DNA of 45,745 nt, from positions 1-45,745 of the forward strand of contig JAUXGN010000020.1 of the NCBI GenBank assembly GCA_030622115.1, written 5' to 3'. The stretch is from Candidatus Eiseniibacteriota bacterium. Lineage in GTDB: Bacteria > Joyebacterota > Joyebacteria > Joyebacterales > Joyebacteraceae. Made by a program: the position numbers and the translations under genes. The notes beneath the pieces are model-generated. The model had not been told where the DNA came from, ran no database searches, and worked only from the letters and a program-made list of their open reading frames with translations. Below, in pieces: positions 1 through 45,745 of the stretch (its first letter is position 1; every line of letters begins with the position of its first letter).

Positions 1-777
1 GCGCCTGTTCCGGATACCGTCAAGCGAGTGGAGGGTAACTTCGTCATCGCGACCCTTGACCGCCATGTCCTGAGACTCGCGCAGACTCCTCAAGCCTTCC
101 GGCGGGATGTGATAGTGAGCGCCTACTCCGCGCTGGGTGATGACGATGTGACTGATGAAGCCGCGGCGGTGGAGGTGGCCGGCATCGCGGTGAGTGTTGT
201 TCCCGGAGAGCCGGGCAACATGAAGATCACGAGCCCGGAGGATCTCGAGATAGCGCGGTTGCGGGCCGGGGATGTGGTCGGACTGGGCTCCGGGGTCAGA
301 GTGGGGATCGGGATCGACTGTCACAGACTGGTTGAGGGACGGGCGCTCGTTCTTGGAGGGGTCAGCATCCCGTTTGAGAAGGGGCTCGACGGCCATTCGG
401 ATGCTGATGTCCTGACCCACGCCATCTGTGACGCCCTTTTGGGAGCAGTTGCCGCAGGAGACATAGGACGTCATTTCCCTCCCGGCGATCCGGAGTTCAA
501 GGATATTTCGAGCATTGTTCTACTCAGGCGCGTTGTCGCCATCGCGGCCGAGAGCGGCTACGAACCGGCGAGCGTCGACGCGACGGTGGTTGCCGAGCGA
601 CCGAAGCTCGCGGGGCATATCCCGGCTATGAGCGCAAGGCTTGCAGAGGCCATGGCGGTATCAGCGAGCGCCGTCTCCATCAAGGCGACTACCACGGAGG
701 GAACGGGACCGGAGGGCGAGGGAGTCGCCATCACGGCTCACGCCGTGGCCGTGCTTCAGAGGCGCGCCCGGACCTGA
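1..777 (+). CDS. ispDF: Bifunctional IspD/IspF, 5'-truncated by window edge
   Basis: The frame is open from base 1, so the true start lies outside the window; 258 residues are visible. Residues 1 to about 90 match the C-terminal end of 2-C-methyl-D-erythritol 4-phosphate cytidylyltransferase (IspD), including the VPDTVK and QTPQAF motifs. From about residue 97 an IspF domain (2-C-methyl-D-erythritol 2,4-cyclodiphosphate synthase) begins with GIDCHRL, whose Asp and His bind the metal, followed by GHSDADVLTHAICDALLGA and the C-terminal KATTTEG motif. Both act in the cytosolic MEP isoprenoid pathway and supply precursors for undecaprenyl phosphate. Fused IspDF proteins are known in several bacteria. 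gltX follows after 90 bp. Identity is secure; the missing N-terminus is the only uncertainty. Confidence 0.95.
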   Translation, partial: APVPDTVKRVEGNFVIATLDRHVLRLAQTPQAFRRDVIVSAYSALGDDDVTDEAAAVEVAGIAVSVVPGEPGNMKITSPEDLEIARLRAGDVVGLGSGVRVGIGIDCHRLVEGRALVLGGVSIPFEKGLDGHSDADVLTHAICDALLGAVAAGDIGRHFPPGDPEFKDISSIVLLRRVVAIAAESGYEPASVDATVVAERPKLAGHIPAMSARLAEAMAVSASAVSIKATTTEGTGPEGEGVAITAHAVAVLQRRART

Positions 778-867
778 TTCCAGCCGTGCAGCGGACATGG
801 CAGCGCGGAGCACAGGAATCAGGAGACCGATAGCGAGACCAGAGGCGAAACGAGACGCGAGGAATCG

Positions 868-2313
868 ATGAGAAAACCTGTTCGAGTCAGATTCGCGCCC
901 AGTCCGACCGGGCATCTTCATCTGGGGAATGCAAGGACCGCCCTTTTCAACTGGCTCTTCGCGAGACATGAGGGAGGGACGTTCATCCTGCGCATCGAAG
1001 ATACGGACACCGTCCGCTCCACGGAGGAGTCGGAGCGCATGATCCTCGATGATCTCAAGTGGCTGGGCCTCGATTGGGATGAAGGGCCGGGAGTCGGAGG
1101 GGAGTTCGGGCCGTACCGCCAATCGGAACGAGCCGGTATCTACAGGGAGCACGCGGAGCGACTGCTTGCTCAAGGGAAGGCGTTCACCTGCTACTGCAGC
1201 GATGAGAGACTCGACGAGAATCGGAAGAGGGCTCGCAGTGAGGGAACGGTTCCCCAGTATGATGGCGCCTGCCGACACCTGTCCGAGAGCGAACGACTCG
1301 CCCGCGAGCGGGAGGGACTCAAGCCCACGATTCGCCTGCGAGCTCCGGAAGCGGATATCGTCGTCGAGGATATGATTCGAGGCAGGGTTGAGTTCGGGAA
1401 GGAGATGCTCGGCGACTTCATCATTCTGAGGAGCGACGGGAGACCGACATACAACTTCGCCGTCGTTGTGGACGATGCGCTCATGGATATCACGCACGTC
1501 ATCCGTGCGGAGGATCATCTTCCAAATACGATGCGGCAACTGTTTCTCTACGATCAGCTGGGATACGAGCCACCCCTCTTCGCCCACGTCTCGCTGATTG
1601 TGGCGCAGGATCGAAGCAAGCTCTCGAAACGGGGGGGGGCCACATCCGTGTACGAGCTGCGCCGGGAGGGGCTCCTCGCAGGTGCGGTCATCAACTACCT
1701 CGCACTCCTCGGCTGGTCGCATCCCGAGGCCAAGGAGATCCTTTCGCAGGAGGAGCTTGTGCGTGCGTTCGACCTCAAGAGGGTGAGCGCAAGCTCGGCG
1801 GCGTTCGACGCCGACAAGCTCGAGTGGGTGAGCGGACACCACCTTCGGGAGTCGCCACTCTCGGTTGTGGTGGCAGCCGCAGAGCCGTTCGCCAGATCGG
1901 CCGGATTCGATCCCGACGATGTGCGTTTCTCTGCCATCGTGGACCTCGTGCGGGAGGGGTTGGGACGCTTGTCGGATCTACCGGGAGAGTTGGCCCCATT
2001 CTATGATGGGGAGTTCGATCTTGAGCCTGAGGCAGAGGAGTGGATCTCGCAGCATGCGAGCCGCGAACTGCTTGGAGCGCTGGCGGATTCCTTTGCTGCG
2101 GTTCAGGGGAGACTGGATGCGGCCGAGTTCAAGGCTGCGCTCAAGACCCAGGGTGGCGCTCTCGGCCTGAAAGGGAAGGGTCTCTTCATGCCGGTACGCG
2201 CGGCTCTCACCGGGCGTACGCACGGTCCGGCTCTCGGCAGCACGGCGGAGCTTCTGGGTCGGGAACGCGTGATCTCGCGGTGTCGGGCTGCTGCAAGAGA
2301 CGTCGAGACGTAG
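868..2313 (+). CDS. gltX: Glutamyl-tRNA synthetase
   Basis: This 481-residue class I synthetase charges tRNA-Glu (and possibly tRNA-Gln in lineages lacking GlnRS). The HIGH-type motif GHLHLG is at residues 15-20, within the family signature FAPSPTGHLHLGNARTALF. The KMSKS-type motif is KLSKR at about residues 251-255. A zinc-site-like cluster, CYCSDE with a later Tyr and Cys, lies in the insert at about residues 108-136. Length is typical. The ATG at 868 is preceded by a weak GAGGA. The gene sits between ispDF and ddl, with 71 bp to ddl. Whether it is discriminating or non-discriminating cannot be told from sequence alone. Confidence 0.97.
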   Translation: MRKPVRVRFAPSPTGHLHLGNARTALFNWLFARHEGGTFILRIEDTDTVRSTEESERMILDDLKWLGLDWDEGPGVGGEFGPYRQSERAGIYREHAERLLAQGKAFTCYCSDERLDENRKRARSEGTVPQYDGACRHLSESERLAREREGLKPTIRLRAPEADIVVEDMIRGRVEFGKEMLGDFIILRSDGRPTYNFAVVVDDALMDITHVIRAEDHLPNTMRQLFLYDQLGYEPPLFAHVSLIVAQDRSKLSKRGGATSVYELRREGLLAGAVINYLALLGWSHPEAKEILSQEELVRAFDLKRVSASSAAFDADKLEWVSGHHLRESPLSVVVAAAEPFARSAGFDPDDVRFSAIVDLVREGLGRLSDLPGELAPFYDGEFDLEPEAEEWISQHASRELLGALADSFAAVQGRLDAAEFKAALKTQGGALGLKGKGLFMPVRAALTGRTHGPALGSTAELLGRERVISRCRAAARDVET

Positions 2314-2384
2314 TGACCCGGGCGAAGCAAAGGGACTGCCTCAGGCGTCAAGTGCATGAATCGTGGAATTGAAGGAGGTCCGGC

Positions 2385-3482
2385 TTGAAGATCGCTGTGC
2401 TCTACGGAGGGACATCCGCCGAGCGTGATATCTCACTTGTGACCGGCAGGGCGATCGGGTTGGCGCTCGCGGGGAAGGGTCATGACGTTCTCCTCGTGGA
2501 TCCCGCGCGCGGAGACGCACCGGTGGGGCCGAAGCAGGCCGCCGCTGCGGCCAAGATAGGAGCGGAGCCGCCCGATATCGCGTCTCCCGGCGGAGGTGTT
2601 GGCGAAGGCGGAAGCGCTCTGGACGCTGTCAGGGGCCGTGCAGTGACCGAGGCCGATGTGGTGTTTGTCGCTCTGCACGGGGGCACTGGGGAGGACGGGA
2701 CTATTCAGGGGCTGCTCGAGCTTGCCGGCAAGCGGTACACGGGTTCCGGCGTCTTGGCGAGCGCTCTCGCCATGGACAAGCGTGCAGCTAAGGTGCTGTT
2801 TCGTGAGGTCGATGTTCCGACTCCGCGCTGGAGCGTCATCAGATGCGACGATGCCGTCGGTGGTGGTGGAGGGCCAAGATTCCCCGATGACGTCCCCGTT
2901 TCACGAGTTTCCCCGGAGAAGATGTCGAGAGCGGCGCTGGGACAGAGCGCCGGCTGGGGAGCGGACCGGTTCGGCGGCTATCCCCTGATAGTCAAGCCGA
3001 ACGACCAGGGTTCTACGGTCGGGCTCACTCTCGTCAGGGAAGAGGGCGAGCTTGCGGCAGCCATCGGGTTGGCAGCCGAGTTCTCGCGGAATGTGCTTGT
3101 GGAGGAGTACATTCCAGGGCGAGAGATGACCGTAGCGGTCCTGGCTGATACCGCACTGCCAGTGGTCGAGATCGTGCCGGACGGCGGACTCTATGACTAC
3201 CAGCGCAAGTACACCGAGGGACAGAGCAGCTACACGTGCCCCGCTCTGATCCCGGAGTCCCTGTCCAGTGAGCTTGAGAGGCTTGCCCTCCTGGCGTACG
3301 GTGTGCTCGGGTGCGTGGGGTATGCGAGGGTTGACTTCCGGGTCACCGATGAGCTTGAACCGTTCTGTCTGGAGGTCAACACAGTTCCCGGGATGACTGC
3401 AGTGAGCCTCGTTCCAATGGCGGCCGAGGCGGTCGGGATCGGCTTCCCGGATCTTGTCGAGAAGATCGTAGAACTCGCCTGA
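2385..3482 (+). CDS. ddl: D-alanine--D-alanine ligase
   Basis: This 365-residue ATP-grasp enzyme makes D-Ala-D-Ala for peptidoglycan in the cytosol. It opens with the family signature VLYGGTSAERDISL. It then shows LHGGTGEDGTIQGLLE, the MDK segment, IVKPNDQGSTVGL, the EEYIPGREMTV core and the C-terminal EVNTVPGMT nucleotide/metal motif. The start is a TTG at 2385, supported by GAAGGAGGT at 2371-2379 and by the family N-terminus starting exactly there. Two glycine-rich stretches, around residues 45-75 and 155-190, are longer than in textbook Ddl and look like low-complexity surface insertions. It ends a housekeeping block; a 370-bp regulatory gap follows. Confidence 0.95.
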   Translation: MKIAVLYGGTSAERDISLVTGRAIGLALAGKGHDVLLVDPARGDAPVGPKQAAAAAKIGAEPPDIASPGGGVGEGGSALDAVRGRAVTEADVVFVALHGGTGEDGTIQGLLELAGKRYTGSGVLASALAMDKRAAKVLFREVDVPTPRWSVIRCDDAVGGGGGPRFPDDVPVSRVSPEKMSRAALGQSAGWGADRFGGYPLIVKPNDQGSTVGLTLVREEGELAAAIGLAAEFSRNVLVEEYIPGREMTVAVLADTALPVVEIVPDGGLYDYQRKYTEGQSSYTCPALIPESLSSELERLALLAYGVLGCVGYARVDFRVTDELEPFCLEVNTVPGMTAVSLVPMAAEAVGIGFPDLVEKIVELA

Positions 3483-3494
3483 AATCACCACATT

Positions 3495-3512
3495 CTGGCA
3501 CATCAGATGCAC
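3495..3512 (+). promoter_or_regulatory. Candidate sigma54 (-24/-12) promoter for the EPS/exosortase operon
   Basis: The site reads CTGGCACATCAGATGCAC. GG at 3497-3498 and GC at 3509-3510 are separated by exactly 10 bases, the invariant -24/-12 spacing. It matches consensus TGGCAC-N5-TTGC at all but one base (A for the first T). Transcription would begin near 3522 and give a leader of about 330 nt before the gene at 3853. In characterised PEP-CTERM systems, expression has been tied to RpoN and PrsK/PrsR, so the element is in a meaningful place. No transcript data are available. Confidence 0.5.
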
Positions 3513-3852
3513 TCATGCCCGTGTCGTCAATGCGATGAGCGCGCGATTCGGCAGGGTATGTAAGTCTTCTCGACAGTCGGAGTTTCCGGCGGAGTGTCGT
3601 TATCCTCCTATGTGGTCGTAAGTTAGCCACGCCAATGAGAGTACTGCCCACCGAACAGTGTCGACAAACCTTACACTTCTTGGCGATCATCGTTGACTGG
3701 TGCTCGGCGCGCTGATAGCGTAGTGCCAAGCTTCGTTGCACATGCGTTCCGTTGGGACGCCGCGCGAGGCTTCTGTTCGGGAAGTGTAACAGGTGACGGC
3801 AGATAGAGAGGAACCTGTCGCTCGGCGCAGGTGATTCAAGGGGGATCAGTCC
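3513..3852. other. Leader / intergenic region upstream of the EPS operon
   Basis: I see no gene here. It would be the 5' leader if the sigma54 site upstream is used. An inverted pair ACAGGT/ACCTGT flanks an 18-base spacer just before the first gene (about 3789-3818), and could fold into a hairpin. A weak sigma70-like pair (TTGACT, 17 bases, TAGCGT) lies around 3693-3721. No known riboswitch consensus was recognised by eye. Confidence 0.4.
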
Positions 3853-4818
3853 ATGTGTAGACGCAGTCTTCTCGGAGCTCTTCTTTCAGTGCTGGTTACC
3901 GTGGCGGTTCTCTCGCCGGTGGCCGGGGCACAGCAGGCGGAGTACACGATCGGCGCGGGCGATATCCTCGCTGTTTCTGTCTGGAGACATGCGGATCTGG
4001 ACAGGAGCGTAGTCGTCCGCACGAATGGACTCATCACATTTCCGCCGGTCGGCGAGCTGATGGCTCAGGGCATGACGCCCACGGCGCTCGGCCGAGAACT
4101 CACCCAGCGCCTCCGGGACTACACGAGAGAGACGAATCAGGTCACGGTGACGATACTTCAGTTCAACAGCCAGGCCATTTTCCTTACCGGCCAGGTAGCT
4201 CTGCCCGGGCGCTACAGCTTCGAACGGCTGCCGGACATTCTCCAGGTGCTGAGTGAGGCAGGAGGACCTCTTCCGATGGCGGACCTGTCGTCGGTTGCAA
4301 TTGTTCGCCCGACGGCCGCCGGACCAGAGGTGATCCCGATCGATCTCGGTGCGTATATGCGGGGTGAGATGGCCGGCGCTCTGCCGAAACTCCGGCCGGG
4401 CGATACGATCGAGTTTCCAGCCACGTACGGAGGTGGGGTGACGGGTTCGGGGAACGTCTACGTACTTGGTGAGGTCAGCCGCCCCGGCGCCTACCCCTTG
4501 ACCGAGGGCATGGATCTTCTCCAGGCTCTGGCTCTGGCGGGAGGAACGACCAGGGAGGCCAAGCTGTCTGACATCGTAATCATCATGGACGCGGGCGGAA
4601 GCCAGGTCGCAGCGAACGTGAACCTGACTCGCATAACCAGCGACGGGACGGGCAGTCCGTTCCGGCTCTCGGCAGGCGACAGGATTGTTGTGCCTATGGA
4701 GGGCACAAGCGTCGGTGAGGTTCTCATGAGTGGCGCCGGCTCGCTGCTTAGTGCGACGACGAATGTTCTGCAGGGCTACCTCCTGTATCTCACAATCGAT
4801 AGAACTCTCGAGAATTAG
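3853..4818 (+). CDS. Polysaccharide biosynthesis/export protein (Wza-like, SLBB domains)
   Basis: This 321-residue protein has an N-terminal signal peptide (hydrophobic to about residue 25, cleavage likely after AGA). A polysaccharide export domain follows (EYTIGAGDILAVSVWRHADL, then VRTNGLITFPPVGEL), and then two SLBB-type modules (IFLTGQVALPGRY and VYVLGEVSRPGAYP). Such proteins form the outer-membrane or periplasmic channel for EPS export. There is no lipobox Cys, unlike E. coli Wza, and the protein is shorter, as is common for EPS-type exporters. It is the first gene of a 20-gene run, directly before its Wzc-like partner. Confidence 0.92.
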   Translation: MCRRSLLGALLSVLVTVAVLSPVAGAQQAEYTIGAGDILAVSVWRHADLDRSVVVRTNGLITFPPVGELMAQGMTPTALGRELTQRLRDYTRETNQVTVTILQFNSQAIFLTGQVALPGRYSFERLPDILQVLSEAGGPLPMADLSSVAIVRPTAAGPEVIPIDLGAYMRGEMAGALPKLRPGDTIEFPATYGGGVTGSGNVYVLGEVSRPGAYPLTEGMDLLQALALAGGTTREAKLSDIVIIMDAGGSQVAANVNLTRITSDGTGSPFRLSAGDRIVVPMEGTSVGEVLMSGAGSLLSATTNVLQGYLLYLTIDRTLEN

Positions 4819-4877
4819 AGGATCCAGCGGCAGTTGAGCAGCCAGACTCAGCGATGGAGACAACACGTGGGGGACAC

Positions 4878-7115
4878 ATGCGCGAGCAGGAAGCGGCACC
4901 AATCGACATAAGGAACTACGTGCGGGCGCTCTGGAGACGGAAGTGGCTCGTCTTCATACCGGTGATAGTGGGGGGGATAGCCGGGTTCTTCATCAGCATC
5001 TCGCTCAGTCCCGTGTACGAGGCGACCAGCACGGTTGCGATGCGGAGCCAGGAACAGCTGTCCGAGCCGCTTGCCAGACTCGTCGGGCGTTCTCACGCCG
5101 AGGATCAACTGTCCCGGCTGCAGGAGAAAGCGAAGAGCAGGACGTTCCTTGTCGAACTCGTGCGTGCGCTCGACATGACGGATGATCCGGGAGTGAGGGG
5201 CTGGGCGGAGAAGATGTATGAGAAGGATCCATCTCTCAGCGTCGAGGAGTATGCCGAGGCGCGTATGGTCGAGTTCCTGGAGACCCGTGTCGGCGTGATA
5301 AGGACGGCGGCCAACGTCTTCAAGATCGTTGTGCGGGACCTGGATCCGGACCGGGCCGTGTTGTTGGCGCAACATATCACGAACGCCTTCGTGTCGGCTT
5401 CGAATCGCGAGCAGCTCACGGAGATCCGTTCGATCCACGACTTCAGTGTGGAGCAGCTGGTCATCTACAAGCAGAAGCTCGACGACTCTGAGCAGCGCCT
5501 GCGGTCCTATCAGGAGGGACGGATAACAAGGGGAGCCATCACGAACCCCGTCAACTCACAGAACGTGGGTCGCGTCGATGTGCTGATCAGCCAGGCGATG
5601 GTGGAGGAAGACGACGCGCAGCTCAGGTTCAATGAGCGGAGCAATGCGCTCAGGAGCCTCGGCGATGCAACATATCGCGCTCTGGCCGATGTGACCTTCG
5701 AGGAGCTGGATAATCTCAAGACCCAGCTTGTGTCTCTTGAGTACGAAGTGGCTCCGGCTCTTGTCAGAAACTCCGGCGACGGTCCCGAGATCCACTCCCT
5801 GTACGCGAGTATCGCTGAGAAGAAGGACCTTCTCAGGAACACATCCAAGACGATAGCAACCCGCGAGGCGCCGGGTGCGGGCGCTGCGGCTGTTGATGCC
5901 TTCGCCGAACTGAAGATCGCTGAGGTCGAAGTGGAGATGGTCGCGCAGCGCCAACACACACTCACGCGGTTCATGTGGACCTACACCCAGGGAATGGCGA
6001 ACGCGCCGGAGGCGGAACTCGAGCTGACGCGTCTCAGGCAGGAAGTCGAAAGCAACAGGGCTCTCTACTCGGCGTTCCTGGAGCAGTCCGCAGCAGGACA
6101 GATCACGGAAGCGCTGGAGGCGGCGAGAGCTGGGGGACGTTTCGAGATAATCGAGCCACCAACGCGCCCGATGGGTCCGGTGGCGCCGGACAAGGTCATG
6201 ATCCTGGCGCTTTCGATACTCGGAGGCCTGGTTGTCGGGCTCGGTCTGGTCTTGGCCTCGGAACAGAGCGACACTTCGTTCAAGAGTGTGGAAGACGTGC
6301 AGGCGACGCTTGGACTTCCGACGTTGGCGACCGTTCCCAACGCGGAGATCTTCCAGAAGATTACTCAGAACGAAAAGGAGCACAGACGCAACCACACGAC
6401 GCCGACCGATGGTGATCCGCAGATCCTGAAGCACATGATGAGAGAGACGCCGATCTCATTTGAATTCCGCAGGCTGACGCGCAAGCTCGCGAAGGGTGGA
6501 AGAAGTGTCCCCAGATCGATCCTGGTCACAAGCTCCAACCGCGGTGAGGGCAAGACAACGACGGCGGCGAGCCTGGCCATCACGTTGGCCAGACACCACG
6601 CGGGGCGGACCATACTGGTGGACTGCGATCTCAGGAAACCCCGCATGCACCGCGTCATGCAGGTGGACAACAGCAGTGGGCTCTCCGACGCGATCGACCG
6701 AGGGAACCTCGCTGACGGAGACATCAAGCCGACGGCGCTTCCCAGCCTCGACGTTCTTCCGGCCGGCTCTCTCCGGCAAGATGTGACGAGAGTCGTTGAG
6801 TCGTTCCCCGAGTCGCGCGTTATGTCCGAACTCCTTTCCGAATACGACCACGTTGTGATTGACACTGCTCCGAATGTGGCGGTGCCCGATGCGCTGTTCA
6901 TTGGTGGTCGCGTGGACGCAGTCGTCATGGTTCTCAAGGCGGGCGTCACCCCACGTGAGGTTGTCCTGCGCGGGTTAGAGTTGCAGCGGGAGGAGAAGGA
7001 CAACGTCATCGGGATCGTCGTGAACAACTTCGAGCACGTGCTGCCGTACTACTACGACTACAAATACTACGGGTACGGATCCACGAGTTCGGAAGAGAAC
7101 CGCAAGAGAGAATAG
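4878..7115 (+). CDS. Wzc-like chain-length determinant / tyrosine autokinase
   Basis: The ATG at 4878 is preferred over 4854 because GGGGGA lies just upstream; this gives 745 residues. A Wzz segment with a first membrane helix (about residues 22-47) is followed by a long coiled-coil periplasmic region, then a GNVR-type segment and a second helix around residue 440. The cytosolic BY-kinase domain has Walker A SSNRGEGKTTT (Lys559), the A' motif VDCDLRKPRMH and Walker B VVIDTAP. The C-terminus carries a tyrosine cluster with seven Tyr in YYYDYKYYGY, the usual autophosphorylation site. It would set chain length and gate export with the preceding Wza-like protein. Confidence 0.94.
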   Translation: MREQEAAPIDIRNYVRALWRRKWLVFIPVIVGGIAGFFISISLSPVYEATSTVAMRSQEQLSEPLARLVGRSHAEDQLSRLQEKAKSRTFLVELVRALDMTDDPGVRGWAEKMYEKDPSLSVEEYAEARMVEFLETRVGVIRTAANVFKIVVRDLDPDRAVLLAQHITNAFVSASNREQLTEIRSIHDFSVEQLVIYKQKLDDSEQRLRSYQEGRITRGAITNPVNSQNVGRVDVLISQAMVEEDDAQLRFNERSNALRSLGDATYRALADVTFEELDNLKTQLVSLEYEVAPALVRNSGDGPEIHSLYASIAEKKDLLRNTSKTIATREAPGAGAAAVDAFAELKIAEVEVEMVAQRQHTLTRFMWTYTQGMANAPEAELELTRLRQEVESNRALYSAFLEQSAAGQITEALEAARAGGRFEIIEPPTRPMGPVAPDKVMILALSILGGLVVGLGLVLASEQSDTSFKSVEDVQATLGLPTLATVPNAEIFQKITQNEKEHRRNHTTPTDGDPQILKHMMRETPISFEFRRLTRKLAKGGRSVPRSILVTSSNRGEGKTTTAASLAITLARHHAGRTILVDCDLRKPRMHRVMQVDNSSGLSDAIDRGNLADGDIKPTALPSLDVLPAGSLRQDVTRVVESFPESRVMSELLSEYDHVVIDTAPNVAVPDALFIGGRVDAVVMVLKAGVTPREVVLRGLELQREEKDNVIGIVVNNFEHVLPYYYDYKYYGYGSTSSEENRKRE

Positions 7116-7137
7116 CAGCCTCGCATCAGGAGGAGAA

Positions 7138-8277
7138 GTGCCCAGAGTCCTTGCCATATTTGGCACCCGACCGGAAGCGATCAAGATGGCGCCTGTGATC
7201 TCCGAACTCAGGCGCCACAACGATGTGCTGGAGTGCCTGGTCTGCGTCACCGCTCAACACCGGGAGATGCTGGATCAGGTGCTCGGTTTCTTCGGTATCG
7301 TGCCGGATGCGGATCTGAACATCATGCGCAGGAACCAGGCGCTCTGGCAGATAACGGCCGACGTCCTGGGGGGGCTCGAGACCATACTCACGGATCTCGC
7401 GCCGGATCTGGTGCTCGTTCACGGCGATACGACGACTACCATGGCCGCGGCTCTCGCGAGTTTCTACCACAAGATCCCAGTCGGTCACGTCGAGGCGGGC
7501 TTGAGGACTCACGACAGGTACTATCCTTTTCCCGAGGAGATGAACCGTGTTCTCGCCGACTCGCTTTCGACCTATCACTTTGCGCCCACGGCGGAGTCCA
7601 GACGGAATCTACTCAGGTCCGGAGTATCCGAGGCGTCGATCTTCGTCACAGGCAATACGGTGATAGATGCCCTTCTGTCGGTCGTGGACGATTCCCGTCT
7701 TCCGGATCTGCCGGTTCCTGATGAGGGGCGTCTGCTTCTCGTCACTGCGCACCGCCGCGAGAATTTCGGCGCTCCACTCGAAGGAGTGTGCCGCGCTCTC
7801 CGCACGGCGGCAGATCGCTTCCCTGATCTGAGCATAGTCTACCCGGTGCACCTGAACCCGAATGTGCAGGGGCCTGCGCGCTCGATCCTGGGCGGCCACG
7901 ATCGAATCCACCTTCTCGATCCCGTTGCATATCCGGTTCTCGTGAGGCTCATGAAGGAGGCACACATCGTTGTCACCGACTCGGGTGGTCTTCAGGAGGA
8001 GGCTCCAGCGCTCGGCAAGCCGGTTCTCGTTCTCAGAAATGAGACCGAGCGACCAGAGGCGGTGGCGGCGGGGACCGTGAGGCTGATCGGAACCGATGAG
8101 GGCGCCGTGTTCACGGAGATATCGGATCTGCTCACCGACGACGCACGCTACGCGCGGATGGCCGGAGCCGTGAACCCGTACGGTGACGGTCGCGCGAGTG
8201 AAAGAATCGCGTCAGCAATAGCGGGCGTGTTTGGACTCGACGGATTCGATCCGTTCGAGGAGTTCAGTCCGGTCTGA
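7138..8277 (+). CDS. wecB: UDP-N-acetylglucosamine 2-epimerase (non-hydrolysing)
   Basis: This 379-residue protein opens with IFGTRPEAIKMAPVI, the family signature. It also has VHGDTTTTMAAALA, GHVEAGLRT, FPEEMNR, TAHRRENFG, and the C-terminal DSGGLQEEAPALGKPVLVLR. It interconverts UDP-GlcNAc and UDP-ManNAc in the cytosol and so would supply ManNAc-type donors for the glycan. The start is a GTG at 7138 with AGGAGG ending a few bases upstream. It could instead act on a diacetamido-glucuronate donor (WlbD/WbpI type), since a WlbA/WlbB-like pair lies at 39113-40958; the sequence does not separate these by eye. Confidence 0.92.
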   Translation: MPRVLAIFGTRPEAIKMAPVISELRRHNDVLECLVCVTAQHREMLDQVLGFFGIVPDADLNIMRRNQALWQITADVLGGLETILTDLAPDLVLVHGDTTTTMAAALASFYHKIPVGHVEAGLRTHDRYYPFPEEMNRVLADSLSTYHFAPTAESRRNLLRSGVSEASIFVTGNTVIDALLSVVDDSRLPDLPVPDEGRLLLVTAHRRENFGAPLEGVCRALRTAADRFPDLSIVYPVHLNPNVQGPARSILGGHDRIHLLDPVAYPVLVRLMKEAHIVVTDSGGLQEEAPALGKPVLVLRNETERPEAVAAGTVRLIGTDEGAVFTEISDLLTDDARYARMAGAVNPYGDGRASERIASAIAGVFGLDGFDPFEEFSPV

Positions 8278-8329
8278 GTGGGGCGCCGACGGACGTTGCG
8301 CCTGGACCGATTCCCCAGGAGGGATTGGA

Positions 8330-9097
8330 ATGATCGTGGTCATGCTTCCTGCCTACAACGAATCGGATTCCATCGGTCCGCTCCTTGAGCGGATCGCGCC
8401 GGTACTGAGCGGTTTCAGTGGTCAAGGGTCGGTGCTTTTGGTGGACGACGGCAGCTCCGATTCCACGGCTGAGCTGGGGCGGAAGAAAGCCCGTGCCCTC
8501 GGTGTGGATATCGAGATTGTGATCCACGACGTCAACAAGGGGCTGGGCGAGGCGCTCAAGACCGGCTTCTCGTGGGCAAGGGACCATCTGGTTGAAGGCG
8601 ACGTTCTCGTAGTCATGGACACGGACAACACCCACGATCCCGACGTCATACCGTCGATGCTGGTCAGGATCGACGAGGGGTACGATGTGGTCATAGCGTC
8701 ACGGTACGCGCCCGGCGGGGAGGAGATCGGACTATCGACATTGCGGAAGATCCTGAGCAGGGGAGCAAGTCTCATGCTCAGGATCTTCCTCCCGGTCAAG
8801 GGAGCGCGTGACTACTCGTGCGGATACAGGGCGTACAGAAGCTCCGTTATCGCACGGGCTTTTGAAATCTACGGTGATGGGTTCATCACAGAGCAGGGAT
8901 TCGTTTCGTCGGCTGAGATACTGATCAAGTGCGCCTACCTGCCTGCGAGGGTGGGAGAGGTGCCGCTCGTTCTTCGGTACGACCTCAAGGGTGGGGCCAG
9001 CAAGATGAACATCGGTGACACAATCGGACGCTACCTCAAGATGATCGCAGCCGGGAGGCGCGCCATCCGGAGACAGCGAAGGGGGGTAACCGCATGA
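8330..9097 (+). CDS. GT2 glycosyltransferase (polyprenyl-phosphate sugar synthase type)
   Basis: The start is the ATG at 8330, with AGGAGGG at 8317-8323, giving 255 residues. The GT-A fold motifs are clear: MLPAYNESDSIGPLLERI, VDDGSSDSTAEL, and the metal-binding MDTDNTHDP. The fold resembles DPM1/ArnC-type enzymes, which move a sugar from a nucleotide donor to polyprenyl phosphate on the cytosolic face. There are no C-terminal TM helices, as in the short DPM1 form. It overlaps the next gene by 4 bp (ATGA), and the next two genes encode a small flippase-like protein and a GT39-like transferase. That context supports a lipid-linked donor pathway. Confidence 0.88.
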   Translation: MIVVMLPAYNESDSIGPLLERIAPVLSGFSGQGSVLLVDDGSSDSTAELGRKKARALGVDIEIVIHDVNKGLGEALKTGFSWARDHLVEGDVLVVMDTDNTHDPDVIPSMLVRIDEGYDVVIASRYAPGGEEIGLSTLRKILSRGASLMLRIFLPVKGARDYSCGYRAYRSSVIARAFEIYGDGFITEQGFVSSAEILIKCAYLPARVGEVPLVLRYDLKGGASKMNIGDTIGRYLKMIAAGRRAIRRQRRGVTA

Positions 9098-9453
9098 AGG
9101 GGATTCCATTGATCCTGTTGGCTGTGATGCTCGGTGCAACCGGCCAGATCATCATGAAGAAGGGGATGATGATCTACGGCGAGGTCTCGGCTGGATCAGT
9201 CTGGAGTCAGCTTGTCCCGATACTCAAGGTACCCCAGGTCTTTATCGGGTTCCTCTGCTACGGCATCAGTGCAGTGCTCTGGATCGCCGTTGTCTCGAAT
9301 GTCGATCTGAGTCTGGCGTACCCCATGGTGAGTCTGGCGTACGTCATCGTTTTCATCGCTTCGTGGCTTCTGCTGGGTGAGCAGATATCCGCGCTGCGTG
9401 TGGCCGGTCTTGTGATCATCATCGCGGGTGTACTCGTCATATCGAGGAGCTAA
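9094..9453 (+). CDS. Small DMT-superfamily membrane protein (ArnE/ArnF-like flippase candidate)
   Basis: This 119-residue protein has four predicted helices: residues about 4-22, 42-60, 68-88 and 98-117. It looks like one half of an EamA/SMR-type transporter, with an N-terminal GATGQIIMKKGM segment and LAYPMVSLAYVIVFIASWLLLGEQIS, both typical of the family. SMR drug exporters share the fold, but its position between a polyprenyl-phosphate GT2 and a GT39-like transferase favours flipping of a lipid-linked sugar, as ArnE/ArnF do. No second subunit gene is seen, so it would act as a homodimer. It overlaps the GT2 gene by 4 bp. Confidence 0.82.
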   Translation: MKGIPLILLAVMLGATGQIIMKKGMMIYGEVSAGSVWSQLVPILKVPQVFIGFLCYGISAVLWIAVVSNVDLSLAYPMVSLAYVIVFIASWLLLGEQISALRVAGLVIIIAGVLVISRS

Positions 9454-11289
9454 GTGTTGAACAGGCGTGCCGAAATAGCGACGCTCATCGCGATTCTTGT
9501 GGGGGCCTCCGTGATCCGCTTCTGGGGCATCACGTGGGGCCTCCCGCACGCCTATCATCCGGATGAGGGCTCGATCCTCTTCCATGCGCTCGGTTTCGGA
9601 GCCGGTGACCTGAACCCGCACTGGTTCCGCTGGCCCTCCCTGACCATGTACGTGATGTTCGGCATCTACGGCTGCTACTACGTCATCGGGAAGCTCATGG
9701 GAACGTTCTCGGTTCCTCCGGACCTTGTGAAAGCCTATATCACCGATCTGTCGCCCTTCTGGCTCATGGGTCGCATCATGTCGGCGGCATCCGGAGTCGT
9801 GACGGTCTGGATCACGTGGCTTTTCGGGCGCAAGTCGTTCGGGAGCTACGTGGGTCTGACGGCGGCCGCGATTCTTGCGGTTCTTCTTCTTCACGTTCGT
9901 GATTCTCACTACGCCACACCTGACGTCATGACGGCAATGATAGCCGCAGGCTCGCTTCTGGCCGCGCTCTACGCGTGCAGGTCGTCGCGGCCCTGGTTCG
10001 TTCTTCTGTCAGGGCTTCTGGCCGGACTCTCGGCGTCGGCCAAGTACCCGGGAGCGCTGGCGGCGATCGGGACGCTGGTCGCTTTGGTCGTGTTTGTCAG
10101 ACAGAAGCAGGGAGGCTACTGGCTTCTTCCGGCGTCGGGAGTTGCCATCGTCGCCGGTTTCCTCATCGGAACACCCTATGCGCTCCTCTCGAGCAGTGAA
10201 TTCGCCAGAGATGTTCTACGCCAGTTCACGATGGTCTCAGAGGCAGGAATCGCCCAGGAGTCTTCATCGTACATGGCCGGTCTGCGCGAGATAGTTGTGG
10301 AGAGTCTGGGCCAGGGCGTCGGGTGGGCCGTGATGTTGATGGCTGTCGCGGGCGCGCTTCTGCCTATCGGACTCTGGGGAGCGAGACTCAGCTACGCTCA
10401 CCGTCGACATCGCCCGAATGCACTGGATGGGGAGCCGACCATAGCCGATGCGGCTTCGGCCAGAGCGATCGTCGTCTCGTTTTCGGCAGCAGTTCTTCTG
10501 GTCATGAGTCTTCTGACCGTCAAACGAGCTACGTATCTCACACTTGCGTTGCCCTGTGTGGCTTTTCTGGCAGCCGTCGGGTTGGAGGGGCTGTTCGCTC
10601 GTCTCGCAGTGCGGCGCCACCGCGCACTCCTTGCTGCGCTCGTGGTCATTGCCGCTGCGGCTGTTCCATCCGTCAGATACGTGAGCGCGCTCGCGGTTGT
10701 GGACACGCGGACCAGGGCAAAGGAATGGGTGGAGCAGCATGTGGAGCCGGGCACAGGAATCGCGCTTGAGGACTACGGCCCGGTGCTCAATCCGACCATA
10801 CACCAGCTTGAGGAAGAGATGGCAGCGGGCAGCACGGCCGTTGAATCCTGGCGGGGACCGAAACGTGCGCTCAATGAGATAAGACTGAACGTAGGAAGAA
10901 TGCGCGAGCCGAGGTACGAACTCTACGCGATCGACTGGGGACGGGGGCCGTTCCGTCTGCCGGGCGCCGCAAGTGACCCCGCCGGGCTCGCGGCGGCCAT
11001 CGATAGCCTCGGCGTGCGCTACGTTGTTCTCAGCAGCAAGGCAGCTCCGTGGAGGGCGATGTCGGGAGCCGAAGCGCCGCTCATGCCGGCAGGGCAGGAG
11101 TTCTCCCACTGGCTTCTGCACAACGCGGTGCCCGTTGCGGTCTTCGGCGACGAGACCTCGATGCCGATGATAGATCGTGGTCGGGGCAGGGCGTTCCACA
11201 ATCCGATTATAGAGATCTACGAGATGAAGAGGCCGGCAGATGAACGGTCGGCAGAGAAGATACCAGCGGAGGATGAGACAAGTGGCTGA
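9454..11289 (+). CDS. Membrane glycosyltransferase, GT39/GT83-like (PMT/ArnT family)
   Basis: This 611-residue polytopic protein starts at a GTG immediately after the previous stop, with GAGGAG upstream. The first extracytoplasmic loop carries AYHPDEGS, the Asp-Glu motif that is catalytic in PMT/ArnT enzymes. About ten or more hydrophobic segments follow up to about residue 405. A soluble C-terminal domain of about 200 residues would face the periplasm. Members take a sugar from polyprenyl phosphate and place it on lipid, glycan or protein outside the cytoplasmic membrane. The acceptor is unknown; the growing EPS or a surface protein are both possible. Confidence 0.85.
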   Translation: MLNRRAEIATLIAILVGASVIRFWGITWGLPHAYHPDEGSILFHALGFGAGDLNPHWFRWPSLTMYVMFGIYGCYYVIGKLMGTFSVPPDLVKAYITDLSPFWLMGRIMSAASGVVTVWITWLFGRKSFGSYVGLTAAAILAVLLLHVRDSHYATPDVMTAMIAAGSLLAALYACRSSRPWFVLLSGLLAGLSASAKYPGALAAIGTLVALVVFVRQKQGGYWLLPASGVAIVAGFLIGTPYALLSSSEFARDVLRQFTMVSEAGIAQESSSYMAGLREIVVESLGQGVGWAVMLMAVAGALLPIGLWGARLSYAHRRHRPNALDGEPTIADAASARAIVVSFSAAVLLVMSLLTVKRATYLTLALPCVAFLAAVGLEGLFARLAVRRHRALLAALVVIAAAAVPSVRYVSALAVVDTRTRAKEWVEQHVEPGTGIALEDYGPVLNPTIHQLEEEMAAGSTAVESWRGPKRALNEIRLNVGRMREPRYELYAIDWGRGPFRLPGAASDPAGLAAAIDSLGVRYVVLSSKAAPWRAMSGAEAPLMPAGQEFSHWLLHNAVPVAVFGDETSMPMIDRGRGRAFHNPIIEIYEMKRPADERSAEKIPAEDETSG

Positions 11290-12772
11290 GCCGGGACGGG
11301 GAGCGAGACCGGCGGCGCAGCGCGCTGCGCCGCTAGGGATGCGACCACCGAGTCAGGTGCCGCAGTACAGCTACGGCTGGCTGATGCCGGTGCTTGGCGG
11401 GTTGGTCGCGATCGCGTTCGCCTTTCTCGTGTTCAAGCTTCATTACACGTACGGACAGGCGCCTCACCGGATTGTCAAGATGGCGCTTGGATTGGTGGTT
11501 GTTCTGTTCGCGTTCTTCAGACCCAGATTCGCCATCCACGCATGGCTTCTGGCCATGCCCATCGGAGAATGGCTGCCGTCGTCCGGAATCCCCGGTCTGA
11601 ACGGCCCGAATCTGCTCTTCATCGTACTGCTCTTGACTTGGGTCGTGCCGAGGATCATGGGCGGTGAGCGGATCATGATCCGGACGAGGATAGGAGGACC
11701 ACTCGGACTTTTCGCGGGGCTCCTTCTTCTGTCAGCAGTGCATGGGATGCTGTTTCCACCCGGGAGCGGCTACGAACCCGTCGCCATGATGAAAGCCGTC
11801 TGGCAGAGCGTTCTTGGGTTTTCCATCTACTTCATTGTCGCGAATACCGTGAAGGACGAGCGTGAGATCAAGAACCTCCTCGTCACTCTTGCCGTCGGCG
11901 CGATTCTCGGAGGGCTGATCGCGGTGAGGCAATATGTTACGTCGGGTGATACGACCAGGATCGCCGGGGCGCTGGGAGATGTGAATGACCTCGCTGCGTA
12001 CTTCGCGATGGTAGCGGCGTTCCTCATTCCTGTGGCCACGGTGCCCGGAACCTTCTCAGTCATTCGCAGAGTTACTTTGCTTGGTTCCGCAGGGCTCGTG
12101 ACGCTGACGGCGTTCATGCCGAAGTCGCGCGGTGCGTACATCGGTCTGGCGCTGGCCGTGGTCTACCTTGCGAATCGCATCAGCAAGCGCGCGCTCGTCG
12201 TGGTTCTTGTCATCATCGCCTTGAGCCCCGTCTGGGCGCCGAGCTCTCTCAAGGACAGGATTGCAGAGACGCGCGTCGATGACTTCGAGATGGCCCTCAT
12301 GGGAGACGCGACCGATCGGCTCGATCCTTCATCTGCCGTCAGGCTGGAGATATGGGGCGTTGTCATGAAGAAGTTCGTCAGAAGCCCCATAATCGGACAT
12401 GGCTATGCCTCGATTCCGTATCTGACCTCCGAGGACATGGACAAGCCGTGGTCTGCACACAGCCTGTACGTGGAGACGGCAGGGGAGATGGGGCTGGTGG
12501 GTCTGTTCGTGCTCACGTGGTTGTTCGCCATGTGTGTCAGGAGCGGACGCGAACTTATGCGGGTGACGAGCAACATGCTCGGCAGGAGAGTGGCAATCGG
12601 CTTTCTGGCCGCGACCGTGGCTCTGCTCATAACGAACTTGTTTGGTCAGAGACTGACCCATATCTCAATTGGTGGAACCTACTTTTTCATAGCAGGACTC
12701 GTCGACAGATGCATCTACTTCGAGCGCGAGAGACGCGCAACGGAGGATGCGAAAGGGGTGTTGGCAACATGA
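11240..12772 (+). CDS. O-antigen polymerase/ligase family protein (Wzy/WaaL-like)
   Basis: This polytopic protein of up to 510 residues begins with a basic cytosolic tail, followed by about 11-12 helices. The large periplasmic loop has MPKSRGAYIGLALAVVYLAN and the late HSLYVETAGEMGLVGLFVLTW, the conserved Wzy_C segment. It would polymerise or ligate lipid-linked repeats in the periplasm. The start is unsettled: ATG 11240 (AGAGG, spacing 7) overlaps the previous gene by 50 bp, while GTG 11282 (GGAGG, spacing 9) overlaps by only 8 bp. The gene ends in an ATGA overlap with the lyase gene. Confidence 0.88.
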   Translation: MNGRQRRYQRRMRQVAEPGRGARPAAQRAAPLGMRPPSQVPQYSYGWLMPVLGGLVAIAFAFLVFKLHYTYGQAPHRIVKMALGLVVVLFAFFRPRFAIHAWLLAMPIGEWLPSSGIPGLNGPNLLFIVLLLTWVVPRIMGGERIMIRTRIGGPLGLFAGLLLLSAVHGMLFPPGSGYEPVAMMKAVWQSVLGFSIYFIVANTVKDEREIKNLLVTLAVGAILGGLIAVRQYVTSGDTTRIAGALGDVNDLAAYFAMVAAFLIPVATVPGTFSVIRRVTLLGSAGLVTLTAFMPKSRGAYIGLALAVVYLANRISKRALVVVLVIIALSPVWAPSSLKDRIAETRVDDFEMALMGDATDRLDPSSAVRLEIWGVVMKKFVRSPIIGHGYASIPYLTSEDMDKPWSAHSLYVETAGEMGLVGLFVLTWLFAMCVRSGRELMRVTSNMLGRRVAIGFLAATVALLITNLFGQRLTHISIGGTYFFIAGLVDRCIYFERERRATEDAKGVLAT

Positions 12773-14787
12773 GACGTAGCATCGCGTTCATTCTTGTGTT
12801 TCTGGTAGCAATGGCTCTGGCCGTTCCGTCTCTTTCCTACACCGTTACGACCAGCCGTCCGCGAATGTTCTTCCAGTCGCAGGATGTGCCCGGGCTTCAA
12901 GCGAAGTGCAGCGGGAGCCTGTCCGCTGACTACAACGCGCTCAAGACTTGGTGTGACGGCGAGATGGACACATCGCTGCCTCTCTCGCTCTACTACCTGG
13001 ACAAGCACCTGGCCGCGTTCAGCTTCGTCTGGGTGATCGAACAGAACCCGATCTACGCCGCGCGCGCCAAGGCGATAGCCCAGGCTGCCGTGAACAGCGG
13101 GCAAGAGGATGAACTCGAGTTCCTGAGGTCGGGTTCGCTGTTCTTCGACTGGTGCTACGGGTATCTGACAACGTCCGAACGGAACACGTTTGGCTCGGCG
13201 CTGGCTGCGGGGGGTCTGGCGCGGATCGGCGCTGAGAGCTGGGATCAGATGAACAACTACCACTCCAAGGTGTCAAGGTTGCGGGAGTTCGCGTACACGG
13301 GGATCGCGCTGTACAGGGCGGGCGTGGCCGACGACGCGGCCGAGACGCTGTGCGACATGTTCTCCGAGCACGCATACGGGAGCTCCCACGTGCTCTGCTG
13401 CCTCAATGAGATTGCGAGTGACGGCAGCTACTTCCAGGGCGGGTACAACGAGAGTGGGCTGGTGTCGAAATTCCGGGAGGCGTGCGACGTATGGGCGACC
13501 GCCACCAATGAGAATCCCTTCGAAGACAGCACCAATCTACAGAATCTGGCTTCCTATCTTCTCTATGAGACCGGCGCCCGGTCAGGACCCGGGGGCAGCG
13601 CGCGTCTCAGGGGGTCGCGACAGGGCGACACCCACGATCACGCGTCCTCAGAAGCCGTGCACAGGCTGGCGCTCTACGATCTGGCCAATCGCTATCAGGA
13701 CCGCAGAGCTCAATGGATGGCTGACGCTATCGACGCCCAGGGACTCGGGTATGTGAGTAGCTACGACCGCTGGAAGATCATCATTGATAAGGACACGAGT
13801 CTCAGTCCTCTTCCTCCCACGGACCTGCCAACGGCCCGCTATTTCAGTGGAATCGGGACCGTATACATGCGATCGGGCTGGGATCTATCCGAATCAAGCA
13901 AAGATGTCTACGCCGTGTTCCGATGTGAGGAGTACCCGGCGGGTCACACACACGCCCATCAGAATCATTTCCTGATAGCCCGAGGGGGAGATCTGCTTGC
14001 AGTTGACTCGGGTGTCTACGACAGCACCATCTCGAATCATCATTTCAACTACTTCGAGCGCACGATAGCCCACAACTGCATGACGATCTACGACCCGAGC
14101 GAGTCTACATTCGGCTCTCGCTCGAATGACGGAGGGCAGATCCCTCCGTCGCTCTATGACCACGGCACTTTCTGCGGCGACGCGTCGCAGCCGGACTACG
14201 ATCGCGGCAGCATTATCGCTTTCCAGGACTACGGAGCTTTCACCGTGATCAAGGGCGACGCTACAGCCGCGTACGGTCATGGGAAGGCTGATCTGGTCGT
14301 CCGGGAGTTCGTTCACGTGAAGCCGGACGTCTTCGTCATCCTTGATCGTGTGAACGCCACGTCGGCCGGTTTCCAGAAGAAGTGGCTCATTCACTCCATC
14401 AATGAGCCGTCCGTGGCCGGCAATCTCGTGACCATCCAGGAAGGTGATTCGAAGCTGTTCGTGAAAACACTGCTTCCGGCGGGCGTTGCCATCACGAAGG
14501 TGGGCGGTTCAGGGCACGAGTTTGAAGTGAACGGCGTCAATTATGCGCCGAGCGGAACTGCTCCCGAAGGCGCCGGATCCTGGCGTGTCGAAGTGTCTCC
14601 GACGCAGAGTTCCGAGGAGGACCTGTTCCTTCACGTTTTGTATGTGGGAGATGCGTCCGAGCAGTCGATGCCTGAGGTTAGCCTTGTTCTGACCGACAAC
14701 GCTGTCGGGGCGCAGGTCGGAGAAGACCTCGTCCTGTTCAGTCTCACGGGTGGCGCCGTCAACTCGGTTACGTATGAGTACCAGTAG
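12769..14787 (+). CDS. Secreted heparinase II/III-like polysaccharide lyase
   Basis: The start is the ATG at 12769 (ATGA overlap), giving 672 residues. A signal peptide of about 22 residues ends in SLSYT. Residues about 40-350 form an all-alpha region typical of heparinase II/III-type and alginate lyases. The C-terminal beta part contains HTHAHQNHFLIARGGDLLAVDSG, the hallmark of the family, and IAHNCMTIYDP. It cleaves acidic polysaccharide by beta-elimination in the periplasm. Inside an EPS operon such enzymes often edit or clear misrouted polymer, which hints that the glycan contains uronic acid; that is inference. The long upstream extension of this frame (from 12352) is not coding. Confidence 0.87.
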   Translation: MRRSIAFILVFLVAMALAVPSLSYTVTTSRPRMFFQSQDVPGLQAKCSGSLSADYNALKTWCDGEMDTSLPLSLYYLDKHLAAFSFVWVIEQNPIYAARAKAIAQAAVNSGQEDELEFLRSGSLFFDWCYGYLTTSERNTFGSALAAGGLARIGAESWDQMNNYHSKVSRLREFAYTGIALYRAGVADDAAETLCDMFSEHAYGSSHVLCCLNEIASDGSYFQGGYNESGLVSKFREACDVWATATNENPFEDSTNLQNLASYLLYETGARSGPGGSARLRGSRQGDTHDHASSEAVHRLALYDLANRYQDRRAQWMADAIDAQGLGYVSSYDRWKIIIDKDTSLSPLPPTDLPTARYFSGIGTVYMRSGWDLSESSKDVYAVFRCEEYPAGHTHAHQNHFLIARGGDLLAVDSGVYDSTISNHHFNYFERTIAHNCMTIYDPSESTFGSRSNDGGQIPPSLYDHGTFCGDASQPDYDRGSIIAFQDYGAFTVIKGDATAAYGHGKADLVVREFVHVKPDVFVILDRVNATSAGFQKKWLIHSINEPSVAGNLVTIQEGDSKLFVKTLLPAGVAITKVGGSGHEFEVNGVNYAPSGTAPEGAGSWRVEVSPTQSSEEDLFLHVLYVGDASEQSMPEVSLVLTDNAVGAQVGEDLVLFSLTGGAVNSVTYEYQ

Positions 14788-14802
14788 AGAACGGGAGAGA
14801 AG

Positions 14803-15882
14803 ATGAGGCTTTGCTTCCTGGCCGACGCCGGGTCCGCGAACACTCAGGTGTGGGTCAACTACTTCGCGGAATCGCTGGGCCACGATGTCCATATTGTGTC
14901 ACTCAGCCGTGGTCGAGGTCTCAGCCCGGCTGTGACACTCCACCAGTTCGGGGAGACGCGGGACACGCGTTCCTTGCGCTCAAAGCTGGGCTATCTCGCG
15001 CAGACAGGCAGGATTCGCGATCTGGTGCGTGAGATATCGCCCGACATCGTTGTGGGATATCGCGTCGCGAGCTACGGATACGTCGGCGCCCGCACGGGCT
15101 TTCATCCTCTGGCCGTCGTGGCACAGGGGCAGAGGATCGTCTATCCCGCGCGTTCACTGGCCAAGATGCGCTCTGTGAAGATCGCGCTCAAGACCGCGGA
15201 TATCATCAATTCGTGGGCCCCGCACATGACGGACCGTCTTGTGGAATTGGGGGCCGATCCGGAGAAGATCCTGACATGTCCGCGAGGTATCGATCTTGAG
15301 AAATTCACCCGGCCGAGCGAGAGCGCAACGACGGAGTTCACGGTCGTCTCGACTCGTGGACTGAACAAACACTACGGAGCAGACATCATCATCCGCGCGT
15401 CTCGCCTTGCAGCGGAGAGCCTGGGCACCGTTCCCACTGCCATCGCAGGGAGCGGGGAAGCGGAGTCGGCATTGAAAGAGCTGGCCAAGGACCTGGGCGC
15501 CGCGGCGGATGTGTGGTTTGCGGGGGAGATCCCCAACGATGAGTTGCCCGGTCTGCTTGGCCGGAGCGACGTGTACGTGTCGGCGGTCCGCACCGATGGT
15601 GTCTCGGCCTCTCTTCTTGAAGCCATGGCCTGTGGTTGTTTCCCCATCGTGACCGACAACACCGCAAACCGGCTCTGGGTGGAGGACGGGGTCAATGGAT
15701 TCCTGATCGCCGCCCCCGATCCTCAAGCGTTCGCCGCGGCCATAGTGCGGGCGATGGACGATCCAACCCTCAGGCAGCGTGCAAGGAATGAGAACCTCAG
15801 AATCGTTCAAGAACGGGCAGACATGAGTGTCAACATGCGCACGATATCCGACGCGTACCAGGATCTGGTTGTCTCAGGCTGA
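14803..15882 (+). CDS. GT4 family glycosyltransferase
   Basis: This 359-residue protein has a GT-B fold. The N-terminus is MRLCFLADAGSANTQVWVNYF, and the donor half contains VVSTRGLNKHYGADIIIRA, FAGEIPNDELPGLLGRSDVYVSA and the EX7E-like region around SASLLEAMACGCFPIVTDN. The ATG at 14803 follows GGGAGAGAAG. It would add one sugar to the lipid-linked repeat on the cytosolic face. Donor and acceptor are not predictable. The stop overlaps the next open frame by one base, but the next gene probably starts at 15894. Confidence 0.9.
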   Translation: MRLCFLADAGSANTQVWVNYFAESLGHDVHIVSLSRGRGLSPAVTLHQFGETRDTRSLRSKLGYLAQTGRIRDLVREISPDIVVGYRVASYGYVGARTGFHPLAVVAQGQRIVYPARSLAKMRSVKIALKTADIINSWAPHMTDRLVELGADPEKILTCPRGIDLEKFTRPSESATTEFTVVSTRGLNKHYGADIIIRASRLAAESLGTVPTAIAGSGEAESALKELAKDLGAAADVWFAGEIPNDELPGLLGRSDVYVSAVRTDGVSASLLEAMACGCFPIVTDNTANRLWVEDGVNGFLIAAPDPQAFAAAIVRAMDDPTLRQRARNENLRIVQERADMSVNMRTISDAYQDLVVSG

Positions 15883-15893
15883 TGGAGAGAACG

Positions 15894-17327
15894 ATGTCCG
15901 GTTGGAGGGAGAAAGTATACGACCGCGTTCCGATTCCGGTCCAGAACGGGATTCTTTCCTGGCATGGCCGACGAATGCTCCGGGAGCGCTTCGGACCTGA
16001 GTATGATGAATTGATGTGCTTCTTCGAAGAATCCCAGTGGTACAGCAGGGATGAGCTCGAGGCATACCAAGCTGAACACCTTAGGCGTCTTATTCAACAT
16101 GCATACGAGACGGTTCCGTACTATCACGACATGATGTCGGATCGCGGTCTCAAGCCTGCCGACATTCGGACGGAGAAGGATCTGGCGAAGCTCCCCGTGT
16201 TGACCAAACACGACGTGCGGGAGAACCGATCCCGACTGCTGTCGACGTTGTGTGATCGCAGGAGTCTCAGGGAGGCGTATACATCAGGTAGTACCGGGCC
16301 TCCGATCGGGGTCTTCTGGGACAGCAGAGTTACGGTTGTGAACAATGCTTGTCTGTGGAGGTGTCGTCGGTGGGGCGGGTTCGAGTTCGGTCGACCATAC
16401 GCCGGTCTTCTGGTTCATCCCATTGTTCCGGAGCCCCAGAGCCGTCCCCCGTACTGGCGCTGGAACGAGAGCTGGAATCAGCTTCTGCTGTCATCCCTTC
16501 ACTTGAAGGAAGACACCGTCTCGGAATACGTGGCCGAGATGCGCAGGATGGGAATCGAGGCGCTTGAGACCTACCCGTCATCGGCATACGTGTTCGCGAA
16601 GTATATGGAGGCGGCTGGGGAACGCCTGCCGCTCACATGTGTCTTCACGACATCTGAACCCCTGCTCGACGTTCAGCGAGAGATCGTCGAAGACCGCTTC
16701 TGCTGTCCGGTGTTTGACGCTTACAGCCAGGCTGAGAGGGTCATGTTCTCGGGTGAGTGTGACAGGCATGTCGGACACCACGTTCACGAGGAGTACGGAA
16801 TCACGGAGCTTCTGGATGGACAGGACAAGCCGGTCGCCCCGGGAGAGATGGGCAGGGTCGTGGCTACCGGCCTCCATAATTTCGCGATGCCGCTGATCCG
16901 CTACGAAGTTGGGGACGCGGCGGCGTTCAGGGTGTCGCCGTGCGAATGCGGACGCGGGCTCAGGCTCCTTGAGGGTGTGAGCACCAAGGCCGACGACATC
17001 CTTGTGCTGCCCGACGGGCGCCTTCTGCCTCCACCTGCGTTCATGCGGGCGTTCAAGGGCTTTCCCGGCATCGAGCAGATCCAGGTTGTCCAGCACGAGC
17101 CGCAGAGCGTGACGGTGCGGATGGCTTGCACCGATGGCTTCGCGAGCGACAGCGAGCAGGGAATACGAGACAACCTCAGAATGAGATTCGGAGATGATGT
17201 GGAGATCACCTTTGAGTACGTGGACATGATCCCTCGTTCGTCGAGAGGGAAGTTCCGTACAGTGATTTCTACTGTGCCTCTGTTGTGGGGAGATGTTTCC
17301 ACCTCCAATCTGTATCAGTCTGATTGA
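15894..17327 (+). CDS. CapK/PaaK-like adenylate-forming enzyme
   Basis: This protein (477 residues from ATG 15894, supported by GGAGAG at 15884) belongs to the phenylacetate-CoA ligase/CapK/F390-synthetase group. It shows AYTSGSTGPPIGVFWD (the P-loop-like adenylation motif), DAYSQAERVMFSGEC, GRVVATGLHNFAMPLIRYEVGD and the C-terminal RSSRGKFRTVIS with the late lysine. Four clustered cysteines (about residues 340-355 and nearby) are seen. CapK-type members are common in polysaccharide loci. They are thought to activate a carboxylate, perhaps for acyl or amide decoration of a sugar, but the substrate here is unknown. The ATG at 15882 is an alternative start. Confidence 0.85.
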   Translation: MSGWREKVYDRVPIPVQNGILSWHGRRMLRERFGPEYDELMCFFEESQWYSRDELEAYQAEHLRRLIQHAYETVPYYHDMMSDRGLKPADIRTEKDLAKLPVLTKHDVRENRSRLLSTLCDRRSLREAYTSGSTGPPIGVFWDSRVTVVNNACLWRCRRWGGFEFGRPYAGLLVHPIVPEPQSRPPYWRWNESWNQLLLSSLHLKEDTVSEYVAEMRRMGIEALETYPSSAYVFAKYMEAAGERLPLTCVFTTSEPLLDVQREIVEDRFCCPVFDAYSQAERVMFSGECDRHVGHHVHEEYGITELLDGQDKPVAPGEMGRVVATGLHNFAMPLIRYEVGDAAAFRVSPCECGRGLRLLEGVSTKADDILVLPDGRLLPPPAFMRAFKGFPGIEQIQVVQHEPQSVTVRMACTDGFASDSEQGIRDNLRMRFGDDVEITFEYVDMIPRSSRGKFRTVISTVPLLWGDVSTSNLYQSD

Positions 17328-17383
17328 GCAGGTGGTCCCCGAGAAGGGGTTCTGAGTACCGACCGGGGTTGGGGGTCGATCTG

Positions 17384-19720
17384 ATGGCGAAACGCGTGTT
17401 GCATGTAATCCGCTCCCTGGAGGCCGGGGGAGCAGAGCGCGTCGTTGTGGAGTACGCGCTCCACCACGATGTGTCTCGGTATTCTCCGGAGGTCTGTTGT
17501 CTCGATACAGACGGCAGGCTTGCGGGGACGCTTCGCGACGCCGGTATTCCGGTACACACGCTTCGCCGGGGAAGACGAGTCGACATCGGTGTTCTCGTTC
17601 AGCTTGTGAAGCTCATCTCCAAACGCAGATTCGATGTCGTGCATAGCCACGGTTCAGGAGCCATGGCTTTCGCCGTGCCTGCGGCCGTGATCACGGGGAC
17701 ACCGGTGATCGTGAGAACAGAGCACAATGTTGTCTATGGCAAATCCTGGCAGCGGCGACTTCTGCGGCGCCTTGCGGCCTTGAGAGAGGACGCACAGATC
17801 GCCGTGTCCGAAGCTGTGCGGTTGTCGCACATACGTGACAGAGGGACGCCGGCCGCGCGCTTTGTGACGGTCCGAAACGGCATCGCGTCTGAGCGCCTGG
17901 ACGTACACTCCGGTCGAGACGACGTGAGTGATTCACTCGGCATCTCGAGGAACGCGCTCGTGGCGCTGTCCGTGGGGAGTCTTACCGAACAGAAGGACTA
18001 CAAGAATCTGATCGAGGCAGCGGCCATGGTCGTGGCGCGGTTTCCGGATATCGTGTTCCTCATAGCAGGTGGCGGGGGGCTCGAAGACGATCTCGTGAGC
18101 GCCGCTTCCGCTCTGGGCGTGGGAGATCAGGTCCGATTTCTCGGAGAGCGCGACGATGTACCCCTGCTGCTCCGACGCGCGGATATCATGGTGAACTCGT
18201 CGGCGTGGGAGGGCCTTCCGATAACGATTCTGGAGGCGATGGCGGCCGGCGTTCCAACAGTAGCGACGGATGTCGGTGGAACTGCGGAGGTCATCGCCGG
18301 TGACGACTGCGGACTTGTCGTGCCCTCAAGGGACCCCGAGTCCCTCGCGGCGGCGATCCTGAAGCTGGCGGAGAGCCCTGAGCTTCGTGAGCAGCTCTCC
18401 TCTCGGGCTCGCGAGATCTACCTGCGAAGGTATACGGCGGAGAGGATGATCCGGGAGACAGAAGCTCTCTACGACGTTTGCCGTCAGCGCTCTGCCCACC
18501 TTGTCGTATCAGGACGGGTCAGGATCCTCTACATGATCGGTGGTCTCGCGAGAGGAGGAGCGGAGCGTCAGCTGACTGAGTTGGTTACGCGAGTGGACCT
18601 CGAGCGGTTCGAACCGGTTGTCTGCTCACTTGCGCCACTTGGTGCGCTTGCGGAGTTGATAGAGAGGGCAGGGGTCCGTGTCCTGTCGCTTGAGAAGCGC
18701 CCGGGAGTCAGTCTAGTGGCACTCTTGCGCCTCGTCCGCCTCATCCGCGAGTTGCGCCCCGCCGTACTTCACACGTACCTTCCCCCAGCGAACTGGAGAG
18801 GACTCGTCGCAGGACGTGCCACCGCGGTGCCGCTCATCGTATCCTCCGTCAGAAACGTCGATTTCCACCTTGGTTTCGTGACGGCGACGCGCGACAGAAT
18901 GCTGGCCGTACTGGTTGACGTGATGGTAGCGAACGCGGAAGCCGTTCGCGACTACGTCGTGAACGCCCACTGGGTCGCGCGCGCGCGGATGCGCGTCATC
19001 TACAATGGTATCTGCATTGACAGACTGTACAGGGGAGGGTCGGACCTCCCGAGTAGCTCCGGCAACGCACACAGCGGCGGAACCGTTGTCATTGTGGCCA
19101 GTCTGACACCGAAGAAGGACCACGAGACCTTCCTGGCATCAGCCCGTTTGGTGGTGGACGCCCTGCCGGACACGCGCTTCGTCATAGTCGGCGACGGGGG
19201 GCTGAAGGAGCACCTCGTCAATCGCACGGCCGAACTGGGACTGAAGGACTGCGTGGCCTTCATAGGAGAGACGGCCGCTGTCGGGCTGCACCTGTCTGAG
19301 GCCGATGTGTCGGTCCTGACCTCGCGCAGAGAGGGGTGCTCGAATGTGATCCTGGAGTCGATGGCGCTCGCCCGGCCCGTCGTCGCGACGGACGTTGGGG
19401 GAAATCGAGAACTCGTCGATGACGGTGTTACAGGATTCCTCGTGGATGTGGGAGATGTCGAAGGCCTGGCCTGCAGAGTAGTAGATCTGCTTGCCGACCC
19501 ACCACTCAGACGGAGGATGGGGAAGGCTGGTCGCGAGCGTGTTCTCGATAGGTTTGTGGTTGAGCGGATGATAGCGGACACGGTCGCGCTCTATGAAGAG
19601 AAACTCGATGCGCGCGTGCCCGGGCTGATGGATTGGACGCGCACTCGGAAGGCCAGATACGGCTCCGAGCCGATCGCAGAGCACAAGCGCGAATCGGATT
19701 TGGAGGGGGCGCGAACATGA
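17384..19720 (+). CDS. Tandem GT4-GT4 glycosyltransferase fusion
   Basis: One uninterrupted 778-residue frame holds two full GT4 enzymes. The first (about 1-370) opens with VLHVIRSLEAGGAERVVVEY and has EGLPITILEAMAAGVPTVATDVGG. The second (about 378-750) opens with ILYMIGGLARGGAERQLTEL and has EGCSNVILESMALARPVVATDVGG. Both keep the phosphate-binding region and the EX7E-type donor site, so both look active. It would add two sugars in order, or one enzyme could have drifted. The start is ATG 17384; the frame is open upstream but the family N-terminus begins here. It overlaps the deacetylase gene by 4 bp. Confidence 0.9.
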   Translation: MAKRVLHVIRSLEAGGAERVVVEYALHHDVSRYSPEVCCLDTDGRLAGTLRDAGIPVHTLRRGRRVDIGVLVQLVKLISKRRFDVVHSHGSGAMAFAVPAAVITGTPVIVRTEHNVVYGKSWQRRLLRRLAALREDAQIAVSEAVRLSHIRDRGTPAARFVTVRNGIASERLDVHSGRDDVSDSLGISRNALVALSVGSLTEQKDYKNLIEAAAMVVARFPDIVFLIAGGGGLEDDLVSAASALGVGDQVRFLGERDDVPLLLRRADIMVNSSAWEGLPITILEAMAAGVPTVATDVGGTAEVIAGDDCGLVVPSRDPESLAAAILKLAESPELREQLSSRAREIYLRRYTAERMIRETEALYDVCRQRSAHLVVSGRVRILYMIGGLARGGAERQLTELVTRVDLERFEPVVCSLAPLGALAELIERAGVRVLSLEKRPGVSLVALLRLVRLIRELRPAVLHTYLPPANWRGLVAGRATAVPLIVSSVRNVDFHLGFVTATRDRMLAVLVDVMVANAEAVRDYVVNAHWVARARMRVIYNGICIDRLYRGGSDLPSSSGNAHSGGTVVIVASLTPKKDHETFLASARLVVDALPDTRFVIVGDGGLKEHLVNRTAELGLKDCVAFIGETAAVGLHLSEADVSVLTSRREGCSNVILESMALARPVVATDVGGNRELVDDGVTGFLVDVGDVEGLACRVVDLLADPPLRRRMGKAGRERVLDRFVVERMIADTVALYEEKLDARVPGLMDWTRTRKARYGSEPIAEHKRESDLEGART

Positions 19721-20847
19721 CAGCGCGGAGCATAGGAATGCGGGTATTGCCGCGAGCGTGTCGGGACGCGGCGCGAGGAGTTCGCGATTCGTCGATGGTC
19801 GTCCGCCTGCTGAGTGCCGTGCCGGCCCGCGGGTGCGCAATCCTGCGCTACCATTCCATCAACGACGACCGAGGCTGGGTGGGCGACTACCTTCGCGCAA
19901 GTATCGTCGTCACTCCGGCATCGTTCGAGGAACACGTGCGGTATCTGCGCAGGCACTTCGAGATCGTTCCGATAGGACGGATCATCGAGCTCCTCGCGAA
20001 CGGACAGACACCCGATCACCGGTGGGTGGCGCTGACATTCGACGACGGATACGAGGACAACTATCGGGTCGCGCTTCCGATCCTGCGTAAGCATGGCGCC
20101 ACAGCTGCTTTCTACATTACGACGGCGTGCGTCAGCGATGAGACCATCCTCTGGGGTGTGCGGCTCAGGCATGCGATCAGGAACACGGAGCGGACAAGCC
20201 TTGCCTGTCCATCGCTCGGACACCATCCCGTTGACCTCTCAACAGAGGAATCCCGAGACCGAGCTACGCACTGGATCACCGGGCTTGTGAAATCCCGCAG
20301 GAAGACCGAGGCCGACGAGCTTCTTGATGAGGTCTTCGATGAATGCGGTGTACCGGTTGGGCGGATCAGTCACAGGATTATGATGAGCTGGGATGAGATC
20401 CGGGAAATGAGGGACGCCGGGATGACGATAGGCGCTCACACGGTGAACCACTACAACCTCACGTGTCTGGATGACAGTGATGTCACCGCCGAGGTCAAGG
20501 TTTCGAAGGAAGCGATCGAGGCGGCGCTCGGTGAGCGTGTGGATCATTTCGCCTATCCGAACGGGAGAACCGACAAGCACTGTGATGCTCGGGTGGCGGG
20601 AATCGTGGCGAAGGCAGGCTTCAAGTCGGCAGTGACATCAATCAATGGGCCGGCGGGGAGCAGGTTCTCGCCATACGGGGTTCCTCGCGTCGGCGTGGCG
20701 ACCCGCCGCACCGGAATCGCGAGGTTCGCGGCCGATCTGCAGTACACGAGACTCAAGAAGGTCGTGTCGTCCTCGATAGCCGAGATCGGCGCCTCAGGAC
20801 ACGGCGCGGGCCGGGCCGGAAGGCGCGGCAGCACGGAGTGCAGGTAG
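19717..20847 (+). CDS. Polysaccharide deacetylase (CE4/NodB)
   Basis: This protein (376 residues, ATG 19717, with GGAGGGGG upstream) has a NodB homology domain. Motif 1 is TFDDGYEDN with Asp109-Asp110, and motif 2 is HTVNH with His241 and His245, giving the usual Asp-His-His metal site. Motif 3 is FAYPNGR at about residue 278. There is no signal peptide and the N-terminus is basic, so it may act in the cytosol or at the inner membrane face. CE4 deacetylases of this kind recur in exosortase-linked EPS loci. It would remove N- or O-acetyl groups from the glycan, changing its charge. Confidence 0.9.
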   Translation: MTARSIGMRVLPRACRDAARGVRDSSMVVRLLSAVPARGCAILRYHSINDDRGWVGDYLRASIVVTPASFEEHVRYLRRHFEIVPIGRIIELLANGQTPDHRWVALTFDDGYEDNYRVALPILRKHGATAAFYITTACVSDETILWGVRLRHAIRNTERTSLACPSLGHHPVDLSTEESRDRATHWITGLVKSRRKTEADELLDEVFDECGVPVGRISHRIMMSWDEIREMRDAGMTIGAHTVNHYNLTCLDDSDVTAEVKVSKEAIEAALGERVDHFAYPNGRTDKHCDARVAGIVAKAGFKSAVTSINGPAGSRFSPYGVPRVGVATRRTGIARFAADLQYTRLKKVVSSSIAEIGASGHGAGRAGRRGSTECR

Positions 20848-20851
20848 AGTG

Positions 20852-22081
20852 ATGCAAACCAAAACGCAGAGCCGAGCGCGAGTTCAGGAGCGACCGCCGA
20901 TCAAGGTGGCCTTCTGGGCGGGATCCTTTGAGCGCGCAGGCACGCAGCAGTTCCTTCTGGAACTACTGAAGAGAATCGACCGCGCGCGCTTCGATCCCAT
21001 TGTGATGTCGACACTCAGAACGGGGGAGCTTATCTCCGATATCGAGTCGCTGGGCATCGAGGTCATCGAGTTCGGTACCGGCAGAACGCTCATGAGCCCG
21101 GCTACGATCTGTGGTTTCTTCCGGGCCGCACGGTTTCTCAGGCGCGAGCGCGTCGCGGTACTCAATTGCATGCTGGGCCTGGTTACGCTCATCGGACCCT
21201 TTGTGGGGCGCGCGGCAGGTGTCCCGGTCGTCCTGAACAACCAACGCAACCTGAGCTACTGGATGCACGGGAGATCTCGGGAGGCGGTCTACAGATTCGT
21301 CAACAGGAGGCTCGTGGATGCCGTACTCGTGAACTCCGCGGCCGCCGAGACCGAGCTCCTGGATCGGTTCGGGGTTCCGGCCGGCAAGGTTGTGTCGGTG
21401 GGCACAGGAATAGATCTCAGGCGTATTGCGGAGGCCCGCGTGGGAGACGAACTCGCAAAGGATCTTGGGCTCTCCGGCAGAACCGTCGTGGGAATTGTGG
21501 CCAAGCTCAGTCCTGTGAAAGGGCACGAGTACTTCCTCAGAGCCGCGGCCGGAATCGCGAAAGCGAGAGATGACGTCGCCTTCCTTGTTGTCGGTGATGG
21601 CCCGAGGAGGGAGACGCTCACGCAGATGGCAAAGGAACTCGGAATAGAGGACGCGGTCGTCTTCGCCGGTGCGCGAGATGACGTGCCGTCACTCCTTAAG
21701 CTGATGGACGTGTTTGTCCTGAGTTCGCTTTCGGAGGGCTCGCCGAATGCAGTTCTCGAAGCGATGGCGGCCGGTCTCCCGGTGGTCGCCACCGACGTCG
21801 GCGGTCTCCCCGACATGGTCATCGACGGCGAGAGCGGGATCCTCGTGGCGCCCGGTGATTCAGAGGCGCTTGGGTCAGCCATCAGTGAGCTTCTGGGAGA
21901 CCCGGAGCGCGCGGAGGCTATGGGGCGCATGGGTCTGACCCTGGCAACCGACAAGCATGATATCGAAAAGGTCGTTCAGAAGGTGGAAGGAATCATGGAT
22001 CGCTTGCTCGATTCTTCCCGTGGACGAATGTCCGGAAAGCGAAGGCGGTCCGCATCCGAAGACCTCAGGTTGGAGCAGTGA
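20852..22081 (+). CDS. GT4 family glycosyltransferase
   Basis: This 409-residue GT-B protein has an N-terminal FWAGSFERAGTQQFLLELL. The donor half contains GIVAKLSPVKGHEYFLRAAA, VVGDGPRRETL, LSSLSEGSPNAVLEAMAAG (EX7E) and PVVATDVGGLPDMV. It resembles the sugar-transferase/PEP-CTERM-associated GT4 group often found near exosortases, though I cannot separate subfamilies by eye. The start may be the ATG at 20852 or the GTG at 20849; neither has a strong ribosome site. The next gene starts within a few bases of the stop, so translational coupling is likely. Confidence 0.9.
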   Translation: MQTKTQSRARVQERPPIKVAFWAGSFERAGTQQFLLELLKRIDRARFDPIVMSTLRTGELISDIESLGIEVIEFGTGRTLMSPATICGFFRAARFLRRERVAVLNCMLGLVTLIGPFVGRAAGVPVVLNNQRNLSYWMHGRSREAVYRFVNRRLVDAVLVNSAAAETELLDRFGVPAGKVVSVGTGIDLRRIAEARVGDELAKDLGLSGRTVVGIVAKLSPVKGHEYFLRAAAGIAKARDDVAFLVVGDGPRRETLTQMAKELGIEDAVVFAGARDDVPSLLKLMDVFVLSSLSEGSPNAVLEAMAAGLPVVATDVGGLPDMVIDGESGILVAPGDSEALGSAISELLGDPERAEAMGRMGLTLATDKHDIEKVVQKVEGIMDRLLDSSRGRMSGKRRRSASEDLRLEQ

Positions 22082-22083
22082 AG

Positions 22084-23895
22084 ATGAGGGTCCTTTTCTT
22101 CACGCAGTACTATCCTCCCGAGACGGGAGCGGCGCCGCTTCGGGCCTATCACTTCGCCAGGGAATTGGTGAGGAAAGGCCACGACGTCGTTGTCGTGACG
22201 GGCATGCCCAATCACCCGAGCGGGATCAAGCATCCGGCCTATCGGCGGCGCATGGCGGCCCGGGAGCAACATGATGGGGTTCAGGTGCGTCGCTGCTTCC
22301 TCTGCGCAAGCCCGAAGAAGACGTTCGCTAAACGGATCCTGAACCAACTGTCGTTCATGGTGACGTCCTTCTTCGGCAGCCTGACGGTGCGCCGTCCGGA
22401 CATCGTTCTCATCACCTCTCCGCCGCTCTTTCTTGGTGTTACCGCGTGGCTCATCGCGCTCTGGAAGGGCATTCCGTTCGTGCTCGATGTGCGGGACTAC
22501 TGGCCACACGCCGCCGTTGCTCTGGGGCAGCTCAGTGACAAGCGCATAATCAAGTGGGCCGAGCGATTGGAGATGTTCCTCTATCGTCACGCCAGCATGA
22601 TCCTGGCGGTCACGCCGGGGATGGTCCGCCTGATGAAGGAACGCGGCATTCCTGAACGCAGGATCGTACTCATCACGAACGGTGCGGACACGGATGCCTT
22701 CGTTCCGAAGGAGAGTAGTGGCGGAAGCGACAGTGACAACGGGTGCACGACTGTTCTCTACAGCGGCACGCACGGACTGGTGCACGGCATGGATGTGATC
22801 ATCGAGGCGGCCGACATTGTGAGGGACGATCCACACCTCCGTTTTCTCCTGGTCGGTGATGGAGTTGCCAAGGATGGGCTCGTGTCCGACGCGCAGAAGA
22901 GAGGTCTCACGAATATCGAATTCCGTCCCAGTGTCACGCCGGCGGAACTCGTGACCATCATCCATGGCGCTGGAGTGTGCATTGCGACCACTGACGGGTC
23001 CGAGTTCAGTCGTGGGACCATCCCGGTCAAGATATTTGACTGCATGGCCTGCAGCAGGCCGATCGTTGCCGTACTCGAAGGTGACGGAGCGGAGCTCGTC
23101 AGGCGATCGGGCGGCGGCATCGTCGTGGCTCCGGGTGACGCCGATGGTCTGGCAGAGACGCTTCGCAGCCTCGCCGGCGACAGGGAACGGCGGGAGAAGC
23201 TCGGGAGAACGGGCTGCGAGTACGTAGTGAGAGAGTACTCGCGCAGAATACTAGCAGGGAGGATGGAGGAACTCCTTGGCAAGATCGCAGCAGCAGAGCG
23301 ATCGATAAGGGGCAGGCATCTTCCGCTCAGGCGATACCTTGCCATCAAGTACACGATCGATTTCATGGGCGCCGCCGTGCTGCTCGTACTCGGCGCACCT
23401 ATCTTTCTCACGGCGGCGATCATTATCAGGCTGGATTCTCGCGGGCGATCCGTGTTCACGCAGCGGAGGATCGGGGTTCATTCGCACGAATTCACGATCT
23501 ACAAGTTCCGGACGATGAGGGAGGAGACGCCTGACCTTGCCACGGACCTCCTGGCGCACGAGGACGCGGACTACACGACGCGGGTCGGTCGCTTCCTGAG
23601 GAAGACAGGCGCGGACGAGCTTCCGAATCTGGTCAATATCCTGAGAGGGGAGATGAGCATCGTCGGGCCACGGCCCGCGCTCTACAACCAGTACGAGCTG
23701 ATAGATCTCAGAAGTCAGATACTGGGAGATCTGGTCAGGCCCGGTCTCACGGGTTGGGCGCAGATCAACGGGCGGGACGCGATCTCACTCGATGAGAAGG
23801 TGAGACTCGACGCATTCTACGTGAGGAACTGCTCGTTCCTCCTGGATCTCAGGATCTGCCTCAGGACACTGTTCGTTGTGGCCGACACACGCTAG
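22084..23895 (+). CDS. GT4 fused to a phosphoglycosyl transferase (WcaJ/PglC type)
   Basis: This protein (603 residues from ATG 22084, GGAG 8 bases upstream) has two enzymes. Residues 1-400 are a WbuB-like GT4 (FTQYYPPETGAAPLRAYHFA, VTGMPNHPSG, VLDVRDYWPHAA). From about residue 415 a monotopic bacterial sugar transferase begins: a re-entrant hydrophobic segment, then KFRTM (474-478), the catalytic DELPNL (Asp511-Glu512), SIVGPRP and PGLTGWAQING. The second half would start each repeat by moving a sugar-1-phosphate to undecaprenyl phosphate; the first half could add the second sugar. GTG 22078 is an alternative start that overlaps the previous stop. Confidence 0.92.
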   Translation: MRVLFFTQYYPPETGAAPLRAYHFARELVRKGHDVVVVTGMPNHPSGIKHPAYRRRMAAREQHDGVQVRRCFLCASPKKTFAKRILNQLSFMVTSFFGSLTVRRPDIVLITSPPLFLGVTAWLIALWKGIPFVLDVRDYWPHAAVALGQLSDKRIIKWAERLEMFLYRHASMILAVTPGMVRLMKERGIPERRIVLITNGADTDAFVPKESSGGSDSDNGCTTVLYSGTHGLVHGMDVIIEAADIVRDDPHLRFLLVGDGVAKDGLVSDAQKRGLTNIEFRPSVTPAELVTIIHGAGVCIATTDGSEFSRGTIPVKIFDCMACSRPIVAVLEGDGAELVRRSGGGIVVAPGDADGLAETLRSLAGDRERREKLGRTGCEYVVREYSRRILAGRMEELLGKIAAAERSIRGRHLPLRRYLAIKYTIDFMGAAVLLVLGAPIFLTAAIIIRLDSRGRSVFTQRRIGVHSHEFTIYKFRTMREETPDLATDLLAHEDADYTTRVGRFLRKTGADELPNLVNILRGEMSIVGPRPALYNQYELIDLRSQILGDLVRPGLTGWAQINGRDAISLDEKVRLDAFYVRNCSFLLDLRICLRTLFVVADTR

Positions 23896-23956
23896 AGGCC
23901 GTCGCCTGAGATGGCAACGTGAGGAACGAGTGGGCATTCGAAGGAGAGGGTGCGAG

Positions 23957-24877
23957 TTGGAGCAGAAACGGGAATCGACAGGGAGCAGGACCTGGATATT
24001 GGGAGTCGGCACGGCAGTGGCCGTAACGCTTCTGACGGTGTTTGTCTATCGCGGTACGTTCGCAACGCTTTGGAGAACCTGGGCGACTAATCCGAACTAC
24101 TCACACGGTTATCTCATTCCGCCCGTTGTAGCGTTTCTCCTCTGGAGAGACCGCGATCGTTTCTTGGACAGGCGATCGTCGTCCTCTGGTCTGGGCATAT
24201 TCCTCGTGGCGTTTGCCCTCTTGGGTCATATTGTATCGTTGAGGGCCGGTGTCTTCATGACGCAAGGCTACTCGTTCGTTCTTCTGCTCTTCGGGCTGTC
24301 TCTTATCTTCTTCGGAGGCAGGGCGACGCGGACCGTGTGGTTCCCGCTCACGTATCTGGTCTTCATGCTCCCCATGCCTCCCTATCTGATGAACGTAGCC
24401 AGCTTCAGACTGAAACTCGTGGCGGCGCACGTCGGGAGCGCGATCGCGATCAAGTTGGGCATACCGCTCGCCCGCTCGGGCATGACCATACACATTCCAT
24501 CCGGATCCTTGCGGATAGCCGATCCATGCAGCGGCTTACGGTCGCTCATCGCGCTTGTTGCACTGGGGGCACTGTTCGCGTGGTTCACGAATGCCCGCCC
24601 GTGGAAGAGAATCGTGCTCTTCCTGTCGGCGATTCCGCTCGCCGTCCTTGGAAACACGGTGCGGATCGCCATCCTTTGCGCAGTGGCCAACGTATGGGGG
24701 GTCGACGCGGCGCTCGGGTTCTTTCACGATTTCTCGGGCTTCCTGCTGTTTGCGATCGCACTCGGTGGTCTTTTCGTCGTCCGGAAGCTTCTCCGGTGTG
24801 AAGGAGACGATGGCGGTGAATCCGGGGATTCCGCCGCCGATGACGGTGATTCTGCGCGAGAGGGGGTGGCGAGATGA
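23957..24877 (+). CDS. Exosortase (PEP-CTERM processing transpeptidase)
   Basis: This polytopic protein has about eight helices. It carries the exosortase triad: Cys191 in DPCSGLRSL, Arg236 in GNTVRIAIL and His257 in FFHDFSGF (numbered from TTG 23957). NPNYSHGYLIPP near the N-terminus is also typical. It would cut PEP-CTERM proteins after they cross the inner membrane and probably transfer them to an envelope acceptor. TTG 23957 is preferred because AAGGAG lies 10 bases upstream; GTG 23930 (GAGGA, spacing 4) is possible. EpsI is a separate downstream protein (ATGA overlap) rather than a fused domain as in classical XrtA. Two likely substrates lie at 37255 and 38233. Confidence 0.93.
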   Translation: MEQKRESTGSRTWILGVGTAVAVTLLTVFVYRGTFATLWRTWATNPNYSHGYLIPPVVAFLLWRDRDRFLDRRSSSSGLGIFLVAFALLGHIVSLRAGVFMTQGYSFVLLLFGLSLIFFGGRATRTVWFPLTYLVFMLPMPPYLMNVASFRLKLVAAHVGSAIAIKLGIPLARSGMTIHIPSGSLRIADPCSGLRSLIALVALGALFAWFTNARPWKRIVLFLSAIPLAVLGNTVRIAILCAVANVWGVDAALGFFHDFSGFLLFAIALGGLFVVRKLLRCEGDDGGESGDSAADDGDSAREGVAR

Positions 24878-25506
24878 AGATGCGAACGTCAGCGGTTCTC
24901 GTGATCATTATGCTCGCCGCCACGGGCGTCTACACGTTCATGAACGCCCCGGCGAACCTCGTTCTCGGCACGGATACGCTGTCTACGTTTCCTCGGGAGT
25001 TCGGTGAATGGACCAGTCAGGATCTGGAATTCTCAGATGTTGTCTACGATGAACTTGCGGCAGACGACACGCTGGTTCGTGAGTACAGGAGGGCGGAGGA
25101 GAGCCCCGTCTGGTTTGTCATCATCTACCACGAGAACAAGCGATACGGCGCTCACGATCCTATGGTCTGCTACCGCGCTCAGGGCTGGGATATCAGAAGC
25201 GAGGGAACGATCGGGATCGCGCGCGGATCGGGGGGCTTCGATGCGAACTGGGCTCTCGTCTCGGATGACGACCACGACCGCCTGACCTTCTACTGGTGGT
25301 ACACGGCGGGGGATCTCGCAACGGGTGACAGAGACAGTTTCATGGCCAGGATGGCGGCATCGGGCATCCGGTCGAACATCACGTTCGGGGCGTTCATGCG
25401 CGTTTCCACGGACGTCCGTGATGGAGATGTCGAGGCGGCGCGAACGAGGCTCCGAGAGTTCTCGGAGGACGCTCTGCCACATGTGGCGGCCATCCTCTCC
25501 TCCTGA
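24874..25506 (+). CDS. epsI: EpsI family exosortase-associated protein
   Basis: This 210-residue protein has one N-terminal membrane anchor (residues about 5-24), so the body lies in the periplasm. It shows the EpsI pattern: FPREFGEWTSQDLEF early on, then YGAHDPMVCYRAQGWDI (equivalent to the H-x-P-x-x-C...GW signature) and TFYWWYTAG. EpsI is found fused to, or next to, exosortases and is required for EPS formation in some species; its exact reaction is not settled. Its overlap with the exosortase gene suggests equal expression of the two. Confidence 0.9.
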   Translation: MKMRTSAVLVIIMLAATGVYTFMNAPANLVLGTDTLSTFPREFGEWTSQDLEFSDVVYDELAADDTLVREYRRAEESPVWFVIIYHENKRYGAHDPMVCYRAQGWDIRSEGTIGIARGSGGFDANWALVSDDDHDRLTFYWWYTAGDLATGDRDSFMARMAASGIRSNITFGAFMRVSTDVRDGDVEAARTRLREFSEDALPHVAAILSS

Positions 25507-25548
25507 TGCGGGGGAGAGTAGAGAACATCGCCCGGAGGGGAGTGCTCG

Positions 25549-26442
25549 ATGTCCCCTCCAGTGAAGGGAGTCTTGATGGATATCGTTCAACAGTTCAATG
25601 CGCTTATCTGGAGTTGGGCGGAGACGCTGAGAGCGCTCAGGCGTCGTGTCGGCGTTCGTCCGCTCCTCATCTATGCGTCGGTGCAGCTGGTCGTGCTCGT
25701 GATGCTGGCATTGTTTGCTTACCCGCCGTTCGTGTCATTTGTCATGCCGCTTATTCGCTGGCGACTTGGTGAGGCTGCGCTGCACTACCCCGGGAGCTTC
25801 CTCGCTTTGAGAGCGATCTTCGGACAGGTGGACATGGTGCTGACAGTTGTCCTCGGTGGGTTTGTCACCGGGGCGGCCGTGTGGTCGTTCTCCTCCTACT
25901 ACGGGGGAGGAGAGGATCCACCGGCTGCCGGGTTCCGGGCGGCGGCAAGGCGCTATATTCCCGTCCTCATAATCGCTCTTGTCGGTCTCGTGGTCGCGCA
26001 GATCGTGACACGCGTTCCGATGGAACTCTGGGGGCACCTTGCTGACGAGCGGCCGATGCGATTCCGGCTTCTCAGGATGATGACGATCGGTGCGGTGATG
26101 GCAGTACAGGCGCTCCTCGTCTACGCGATTCCGTATGTCATTCTGGGGGGGAGGAGAGTCTGGTCCGCACTCGGGGCGAGCGTTTCCCTCGCCGTTCGCA
26201 ACCCTGTCACTACCTACCTAATAGTGGCTGTGCCGGCCGCTCTCGAGCTTCTGCCGGCGTGGTTGGCGCGCAACAGCACCGTCATCACGTACCGCTTTGC
26301 TCCTGAGGGCCTGGTGGTGATGCTCGCTGTCTGGGTTGCCGTGATCTTCTTCGTTACCTATCTGATGGTTGGCGCGGCCACGCGCTTCTACATCTACGCT
26401 ACACAAGACGACGCCGAGGTCGGCGACGCTGCGGAGGTCTGA
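25549..26442 (+). CDS. Polytopic membrane protein of unknown function
   Basis: I do not recognise this 297-residue protein. It has about six helices: roughly residues 38-68, 97-120, 145-163, 180-205, 223-240 and 258-285. A cytosolic-looking N-terminus carries VQQFNALIWSWAETLRALRR. The layout resembles integral-membrane regulatory or GDPD-type membrane domains, but no catalytic motif is visible. Two start codons have good ribosome sites: ATG 25549 (GGAGGGGAG) and ATG 25576 (GGGAG). It lies between epsI and a TPR lipoprotein, 3 bp before the latter, so it is a plausible accessory part of the exosortase or export system. Confidence 0.85.
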   Translation: MSPPVKGVLMDIVQQFNALIWSWAETLRALRRRVGVRPLLIYASVQLVVLVMLALFAYPPFVSFVMPLIRWRLGEAALHYPGSFLALRAIFGQVDMVLTVVLGGFVTGAAVWSFSSYYGGGEDPPAAGFRAAARRYIPVLIIALVGLVVAQIVTRVPMELWGHLADERPMRFRLLRMMTIGAVMAVQALLVYAIPYVILGGRRVWSALGASVSLAVRNPVTTYLIVAVPAALELLPAWLARNSTVITYRFAPEGLVVMLAVWVAVIFFVTYLMVGAATRFYIYATQDDAEVGDAAEV

Positions 26443-26445
26443 CAG

Positions 26446-27978
26446 ATGATTGTTCCTTCAAGAGAATCCGCACTTCGCGGCGCCTTGCTCTTCGGGCTTC
26501 TTGTGCTCCTTCTCCCGATGTTGACGGGCTGTGGAAATGAAGAGTTCACGGCCAGGTACCGCGCTGAGAAGATGCTCTGGAGTGCGACCAAGCTACAGCA
26601 GGCGATCTCCGAGAACCCCGAGCTTGCTACCGAGGAGATGAGAGCCCTGATCGCAGAGAAGTACGAGCTGATAGTCACGGAATTCCCTCCGCCGGAGGGA
26701 GCCAGTGAGTCAGACCTGTCGATGGATGCCCTCGTAACCGCATCCATCTCGGGTCGCAGCAGGATCGTTCTGGCCGGGCTCATGGCGGCAGAGAACAGGC
26801 GCGAAGAATCGGCAGAACTCCTGGCTTCAGTGCGGGATGAATACACGGCCGTGAGGCCCTTGGCTGTTGAAGCAGCGCTCTCGCTGGCGTCGCTTCAAGA
26901 GGCCTCCGGCGATTGGGAGGCGGCCGTGGCCGAGTTCGATCTGCTTGTGGAATGCTGGCCGCCCGCATACGAGGACGGTTCTGGGCCCGACACTCGCATA
27001 TTGAGGGCTCCAATGCGCAAGGCGACCGGCTACGTGCTCAGGGGTCAGGAGTCGTTGGCGGCGGGCGCTTTTGATGAGGCTCGCTCGTACTGGCGCCACT
27101 GGGAGAAAGAGTGGCCCGGGAGCAGCACGGCGCTCAGTGCCGCGAGTCTTGTGGCGGAGAGCTTTTCGGTCGAGCAGAGATGGAGCGACGCGGTCGACGC
27201 ATACAAGGAGCTCGACGCCGTCTACGGCGACGAGAGTAACAGGGCGGCGCTCTGGCTGACGCTGGCCGACATATACAAAGAGAGACTTGGCAAGATCGCT
27301 GAAGCGCGGGTCTACTATGAGAAGGTGTCAGTGACCTACGGCGGCGAAATCGCCGGTGTGACGGCGGACGTGGCGCTTGCGGTGGATGATATCAGAAGGG
27401 AGAGCTACTCGCGGGCACGGGAGCGGCTCGAGTCAGTCATTGTCGAATTCGGCGACGAAGAGGCGGTGGCCGCGACGGCAACCTATCACATTGCCAGGAG
27501 TTTCGAGCTGGAAGGACGCTGGGACGAAGCGATACCGCACTATCGCACTCTCTCATCGCGCTACCCGTCAACCATGTATGGCCTGACCGCTCCTCTGCAT
27601 GTCGCCGGTCACCTCACGGAGATGGGAGAGGCTGCAGCGGCTGCAACGGCGCTCTCCGGCGCCGCGGATGCGTACGAGCGTGTCATGCGAGACTTCATCG
27701 GCACTCCGGCCGAGCTCGTTGCCCGGAACAACCTCGTTGAGACGAGATTGCGCCAGGGACTCTGGAGACAGGCCGCGGAAGTCCTCGTGGAGAGCGCGGA
27801 CCGCTTCGGCGACACGAGCGCAACGGCGGCAATGCTGCTCCAAGCCGCTGATCTCTACTCGGAGAAGCTTGGTGATGATGATTCAGCAAGGAGTCTCCTG
27901 GAATCCGTGGTCCATCTCTATCCGGGAGAAGCCGGTGGAGATGCCGCTCAGCAGAGACTCGACAACTTAGGTGGCTGA
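26446..27978 (+). CDS. TPR-repeat lipoprotein
   Basis: This 510-residue protein has a type II signal ending in LTGC (lipidated Cys29). The body is helical, with many TPR-like units, for example DWEAAVAEFDLLVECWP, GAFDEARSYWRHWEKEWPGS, RWSDAVDAYKELDAVYG, KIAEARVYYEKVSVTYGG and RWDEAIPHYRTLSSRYPS. This pattern also resembles YfgC/BamD-like scaffolds. Known exosortase loci often carry a large TPR protein (PrsT); this one differs in being a lipoprotein and shorter. It probably scaffolds a periplasmic or outer-membrane complex for glycan or substrate export. GGAGG at 26433 supports ATG 26446. Confidence 0.88.
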   Translation: MIVPSRESALRGALLFGLLVLLLPMLTGCGNEEFTARYRAEKMLWSATKLQQAISENPELATEEMRALIAEKYELIVTEFPPPEGASESDLSMDALVTASISGRSRIVLAGLMAAENRREESAELLASVRDEYTAVRPLAVEAALSLASLQEASGDWEAAVAEFDLLVECWPPAYEDGSGPDTRILRAPMRKATGYVLRGQESLAAGAFDEARSYWRHWEKEWPGSSTALSAASLVAESFSVEQRWSDAVDAYKELDAVYGDESNRAALWLTLADIYKERLGKIAEARVYYEKVSVTYGGEIAGVTADVALAVDDIRRESYSRARERLESVIVEFGDEEAVAATATYHIARSFELEGRWDEAIPHYRTLSSRYPSTMYGLTAPLHVAGHLTEMGEAAAAATALSGAADAYERVMRDFIGTPAELVARNNLVETRLRQGLWRQAAEVLVESADRFGDTSATAAMLLQAADLYSEKLGDDDSARSLLESVVHLYPGEAGGDAAQQRLDNLGG

Positions 27979-27983
27979 TTGAG

Positions 27984-30104
27984 ATGAGTGCAAGTGCGGC
28001 ATTGATGATGACAGCGACGGTATTCACTTTCGGATTCGGAGTGGCTGTCTTGCTTCGCGCGAGACACAGGGTGGACAGGCTATCGCTCGGCGTCGGTGCC
28101 GTGGTCCTGGCGTTCTGGCTCTTCGCTGTCGGGTCGATCGCCGTGAGCCGCGATCCAGGTGTCGCCGGCGGTCGCATAGCCGCCGCGGCCGCGCTGAGTG
28201 CGCTTCTGCCGATCCCGTGGACGCTCGTGACGATCGTCTTCGCCCGCGAGAGCCGCCCTGCGATGCTGCGCCGGTGGCGCTTCTATCTGATAGGGCTTTC
28301 CCTTGCGGGGTTGTTCTTCGCCGCGCATGCCCTCTCTCTGGGGGCGGTTCGCGCAATCGGTCGGGACGTCGGTGACTATGTCTTGTACCTGGGGGTCATG
28401 GGGCGGGCGATGAGCCTGTATCTGATCACCTCGATCGTCGTGATGCTCTTCAACATCGAGACAACCGTGCGATGTGCGCGTGGTGTGGAGCTCAGACAAG
28501 TCAAGTTTGCACTGATAGGTATGGTAGCCGTGCTGGTCTACCACCTCTTTGTTCTGTCTCTTGCCGCCATCTACTCCGCGGTCAGCGTTCAGCATCTCGT
28601 GGCGGGATCCGTTCCGATTCTCGCCGCCGGCGCACTGATCGCATACTCGATTGTGCGCCGCCGTCTCGATGATACCCGCGTGCGTGTCGGACGTCCCGTC
28701 TTCTACGGTTCGGTCACCGCGTTCATCGCGGGCGCGTATCTCATGACACTGGGGGTTGTGGCCCTGGTTGCCCGGGGTCGTGGGTGGGGTGTCTCCTCGC
28801 TCACCGTCACATCGCTCATCTTCCTGGGGTTGCTTCTTCTCGCGATGTTCTTCGCGTCGTCACGCGTGAGGAAGGGGATCAGGAGGTTTATCGACAACAA
28901 CTTCTACGTGAGCAGATACGACTACAGGAGGGAATGGGAGAGAACGTCGGAGGCCCTTTCCGGCGCAACGAGCGAGCGCGAGGTGCTTGCGGCAGCCGTC
29001 GAGGTCATCATGGATGCGCTGGATGTGTCTGCCGTTGTCGCGGCCGGCGTGGACAGGTCGATTCACCCGGCAGCAGTCCGCGTCGCCGGTGACACGGGGA
29101 CGAGATACGCCGCGGCCATAAGCGACCCCGGACTTCTGGAACTGCTTTCCGAACGTCTGGAGGCTGTGAGAGTGGGAACGGAGGACTCGGATCCGGCGCT
29201 CTACGAATGGACTGCCCGACACTCGGCTTCGCTGTCTGCACCTTCGCCGGATCTGGCCGTGCCGCTTGTTGCAGCCCGTGACGTGGTTGGAGTTGCGCTT
29301 GTTTCACTGGGTTCCGCCCGCCGTACGCACGAGGATCTGGAGATTCTGTCTACGCTCGGGCGTCAAGCGGGAAGCGCTCTTTTGGCAGCCAGGCTCTCTG
29401 ATCGGCTTGCGGAGACCCGGGGCCTCGAATCGGTTCACAGGATGTCGTCGTTCGTGATCCACGATCTCAAGAATTGCATCTCCGGTCTGTCACTGACTCT
29501 CGCGAATGCGAGGACGGAGCTGGATGACCCATCCTTCCGAGCGCACCTCATGACCGCGCTTGAGGAATCCGTGTCGGCGATGGAGCGCGTTATCGAGAGA
29601 GTGGCCGGCGTATCCGGAGAGCAGACGCCCCTGCCTGAAACGATCGAACTCGGGAGTCTTGTCGAACGGGCGCTTGCGCGCACGGGAGTGGCTCAACCTG
29701 GATCGGCCACGGAGTCCGCGGTCGACCTCGAAGGAATTGTTGAGGCCGACGCTGACCTCGAGCAACTCCTCACGGTTCTTGAGAACCTCATTAAGAACTC
29801 CGTCGAAGCCATGAACGGCGCCGGGCGGATCGAAGTGACCGGGCGGGACACGGGCAACGGGTCGGTGGTGCTTTCTATCGGCGATACGGGTCCGGGTGTC
29901 GATCCTGAGATGGCGATGGATGATGTGCTCTTCGCGGCCTTCAGGACCACGAAGCCGGACGGTCTAGGCATCGGGCTCTACCAGAGCAGGCGGATAATGG
30001 AGGCTATGGGAGGCAGTATCGCGCTCGTGGATGGCAAAGAAGGGGCTCTGTTCGAGCTCAAGATTCCGTCGGCGACTTCGCGCTCCAGGAGGAAGCATAC
30101 GTGA
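27984..30104 (+). CDS. prsK: PrsK-like membrane sensor histidine kinase
   Basis: This 706-residue protein has about eight N-terminal helices (residues about 5-290), then a GAF-like domain (about 330-475) and a kinase core. The phospho-acceptor is His493 in FVIHDLKN. The N box is ENLIKNSVEAM, G1 is GDTGPGVDPEM and G2 is DGLGIGLYQSRRIMEAMGG. The order and the HDLKN motif match PrsK of exosortase systems. It would phosphorylate the PrsR-like protein encoded directly after it (GTGA overlap). The signal sensed is unknown; the polytopic N-terminus suggests an envelope cue. Confidence 0.9.
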   Translation: MSASAALMMTATVFTFGFGVAVLLRARHRVDRLSLGVGAVVLAFWLFAVGSIAVSRDPGVAGGRIAAAAALSALLPIPWTLVTIVFARESRPAMLRRWRFYLIGLSLAGLFFAAHALSLGAVRAIGRDVGDYVLYLGVMGRAMSLYLITSIVVMLFNIETTVRCARGVELRQVKFALIGMVAVLVYHLFVLSLAAIYSAVSVQHLVAGSVPILAAGALIAYSIVRRRLDDTRVRVGRPVFYGSVTAFIAGAYLMTLGVVALVARGRGWGVSSLTVTSLIFLGLLLLAMFFASSRVRKGIRRFIDNNFYVSRYDYRREWERTSEALSGATSEREVLAAAVEVIMDALDVSAVVAAGVDRSIHPAAVRVAGDTGTRYAAAISDPGLLELLSERLEAVRVGTEDSDPALYEWTARHSASLSAPSPDLAVPLVAARDVVGVALVSLGSARRTHEDLEILSTLGRQAGSALLAARLSDRLAETRGLESVHRMSSFVIHDLKNCISGLSLTLANARTELDDPSFRAHLMTALEESVSAMERVIERVAGVSGEQTPLPETIELGSLVERALARTGVAQPGSATESAVDLEGIVEADADLEQLLTVLENLIKNSVEAMNGAGRIEVTGRDTGNGSVVLSIGDTGPGVDPEMAMDDVLFAAFRTTKPDGLGIGLYQSRRIMEAMGGSIALVDGKEGALFELKIPSATSRSRRKHT

Positions 30105-31480
30105 AAGATCTGGCGGGCGGCGTGCCGGAAGCCAAGCGGATTCTCATTGTGGACGACGACCGGGTGATCCGCGAGCAGCTGGCGTGGGCCTTCTCCGACG
30201 ACCACGACGTATACACGGAGGCTACGCTCGAGAGCGCTCTCTGTGCTGCCCGCAGCATTCGCCCGCATCTGGTGATGCTCGATCTCTCGCTGACGGGGAG
30301 ACCGGGCGAGACGGAAGAAGGGTTCGAACTTCTGAGGAGCTTGATCGAGGGTGATCCCGCCGTGAAGGTCATCATGATAACCGGAAGCGACGATCGCGAA
30401 CGGGCGGTCAGAGCCATCGATCTGGGAGCCTTCGACTACTACGTGAAGCCACTGGATCTTGATGTGCTGCGCGTACTTGTCGGGCGTGCTCTCTACGTCC
30501 AGGAGCTTGAGAGGACCGCCCGCAGCATTGAGGAGAACGCGGGCGAGCCGGATCGATTGGGCGGGCTCATCGGGTCCGGTGATGCGATGAAACGCGCGCT
30601 TGAGCTTGCGAAAGCCGCGGCTTCTACAGCCGCGCCGGTTGTCATCGTCGGGGAGAGCGGCACAGGTAGGCGTAGATTCGCGGAGACCATACACAGAAAG
30701 AGCGATCGCGCATCGCAGCCATTCGTCACGGTCGCCGGTGGAGCCCTTCCTGAGGAAGCCCTGGAGCGCGAGATCTTCGGCGGGGTCAGAGACGGGACCA
30801 GCGAGCCAGGACGGCTGGAGCAGGCGGCCGGAGGAACGCTCTTCCTGAGAGACCTCGGCAGATACGCCTTGCCGCTCGTGAATCGACTTAGGGATTATGT
30901 GGCCAACGGAGTCTTCAGCCGAATCGACGGTGGCGAAGCCGTGCGACCGGATGTGCGCATCATGGCCTCAGTAGAGCCTCCTGCGGATGCCGATCGGGCG
31001 GCCTCGGGGTACGGATTCATCGGAGCACACGTCATCGAGATTCCTCCTCTGAGCGAGAGGGGAAAGGACGTCCTCCTGCTCGCCGATGAGTTTCTCGGCC
31101 GTCTCTCCGGGTTGCACGGGCATCACTCGCGCGGCTTCGGAAACGTGGCCGTGCGCGCATTGCTTGGTCACGGCTGGCCCGGCAATGTGACTGAGCTTGA
31201 AAATCGAGTTCGGAGAGCTGTTCTGTCCGGCGGGCGTGGAGCGATAGTGGCCTCCGATCTCGGGTTGGCCGGTGAGAATGAGGGAGGGGAGCAGACCCTG
31301 AGTGCCGCCAGGCACGAGCTCGAGCGCGGCATGGTGGCTGCGGCGCTCAGGAAGAGCGCGGGGAATGTGAGTCGGGCCGCCAGATCGATCGGGGTCAGCC
31401 GCCCGACGATGTACGACCTTATAAGGAAGCACGGTCTCAAACCGGCGGACTACAAGGCCCGCAACGGCGCGGCCGATTAA
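30101..31480 (+). CDS. PrsR-like response regulator with degenerate sigma54-type AAA+ domain
   Basis: This 459-residue protein has a receiver (Asp18-Asp20, phospho-Asp61, Thr94, Lys116), an NtrC-type AAA+ domain (about 155-390) and a Fis-like HTH (NVSRAARSIGVSRPTMYDLIRK). The receiver and HTH look intact. The AAA+ core does not: Walker A reads GESGTGR with Arg190 replacing the lysine. The GAFTGA sigma54-contact loop is absent; FGGVRDGTSEPGRLEQ occupies that region. Walker B reads GGTLFLRDLG (Arg250-Asp251) where GGTLFLDEIG is usual. The arginine-finger stretch is also altered. Start GTG 30101 has AGGAGG upstream. It is homologous to PrsR but is unlikely to activate sigma54 in the usual way. 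Confidence 0.9.
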   Translation: MKDLAGGVPEAKRILIVDDDRVIREQLAWAFSDDHDVYTEATLESALCAARSIRPHLVMLDLSLTGRPGETEEGFELLRSLIEGDPAVKVIMITGSDDRERAVRAIDLGAFDYYVKPLDLDVLRVLVGRALYVQELERTARSIEENAGEPDRLGGLIGSGDAMKRALELAKAAASTAAPVVIVGESGTGRRRFAETIHRKSDRASQPFVTVAGGALPEEALEREIFGGVRDGTSEPGRLEQAAGGTLFLRDLGRYALPLVNRLRDYVANGVFSRIDGGEAVRPDVRIMASVEPPADADRAASGYGFIGAHVIEIPPLSERGKDVLLLADEFLGRLSGLHGHHSRGFGNVAVRALLGHGWPGNVTELENRVRRAVLSGGRGAIVASDLGLAGENEGGEQTLSAARHELERGMVAAALRKSAGNVSRAARSIGVSRPTMYDLIRKHGLKPADYKARNGAAD

Positions 31481-31536
31481 GCAGTGGCCGCGTGGGCGCG
31501 GCCGATTAGACAGTGGCCGCGTGGGCGCGGCCGATT
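31469..31536 (+). repeat. 29-bp tandem repeat (2.3 copies) with self-pairing arms
   Basis: Copies lie at 31469-31497 and 31498-31526, with a 10-base partial third at 31527-31536. The two full copies differ at only two or three positions. Each holds GCGGCC and GGCCGC arms that pair in two alternative ways, across GATTAAGCAGT-type loops or across the GTGGGC spacer. The first copy includes the stop codon of the regulator gene. It may stabilise or end the long transcript, but there is no T-tract, so a classical terminator is not supported. Confidence 0.85.
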
Positions 31537-31545
31537 GCGATGAGA

Positions 31546-31574
31546 TTGACATTCAAGGGCCGTAGTCATAGACT
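31546..31574 (+). promoter_or_regulatory. Candidate sigma70 promoter for the PEGA/DUF5683-like gene
   Basis: TTGACA at 31546-31551 is a perfect -35 box. A 17-base spacer leads to TAGACT at 31569-31574, a 4 of 6 match to TATAAT. Transcription would start near 31581 and give a leader of about 60 nt. Confidence 0.45.
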
Positions 31575-31641
31575 GACGCTGCTCGGCCAGTGCCGGTGAG
31601 CGAACTCAAAGACACGGTGGGTATTCTGCGAGGAGCTGATC

Positions 31642-32388
31642 ATGAGGGGTATAGCGACAGTCCTTCTGTTCTTGGTGTCGGCGGCGCTCGTCCCGGTCGC
31701 GGGGACCGCGTGGGCAGAGACGGGGGCAGGTGTTGTGATCACGTCAGAGCCCCCGGGTGCGATCGTCGAGCTCAGTGGCGACCATGTGTTGCGCGGCGTG
31801 ACGCCCTGGCGCCTCGACAGAGGGCTCGAGGGCATCTACGATATCAACGCGTTCAAGTTTGGCTACGCTGACTGGCATGGGCGCACGGTGCTGTCGGCGA
31901 CAAGTCGGGATTCGATCTTTGTCAGACTCACCCGCAGGACGCCCGTGGCAGCAGCTCTCCGGTCAACCATAGCGCCTGGCTGGGGGCAGTTCTACTCGGA
32001 GCAGAATGTGAAGGGGACGGTATTCGTAGCGGTAGAGGCGTTGGTTCTCGGCGCCGCCCTGTGGGCGGATGCGGAGAGTAACCGGGAGGAGTCGGACTAC
32101 CTCAAGGCCAAGCGTGCGTATGAGGATGCTACTGAGGTGGATGAGATGGAGCGCGCCTATGAGGTGATGCTCAGGGAATTCGATGAATACGAGGATAAGC
32201 ATCTCCTGAGGAGGCGCTTCATATGCGCGGCCGCGGCTGTTTGGGTGGCGAACATCGCCGATGCGTTCTTCCTGTTCCCGGAGCCGGGTGGCGGGGCCTA
32301 CGCAGAGGAGCCGGGTCTGTCAAGGCCGGGGCTCTACGCCACGCTTGAGCCGGATGGGGCCACATTCGGCTTGGCTGTCCACTTCTAG
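31642..32388 (+). CDS. Secreted PEGA-domain protein with DUF5683-like C-terminus
   Basis: This 248-residue protein has a signal peptide of about 25 residues (ending AWAE). A PEGA-like module follows: VVITSEPPGAIVELSGDHVLRGVTPWRLDRGLEGIYDI, the pattern of a small surface beta-domain. The C-terminal half has APGWGQFYSEQNVKG, a DUF5683-type motif, and two hydrophobic segments (about 128-142 and 192-210), so it may sit in the outer or inner membrane. No enzymatic function is known for these domains. GAGGAG upstream supports the ATG at 31642. Such proteins are common in FCB-type lineages. Confidence 0.8.
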   Translation: MRGIATVLLFLVSAALVPVAGTAWAETGAGVVITSEPPGAIVELSGDHVLRGVTPWRLDRGLEGIYDINAFKFGYADWHGRTVLSATSRDSIFVRLTRRTPVAAALRSTIAPGWGQFYSEQNVKGTVFVAVEALVLGAALWADAESNREESDYLKAKRAYEDATEVDEMERAYEVMLREFDEYEDKHLLRRRFICAAAAVWVANIADAFFLFPEPGGGAYAEEPGLSRPGLYATLEPDGATFGLAVHF

Positions 32389-32415
32389 TCGTGCACTGCT
32401 TGAGGGAGGTATGCA

Positions 32416-34026
32416 ATGAAACGATCTTCAGTGCTTCTGCTGGTTCTCTTGGGTGCTGCCGCAGTCTTCCTGTACGGCTGCCTCACGGACCTGGCGTCAC
32501 CGGGGCACTCCAATCCCCTGGATCCGGACCATCCGACATCGCCGTCGGTGGAACCATCTCGACCTTCCGGATTGGGGGCCGTTGTGGCTGACAGGCTTGT
32601 TGTGCTCTCGTGGTCCGTTGGCGACACAATGGGCATCGAGAATTTCAAGATCTATCGGTGGGAGGTTGTTGGGAATGAGAGTGAGGATTACGAACTCATC
32701 GGATCCTCCGATGAGATGGAATACGAGGACAGCGATGTCCGCAACGGCCAGGAGTATTCGTACAAGGTCTCAGCCGTGAATCGCAGCGGACTCGAGGGTG
32801 CAAGGTCGTACGCCATGAGTGCAACGCCCCGGATCTTCAGTATCTCACTGGATAGCGGGCGGAAGAAGACAGGTTCTCGAACGGTCACGATCACATCCTC
32901 GGCGTCGAGCATCGTTGAACTCATGATGTTCTCTGACAACGCTGACATGTCTGGGGGGCAGTGGCAACCCTATCAGGGCGCCATTTCATGGCAGCTGCCC
33001 GTGGGTGATGGAGTGAAGACGGTCTACGCGCGCTTCCGCGATTCGGAGGACAACGAATCGCAGATCGTGCATGATGACATCGAGCTTGATACGACGGCAT
33101 TCATCGAACTGGTCTCGGAGGACACCGACGGGGATCCAATGAGGGTCGGCGAGATCATCCACTTCCTGCTTGACGCCGGCGAGCCTGACGGCGAGGCGGT
33201 GGTCGATATCGGAAGTGTGGCGATGGCCATAGGCCTCTTCGACGACGGGACCGGAGGGGATTCTATTGCAGACGATGGTGTCTACGAGCGCGATTTCGCG
33301 GTGGAGGCAGGGACTGAGATCATCTCGGCCGTTGTCATCGGAAGGTTCTCCGACGAGGTCGGCAATGAAGCGGAGCCGCTTCAGGCAGTCGGGACGGTGA
33401 CCATTCTGGAGCCACCGGAGCCTGTTGAACTCGAGCCGCCGGTCGCGATCACCAAACGACGTCTTGCGCTCTCGTGGTCGAAGAACAACGACTACGATTT
33501 CGACAGGTACAGAGTGTATCGTTCTTACATCCCGGGTGTGGAGATATCCACCGAGATCGAGCTCCTCTCTGAGATCACTGGGCAGAACGTGACGAACTAC
33601 ACTGATGGGGGGCTGGAGCCCGATTCTACCTACTACTACGCGGTCTATGTTGTGGACGACATAGGTCAATCGGTGATCAGCAACGAGGTTGCCGGTACGA
33701 CTCTTGTCAACGAGGTTCCCGACCCAGTCGTCATCTACGAGCCTTGGGCAGCGGATTCGACATCGATCGAGCTGTCCTGGTCCCAGAGTGAGGAAGACGA
33801 CTTTATGGCGTACGAGGTGCTCGGCTGGGAGGAGATCCCACCGGATCCGCCCAACTGGGAAGGCAAGCGCCTGATCGCCAGGATCACCACGGTAGGGGAG
33901 ACGTTCTATACGCACGAGTCGCTGATCGACTCACTGATCTACTGGTATCAGATTGCGGTTGTCGACTCGTTCGGAGCGAGCGCGCTGTCCGACAGCGTGT
34001 ATGGAACGCCAAGACCGCTACCCTGA
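32416..34026 (+). CDS. FN3-containing surface lipoprotein
   Basis: This 536-residue protein has a type II signal with lipidated Cys22 (FLYGC), followed by a low-complexity NPLDPDHP tether. An FN3 module covers about residues 50-135 (RLVVLSWSVGD, NFKIYRW, NGQEYSYKVSAVN). A middle beta region (about 140-330) includes a segment resembling a chaperone-like or filamin-type fold. Two further FN3 modules lie at about 340-430 and 435-536 (RLALSWSKNN, STYYYAVYVVDD). It is probably an outer-membrane-anchored adhesion or binding protein. The gene follows the PEGA gene by 27 bp and is ended by a strong hairpin at 34064-34096. Confidence 0.85.
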   Translation: MKRSSVLLLVLLGAAAVFLYGCLTDLASPGHSNPLDPDHPTSPSVEPSRPSGLGAVVADRLVVLSWSVGDTMGIENFKIYRWEVVGNESEDYELIGSSDEMEYEDSDVRNGQEYSYKVSAVNRSGLEGARSYAMSATPRIFSISLDSGRKKTGSRTVTITSSASSIVELMMFSDNADMSGGQWQPYQGAISWQLPVGDGVKTVYARFRDSEDNESQIVHDDIELDTTAFIELVSEDTDGDPMRVGEIIHFLLDAGEPDGEAVVDIGSVAMAIGLFDDGTGGDSIADDGVYERDFAVEAGTEIISAVVIGRFSDEVGNEAEPLQAVGTVTILEPPEPVELEPPVAITKRRLALSWSKNNDYDFDRYRVYRSYIPGVEISTEIELLSEITGQNVTNYTDGGLEPDSTYYYAVYVVDDIGQSVISNEVAGTTLVNEVPDPVVIYEPWAADSTSIELSWSQSEEDDFMAYEVLGWEEIPPDPPNWEGKRLIARITTVGETFYTHESLIDSLIYWYQIAVVDSFGASALSDSVYGTPRPLP

Positions 34027-34063
34027 CAGGATGTCACATCCCGATCGATGAGCAGACCGCAGT

Positions 34064-34096
34064 GAGGCCCACCCGTGTGTTGCATGGGTGGGCCTC
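34064..34096 (+). terminator. Strong hairpin terminator
   Basis: GAGGCCCACCCGTG (34064-34077) pairs with CATGGGTGGGCCTC (34083-34096) across a 5-base loop, with one G-T wobble. A pyrimidine-rich TCCCGTTCTCT follows. It ends the FN3 lipoprotein transcript and separates it from the next gene. Confidence 0.8.
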
Positions 34097-34522
34097 TCCC
34101 GTTCTCTAGCAGCCTCGACTCACATTCACTCCCCAAGCGCGAAACAGGACATAATCCTAACTAATGGTCCTATAAGGACTTAGATCCCTGCCTAGGAAGA
34201 CGGCCGGGCACGTCATGCTTTCTGGCCGAATTGGAAGCAATGGACGCCTGTTACTTACCATCTGGCACAACTTGTGCAACTTGTGTTGAGAGTGATGAAG
34301 CTTGTGTTCAGCTTCGCTTTGAGGAAGGCAACACATAATCGGGATCCGCCGGGGCTGCGCAGGCACTCGATAAGCCTCGGTCGCGAGGTCGGCCTGCTGA
34401 CCCCCACAAGGGCCGACCGCAGTACCTCACCGTACTGGCTACCCCCTATGCACCCGCCTCCAGTCCCGCGGGTCCCGATTTTCCTCAGAGCCTCAGGAGA
34501 GGCATCTGCCGGAGTAGCATTC
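34097..34522. other. Intergenic region upstream of the large surface protein
   Basis: This stretch of about 425 bases holds a likely operator cluster near 34146-34179 (AGGAC and GTCCT half-sites, with the palindrome GTCCTATAAGGAC at 34167-34179), a sigma54-type box at 34262-34280, and a GC-rich leader. The reading frame of the downstream gene stays open through 34274-34522, but the translated sequence is proline- and arginine-rich without a signal peptide at its start, so I do not treat it as coding. Confidence 0.5.
34262..34280 (+). promoter_or_regulatory. Candidate sigma54 (-24/-12) promoter for the large surface protein
   Basis: The site reads CTGGCACAACTTGTGCAAC. GG at 34264-34265 and GC at 34276-34277 are 10 bases apart. 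It shares CTGGCAC and TGCA, in the same spacing, with the site at 3495. An 11-bp palindrome, CACAACTTGTG (34266-34276), overlaps the spacer, and CAACTTGTG is repeated in tandem (34268-34285). Transcription would begin near 34289, giving a leader of about 235 nt. Confidence 0.5.
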
Positions 34523-37087
34523 TTGATTGGACTGCGTCGAACTGGGGCGGCTATGGCCGCCGGACTGCTCATGATGGGTTTCGCGGCGCCCGCTCCGGCG
34601 AGTTCGTCGGGGGAGCGAGGGTTCAGCTCGCACATCATTATCGGTGTAGAGGCCGGTACTGCGTTCGATGTAACCGTCGCCGGCGAACCGCTCCCTGAGA
34701 ATCCCATCGTTTCGGGGAGTGACGGAATCGTCACATTCCAAATCGACGAAGCCGGTCTTCCGCCGGGTCCGCACAGCGTTTTCGTGAGCGCGACCGGGAA
34801 CCTGATCATCGGCGGTATCTACGCGGACAATATCACGACCGACACGGCGATCATACACTGGAGCACCAACCTGCCGGCAGACTCCAGAGTTGAGTATGGC
34901 TTCTCCGACTCCTACGGACTGACGACCCACACCGACCCCGAGCTGACCACCGAACACGCCATGACGCTGACCGAGCTGTCACCGGGCGAGATCTATCATT
35001 TCAGAGTGTTCTCGGACACCGGGGCTGGGGAGCCGGCGGTGTCAGGGGATCACGAATTCGTGACGGCGTCAGACCCGCTCGCTGTTTCAGATGTGATGGT
35101 CGGCGAGGTCGCAGCGACCTGGGCGACGGTGACATGGCAGACCAACAGAGCATCCGACTCACAGATCATCTTCGGAGAGACGATCTTCTACGGTGAAGCG
35201 ACAAGTATCGATCCTGCAATGGTCATGGATCACAGTGTGACGATAGCGGGGCTTGATCCAGACACCTCATATCATTTCAGAGTGCGCAGTGAGGATGAAC
35301 TGGGGGAGATCGCATACTCCGAGGATGGCGCCTTCAGAACCGCTCTTGCACCGCTTACGGTGACCGGCGTTACTCCGACGGTCATTGGGACTTCGACCGA
35401 CGTGACCTGGCTGACCAATCGACCTGCGGACTCGCAGATAGAGTACGGACTGGACGTCTCATACGGAACAATTTCGCCGCTTGCCCCCGCGATGGTTCTG
35501 GATCACGCGATCACAATCGCCGGACTCGATCCGGGTGCGACCTACCACTACCGCGTACGGAGCGAGGACGGGTTTGGCGAGATCGTATTCTCCGATGATC
35601 ACACGTTCGAGGCCGGCTTTGATCCGCTCGGGATGAGCGGTCTTGCCATTACTAGTATTGGCATCAACTGGGCGATCATCGAGTGGACGACGGACAGACC
35701 GGCCGACGGGCGTTCCTACTTCGGTCTCACATCCGACTACGGTGACAGCGTCGTAGCTGGTGGCGGGCTGGCTGAAGCTCACGCGTGCACACTGACTGGA
35801 CTCGCGGAGGCTACGGTCTACCATTTTCAGGTGGTTTCGCTGGACGAGCACGGAATCCTTGCGGCCTCAACCGACTCCATATTCGAAACCATGCAGGGAG
35901 TGCCGATGATGCCGCCTGTGATGGGAGACCTCACTCTCCGCGCGACGAGCGTCATGAGTGTAGTGGTCTCGTGGACGACCGATATCCCGGCCACATCAGA
36001 AGTGATGTACGGAGAGGACGGCGCCCTGACCAAGACCTCGGGCGTGGACAGCTCGCTGATCCTCGATCATGAGGTGCACATCTTTCCGCTGATCCCGAAT
36101 ACCGAATACACTTTCTGCGCCATGAGCGAATCGCCCGGCGGCACATGTTCGAGCGATCCGTGCACGTTCTGTCCCGGGCCGCCGTTGGGTGTGCAGTCCA
36201 ACGACAAGCCTGCCGTCATCATCCGACCCGGGATCTGGGTCGTTCTGGAGACTGAGGCTGAGATTCGCTGGTCCACGGACCGTCCGTGCTCGACGTGGGT
36301 TGAGTACGGGGTCGATGTGAGCTACGGGAACATCGAGACAGCAGCAGGATTCGGCACGTGCACGTACCAGGTCACCCTGTATGCTCTCGAGCCCAACAGC
36401 GAGTACTGCTACCGAGTCTGTGCCTGGGATGCGTGCGGAGGAGTTGCGGTCGGAGAGGATCTGACCTTCCGCACGGCCGCGCCGCCGGATCTGGAGCCAC
36501 CGGCCGCACCTGGAGGAATCAGCTGCAGCGCGTGGGCCGACGGCGTCACGATCACATGGCTACCGAACTCAGAGGAAGACCTCGCGGGCTACTTCGTCTA
36601 CCGTGCCAGGTTCGATCCGGTCGGGGGTGATAGCTTCGGACGGATAGAGAAGCTCAACGAGGATGCCCTGACTGATACGCTGTTCCATGATTCTCATGTG
36701 GAGCCGGGCGGCGGCTACGCCTACTACACCACAGCCGTGGACATCGCCGGCAACGAGAGCGATGGTTCCGACGTGGTATCGATCTCGCTGGCTCCGAAGC
36801 CTCCGCCCTCCATCCTGTTCACTCGCTACCCAAACCCGACGTTTGATTCAGCGACGCTCTCTTTCAGCATCCCTGGTCCCGAACCCTCGGATGTAACGCT
36901 CCGGATTCTCTCCGTGGATGGGCGTGCCGTGCGCGAACTGACGCGCAGGAGCTACGTTCCTGGAAGCTACTCCATCGTTTGGGACGGAGAGAATGGGAGA
37001 GGTGATTTCGCATCGAGCGGCATCTACCTCTGCGAGTTGACCGTGGACAACAGAATCCTGAGAGAGAAACTCACGCTCATCCGCTAG
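34523..37087 (+). CDS. Large secreted protein with seven FN3-like modules and a FlgD/T9SS-like C-terminal domain
   Basis: The start TTG 34523 is chosen because GGAG lies 8 bases upstream and it gives a signal peptide (RR, hydrophobic AAMAAGLLMMGFAAP, cleavage near APAS); this yields 854 residues. Six modules of about 92 residues follow, each with a TWxTNRPADSQIEYG-type strand and GLDPxTxYHFRVRSED, like the N-terminal beta domain of purple acid phosphatases. A classical FN3 comes next (about 655-760). Modules five and six are rich in cysteine. The last 90 residues (RYPNPTFDSATLSFSI, WDGENGRGDFASSGIYLCEL) form a FlgD-Ig/T9SS type A-like sorting domain. It is probably an exported surface or matrix protein. 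Confidence 0.88.
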   Translation: MIGLRRTGAAMAAGLLMMGFAAPAPASSSGERGFSSHIIIGVEAGTAFDVTVAGEPLPENPIVSGSDGIVTFQIDEAGLPPGPHSVFVSATGNLIIGGIYADNITTDTAIIHWSTNLPADSRVEYGFSDSYGLTTHTDPELTTEHAMTLTELSPGEIYHFRVFSDTGAGEPAVSGDHEFVTASDPLAVSDVMVGEVAATWATVTWQTNRASDSQIIFGETIFYGEATSIDPAMVMDHSVTIAGLDPDTSYHFRVRSEDELGEIAYSEDGAFRTALAPLTVTGVTPTVIGTSTDVTWLTNRPADSQIEYGLDVSYGTISPLAPAMVLDHAITIAGLDPGATYHYRVRSEDGFGEIVFSDDHTFEAGFDPLGMSGLAITSIGINWAIIEWTTDRPADGRSYFGLTSDYGDSVVAGGGLAEAHACTLTGLAEATVYHFQVVSLDEHGILAASTDSIFETMQGVPMMPPVMGDLTLRATSVMSVVVSWTTDIPATSEVMYGEDGALTKTSGVDSSLILDHEVHIFPLIPNTEYTFCAMSESPGGTCSSDPCTFCPGPPLGVQSNDKPAVIIRPGIWVVLETEAEIRWSTDRPCSTWVEYGVDVSYGNIETAAGFGTCTYQVTLYALEPNSEYCYRVCAWDACGGVAVGEDLTFRTAAPPDLEPPAAPGGISCSAWADGVTITWLPNSEEDLAGYFVYRARFDPVGGDSFGRIEKLNEDALTDTLFHDSHVEPGGGYAYYTTAVDIAGNESDGSDVVSISLAPKPPPSILFTRYPNPTFDSATLSFSIPGPEPSDVTLRILSVDGRAVRELTRRSYVPGSYSIVWDGENGRGDFASSGIYLCELTVDNRILREKLTLIR

Positions 37088-37123
37088 AGAAGTTCCCCCC
37101 GACAGTTGTCTCCACGATTCCCA

Positions 37124-37152
37124 TTGACACACCGCGTCTGCTCTGCTATTTG
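37124..37152 (+). promoter_or_regulatory. Candidate sigma70 promoter for PEP-CTERM gene 1
   Basis: TTGACA (37124-37129), a 17-base spacer, then TATTTG (37147-37152). The -35 box is perfect and the -10 box matches TATAAT at 3-4 positions. The start site would be near 37160, about 95 bases before the ATG at 37255. Confidence 0.5.
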
Positions 37153-37254
37153 ATGCGTGGCAGATGTAGTTGTACGCTCATGACAGCATAGAACACCTGT
37201 GGCGCGAGCATCCAAGTGATGGTCGCGCGCAGTAGGTACGTGAGGAGGAACAAC

Positions 37255-38064
37255 ATGAAGCTGCTGGGAATCACCCTCTCGGTGATCGCGATGCTGGGTC
37301 TGATGGTGTCCGTGGCCGGGGCCGTGTATGTCTCCGAACTCCTCTTCGTCGGCTCCGGGACTTACGAGCACGATGTGAATCCCAATGACCCGCTCGGCTA
37401 CGGCGACTACGGGCTCTTCGCCGCCAACTACAATCTGGATGTCCGCGTTCCGGATGAGATCTGCAATTGGTATCTCGACCCAACCTTCAGTTTCGATTTT
37501 GTGGGGACGAAGTCGGCGGGGCGGGCCACCCATCATATCGGAATGGGCGAGAACGGCATCGAGCTTGACAGTGATCTCATTCCGTGGGCCGCCATGGGGC
37601 ACAGTTGGGAGGAAGGCAAGGGGATCCACCTCGGGCTGGGGGATGCGTCGGCATTGGTGGGGTTTGATCCGGACGTGCTCGTAGGCGATTACGCTTGGGA
37701 TCTCGACGGCGGCGGCGATGATCTTGCACTGAGCATACAGCCCTCGTCGAGTGCCATGCTGGCGTATTCGGTGCGGATGAGAATGTACAGGTCGTTCTCG
37801 TGGCTGTCGGGCGAGCCGGTGACCGACTGGATGGCTGCCTGGATGTTGCCTTTCGTGGGGGGCGTTGCCATGGACGGCCTGGACCACGGTCTCAGGAAGA
37901 TAGCGACGAGGCTGGGTGAGTGGGACACTGAGAGCTATGCTATCAACTACAGTGGGCGGATGAGGGTCACCGGCTGCGACGAAGCACCTGTTCCAGAACC
38001 CATGACACTGCTTTTGTTCGGCGGGGGCCTCCTGGGGGCGGCACTTCTACGAAGACGCCGGTAG
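37255..38064 (+). CDS. PEP-CTERM sorting-signal protein 1
   Basis: This 269-residue secreted protein has a signal peptide of about 22 residues (ending VAGA). The last 24 residues form a textbook PEP-CTERM tripartite signal: VPEP, then a hydrophobic helix MTLLLFGGGLLGAALL, then RRRR. The body is beta-rich and acidic and unknown to me. The start is ATG 37255 with GAGGAGGAA upstream; the open frame continues to 37216 without support. It is a likely substrate of the exosortase encoded at 23957. There is only one cysteine near the signal, and it lacks the Ser/Thr-rich stretch some PEP-CTERM proteins have. Confidence 0.9.
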   Translation: MKLLGITLSVIAMLGLMVSVAGAVYVSELLFVGSGTYEHDVNPNDPLGYGDYGLFAANYNLDVRVPDEICNWYLDPTFSFDFVGTKSAGRATHHIGMGENGIELDSDLIPWAAMGHSWEEGKGIHLGLGDASALVGFDPDVLVGDYAWDLDGGGDDLALSIQPSSSAMLAYSVRMRMYRSFSWLSGEPVTDWMAAWMLPFVGGVAMDGLDHGLRKIATRLGEWDTESYAINYSGRMRVTGCDEAPVPEPMTLLLFGGGLLGAALLRRRR

Positions 38065-38138
38065 GAAACAACATATAGCTGGATATAGTGGAGGGGCGGA
38101 GCTATGACTCGTCCCTCTACATATGTGTAGATTACCTC

Positions 38139-38167
38139 TTGCCTGTTTGTGAGATCTGTGGTACCAT
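38139..38167 (+). promoter_or_regulatory. Weak sigma70-like promoter upstream of PEP-CTERM gene 2
   Basis: TTGCCT (38139-38144), 17 bases, TACCAT (38162-38167); each box matches consensus at four of six positions. The gene may instead be read through from PEP-CTERM gene 1, since no terminator was seen between them. Confidence 0.25.
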
Positions 38168-38232
38168 TGATGTTAGTGGATGGAAACGCAAGTCGCTCGC
38201 TGTACATGCCGCATATAACAGGAGGTAGCACC

Positions 38233-39006
38233 ATGAGACCGCTCGCGCTTGTGATGATGATCGCTCTGTTGTTTCTGTCGGTTGCGTCCGCCGATGCCAG
38301 TCTTCTCAATGACTGGTTCGGGATTGAGCTTTCCGTCGATGCGACGGGGACGTTCGATCACGACTGGGTACCGACGACGGCAACAGCCGACTACTTCATC
38401 GATGACAACTGGAGCGCACATTTCGGGAGGCCGGCTCACGGTGGAGAGCAGTTTGACATTGAGGCCATGTATTTTGACAACGATGCCACAAACGCCTACA
38501 TCGCGGTCGTGACCTCATTCAGCGTCCCGCTTGGAGTGGATTTCCTGGGTGAGCACATCGTGGCCGGTGACCTCGCGCTCGATCTCGGGCTCGGGATGTA
38601 CGAGATGGGTATCGACGTCGATGGCGGAACGGGCACCGTAGCAGCCACGAGTGTAGATGATTGGTATCAGGGAAACAGCCAGTACATTGCCGAACAGGGT
38701 CTAACGAACTTCAGCGGTGGGGCGACGCTGGGAACCGCCTCGGTCGACTACTTCATGTATGACCTGGTCGAGCGCGGCTATGGGACTTACGTTTTCGAGA
38801 TCACAGTAGATCGCGGTCTCCTCGCCGGTGGTCCGAGCTTCGACAATTCAATCGGCATGGAGTGGACGATAGGCTGTCGCAACGATGTCATCCATCTTGA
38901 CGGTGACTTCGACGGCGAGCCCGTGGTTCCCGAGCCCAGCACGATTCTGCTGCTTGGGACGGGTCTCATGGGGATGGTAGGTGTTGTTCGGAGGCGCAGG
39001 AAGTAG
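38233..39006 (+). CDS. PEP-CTERM sorting-signal protein 2
   Basis: The start is ATG 38233, with GGAGGT at 38221-38226 and an immediate signal peptide (LALVMMIALLFLSVASADA); this gives 257 residues. The C-terminus is VPEPSTILLLGTGLMGMVGVV followed by RRRRK, a complete PEP-CTERM signal. The body carries HGGEQFDIEAMYFDNDATN and AYIAVVTSF, a pattern seen in other PEP-CTERM proteins, perhaps a ligand- or carbohydrate-binding beta fold. It is a likely exosortase substrate and, with gene 1, the only PEP-CTERM protein in the window. It is followed by a strong hairpin terminator. Confidence 0.9.
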   Translation: MRPLALVMMIALLFLSVASADASLLNDWFGIELSVDATGTFDHDWVPTTATADYFIDDNWSAHFGRPAHGGEQFDIEAMYFDNDATNAYIAVVTSFSVPLGVDFLGEHIVAGDLALDLGLGMYEMGIDVDGGTGTVAATSVDDWYQGNSQYIAEQGLTNFSGGATLGTASVDYFMYDLVERGYGTYVFEITVDRGLLAGGPSFDNSIGMEWTIGCRNDVIHLDGDFDGEPVVPEPSTILLLGTGLMGMVGVVRRRRK

Positions 39007-39039
39007 CTGACGCATTCTTCGAGCGTACGACTCAGTAGA

Positions 39040-39070
39040 AAGGGGCAGGGAGTTTTTCTCCCTGCCCCTT
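39040..39070. terminator. Bidirectional hairpin between convergent genes
   Basis: A perfect 13-bp stem (39040-39052 with 39058-39070) encloses a TTTTT loop. It lies between the stop of PEP-CTERM gene 2 and the minus-strand acetyltransferase, so it can serve both. On the plus strand it is followed by CCTCATTTGT. Confidence 0.8.
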
Positions 39071-39112
39071 CCTCATTTGTAGGTCGCTCTGCAGTTCAGG
39101 AGCGGTGTCGGA

Positions 39113-39868
39113 TCAGTCATCCCATCCTTGGTTCTCGAGACGCTGATCCTCAGGTACGTCCCTGATGGGCCGTGCAGGAGTTCCCATGACGATCTTGCCT
39201 GCCGGGGCATCTTTCGTCAGGACGGAACCTGCGGCCACCAGCGCGTCGGCGCCGACGGTCTTGCCCGGGAGTATCACGACTCCGGCTCCGATTCTGCCTC
39301 CCTTTTCAACCGTGACGCCCTTGAAGTGCTTGAACCGTTCTTCAGAGCGGCCGACGAAGTTGTCGTTCGATGTCGAAACTCCGGGCGCGACAAAGACCCT
39401 GTCGCCGAGCTCGGAGTAGGCGGTGATGTAGCACTCGCTCTCCAGCTTGCAGCGGCGGCCGATGCGGCAGTGGTTCTCCACCGTCACGCCTCTGCCCACG
39501 ATCGTGTACTCACCGACAACGACGTTCTCCCTGATCGATGCCAGATCGGCGACCAGGACCCGGGCGCCGAGTTCACAACCCGCGTACACGACAACGCAGG
39601 CGCCGATGATGCACTTGTCGGCGATGATCGCAGGCGGGACCTCGTCTCCTTCGGTCGTCGCGCTCAAAGCGGCCTTCATCGGGAGCTTGCCGATGACGGT
39701 GTTGTCGTCGATCCGGACGCCGTCTCCTATGACAGTCCCCGGATGAATGACAACGTTGCTCCCGATCTCACATCCCGCTCCGATCCTAACATCCCGCTCG
39801 ACGACCGTGAAGTAGCCAAGGGCTGTGTCTGCGCCGATGGTTGCTGAGGGGTCTACGTACCTGTCCAT
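39113..39868 (-). CDS. Left-handed beta-helix sugar acyltransferase (WlbB/WbpD-like)
   Basis: This protein (251 residues from ATG at 39868, with AAAGGA upstream) starts MDRYVDPSATIGADTALGYF and is made of hexapeptide repeats for most of its length (IGAGCEIGSNVVIHPGTVIGDGVRI, VVGEYTIVGRGVTVENHCRIGRRC). It ends with GAGVVILPGKTVGADALVAAGSVLTKDAPAGKIVMGTPARPI, typical of N-acetyltransferases acting on UDP-amino sugars. With the oxidoreductase upstream it forms a WlbA/WlbB-type pair, which makes UDP-diacetamido-dideoxy-glucuronate. The aminotransferase step (WlbC) is not in the window. Related acyltransferases act on other UDP- or dTDP-amino sugars. Confidence 0.87.
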   Translation of the reverse strand: MDRYVDPSATIGADTALGYFTVVERDVRIGAGCEIGSNVVIHPGTVIGDGVRIDDNTVIGKLPMKAALSATTEGDEVPPAIIADKCIIGACVVVYAGCELGARVLVADLASIRENVVVGEYTIVGRGVTVENHCRIGRRCKLESECYITAYSELGDRVFVAPGVSTSNDNFVGRSEERFKHFKGVTVEKGGRIGAGVVILPGKTVGADALVAAGSVLTKDAPAGKIVMGTPARPIRDVPEDQRLENQGWDD

Positions 39869-39941
39869 CAATCCAGTCCTTTCGCGTGCCGCGCTTCGAT
39901 CCTGCGAACGAGAGATCCGACGCGCGGTGCGCTCCTGTGGG

Positions 39942-40958
39942 TCAGCCGAGTTTGACGGGAGTGCCACCGCTTTTGAGAGAACGCTGTGCCGCGTCAAGAA
40001 CGCGCACGACACGGAGCCCGTCTTGCCCGTCGGAGCGAGGCTGTGTGTGATTCTCCACGCACTCTATGAAGTGGGTACACTCGACCTTGAGCGGCTCGGC
40101 GTGCTTGAGGGTAGGTATGGTCACCTCTCCGAAGCGCAGCGCAAGTGATTCAGCGTAGCCCACGAACTTCCCATTCTTCCCTGTTATGTCCACGCCCTTG
40201 TCGTAGATTCTGATCTTCTCCGCCGACATCATGTCATCAAAGACAACCATCTTCTTGCTGCCGACGAGCGTGGTGCGACGTATCTTGTGCGGGTCGAGCC
40301 ACGAGACGTGGATCTGTGCGAGCTTGTCATTGCTGAAGCGCATCCACAGGAAGACGACATCCTCGATATCAGGCTGGATGTAGGCGGCACCCGTGGCGGA
40401 TACTTCCACCGGCTCCTCACCGAGGAGGTGGAGTATCACGGAGATGTCATGGGGCGCGAAACTCCAGAGCGCGTTCTCGTCCTGTCGTATCTTCCCAAGA
40501 TTGACCCGCTCCGAGTAGATGTAGTACGGGTCGCCGAGTTCGCCGCCGTCCAGGAGTTCCTTCATCTTGAGGACAGCCGGGTGGTACTCAAGAAGATGTC
40601 CGACCATCAGTATCCTGTCATTCGTTTCGGCGAGTTCGACGAGTTCAATCGCGTCCTCAAGCCGCAACGTCATGGGCTTCTCAACGTAGACATCCTTGCC
40701 GCTCTCAAGCGCCCTCTTCGCAAGCGCGAAATGAGTAGGAGCCGGAGTCGCGATCGCCACGGCATCGATCTCCGGATTCGAGAAGATGTCCTCCGGATCC
40801 GCGGTCCGACTGATGCCCCGTGCCCCATTCAGTGCAGTTGCACAGCGCTCGGTGTCGGAATCACAACAGACAACGAGTTCAGCGCCCTTCATGTGGAGGA
40901 AGTTCCTGAGGAGATTGCGTCCCCAGGCTCCCGTTCCTATGAGTGCCAGCTTGACCAG
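39942..40958 (-). CDS. Gfo/Idh/MocA-type NAD(P)-dependent sugar oxidoreductase
   Basis: This protein (about 338 residues) has the Rossmann motif IGTGAWGRNL, then AIATPAPTHFALAKRALESGKDVYVEKPM (EKP is the family signature) and a C-terminal beta domain with GHLLEYHPAV. The start is uncertain. CTG at 40958 is favoured because GGAGG sits exactly five bases upstream and the family N-terminus (VKLALIGTG) begins there. An ATG-started version would add about 37 residues that resemble nothing in the family. It likely oxidises a UDP-sugar acid at C3 and passes it on toward the acetyltransferase 73 bp downstream. The much longer frame running to 42476 is a shadow. Confidence 0.87.
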   Translation of the reverse strand: MVKLALIGTGAWGRNLLRNFLHMKGAELVVCCDSDTERCATALNGARGISRTADPEDIFSNPEIDAVAIATPAPTHFALAKRALESGKDVYVEKPMTLRLEDAIELVELAETNDRILMVGHLLEYHPAVLKMKELLDGGELGDPYYIYSERVNLGKIRQDENALWSFAPHDISVILHLLGEEPVEVSATGAAYIQPDIEDVVFLWMRFSNDKLAQIHVSWLDPHKIRRTTLVGSKKMVVFDDMMSAEKIRIYDKGVDITGKNGKFVGYAESLALRFGEVTIPTLKHAEPLKVECTHFIECVENHTQPRSDGQDGLRVVRVLDAAQRSLKSGGTPVKLG

Positions 40959-41119
40959 TTGGTCCTCCAGTCTGAGTTCTTCCCAGCACTGCGGATGCCG
41001 AGTCGCACGGGCCGCAGGCTGCGCATACCAGAGCAACTCTAGCGAGTCGCTTCGCACAAGGCAACACATACCACGGCACTGCAATATGTGTACCAGTGAA
41101 TGGGGGAGATGGCGCCCCC

Positions 41120-41149
41120 TTGACGAGGCCCGGTACTTGGGGCTAAACT
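41120..41149 (+). promoter_or_regulatory. Candidate sigma70 promoter for the M42 peptidase
   Basis: TTGACG (41120-41125), 18 bases, TAAACT (41144-41149). Both boxes differ from consensus by one or two bases. The start site would lie near 41156, about 100 bases before the GTG at 41256. It lies in the 297-base gap (40959-41255) that separates divergent genes; nothing else was recognised in that gap. Confidence 0.5.
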
Positions 41150-41255
41150 CACCACAAATGACTCGTCGATGGCATGGAGCCATCGCTTTTTCAGAGCGCG
41201 TTCGGCGGCGCACAGCATGAGGTGGCTGCCGGGCCTGGGGCGCAGCGGAGGGAAC

Positions 41256-42320
41256 GTGGACAAGACAGAACTGATGTTCAAGGAACTCACGGAAGCCAAC
41301 GGCATTTCTGGGTTTGAGGATGAAGTGGCTGACCTTATGGCCGCGTACGTTGAGGACGTCGCGACCGTCAGCTACGACAAGCTGGGAAGCCTCATTGCTG
41401 AGAAGAAGGGCAAGTCCGATAGCCCGCGCGTGATGATAGCCGGTCACATGGATGAGGTCGGCTTCATGGTCAAGTCGATCACCAAGGAAGGGTTCATCAA
41501 GTTCCTTCCGATCGGTGGTTGGTGGGGGCACGTGGCGCTGTCGCAGAGAGTGCTCGTGCGAACCTGCAAGGGGGACTTCGTTGGCATCATCGGGTCGAAG
41601 GCGCCGCACATCCTGAAGCCTGAGGAACGGAAGAAGGTGCTCGAGATTGCCGACATGTATATTGACGTCGGCGCGGCCGGGAAGTTCGATGTGAAAAAGT
41701 CGCTCGGCGTGAGACCCGGAGACCCGATCATCCCCATCTCCGAATTCGCCATACTCGGCAACAAGAAAACGTACGCTGCGAAAGCGTGGGACGACCGTAT
41801 CGGCGTGGCGGCTGTGATCGATGTGCTGCACAAGATCGGCAAGACGCACCCGAATACGGTGTACGGTGTGGGAACAGTTCAGGAGGAGGTCGGCCTGAGG
41901 GGCGCTCGCACGAGCGCCAACCTTGTGGATCCGGACATAGCGTTTGCCATCGACGTGACGATCGCCACCGACACCCCCGGCACCGAAGGCGCCGGCGAGA
42001 ACCTCGGTGACGGCGTCGGAATCATGATCTACGATGCGAGCGCGATTCCGAGTCGCCGTCTGAGGGATTTCGTCATAGACGTCGCTGAGAAGAACAAGAT
42101 CCCGTATGTGCTGACGGCGCTGGCTCGCGGCGGCACCGATAGCGGGACGATACACATCAACAAGCACGGTGTGCCTTGTCTCACGTTCGTCGTCCCGACA
42201 CGCTACATCCACGGGCACGTCGGAGTGCTTCACAGGAAAGACTACGACAGCATGGTCAAGCTCTTGACCGCAGTCGTCAAGAAACTCGATGCGAAGACGG
42301 TCGCCTCCTTTACACGTTAG
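41256..42320 (+). CDS. M42 family metallo-aminopeptidase
   Basis: This protein (354 residues from GTG 41256, with GGAGG just upstream) belongs to the M42 glutamyl-aminopeptidase/FrvX group. The di-metal ligands are visible: His64 and Asp66 in GHMDEVG, the bridging Asp180 in AWDDRIG, Glu210-Glu211 in QEEVGLRG, an Asp in AIDVT and a late His in HGHVGVLHR. Members form cytosolic tetrahedral dodecamers that trim peptides. Some were once annotated as endoglucanases, which I do not support here. ATG 41217 and 41169 are less likely starts. Confidence 0.92.
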   Translation: MDKTELMFKELTEANGISGFEDEVADLMAAYVEDVATVSYDKLGSLIAEKKGKSDSPRVMIAGHMDEVGFMVKSITKEGFIKFLPIGGWWGHVALSQRVLVRTCKGDFVGIIGSKAPHILKPEERKKVLEIADMYIDVGAAGKFDVKKSLGVRPGDPIIPISEFAILGNKKTYAAKAWDDRIGVAAVIDVLHKIGKTHPNTVYGVGTVQEEVGLRGARTSANLVDPDIAFAIDVTIATDTPGTEGAGENLGDGVGIMIYDASAIPSRRLRDFVIDVAEKNKIPYVLTALARGGTDSGTIHINKHGVPCLTFVVPTRYIHGHVGVLHRKDYDSMVKLLTAVVKKLDAKTVASFTR

Positions 42321-42373
42321 GATCCGCACACGCCGGGATCGGCGCGTTGGGATCGGGCGGCCACTATTGAAAA

Positions 42374-42399
42374 GAGAGCCGGGGGTTACTCCGGCTCTC
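42374..42399. terminator. Hairpin between M42 peptidase and BtpA-family gene
   Basis: GAGAGCCGG (42374-42382) pairs with CCGGCTCTC (42391-42399). Four A residues precede it, so it resembles an intrinsic terminator when read on the minus strand; on the plus strand no T-tract follows. It sits 21 bases before the next ATG, so a role as a leader hairpin is also possible. Confidence 0.5.
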
Positions 42400-42419
42400 C
42401 TGATCAAGAGGATCCGAGT

Positions 42420-43220
42420 ATGAAGATGATCGATGAGCTGTTCGGGAGACCGAAATGTTTGATCGGTGTCGCGCACCTGATGCCGCTTCCAGGGAGCCCC
42501 GGATGGGGTGGCTCCATGAAGGAGGTCGTTGACCGGGCTGTCTCGGATGCGCGGATCCTGGAAGCCGCGGGGTTCGACGGCATGATCCTCGAGAACTTCG
42601 GTGACGCGCCTTTCGCCAGGGGATTCGCGGGCAGAGGGGCCGTTGCCGGGATGGCATCAGTTGGAGCATGCGTGGCCGACGCGGTGGAGCTTCCCCTCGG
42701 TATCAATGTTCTGAGGAGCGACGGCCGCTCGGCGGTTGCGATCGCGGCGGCCGTGGGCGCGCGTTTCATCAGGGTCAATGTCCACGTCGGCGCCGCAGTG
42801 ACCGATCAGGGCATCATCGAGGGCGACGCGATGGCGACGATGTTGGATGTTCGTAACATGATTCCCGGTCTGGCTGTCTTCGCCGACGTGTTCGTGAAGC
42901 ACGCCGTTCCTCTGAGTGGCGGCACGATGGAGCAGGCCGCCGCGGATGCGGTCAGACGAGGTGGAGCGGCGGCGCTCATCGTGACGGGGGCGGCGACTGG
43001 AGCTCCGGCGTCGCAGAGCGAACTCGAGAGAGTGAAGGCCGCCGTGCCGGAGGCGCCGGTTCTTGTCGGGAGCGGTGTGACGGTCGATACGATCTCCCGG
43101 ATCCTGAGAGCCGCCGACGGCATCATAATCGGAAGTGCGGTCATGAGTGACGGCAGGGCCGGAGGCCCCGTCGACCGTGATCGAGCGCTTGCGATTGTTG
43201 GAGCCTCCCGGACGGCGTAG
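42420..43220 (+). CDS. BtpA/SgcQ family TIM-barrel protein
   Basis: This 266-residue cytosolic protein has the family opening LIGVAHLMPLPGSPGW and GFDGMILENFGDAPFA, followed by PLGINVLRSDGRSAVAIAAAVGARFIRVN and the C-terminal VLVGSGVTVDTISRILRAADGIIIGSAV, which resembles a phosphate-binding barrel end. BtpA is named for photosystem I biogenesis in cyanobacteria. Members in other bacteria (SgcQ) are thought to act on a sugar or nucleoside, with no settled reaction. AAGAGG at 42406 supports the ATG. It precedes cysS by 212 bp, in which I see only a possible TTGACA-type -35 near 43280 with a poor -10. Confidence 0.88.
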   Translation: MKMIDELFGRPKCLIGVAHLMPLPGSPGWGGSMKEVVDRAVSDARILEAAGFDGMILENFGDAPFARGFAGRGAVAGMASVGACVADAVELPLGINVLRSDGRSAVAIAAAVGARFIRVNVHVGAAVTDQGIIEGDAMATMLDVRNMIPGLAVFADVFVKHAVPLSGGTMEQAAADAVRRGGAAALIVTGAATGAPASQSELERVKAAVPEAPVLVGSGVTVDTISRILRAADGIIIGSAVMSDGRAGGPVDRDRALAIVGASRTA

Positions 43221-43432
43221 CTCCGGAGCTCTCCGGGGATGGGAGAGGATCGCTACAGGCACTCGACGGGTGGCTCGCTTGACACGAGCCATCTCCGTGG
43301 ACTACCTTCATGCAAGTTGTGGTGCTGAGGTGGGCGCAGACGGCGACGCGGCCCGCCGATGGCGGAAGAAATCGATCGTTGCGACGCGTACGTGTCGCCG
43401 GGACAAAACAGGAGTCCGTGGAGGAAGGGTAG

Positions 43433-44839
43433 ATGCTGAGGATCTACGATACACAGGCAGGCGGCAAGAAGGAGTTCGTTCCGGTCAACGACGGCAAGGT
43501 CGGGATGTACTTCTGTGGCATGACCGTCCAGTCGGAACCTCACGTCGGGCACATGCGCGTGGCGGTCGTCTCGGACATCTTCCGGCGATACCTGCGCTAC
43601 AAGGGCTACGATGTCACCCTGGTGATCAACTTCACGGACATAGATGACAAGATAATCGAGAAGGCGAGCGAGCGCGGCGTCGACTATCTCCAGATAGCGC
43701 AGGAGAACATAGATAGGTTCATGGAGTTCCTCGCGTTCCTTGGCGCAGAGAAGGCCGACTACTACCCGCGTGCGACCGAACACATGGACGATATCATCGC
43801 GTTCGTGGAGAAGCTTGTTGCGAAGGGCGTGGCCTACGAGTCCGGCGGTGATGTTTACTTCGAGATAGGGAAGTGGCCGGCCTACGGAAAGCTATCCGGC
43901 AGGAGGCTCGAAGACCTGGTCGCCGGCGCGAGTGAGCGCGTGGAGCTGGACGACCGCAAACGCAATCCGGAGGATTTCGTGCTCTGGAAGGCGGCGAAGG
44001 AGGGCGAGCCTTCGTGGGACAGTCCGTGGGGCAAGGGTCGCCCGGGCTGGCACATAGAGTGCTCCGCGATGTCGACGAAGTACCTCGGTGATCACTTCGA
44101 CATACACGGCGGCGGGACCGAACTCATATTCCCTCATCACGAGAATGAGATAGCGCAGACAGAGGCGGTGACCGGCAAGCCGTACGTCAACCATTGGGTA
44201 CACCACGGTCTCGTGAACCTCGTCGGTGAGAAAATGTCCAAGTCAACGGGGCACTTCAAAACCATGGCGGAGATATCAAAACTGTTTTCTTCTGATGTTG
44301 TCCGTTTCTATCTTCTCTCCACGCATTACCGCTCTGAGATCGAGTTCTCGGATGAGCGGCTTGCGGAGGCGGCGACAGCGATCGAGCGGTTCGGAAATCT
44401 GTTCAGGACCCTGGAGCGTCTTGTCGGTCCGGAAGGGGAGGGGGAGGTTGCGGCCGGAGCCTCTCCTGCAGTGGTTGATGCTCGCGGGAGATTTGTCGAG
44501 GCGATGGATGATGATCTGAATACCGCCCAGGCGATAGGCCACCTCTTTGATATCGTCCGTATGGTCAATCAGGCGATCGACTCGGGAGCCGACAAGCCGG
44601 TTCTCAAAAGCGATAGGGCTGTTCTTCGCGAACTCTGCGGGATACTGGGGATTATTGAGGACGTCGGGACTGCAGGAGAAGATGTGCCGGCAGAGGTGCT
44701 CGAGCTTGTTCGGACACGGACTGAGGCAAGAGAGGCGGGGAACTGGGCGCTTGCGGACGAGATGAGAGATCGTATCGCCGCAGCGGGCTACAGGGTGGAG
44801 GATACCCCGGACGGTCCGGTGGCGCGAAAGAACAAATAG
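43433..44839 (+). CDS. cysS: Cysteinyl-tRNA synthetase
   Basis: This 468-residue class I synthetase charges tRNA-Cys. It shows the zinc-ligand region YFCGMTVQSEPHVGHMR with the HIGH-type VGHMR, then GRPGWHIECSAM, the zinc-binding HHENEIAQTEA and the signature EKMSKSTG. The C-terminus is the usual helical DALR-like domain. Length is typical. The start ATG 43433 is preceded by GAGGAAGGG. A weak hairpin (CGTGC with GCACG, then GGCGTTTTT) follows the stop and may end the transcript just before the tRNA promoter. Confidence 0.97.
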   Translation: MLRIYDTQAGGKKEFVPVNDGKVGMYFCGMTVQSEPHVGHMRVAVVSDIFRRYLRYKGYDVTLVINFTDIDDKIIEKASERGVDYLQIAQENIDRFMEFLAFLGAEKADYYPRATEHMDDIIAFVEKLVAKGVAYESGGDVYFEIGKWPAYGKLSGRRLEDLVAGASERVELDDRKRNPEDFVLWKAAKEGEPSWDSPWGKGRPGWHIECSAMSTKYLGDHFDIHGGGTELIFPHHENEIAQTEAVTGKPYVNHWVHHGLVNLVGEKMSKSTGHFKTMAEISKLFSSDVVRFYLLSTHYRSEIEFSDERLAEAATAIERFGNLFRTLERLVGPEGEGEVAAGASPAVVDARGRFVEAMDDDLNTAQAIGHLFDIVRMVNQAIDSGADKPVLKSDRAVLRELCGILGIIEDVGTAGEDVPAEVLELVRTRTEAREAGNWALADEMRDRIAAAGYRVEDTPDGPVARKNK

Positions 44840-44872
44840 CGTGCCTGAATGCCCGCACGAGGCGTTTTTCGG

Positions 44873-44901
44873 TTGACACGGTATGTCTCCTCTCATAATA
44901 T
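44873..44901 (+). promoter_or_regulatory. Strong sigma70 promoter for the tRNA-Thr/Tyr/Gly genes
   Basis: TTGACA (44873-44878), exactly 17 bases, then TAATAT (44896-44901), with a GC-rich AGAGCGC discriminator, as expected for a stable-RNA promoter. The first tRNA starts about 60 bases downstream. Confidence 0.75.
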
Positions 44902-44966
44902 AGAGCGCTTGTAGCTGGAATTCTGGAGGCTCCAGAGTGCCGTACGCCAGAACATGCAACACCCGG

Positions 44967-45041
44967 GCTGGCGTAGCTCAATGGTAGAGCTCCTCACTTG
45001 TAATGAGGAGGTTGGGGGTTCAAGTCCTCTCGCCAGCTCCA
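44967..45041 (+). tRNA. tRNA-Thr (anticodon TGT)
   Basis: The acceptor stem is GCTGGCG with CGCCAGC, and the CCA end is encoded at 45039-45041. The anticodon arm is CCTCA-CTTGTAA-TGAGG, so the anticodon is TGT (reads ACA). The T arm has GTTCAAGTC. It is the first tRNA of the cluster ahead of tuf. Confidence 0.96.
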
Positions 45042-45100
45042 GCACTATCGGCCCCGCCGTTGGGGGCCGTTTGTCCGGGTGTACGGAGTGGATCCCGAGT

Positions 45101-45185
45101 GGGGGGGTGCCCGAGTGGCCAAAGGGAACAGGCTGTAAACCTGTCGGCATCGCCTTCGGAGGTTCGAATCCTCCCCCCCCCACCA
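45101..45185 (+). tRNA. tRNA-Tyr (anticodon GTA)
   Basis: This class II tRNA of 85 bases has a seven-G acceptor arm pairing with seven C. The anticodon loop is CTGTAAA between ACAGG and CCTGT, giving GTA. A long variable arm precedes the T arm GGAGG-TTCGAAT-CCTCC. The CCA is encoded at 45183-45185. Confidence 0.96.
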
Positions 45186-45220
45186 TCACCGGGAGCCGCT
45201 CCGGGATGTGCCTTAGATGT

Positions 45221-45297
45221 GCGGGAATAGCTCAGTTGGCTAGAGCATCAGCCTTCCAAGCTGAGGGTCGCGGGTTCGAGTCCCGTTTCCCGCTCCA
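45221..45297 (+). tRNA. tRNA-Gly (anticodon TCC)
   Basis: The acceptor stem is GCGGGAA with TTCCCGC, and the CCA is encoded. The anticodon loop is CTTCCAA between TCAGC and GCTGA, giving TCC (reads GGA). The T arm GCGGG-TTCGAGT-CCCGT is intact, with one G-T pair. Confidence 0.96.
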
Positions 45298-45390
45298 AAA
45301 CAGCAGCATTTGGGAGTGTGGTGCTGCGAGCGGTGTTGGAGCGATATCTCACTCCTCGGACGGTTTTTTGGGTCCGGTCGATGTATTTTG

Positions 45391-45419
45391 TTGACGGATG
45401 CAGGACCAGACCGTATACT
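45391..45419 (+). promoter_or_regulatory. Second sigma70 promoter, upstream of tRNA-Thr(GGT) and tuf
   Basis: TTGACG (45391-45396), 17 bases, TATACT (45414-45419); both boxes match consensus at five of six. It sits in the 180-base gap between tRNA-Gly and the second tRNA-Thr, so tuf can be transcribed apart from the first three tRNAs. A small stem (CGGAC with GTCCG, T-rich loop) at 45357-45376 lies just before it. Confidence 0.65.
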
Positions 45420-45477
45420 ACTCGTTCGGCTCGTTCGCGACCGGAGGGGCGCGGGGGTTCTGTAGGCTTGTCCAGGC

Positions 45478-45553
<76 letters not shown>

Positions 45554-45617
45554 CAGCCAGGTAAGACTTCCAAGGCGGAGCCGCACTGACGGAACGACTC
45601 CTTGTAAGGGGGGAGAG

Positions 45618-45745
45618 ATGGCGAAGGGGAAGTTTGAGAGGACTAAGCCCCACGTTAACGTGGGCACGATCGGTCACGTAGACCACGGCAAGTCTACGCT
45701 TACGGCAGCGATGACGCTGTGCCTTGAGAAGCGGGGTCTTGCGAC
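45618..45745 (+). CDS. tuf: Elongation factor Tu, 3'-truncated by window edge
   Basis: Only the first 42 codons are present. They begin [22 protein letters not shown] and include the G1 nucleotide-binding motif [11 protein letters not shown], followed by [13 protein letters not shown]-Tu carries aminoacyl-tRNA to the ribosome as a GTPase. The ATG at 45618 has GGGGGGAGAG upstream. The tRNA-Thr just before it matches the conserved tRNA-tuf gene order of many bacteria. Confidence 0.97.

Follow-up and report, generated by a model that had tools for sequence, protein, structure and literature searches.

Loss of the sigma54-activator motor in a phylum-wide PrsR lineage and its predicted reuse as a sigma70-type activator of an EPS/exosortase operon

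In the 45.7-kb window analyzed here (the whole stretch of 45,745 nucleotides), the PrsR-like regulator belongs to a lineage in which the ATPase motor of the sigma54 activators has been dismantled throughout the phylum. We consider it probable, with some reservation, that this motorless PrsR works as an ATP-independent, sigma70-type activator of the EPS/exosortase operon and is functionally similar to VpsR. At the level of the phylum, we would give roughly even chances to an account in which a sigma54 two-component system for PEP-CTERM genes was turned into a sigma70 class I activator of the EPS/exosortase operon. Here, the motor was lost and the old box moved from enhancer distance to a fixed position at -61; the kinase, the receiver switch, and finally the regulator were then dropped in different genera, with the intermediates still living. 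Individual cases of sigma54 activators that turned to sigma70 have been described (VpsR, some NtrC proteins, and TyrR), but they do not reveal how one mode led to the other. In the present case, motor loss, box shift, kinase loss, receiver decay, and regulator loss are spread over eight related genera and one syntenic operon. These intermediates therefore make the change from an ATP-driven activator to an ordinary recruiter directly testable. As judged from the sequences, three things are new: a PrsR lineage that has lost its catalytic residues completely, a set of intermediates spread across the phylum, and a corresponding shift of the DNA site. In this uncultured phylum the regulator appears to bind its old sites, now located at the position of an ordinary activator before its own slime-polysaccharide operon. 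For exosortase systems with PrsR-like genes, RpoN control cannot be assumed. A literature search for Eisenbacteria with PEP-CTERM found no papers.

The genes considered in the window are as follows; the names of the EPS genes in 3853-23895 come from sequence recognition rather than family search.

3853..4818, plus strand: Wza-like polysaccharide export gene, with which the predicted EPS/exosortase operon begins
4854..23895, plus strand: part of the EPS cluster (chain-length/tyrosine-kinase-like protein, epimerase, glycosyl- and sugar-transferases, Wzy-like protein)
23876..24877, plus strand: exosortase (PF09721, 228.9 bits)
24874..25506, plus strand: EpsI/DUF3485 protein
25549..26442, plus strand: membrane protein without family match, kept in the operon
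26446..27978, plus strand: TPR lipoprotein adjoining prsK/prsR, used as synteny marker
27984..30104, plus strand: PrsK sensor histidine kinase (TIGR02916, 311.8 bits against a cut-off of 300; GAF and HATPase_c domains)
30101..31480, plus strand: motorless prsR ORF (459 aa; receiver 12-126, AAA+ fold, Fis HTH 421-443)
31642..32388, plus strand: PEGA/DUF5683 protein, downstream synteny marker
37216..38064, plus strand: PEP-CTERM protein, with neither a PrsR box nor a sigma54 site in its upstream region

The motorless PrsR stands in tandem with PrsK inside the exosortase/EPS locus, as is characteristic of PrsR. Its GTG start codon overlaps the prsK stop by 4 bp (GTGA), which suggests translational coupling. 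A previous sequence-only reading had described an intact receiver and Fis HTH, a position directly behind a PrsK-like kinase in an exosortase operon, and four lesions in the sigma54-activator core, and all of these features were confirmed. A residue-by-residue alignment revealed a complete receiver (D18-D19-D20, phospho-acceptor D61, T94, and K116), and the HTH is intact. Walker A reads G184-ESGTG-R190-R191, with the Lys changed to Arg at position 190; Walker B reads TLFL-R250-D251-L, with Arg-Asp in place of the Asp-Glu pair. Residues 224-237 read EIFGG-VRDG-TSEPG, from which the GAFTGA loop is gone, and ADRAASGYGF (297-306) stands in place of FREDLYYRL, the arginine-finger segment. The residues that define a sigma54-interacting ATPase core are thus missing. 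By sequence, the protein falls outside the bacterial enhancer-binding proteins, which are defined by ATP hydrolysis and by contact of GAFTGA with sigma54. Because Arg190, or Lys in some relatives, remains, the motorless PrsR may bind ATP without hydrolysing it. The AAA+ fold itself is retained in the predicted structure (pLDDT 83; TM 0.85 to the AAA domain of NtrC1, 1ny6). Pfam detected the receiver, a weak Sigma54_activat domain (90 bits), the AAA lid, and the Fis HTH. Among NCBIfam models, TIGR02915 (PrsR) ranks first with 348.9 bits, below its curated cut-off of 502.6; its scores are 300-407 in the relatives tested, among the matches listed, and 545-770 in intact outgroups. The protein is accordingly placed, from its sequence, as a PrsR orthologue by descent that lies outside the PrsR equivalog by score and predicted mechanism.

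We examined 20 genomes of the window's phylum, mostly metagenome-assembled, and found a PrsR orthologue in 15 of them. None of the 11 full-length orthologues aligned has GAFTGA or the Asp-Glu pair of Walker B. The replacement of the pair varies by genus (RD, AN, SD, PG, VG, MG, HS, or EG), and the Walker A position is R or K; the motor motifs of PrsR from other phyla are intact. In the phylogenetic tree, the orthologues of the phylum form a single clade (support 100/100), which groups with the intact PrsR of other phyla to the exclusion of the remaining activators (support 100/99). In a sample of 90 homologous activators, with motifs read by alignment projection and one homologue (L050) being a fragment that does not cover them, loss of the Walker Lys and of the Asp-Glu pair was confined to the phylum clade; the loop alone was missing in four other homologues. 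Independent assemblies of the same genus (75-89% identity) agree on the motif loss, and because the sampled loss is also confined to the phylum clade, it is not due to chance. Close homologues with intact motifs, for which the sequence-only reading had called as a refutation, were looked for and none was found in the phylum; the working of PrsR without ATP hydrolysis, which it had proposed, gains support from this shared loss. Within the genus, dN/dS is approximately 0.18-0.23 for the whole protein, 0.16-0.17 for the receiver, 0.15-0.21 for the AAA+ part, and 0.04-0.09 for the HTH; purifying selection thus acts on the protein and constrains the HTH most. A pseudogene was rejected on the agreement of motif loss across genomes and the low dN/dS. 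Moreover, rpoN is present in 20/20 genomes, and loss of RpoN was rejected on this ground as the cause of motor loss.

The order of the operon is kept phylum-wide: sugar transferase, exosortase, EpsI, membrane protein, TPR protein, [PrsK], [PrsR], PEGA protein, and FN3 proteins, with the two bracketed genes being those that vary. In three genera, including that of the window (stage A), PrsK is followed by a motorless PrsR with an intact receiver. In three other genera (stage B), PrsK is gone and PrsR lies directly after the TPR gene. Some or all switch residues of the stage B receiver have changed (D18-D20 to EGD, ERD, or ERE, and in several T94 to A and K116 to R), and its dN/dS between species is mostly 0.3-0.5. 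In the last two genera (stage C; G009 and G011), both genes are gone and the PEGA gene directly follows the TPR gene. Relocation of PrsK was rejected, since PrsK was found nowhere else in the phylum genomes. In a tree of seven operon proteins, the stage C genera each pair with a different PrsR-bearing genus (support 93 and 77), and PrsR was therefore probably lost twice within the phylum.

Upstream of PEP-CTERM genes in Proteobacteria, Haft et al. (PMC1569441) described a motif of 17 nt with TTTACA at its end, followed about 63 nt further on by a sigma54 site, and they inferred that PrsR is the protein that binds this motif. For each PEP-CTERM gene, we evaluated the highest-scoring sigma54 site in the upstream region, taking p<0.05 as significant. 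Significant sites were found for 20/30 genes in intact-PrsR genomes versus 2/31 in the phylum, which is the chance level. The sigma54 model can pick up sites in the window genome, since TGGCAY-N5-TTGCW occurs 16 times in it versus 3 times for the reversed pattern used as a control; none of the 16 lies in the window. The PrsR box learned from the intact-PrsR genomes, TGTCGGAAAACTTTACA (TGTCGG-N5-TTTACA), is located mostly 40-140 bp upstream of the sigma54 site in those genomes. At p<=0.01 it was detected for 14 of 28 PEP-CTERM genes in intact genomes, a count that is partly circular because the same regions trained the box model, and for none in the phylum, where a weak match at p<0.05 was seen in 2/28. 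As read from these upstream regions, the PEP-CTERM genes of the phylum have left both the PrsR regulon and the sigma54 regulon, and continued control of them by PrsR was rejected. The suggestion of a rewired PEP-CTERM circuit thereby gains support from cis evidence.

The box model, trained solely on intact-PrsR genomes of other phyla, was then run over the window. The elements found before the EPS operon are as follows.

3496-3511: sigma54-like site, TGGCACATCAGATGCA (TGGCAC...TGCA), upstream of both boxes and invariant in 16/16 genomes
3559..3575, minus strand: PrsR box 2, inverted, TGTCGAGAAGACTTACA (15.4 bits), 100 bp upstream of box 1
3659..3675, plus strand: PrsR box 1, TGTCGACAAACCTTACA (20.0 bits), ending 17 nt before the -35 element
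3693..3721, plus strand: sigma70-like promoter TTGACT-N17-TAGCGT, with TTGAC in 16/16 genomes aligned

Both boxes lie in a 370-bp gap between the end of the upstream gene (3482) and the start of the Wza-like gene (3853). They are the two best matches in the window (the next has 11.9 bits), and the best match in 108 kb of other window-genome DNA has 15.5 bits. The predicted target, i.e. the operon promoter at 3559-3721, is located well outside the prsK-prsR segment (27984-31480). Alignment of the 16 genomes revealed three conserved blocks, namely TGGCAC...TGCA (3496-3511), the box half-sites, and GTTGAC (3692-3697). TTGAC is separated by 17 nt (18 in G014) from a -10-like hexamer starting with TA; in the window this -10 element, TAGCGT, is weak, and a consensus promoter scanner gave no call for 3693-3721. 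Of the stage A and stage B genomes, 14 provided data, and in each of these box 1 ends 16-17 nt before the -35 element; two of the 14 (G003 and G004) have truncated contigs, and their PrsR is deduced from partial genes. By comparison, none of 19 boxes of intact genomes has TTGAC at that distance. If transcription starts near 3728, as predicted, the center of box 1 is at about -61, which is the position of a class I activator, as for CRP-type activators. In four genera the inverted box 2 lies about 100-103 bp upstream of box 1. In G009, which has lost PrsR, the promoter and the sigma54-like site are kept and the box is gone; it is the sole genome showing loss of PrsR together with loss of the box. 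G014 (57% complete, with a contig end that leaves its PrsR status undecidable) has a near-consensus box and the 18-nt spacing. Recognition of the box by the motorless PrsR is suggested by this correlation. Given the invariant sigma54-like site upstream of the boxes, a second promoter, dependent on sigma54, may also serve the operon and could be the one on which PrsR acts.

Taken together, these data are consistent with the following mechanism. The protein descends from a sigma54 activator whose ATPase motor disappeared in the phylum ancestor, with the DNA-binding domain kept and, in the window genus, the phosphorylation switch as well. PrsK would phosphorylate the PrsR receiver, as the intact residues suggest, and the Fis domain would bind the ancestral PrsR box, as suggested by the conservation of box and HTH. 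A dimer or higher oligomer of PrsR would then occupy the two inverted boxes 100 bp apart and, from the promoter-proximal one, whose center lies about 61 bp before the start, would recruit sigma70 RNA polymerase in a class I-like manner without ATP hydrolysis. PrsR would thereby control the operon encoding the exosortase, PrsK, and PrsR itself, and the PEP-CTERM substrate genes have dropped out of the PrsR and sigma54 regulons. In the genera without PrsK, the receiver switch has decayed as well and an orphan PrsR keeps its box; in two genera PrsR has disappeared. Among the modes put forward by the sequence-only reading (sigma70-type regulator or repressor, or modulator of another activator), the class I-like box at a sigma70-like promoter favors the sigma70 branch.

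The main rival to sigma70 activation, which we regard as a rather unlikely but serious one, is that the sigma54-like site at 3496-3511 is the true regulated promoter, driven by another, intact activator, and that bound motorless PrsR acts as a roadblock or repressor just downstream of it, possibly by looping the inverted boxes. The invariance of this site and the universal presence of rpoN agree with such an arrangement, as does the location of both boxes downstream of it, inverted and at a distance (~100 bp) that allows a loop. Candidate activators exist, since among the nine other high-scoring activators of the window genome, eight carry a loop of the GAFTGA type together with intact Walker motifs. 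However, a roadblock leaves the spacing of 16-17 bp between the box and the invariant TTGAC-N17-TA unexplained, and the sigma54-like site stays in G009, where PrsR and box are gone. It is considerably less probable that PrsR joins or poisons the hexamers of another intact activator and has no promoter of its own. The AAA+ fold is indeed kept despite catalytic loss and its residues are still under purifying selection, but the loss of the loop and the arginine-finger segment removes ring-contact surfaces, and the most constrained part is the HTH, which together with matching boxes at one promoter points to site-specific DNA binding.

Decay toward loss, in which constraint is relaxed and PrsR has no present function, seems slightly less probable still. 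The stepwise disappearance of PrsK, of the receiver residues, and finally of PrsR itself in some lineages fits this explanation, but the frames are open and dN/dS is low in all three comparison sets (g1; g3 with g7; g4), the HTH is almost invariant, and the boxes are conserved. Finally, an assembly or sequencing artefact, conceivable with genomes that are mostly metagenome-assembled, has a negligible probability and was rejected, since open frames and motif loss recur in independent assemblies of six genera, and the operon order recurs in those of eight.

Compared with intact PrsR (TIGR02915), the motorless protein shares the receiver-AAA+-Fis architecture, the tandem with PrsK, the exosortase/EPS locus, and the DNA box, but its motor is gone, its score lies below the cut-off, the PEP-CTERM genes are without sigma54 sites, and the box is located at a sigma70-like operon promoter. 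The absence of a GAFTGA loop is a hallmark of the sigma70-acting NtrC family members of the VpsR and Rhodobacter capsulatus NtrC type, and the motorless PrsR has it in common with them. VpsR of Vibrio cholerae is NtrC-like, and the passages of PMC10274813 and PMC3162934 that deal with it describe activation of EPS genes with sigma70 polymerase, a sigma use that for the motorless PrsR is predicted. VpsR is not its orthologue, however, and responds to c-di-GMP, whereas the receiver of the motorless PrsR is paired with the PrsK kinase. In NtrC of Caulobacter and R. capsulatus, the loop is likewise deleted, phosphorylation is still relevant, and the promoters are of the sigma70 type (PMC10274813); R. 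capsulatus NtrC needs ATP binding and Caulobacter NtrC is predicted to use ATP, whereas the motorless PrsR is without the Walker A Lys and the Walker B Asp-Glu pair. TyrR, DhaR, and HupR, which have no GAFTGA either, are also sigma54-activator homologues acting with sigma70 (PMC3162934); their sensory domains and targets are different from those of the motorless PrsR, and so is the extent to which the core has been lost.

The arrangement of a PrsR box, the putative 17-nt PrsR site TGTCGG-N5-TTTACA, and a sigma54 site before PEP-CTERM genes was reported by Haft 2006 (PMC1569441) in Proteobacteria only. Judging from upstream sequences, this predicted arrangement extends beyond that phylum: both elements precede PEP-CTERM genes in Omnitrophota genome G122 (loci L198, L206 and L220), as well as in genomes G061 (L197-L223) and G116 (L201, L208 and L215).

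Two features of the window are considered here:
3496-3511, sigma54-like site TGGCACATCAGATGCA, directly downstream of the end of the upstream gene
25549-26442, membrane protein in the exosortase operon

The TGGCAC and TGCA elements of the sigma54-like site, which lies before the EPS operon, are unchanged in all 16 aligned genomes, including the one that has lost PrsR. It is possible that this operon has a second, RpoN-dependent promoter under a different activator. For the membrane protein, neither Pfam nor NCBIfam gave a match; it is kept phylum-wide in the exosortase operon (44-87% identity).

The genome from which the window comes encodes a further sigma54-activator homologue (L009, contig C35) that has no GAFTGA but retains both Walker motifs, A and B, along with the R-finger segment, which argues for a second, independent loop loss. 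In G013 (genus g4, 98% complete), exosortase, PEP-CTERM protein and PrsR were not found; its sister species retain them, and the entire system appears to have been lost.

Orphan PrsR proteins of genera g3 and g7, encoded without PrsK (L020, L021, L022 and L024), carry an extra C-terminal stretch beyond the HTH, absent from PrsK-bearing relatives and ending in a conserved GDLDS/SDIDS-x-EG tail.
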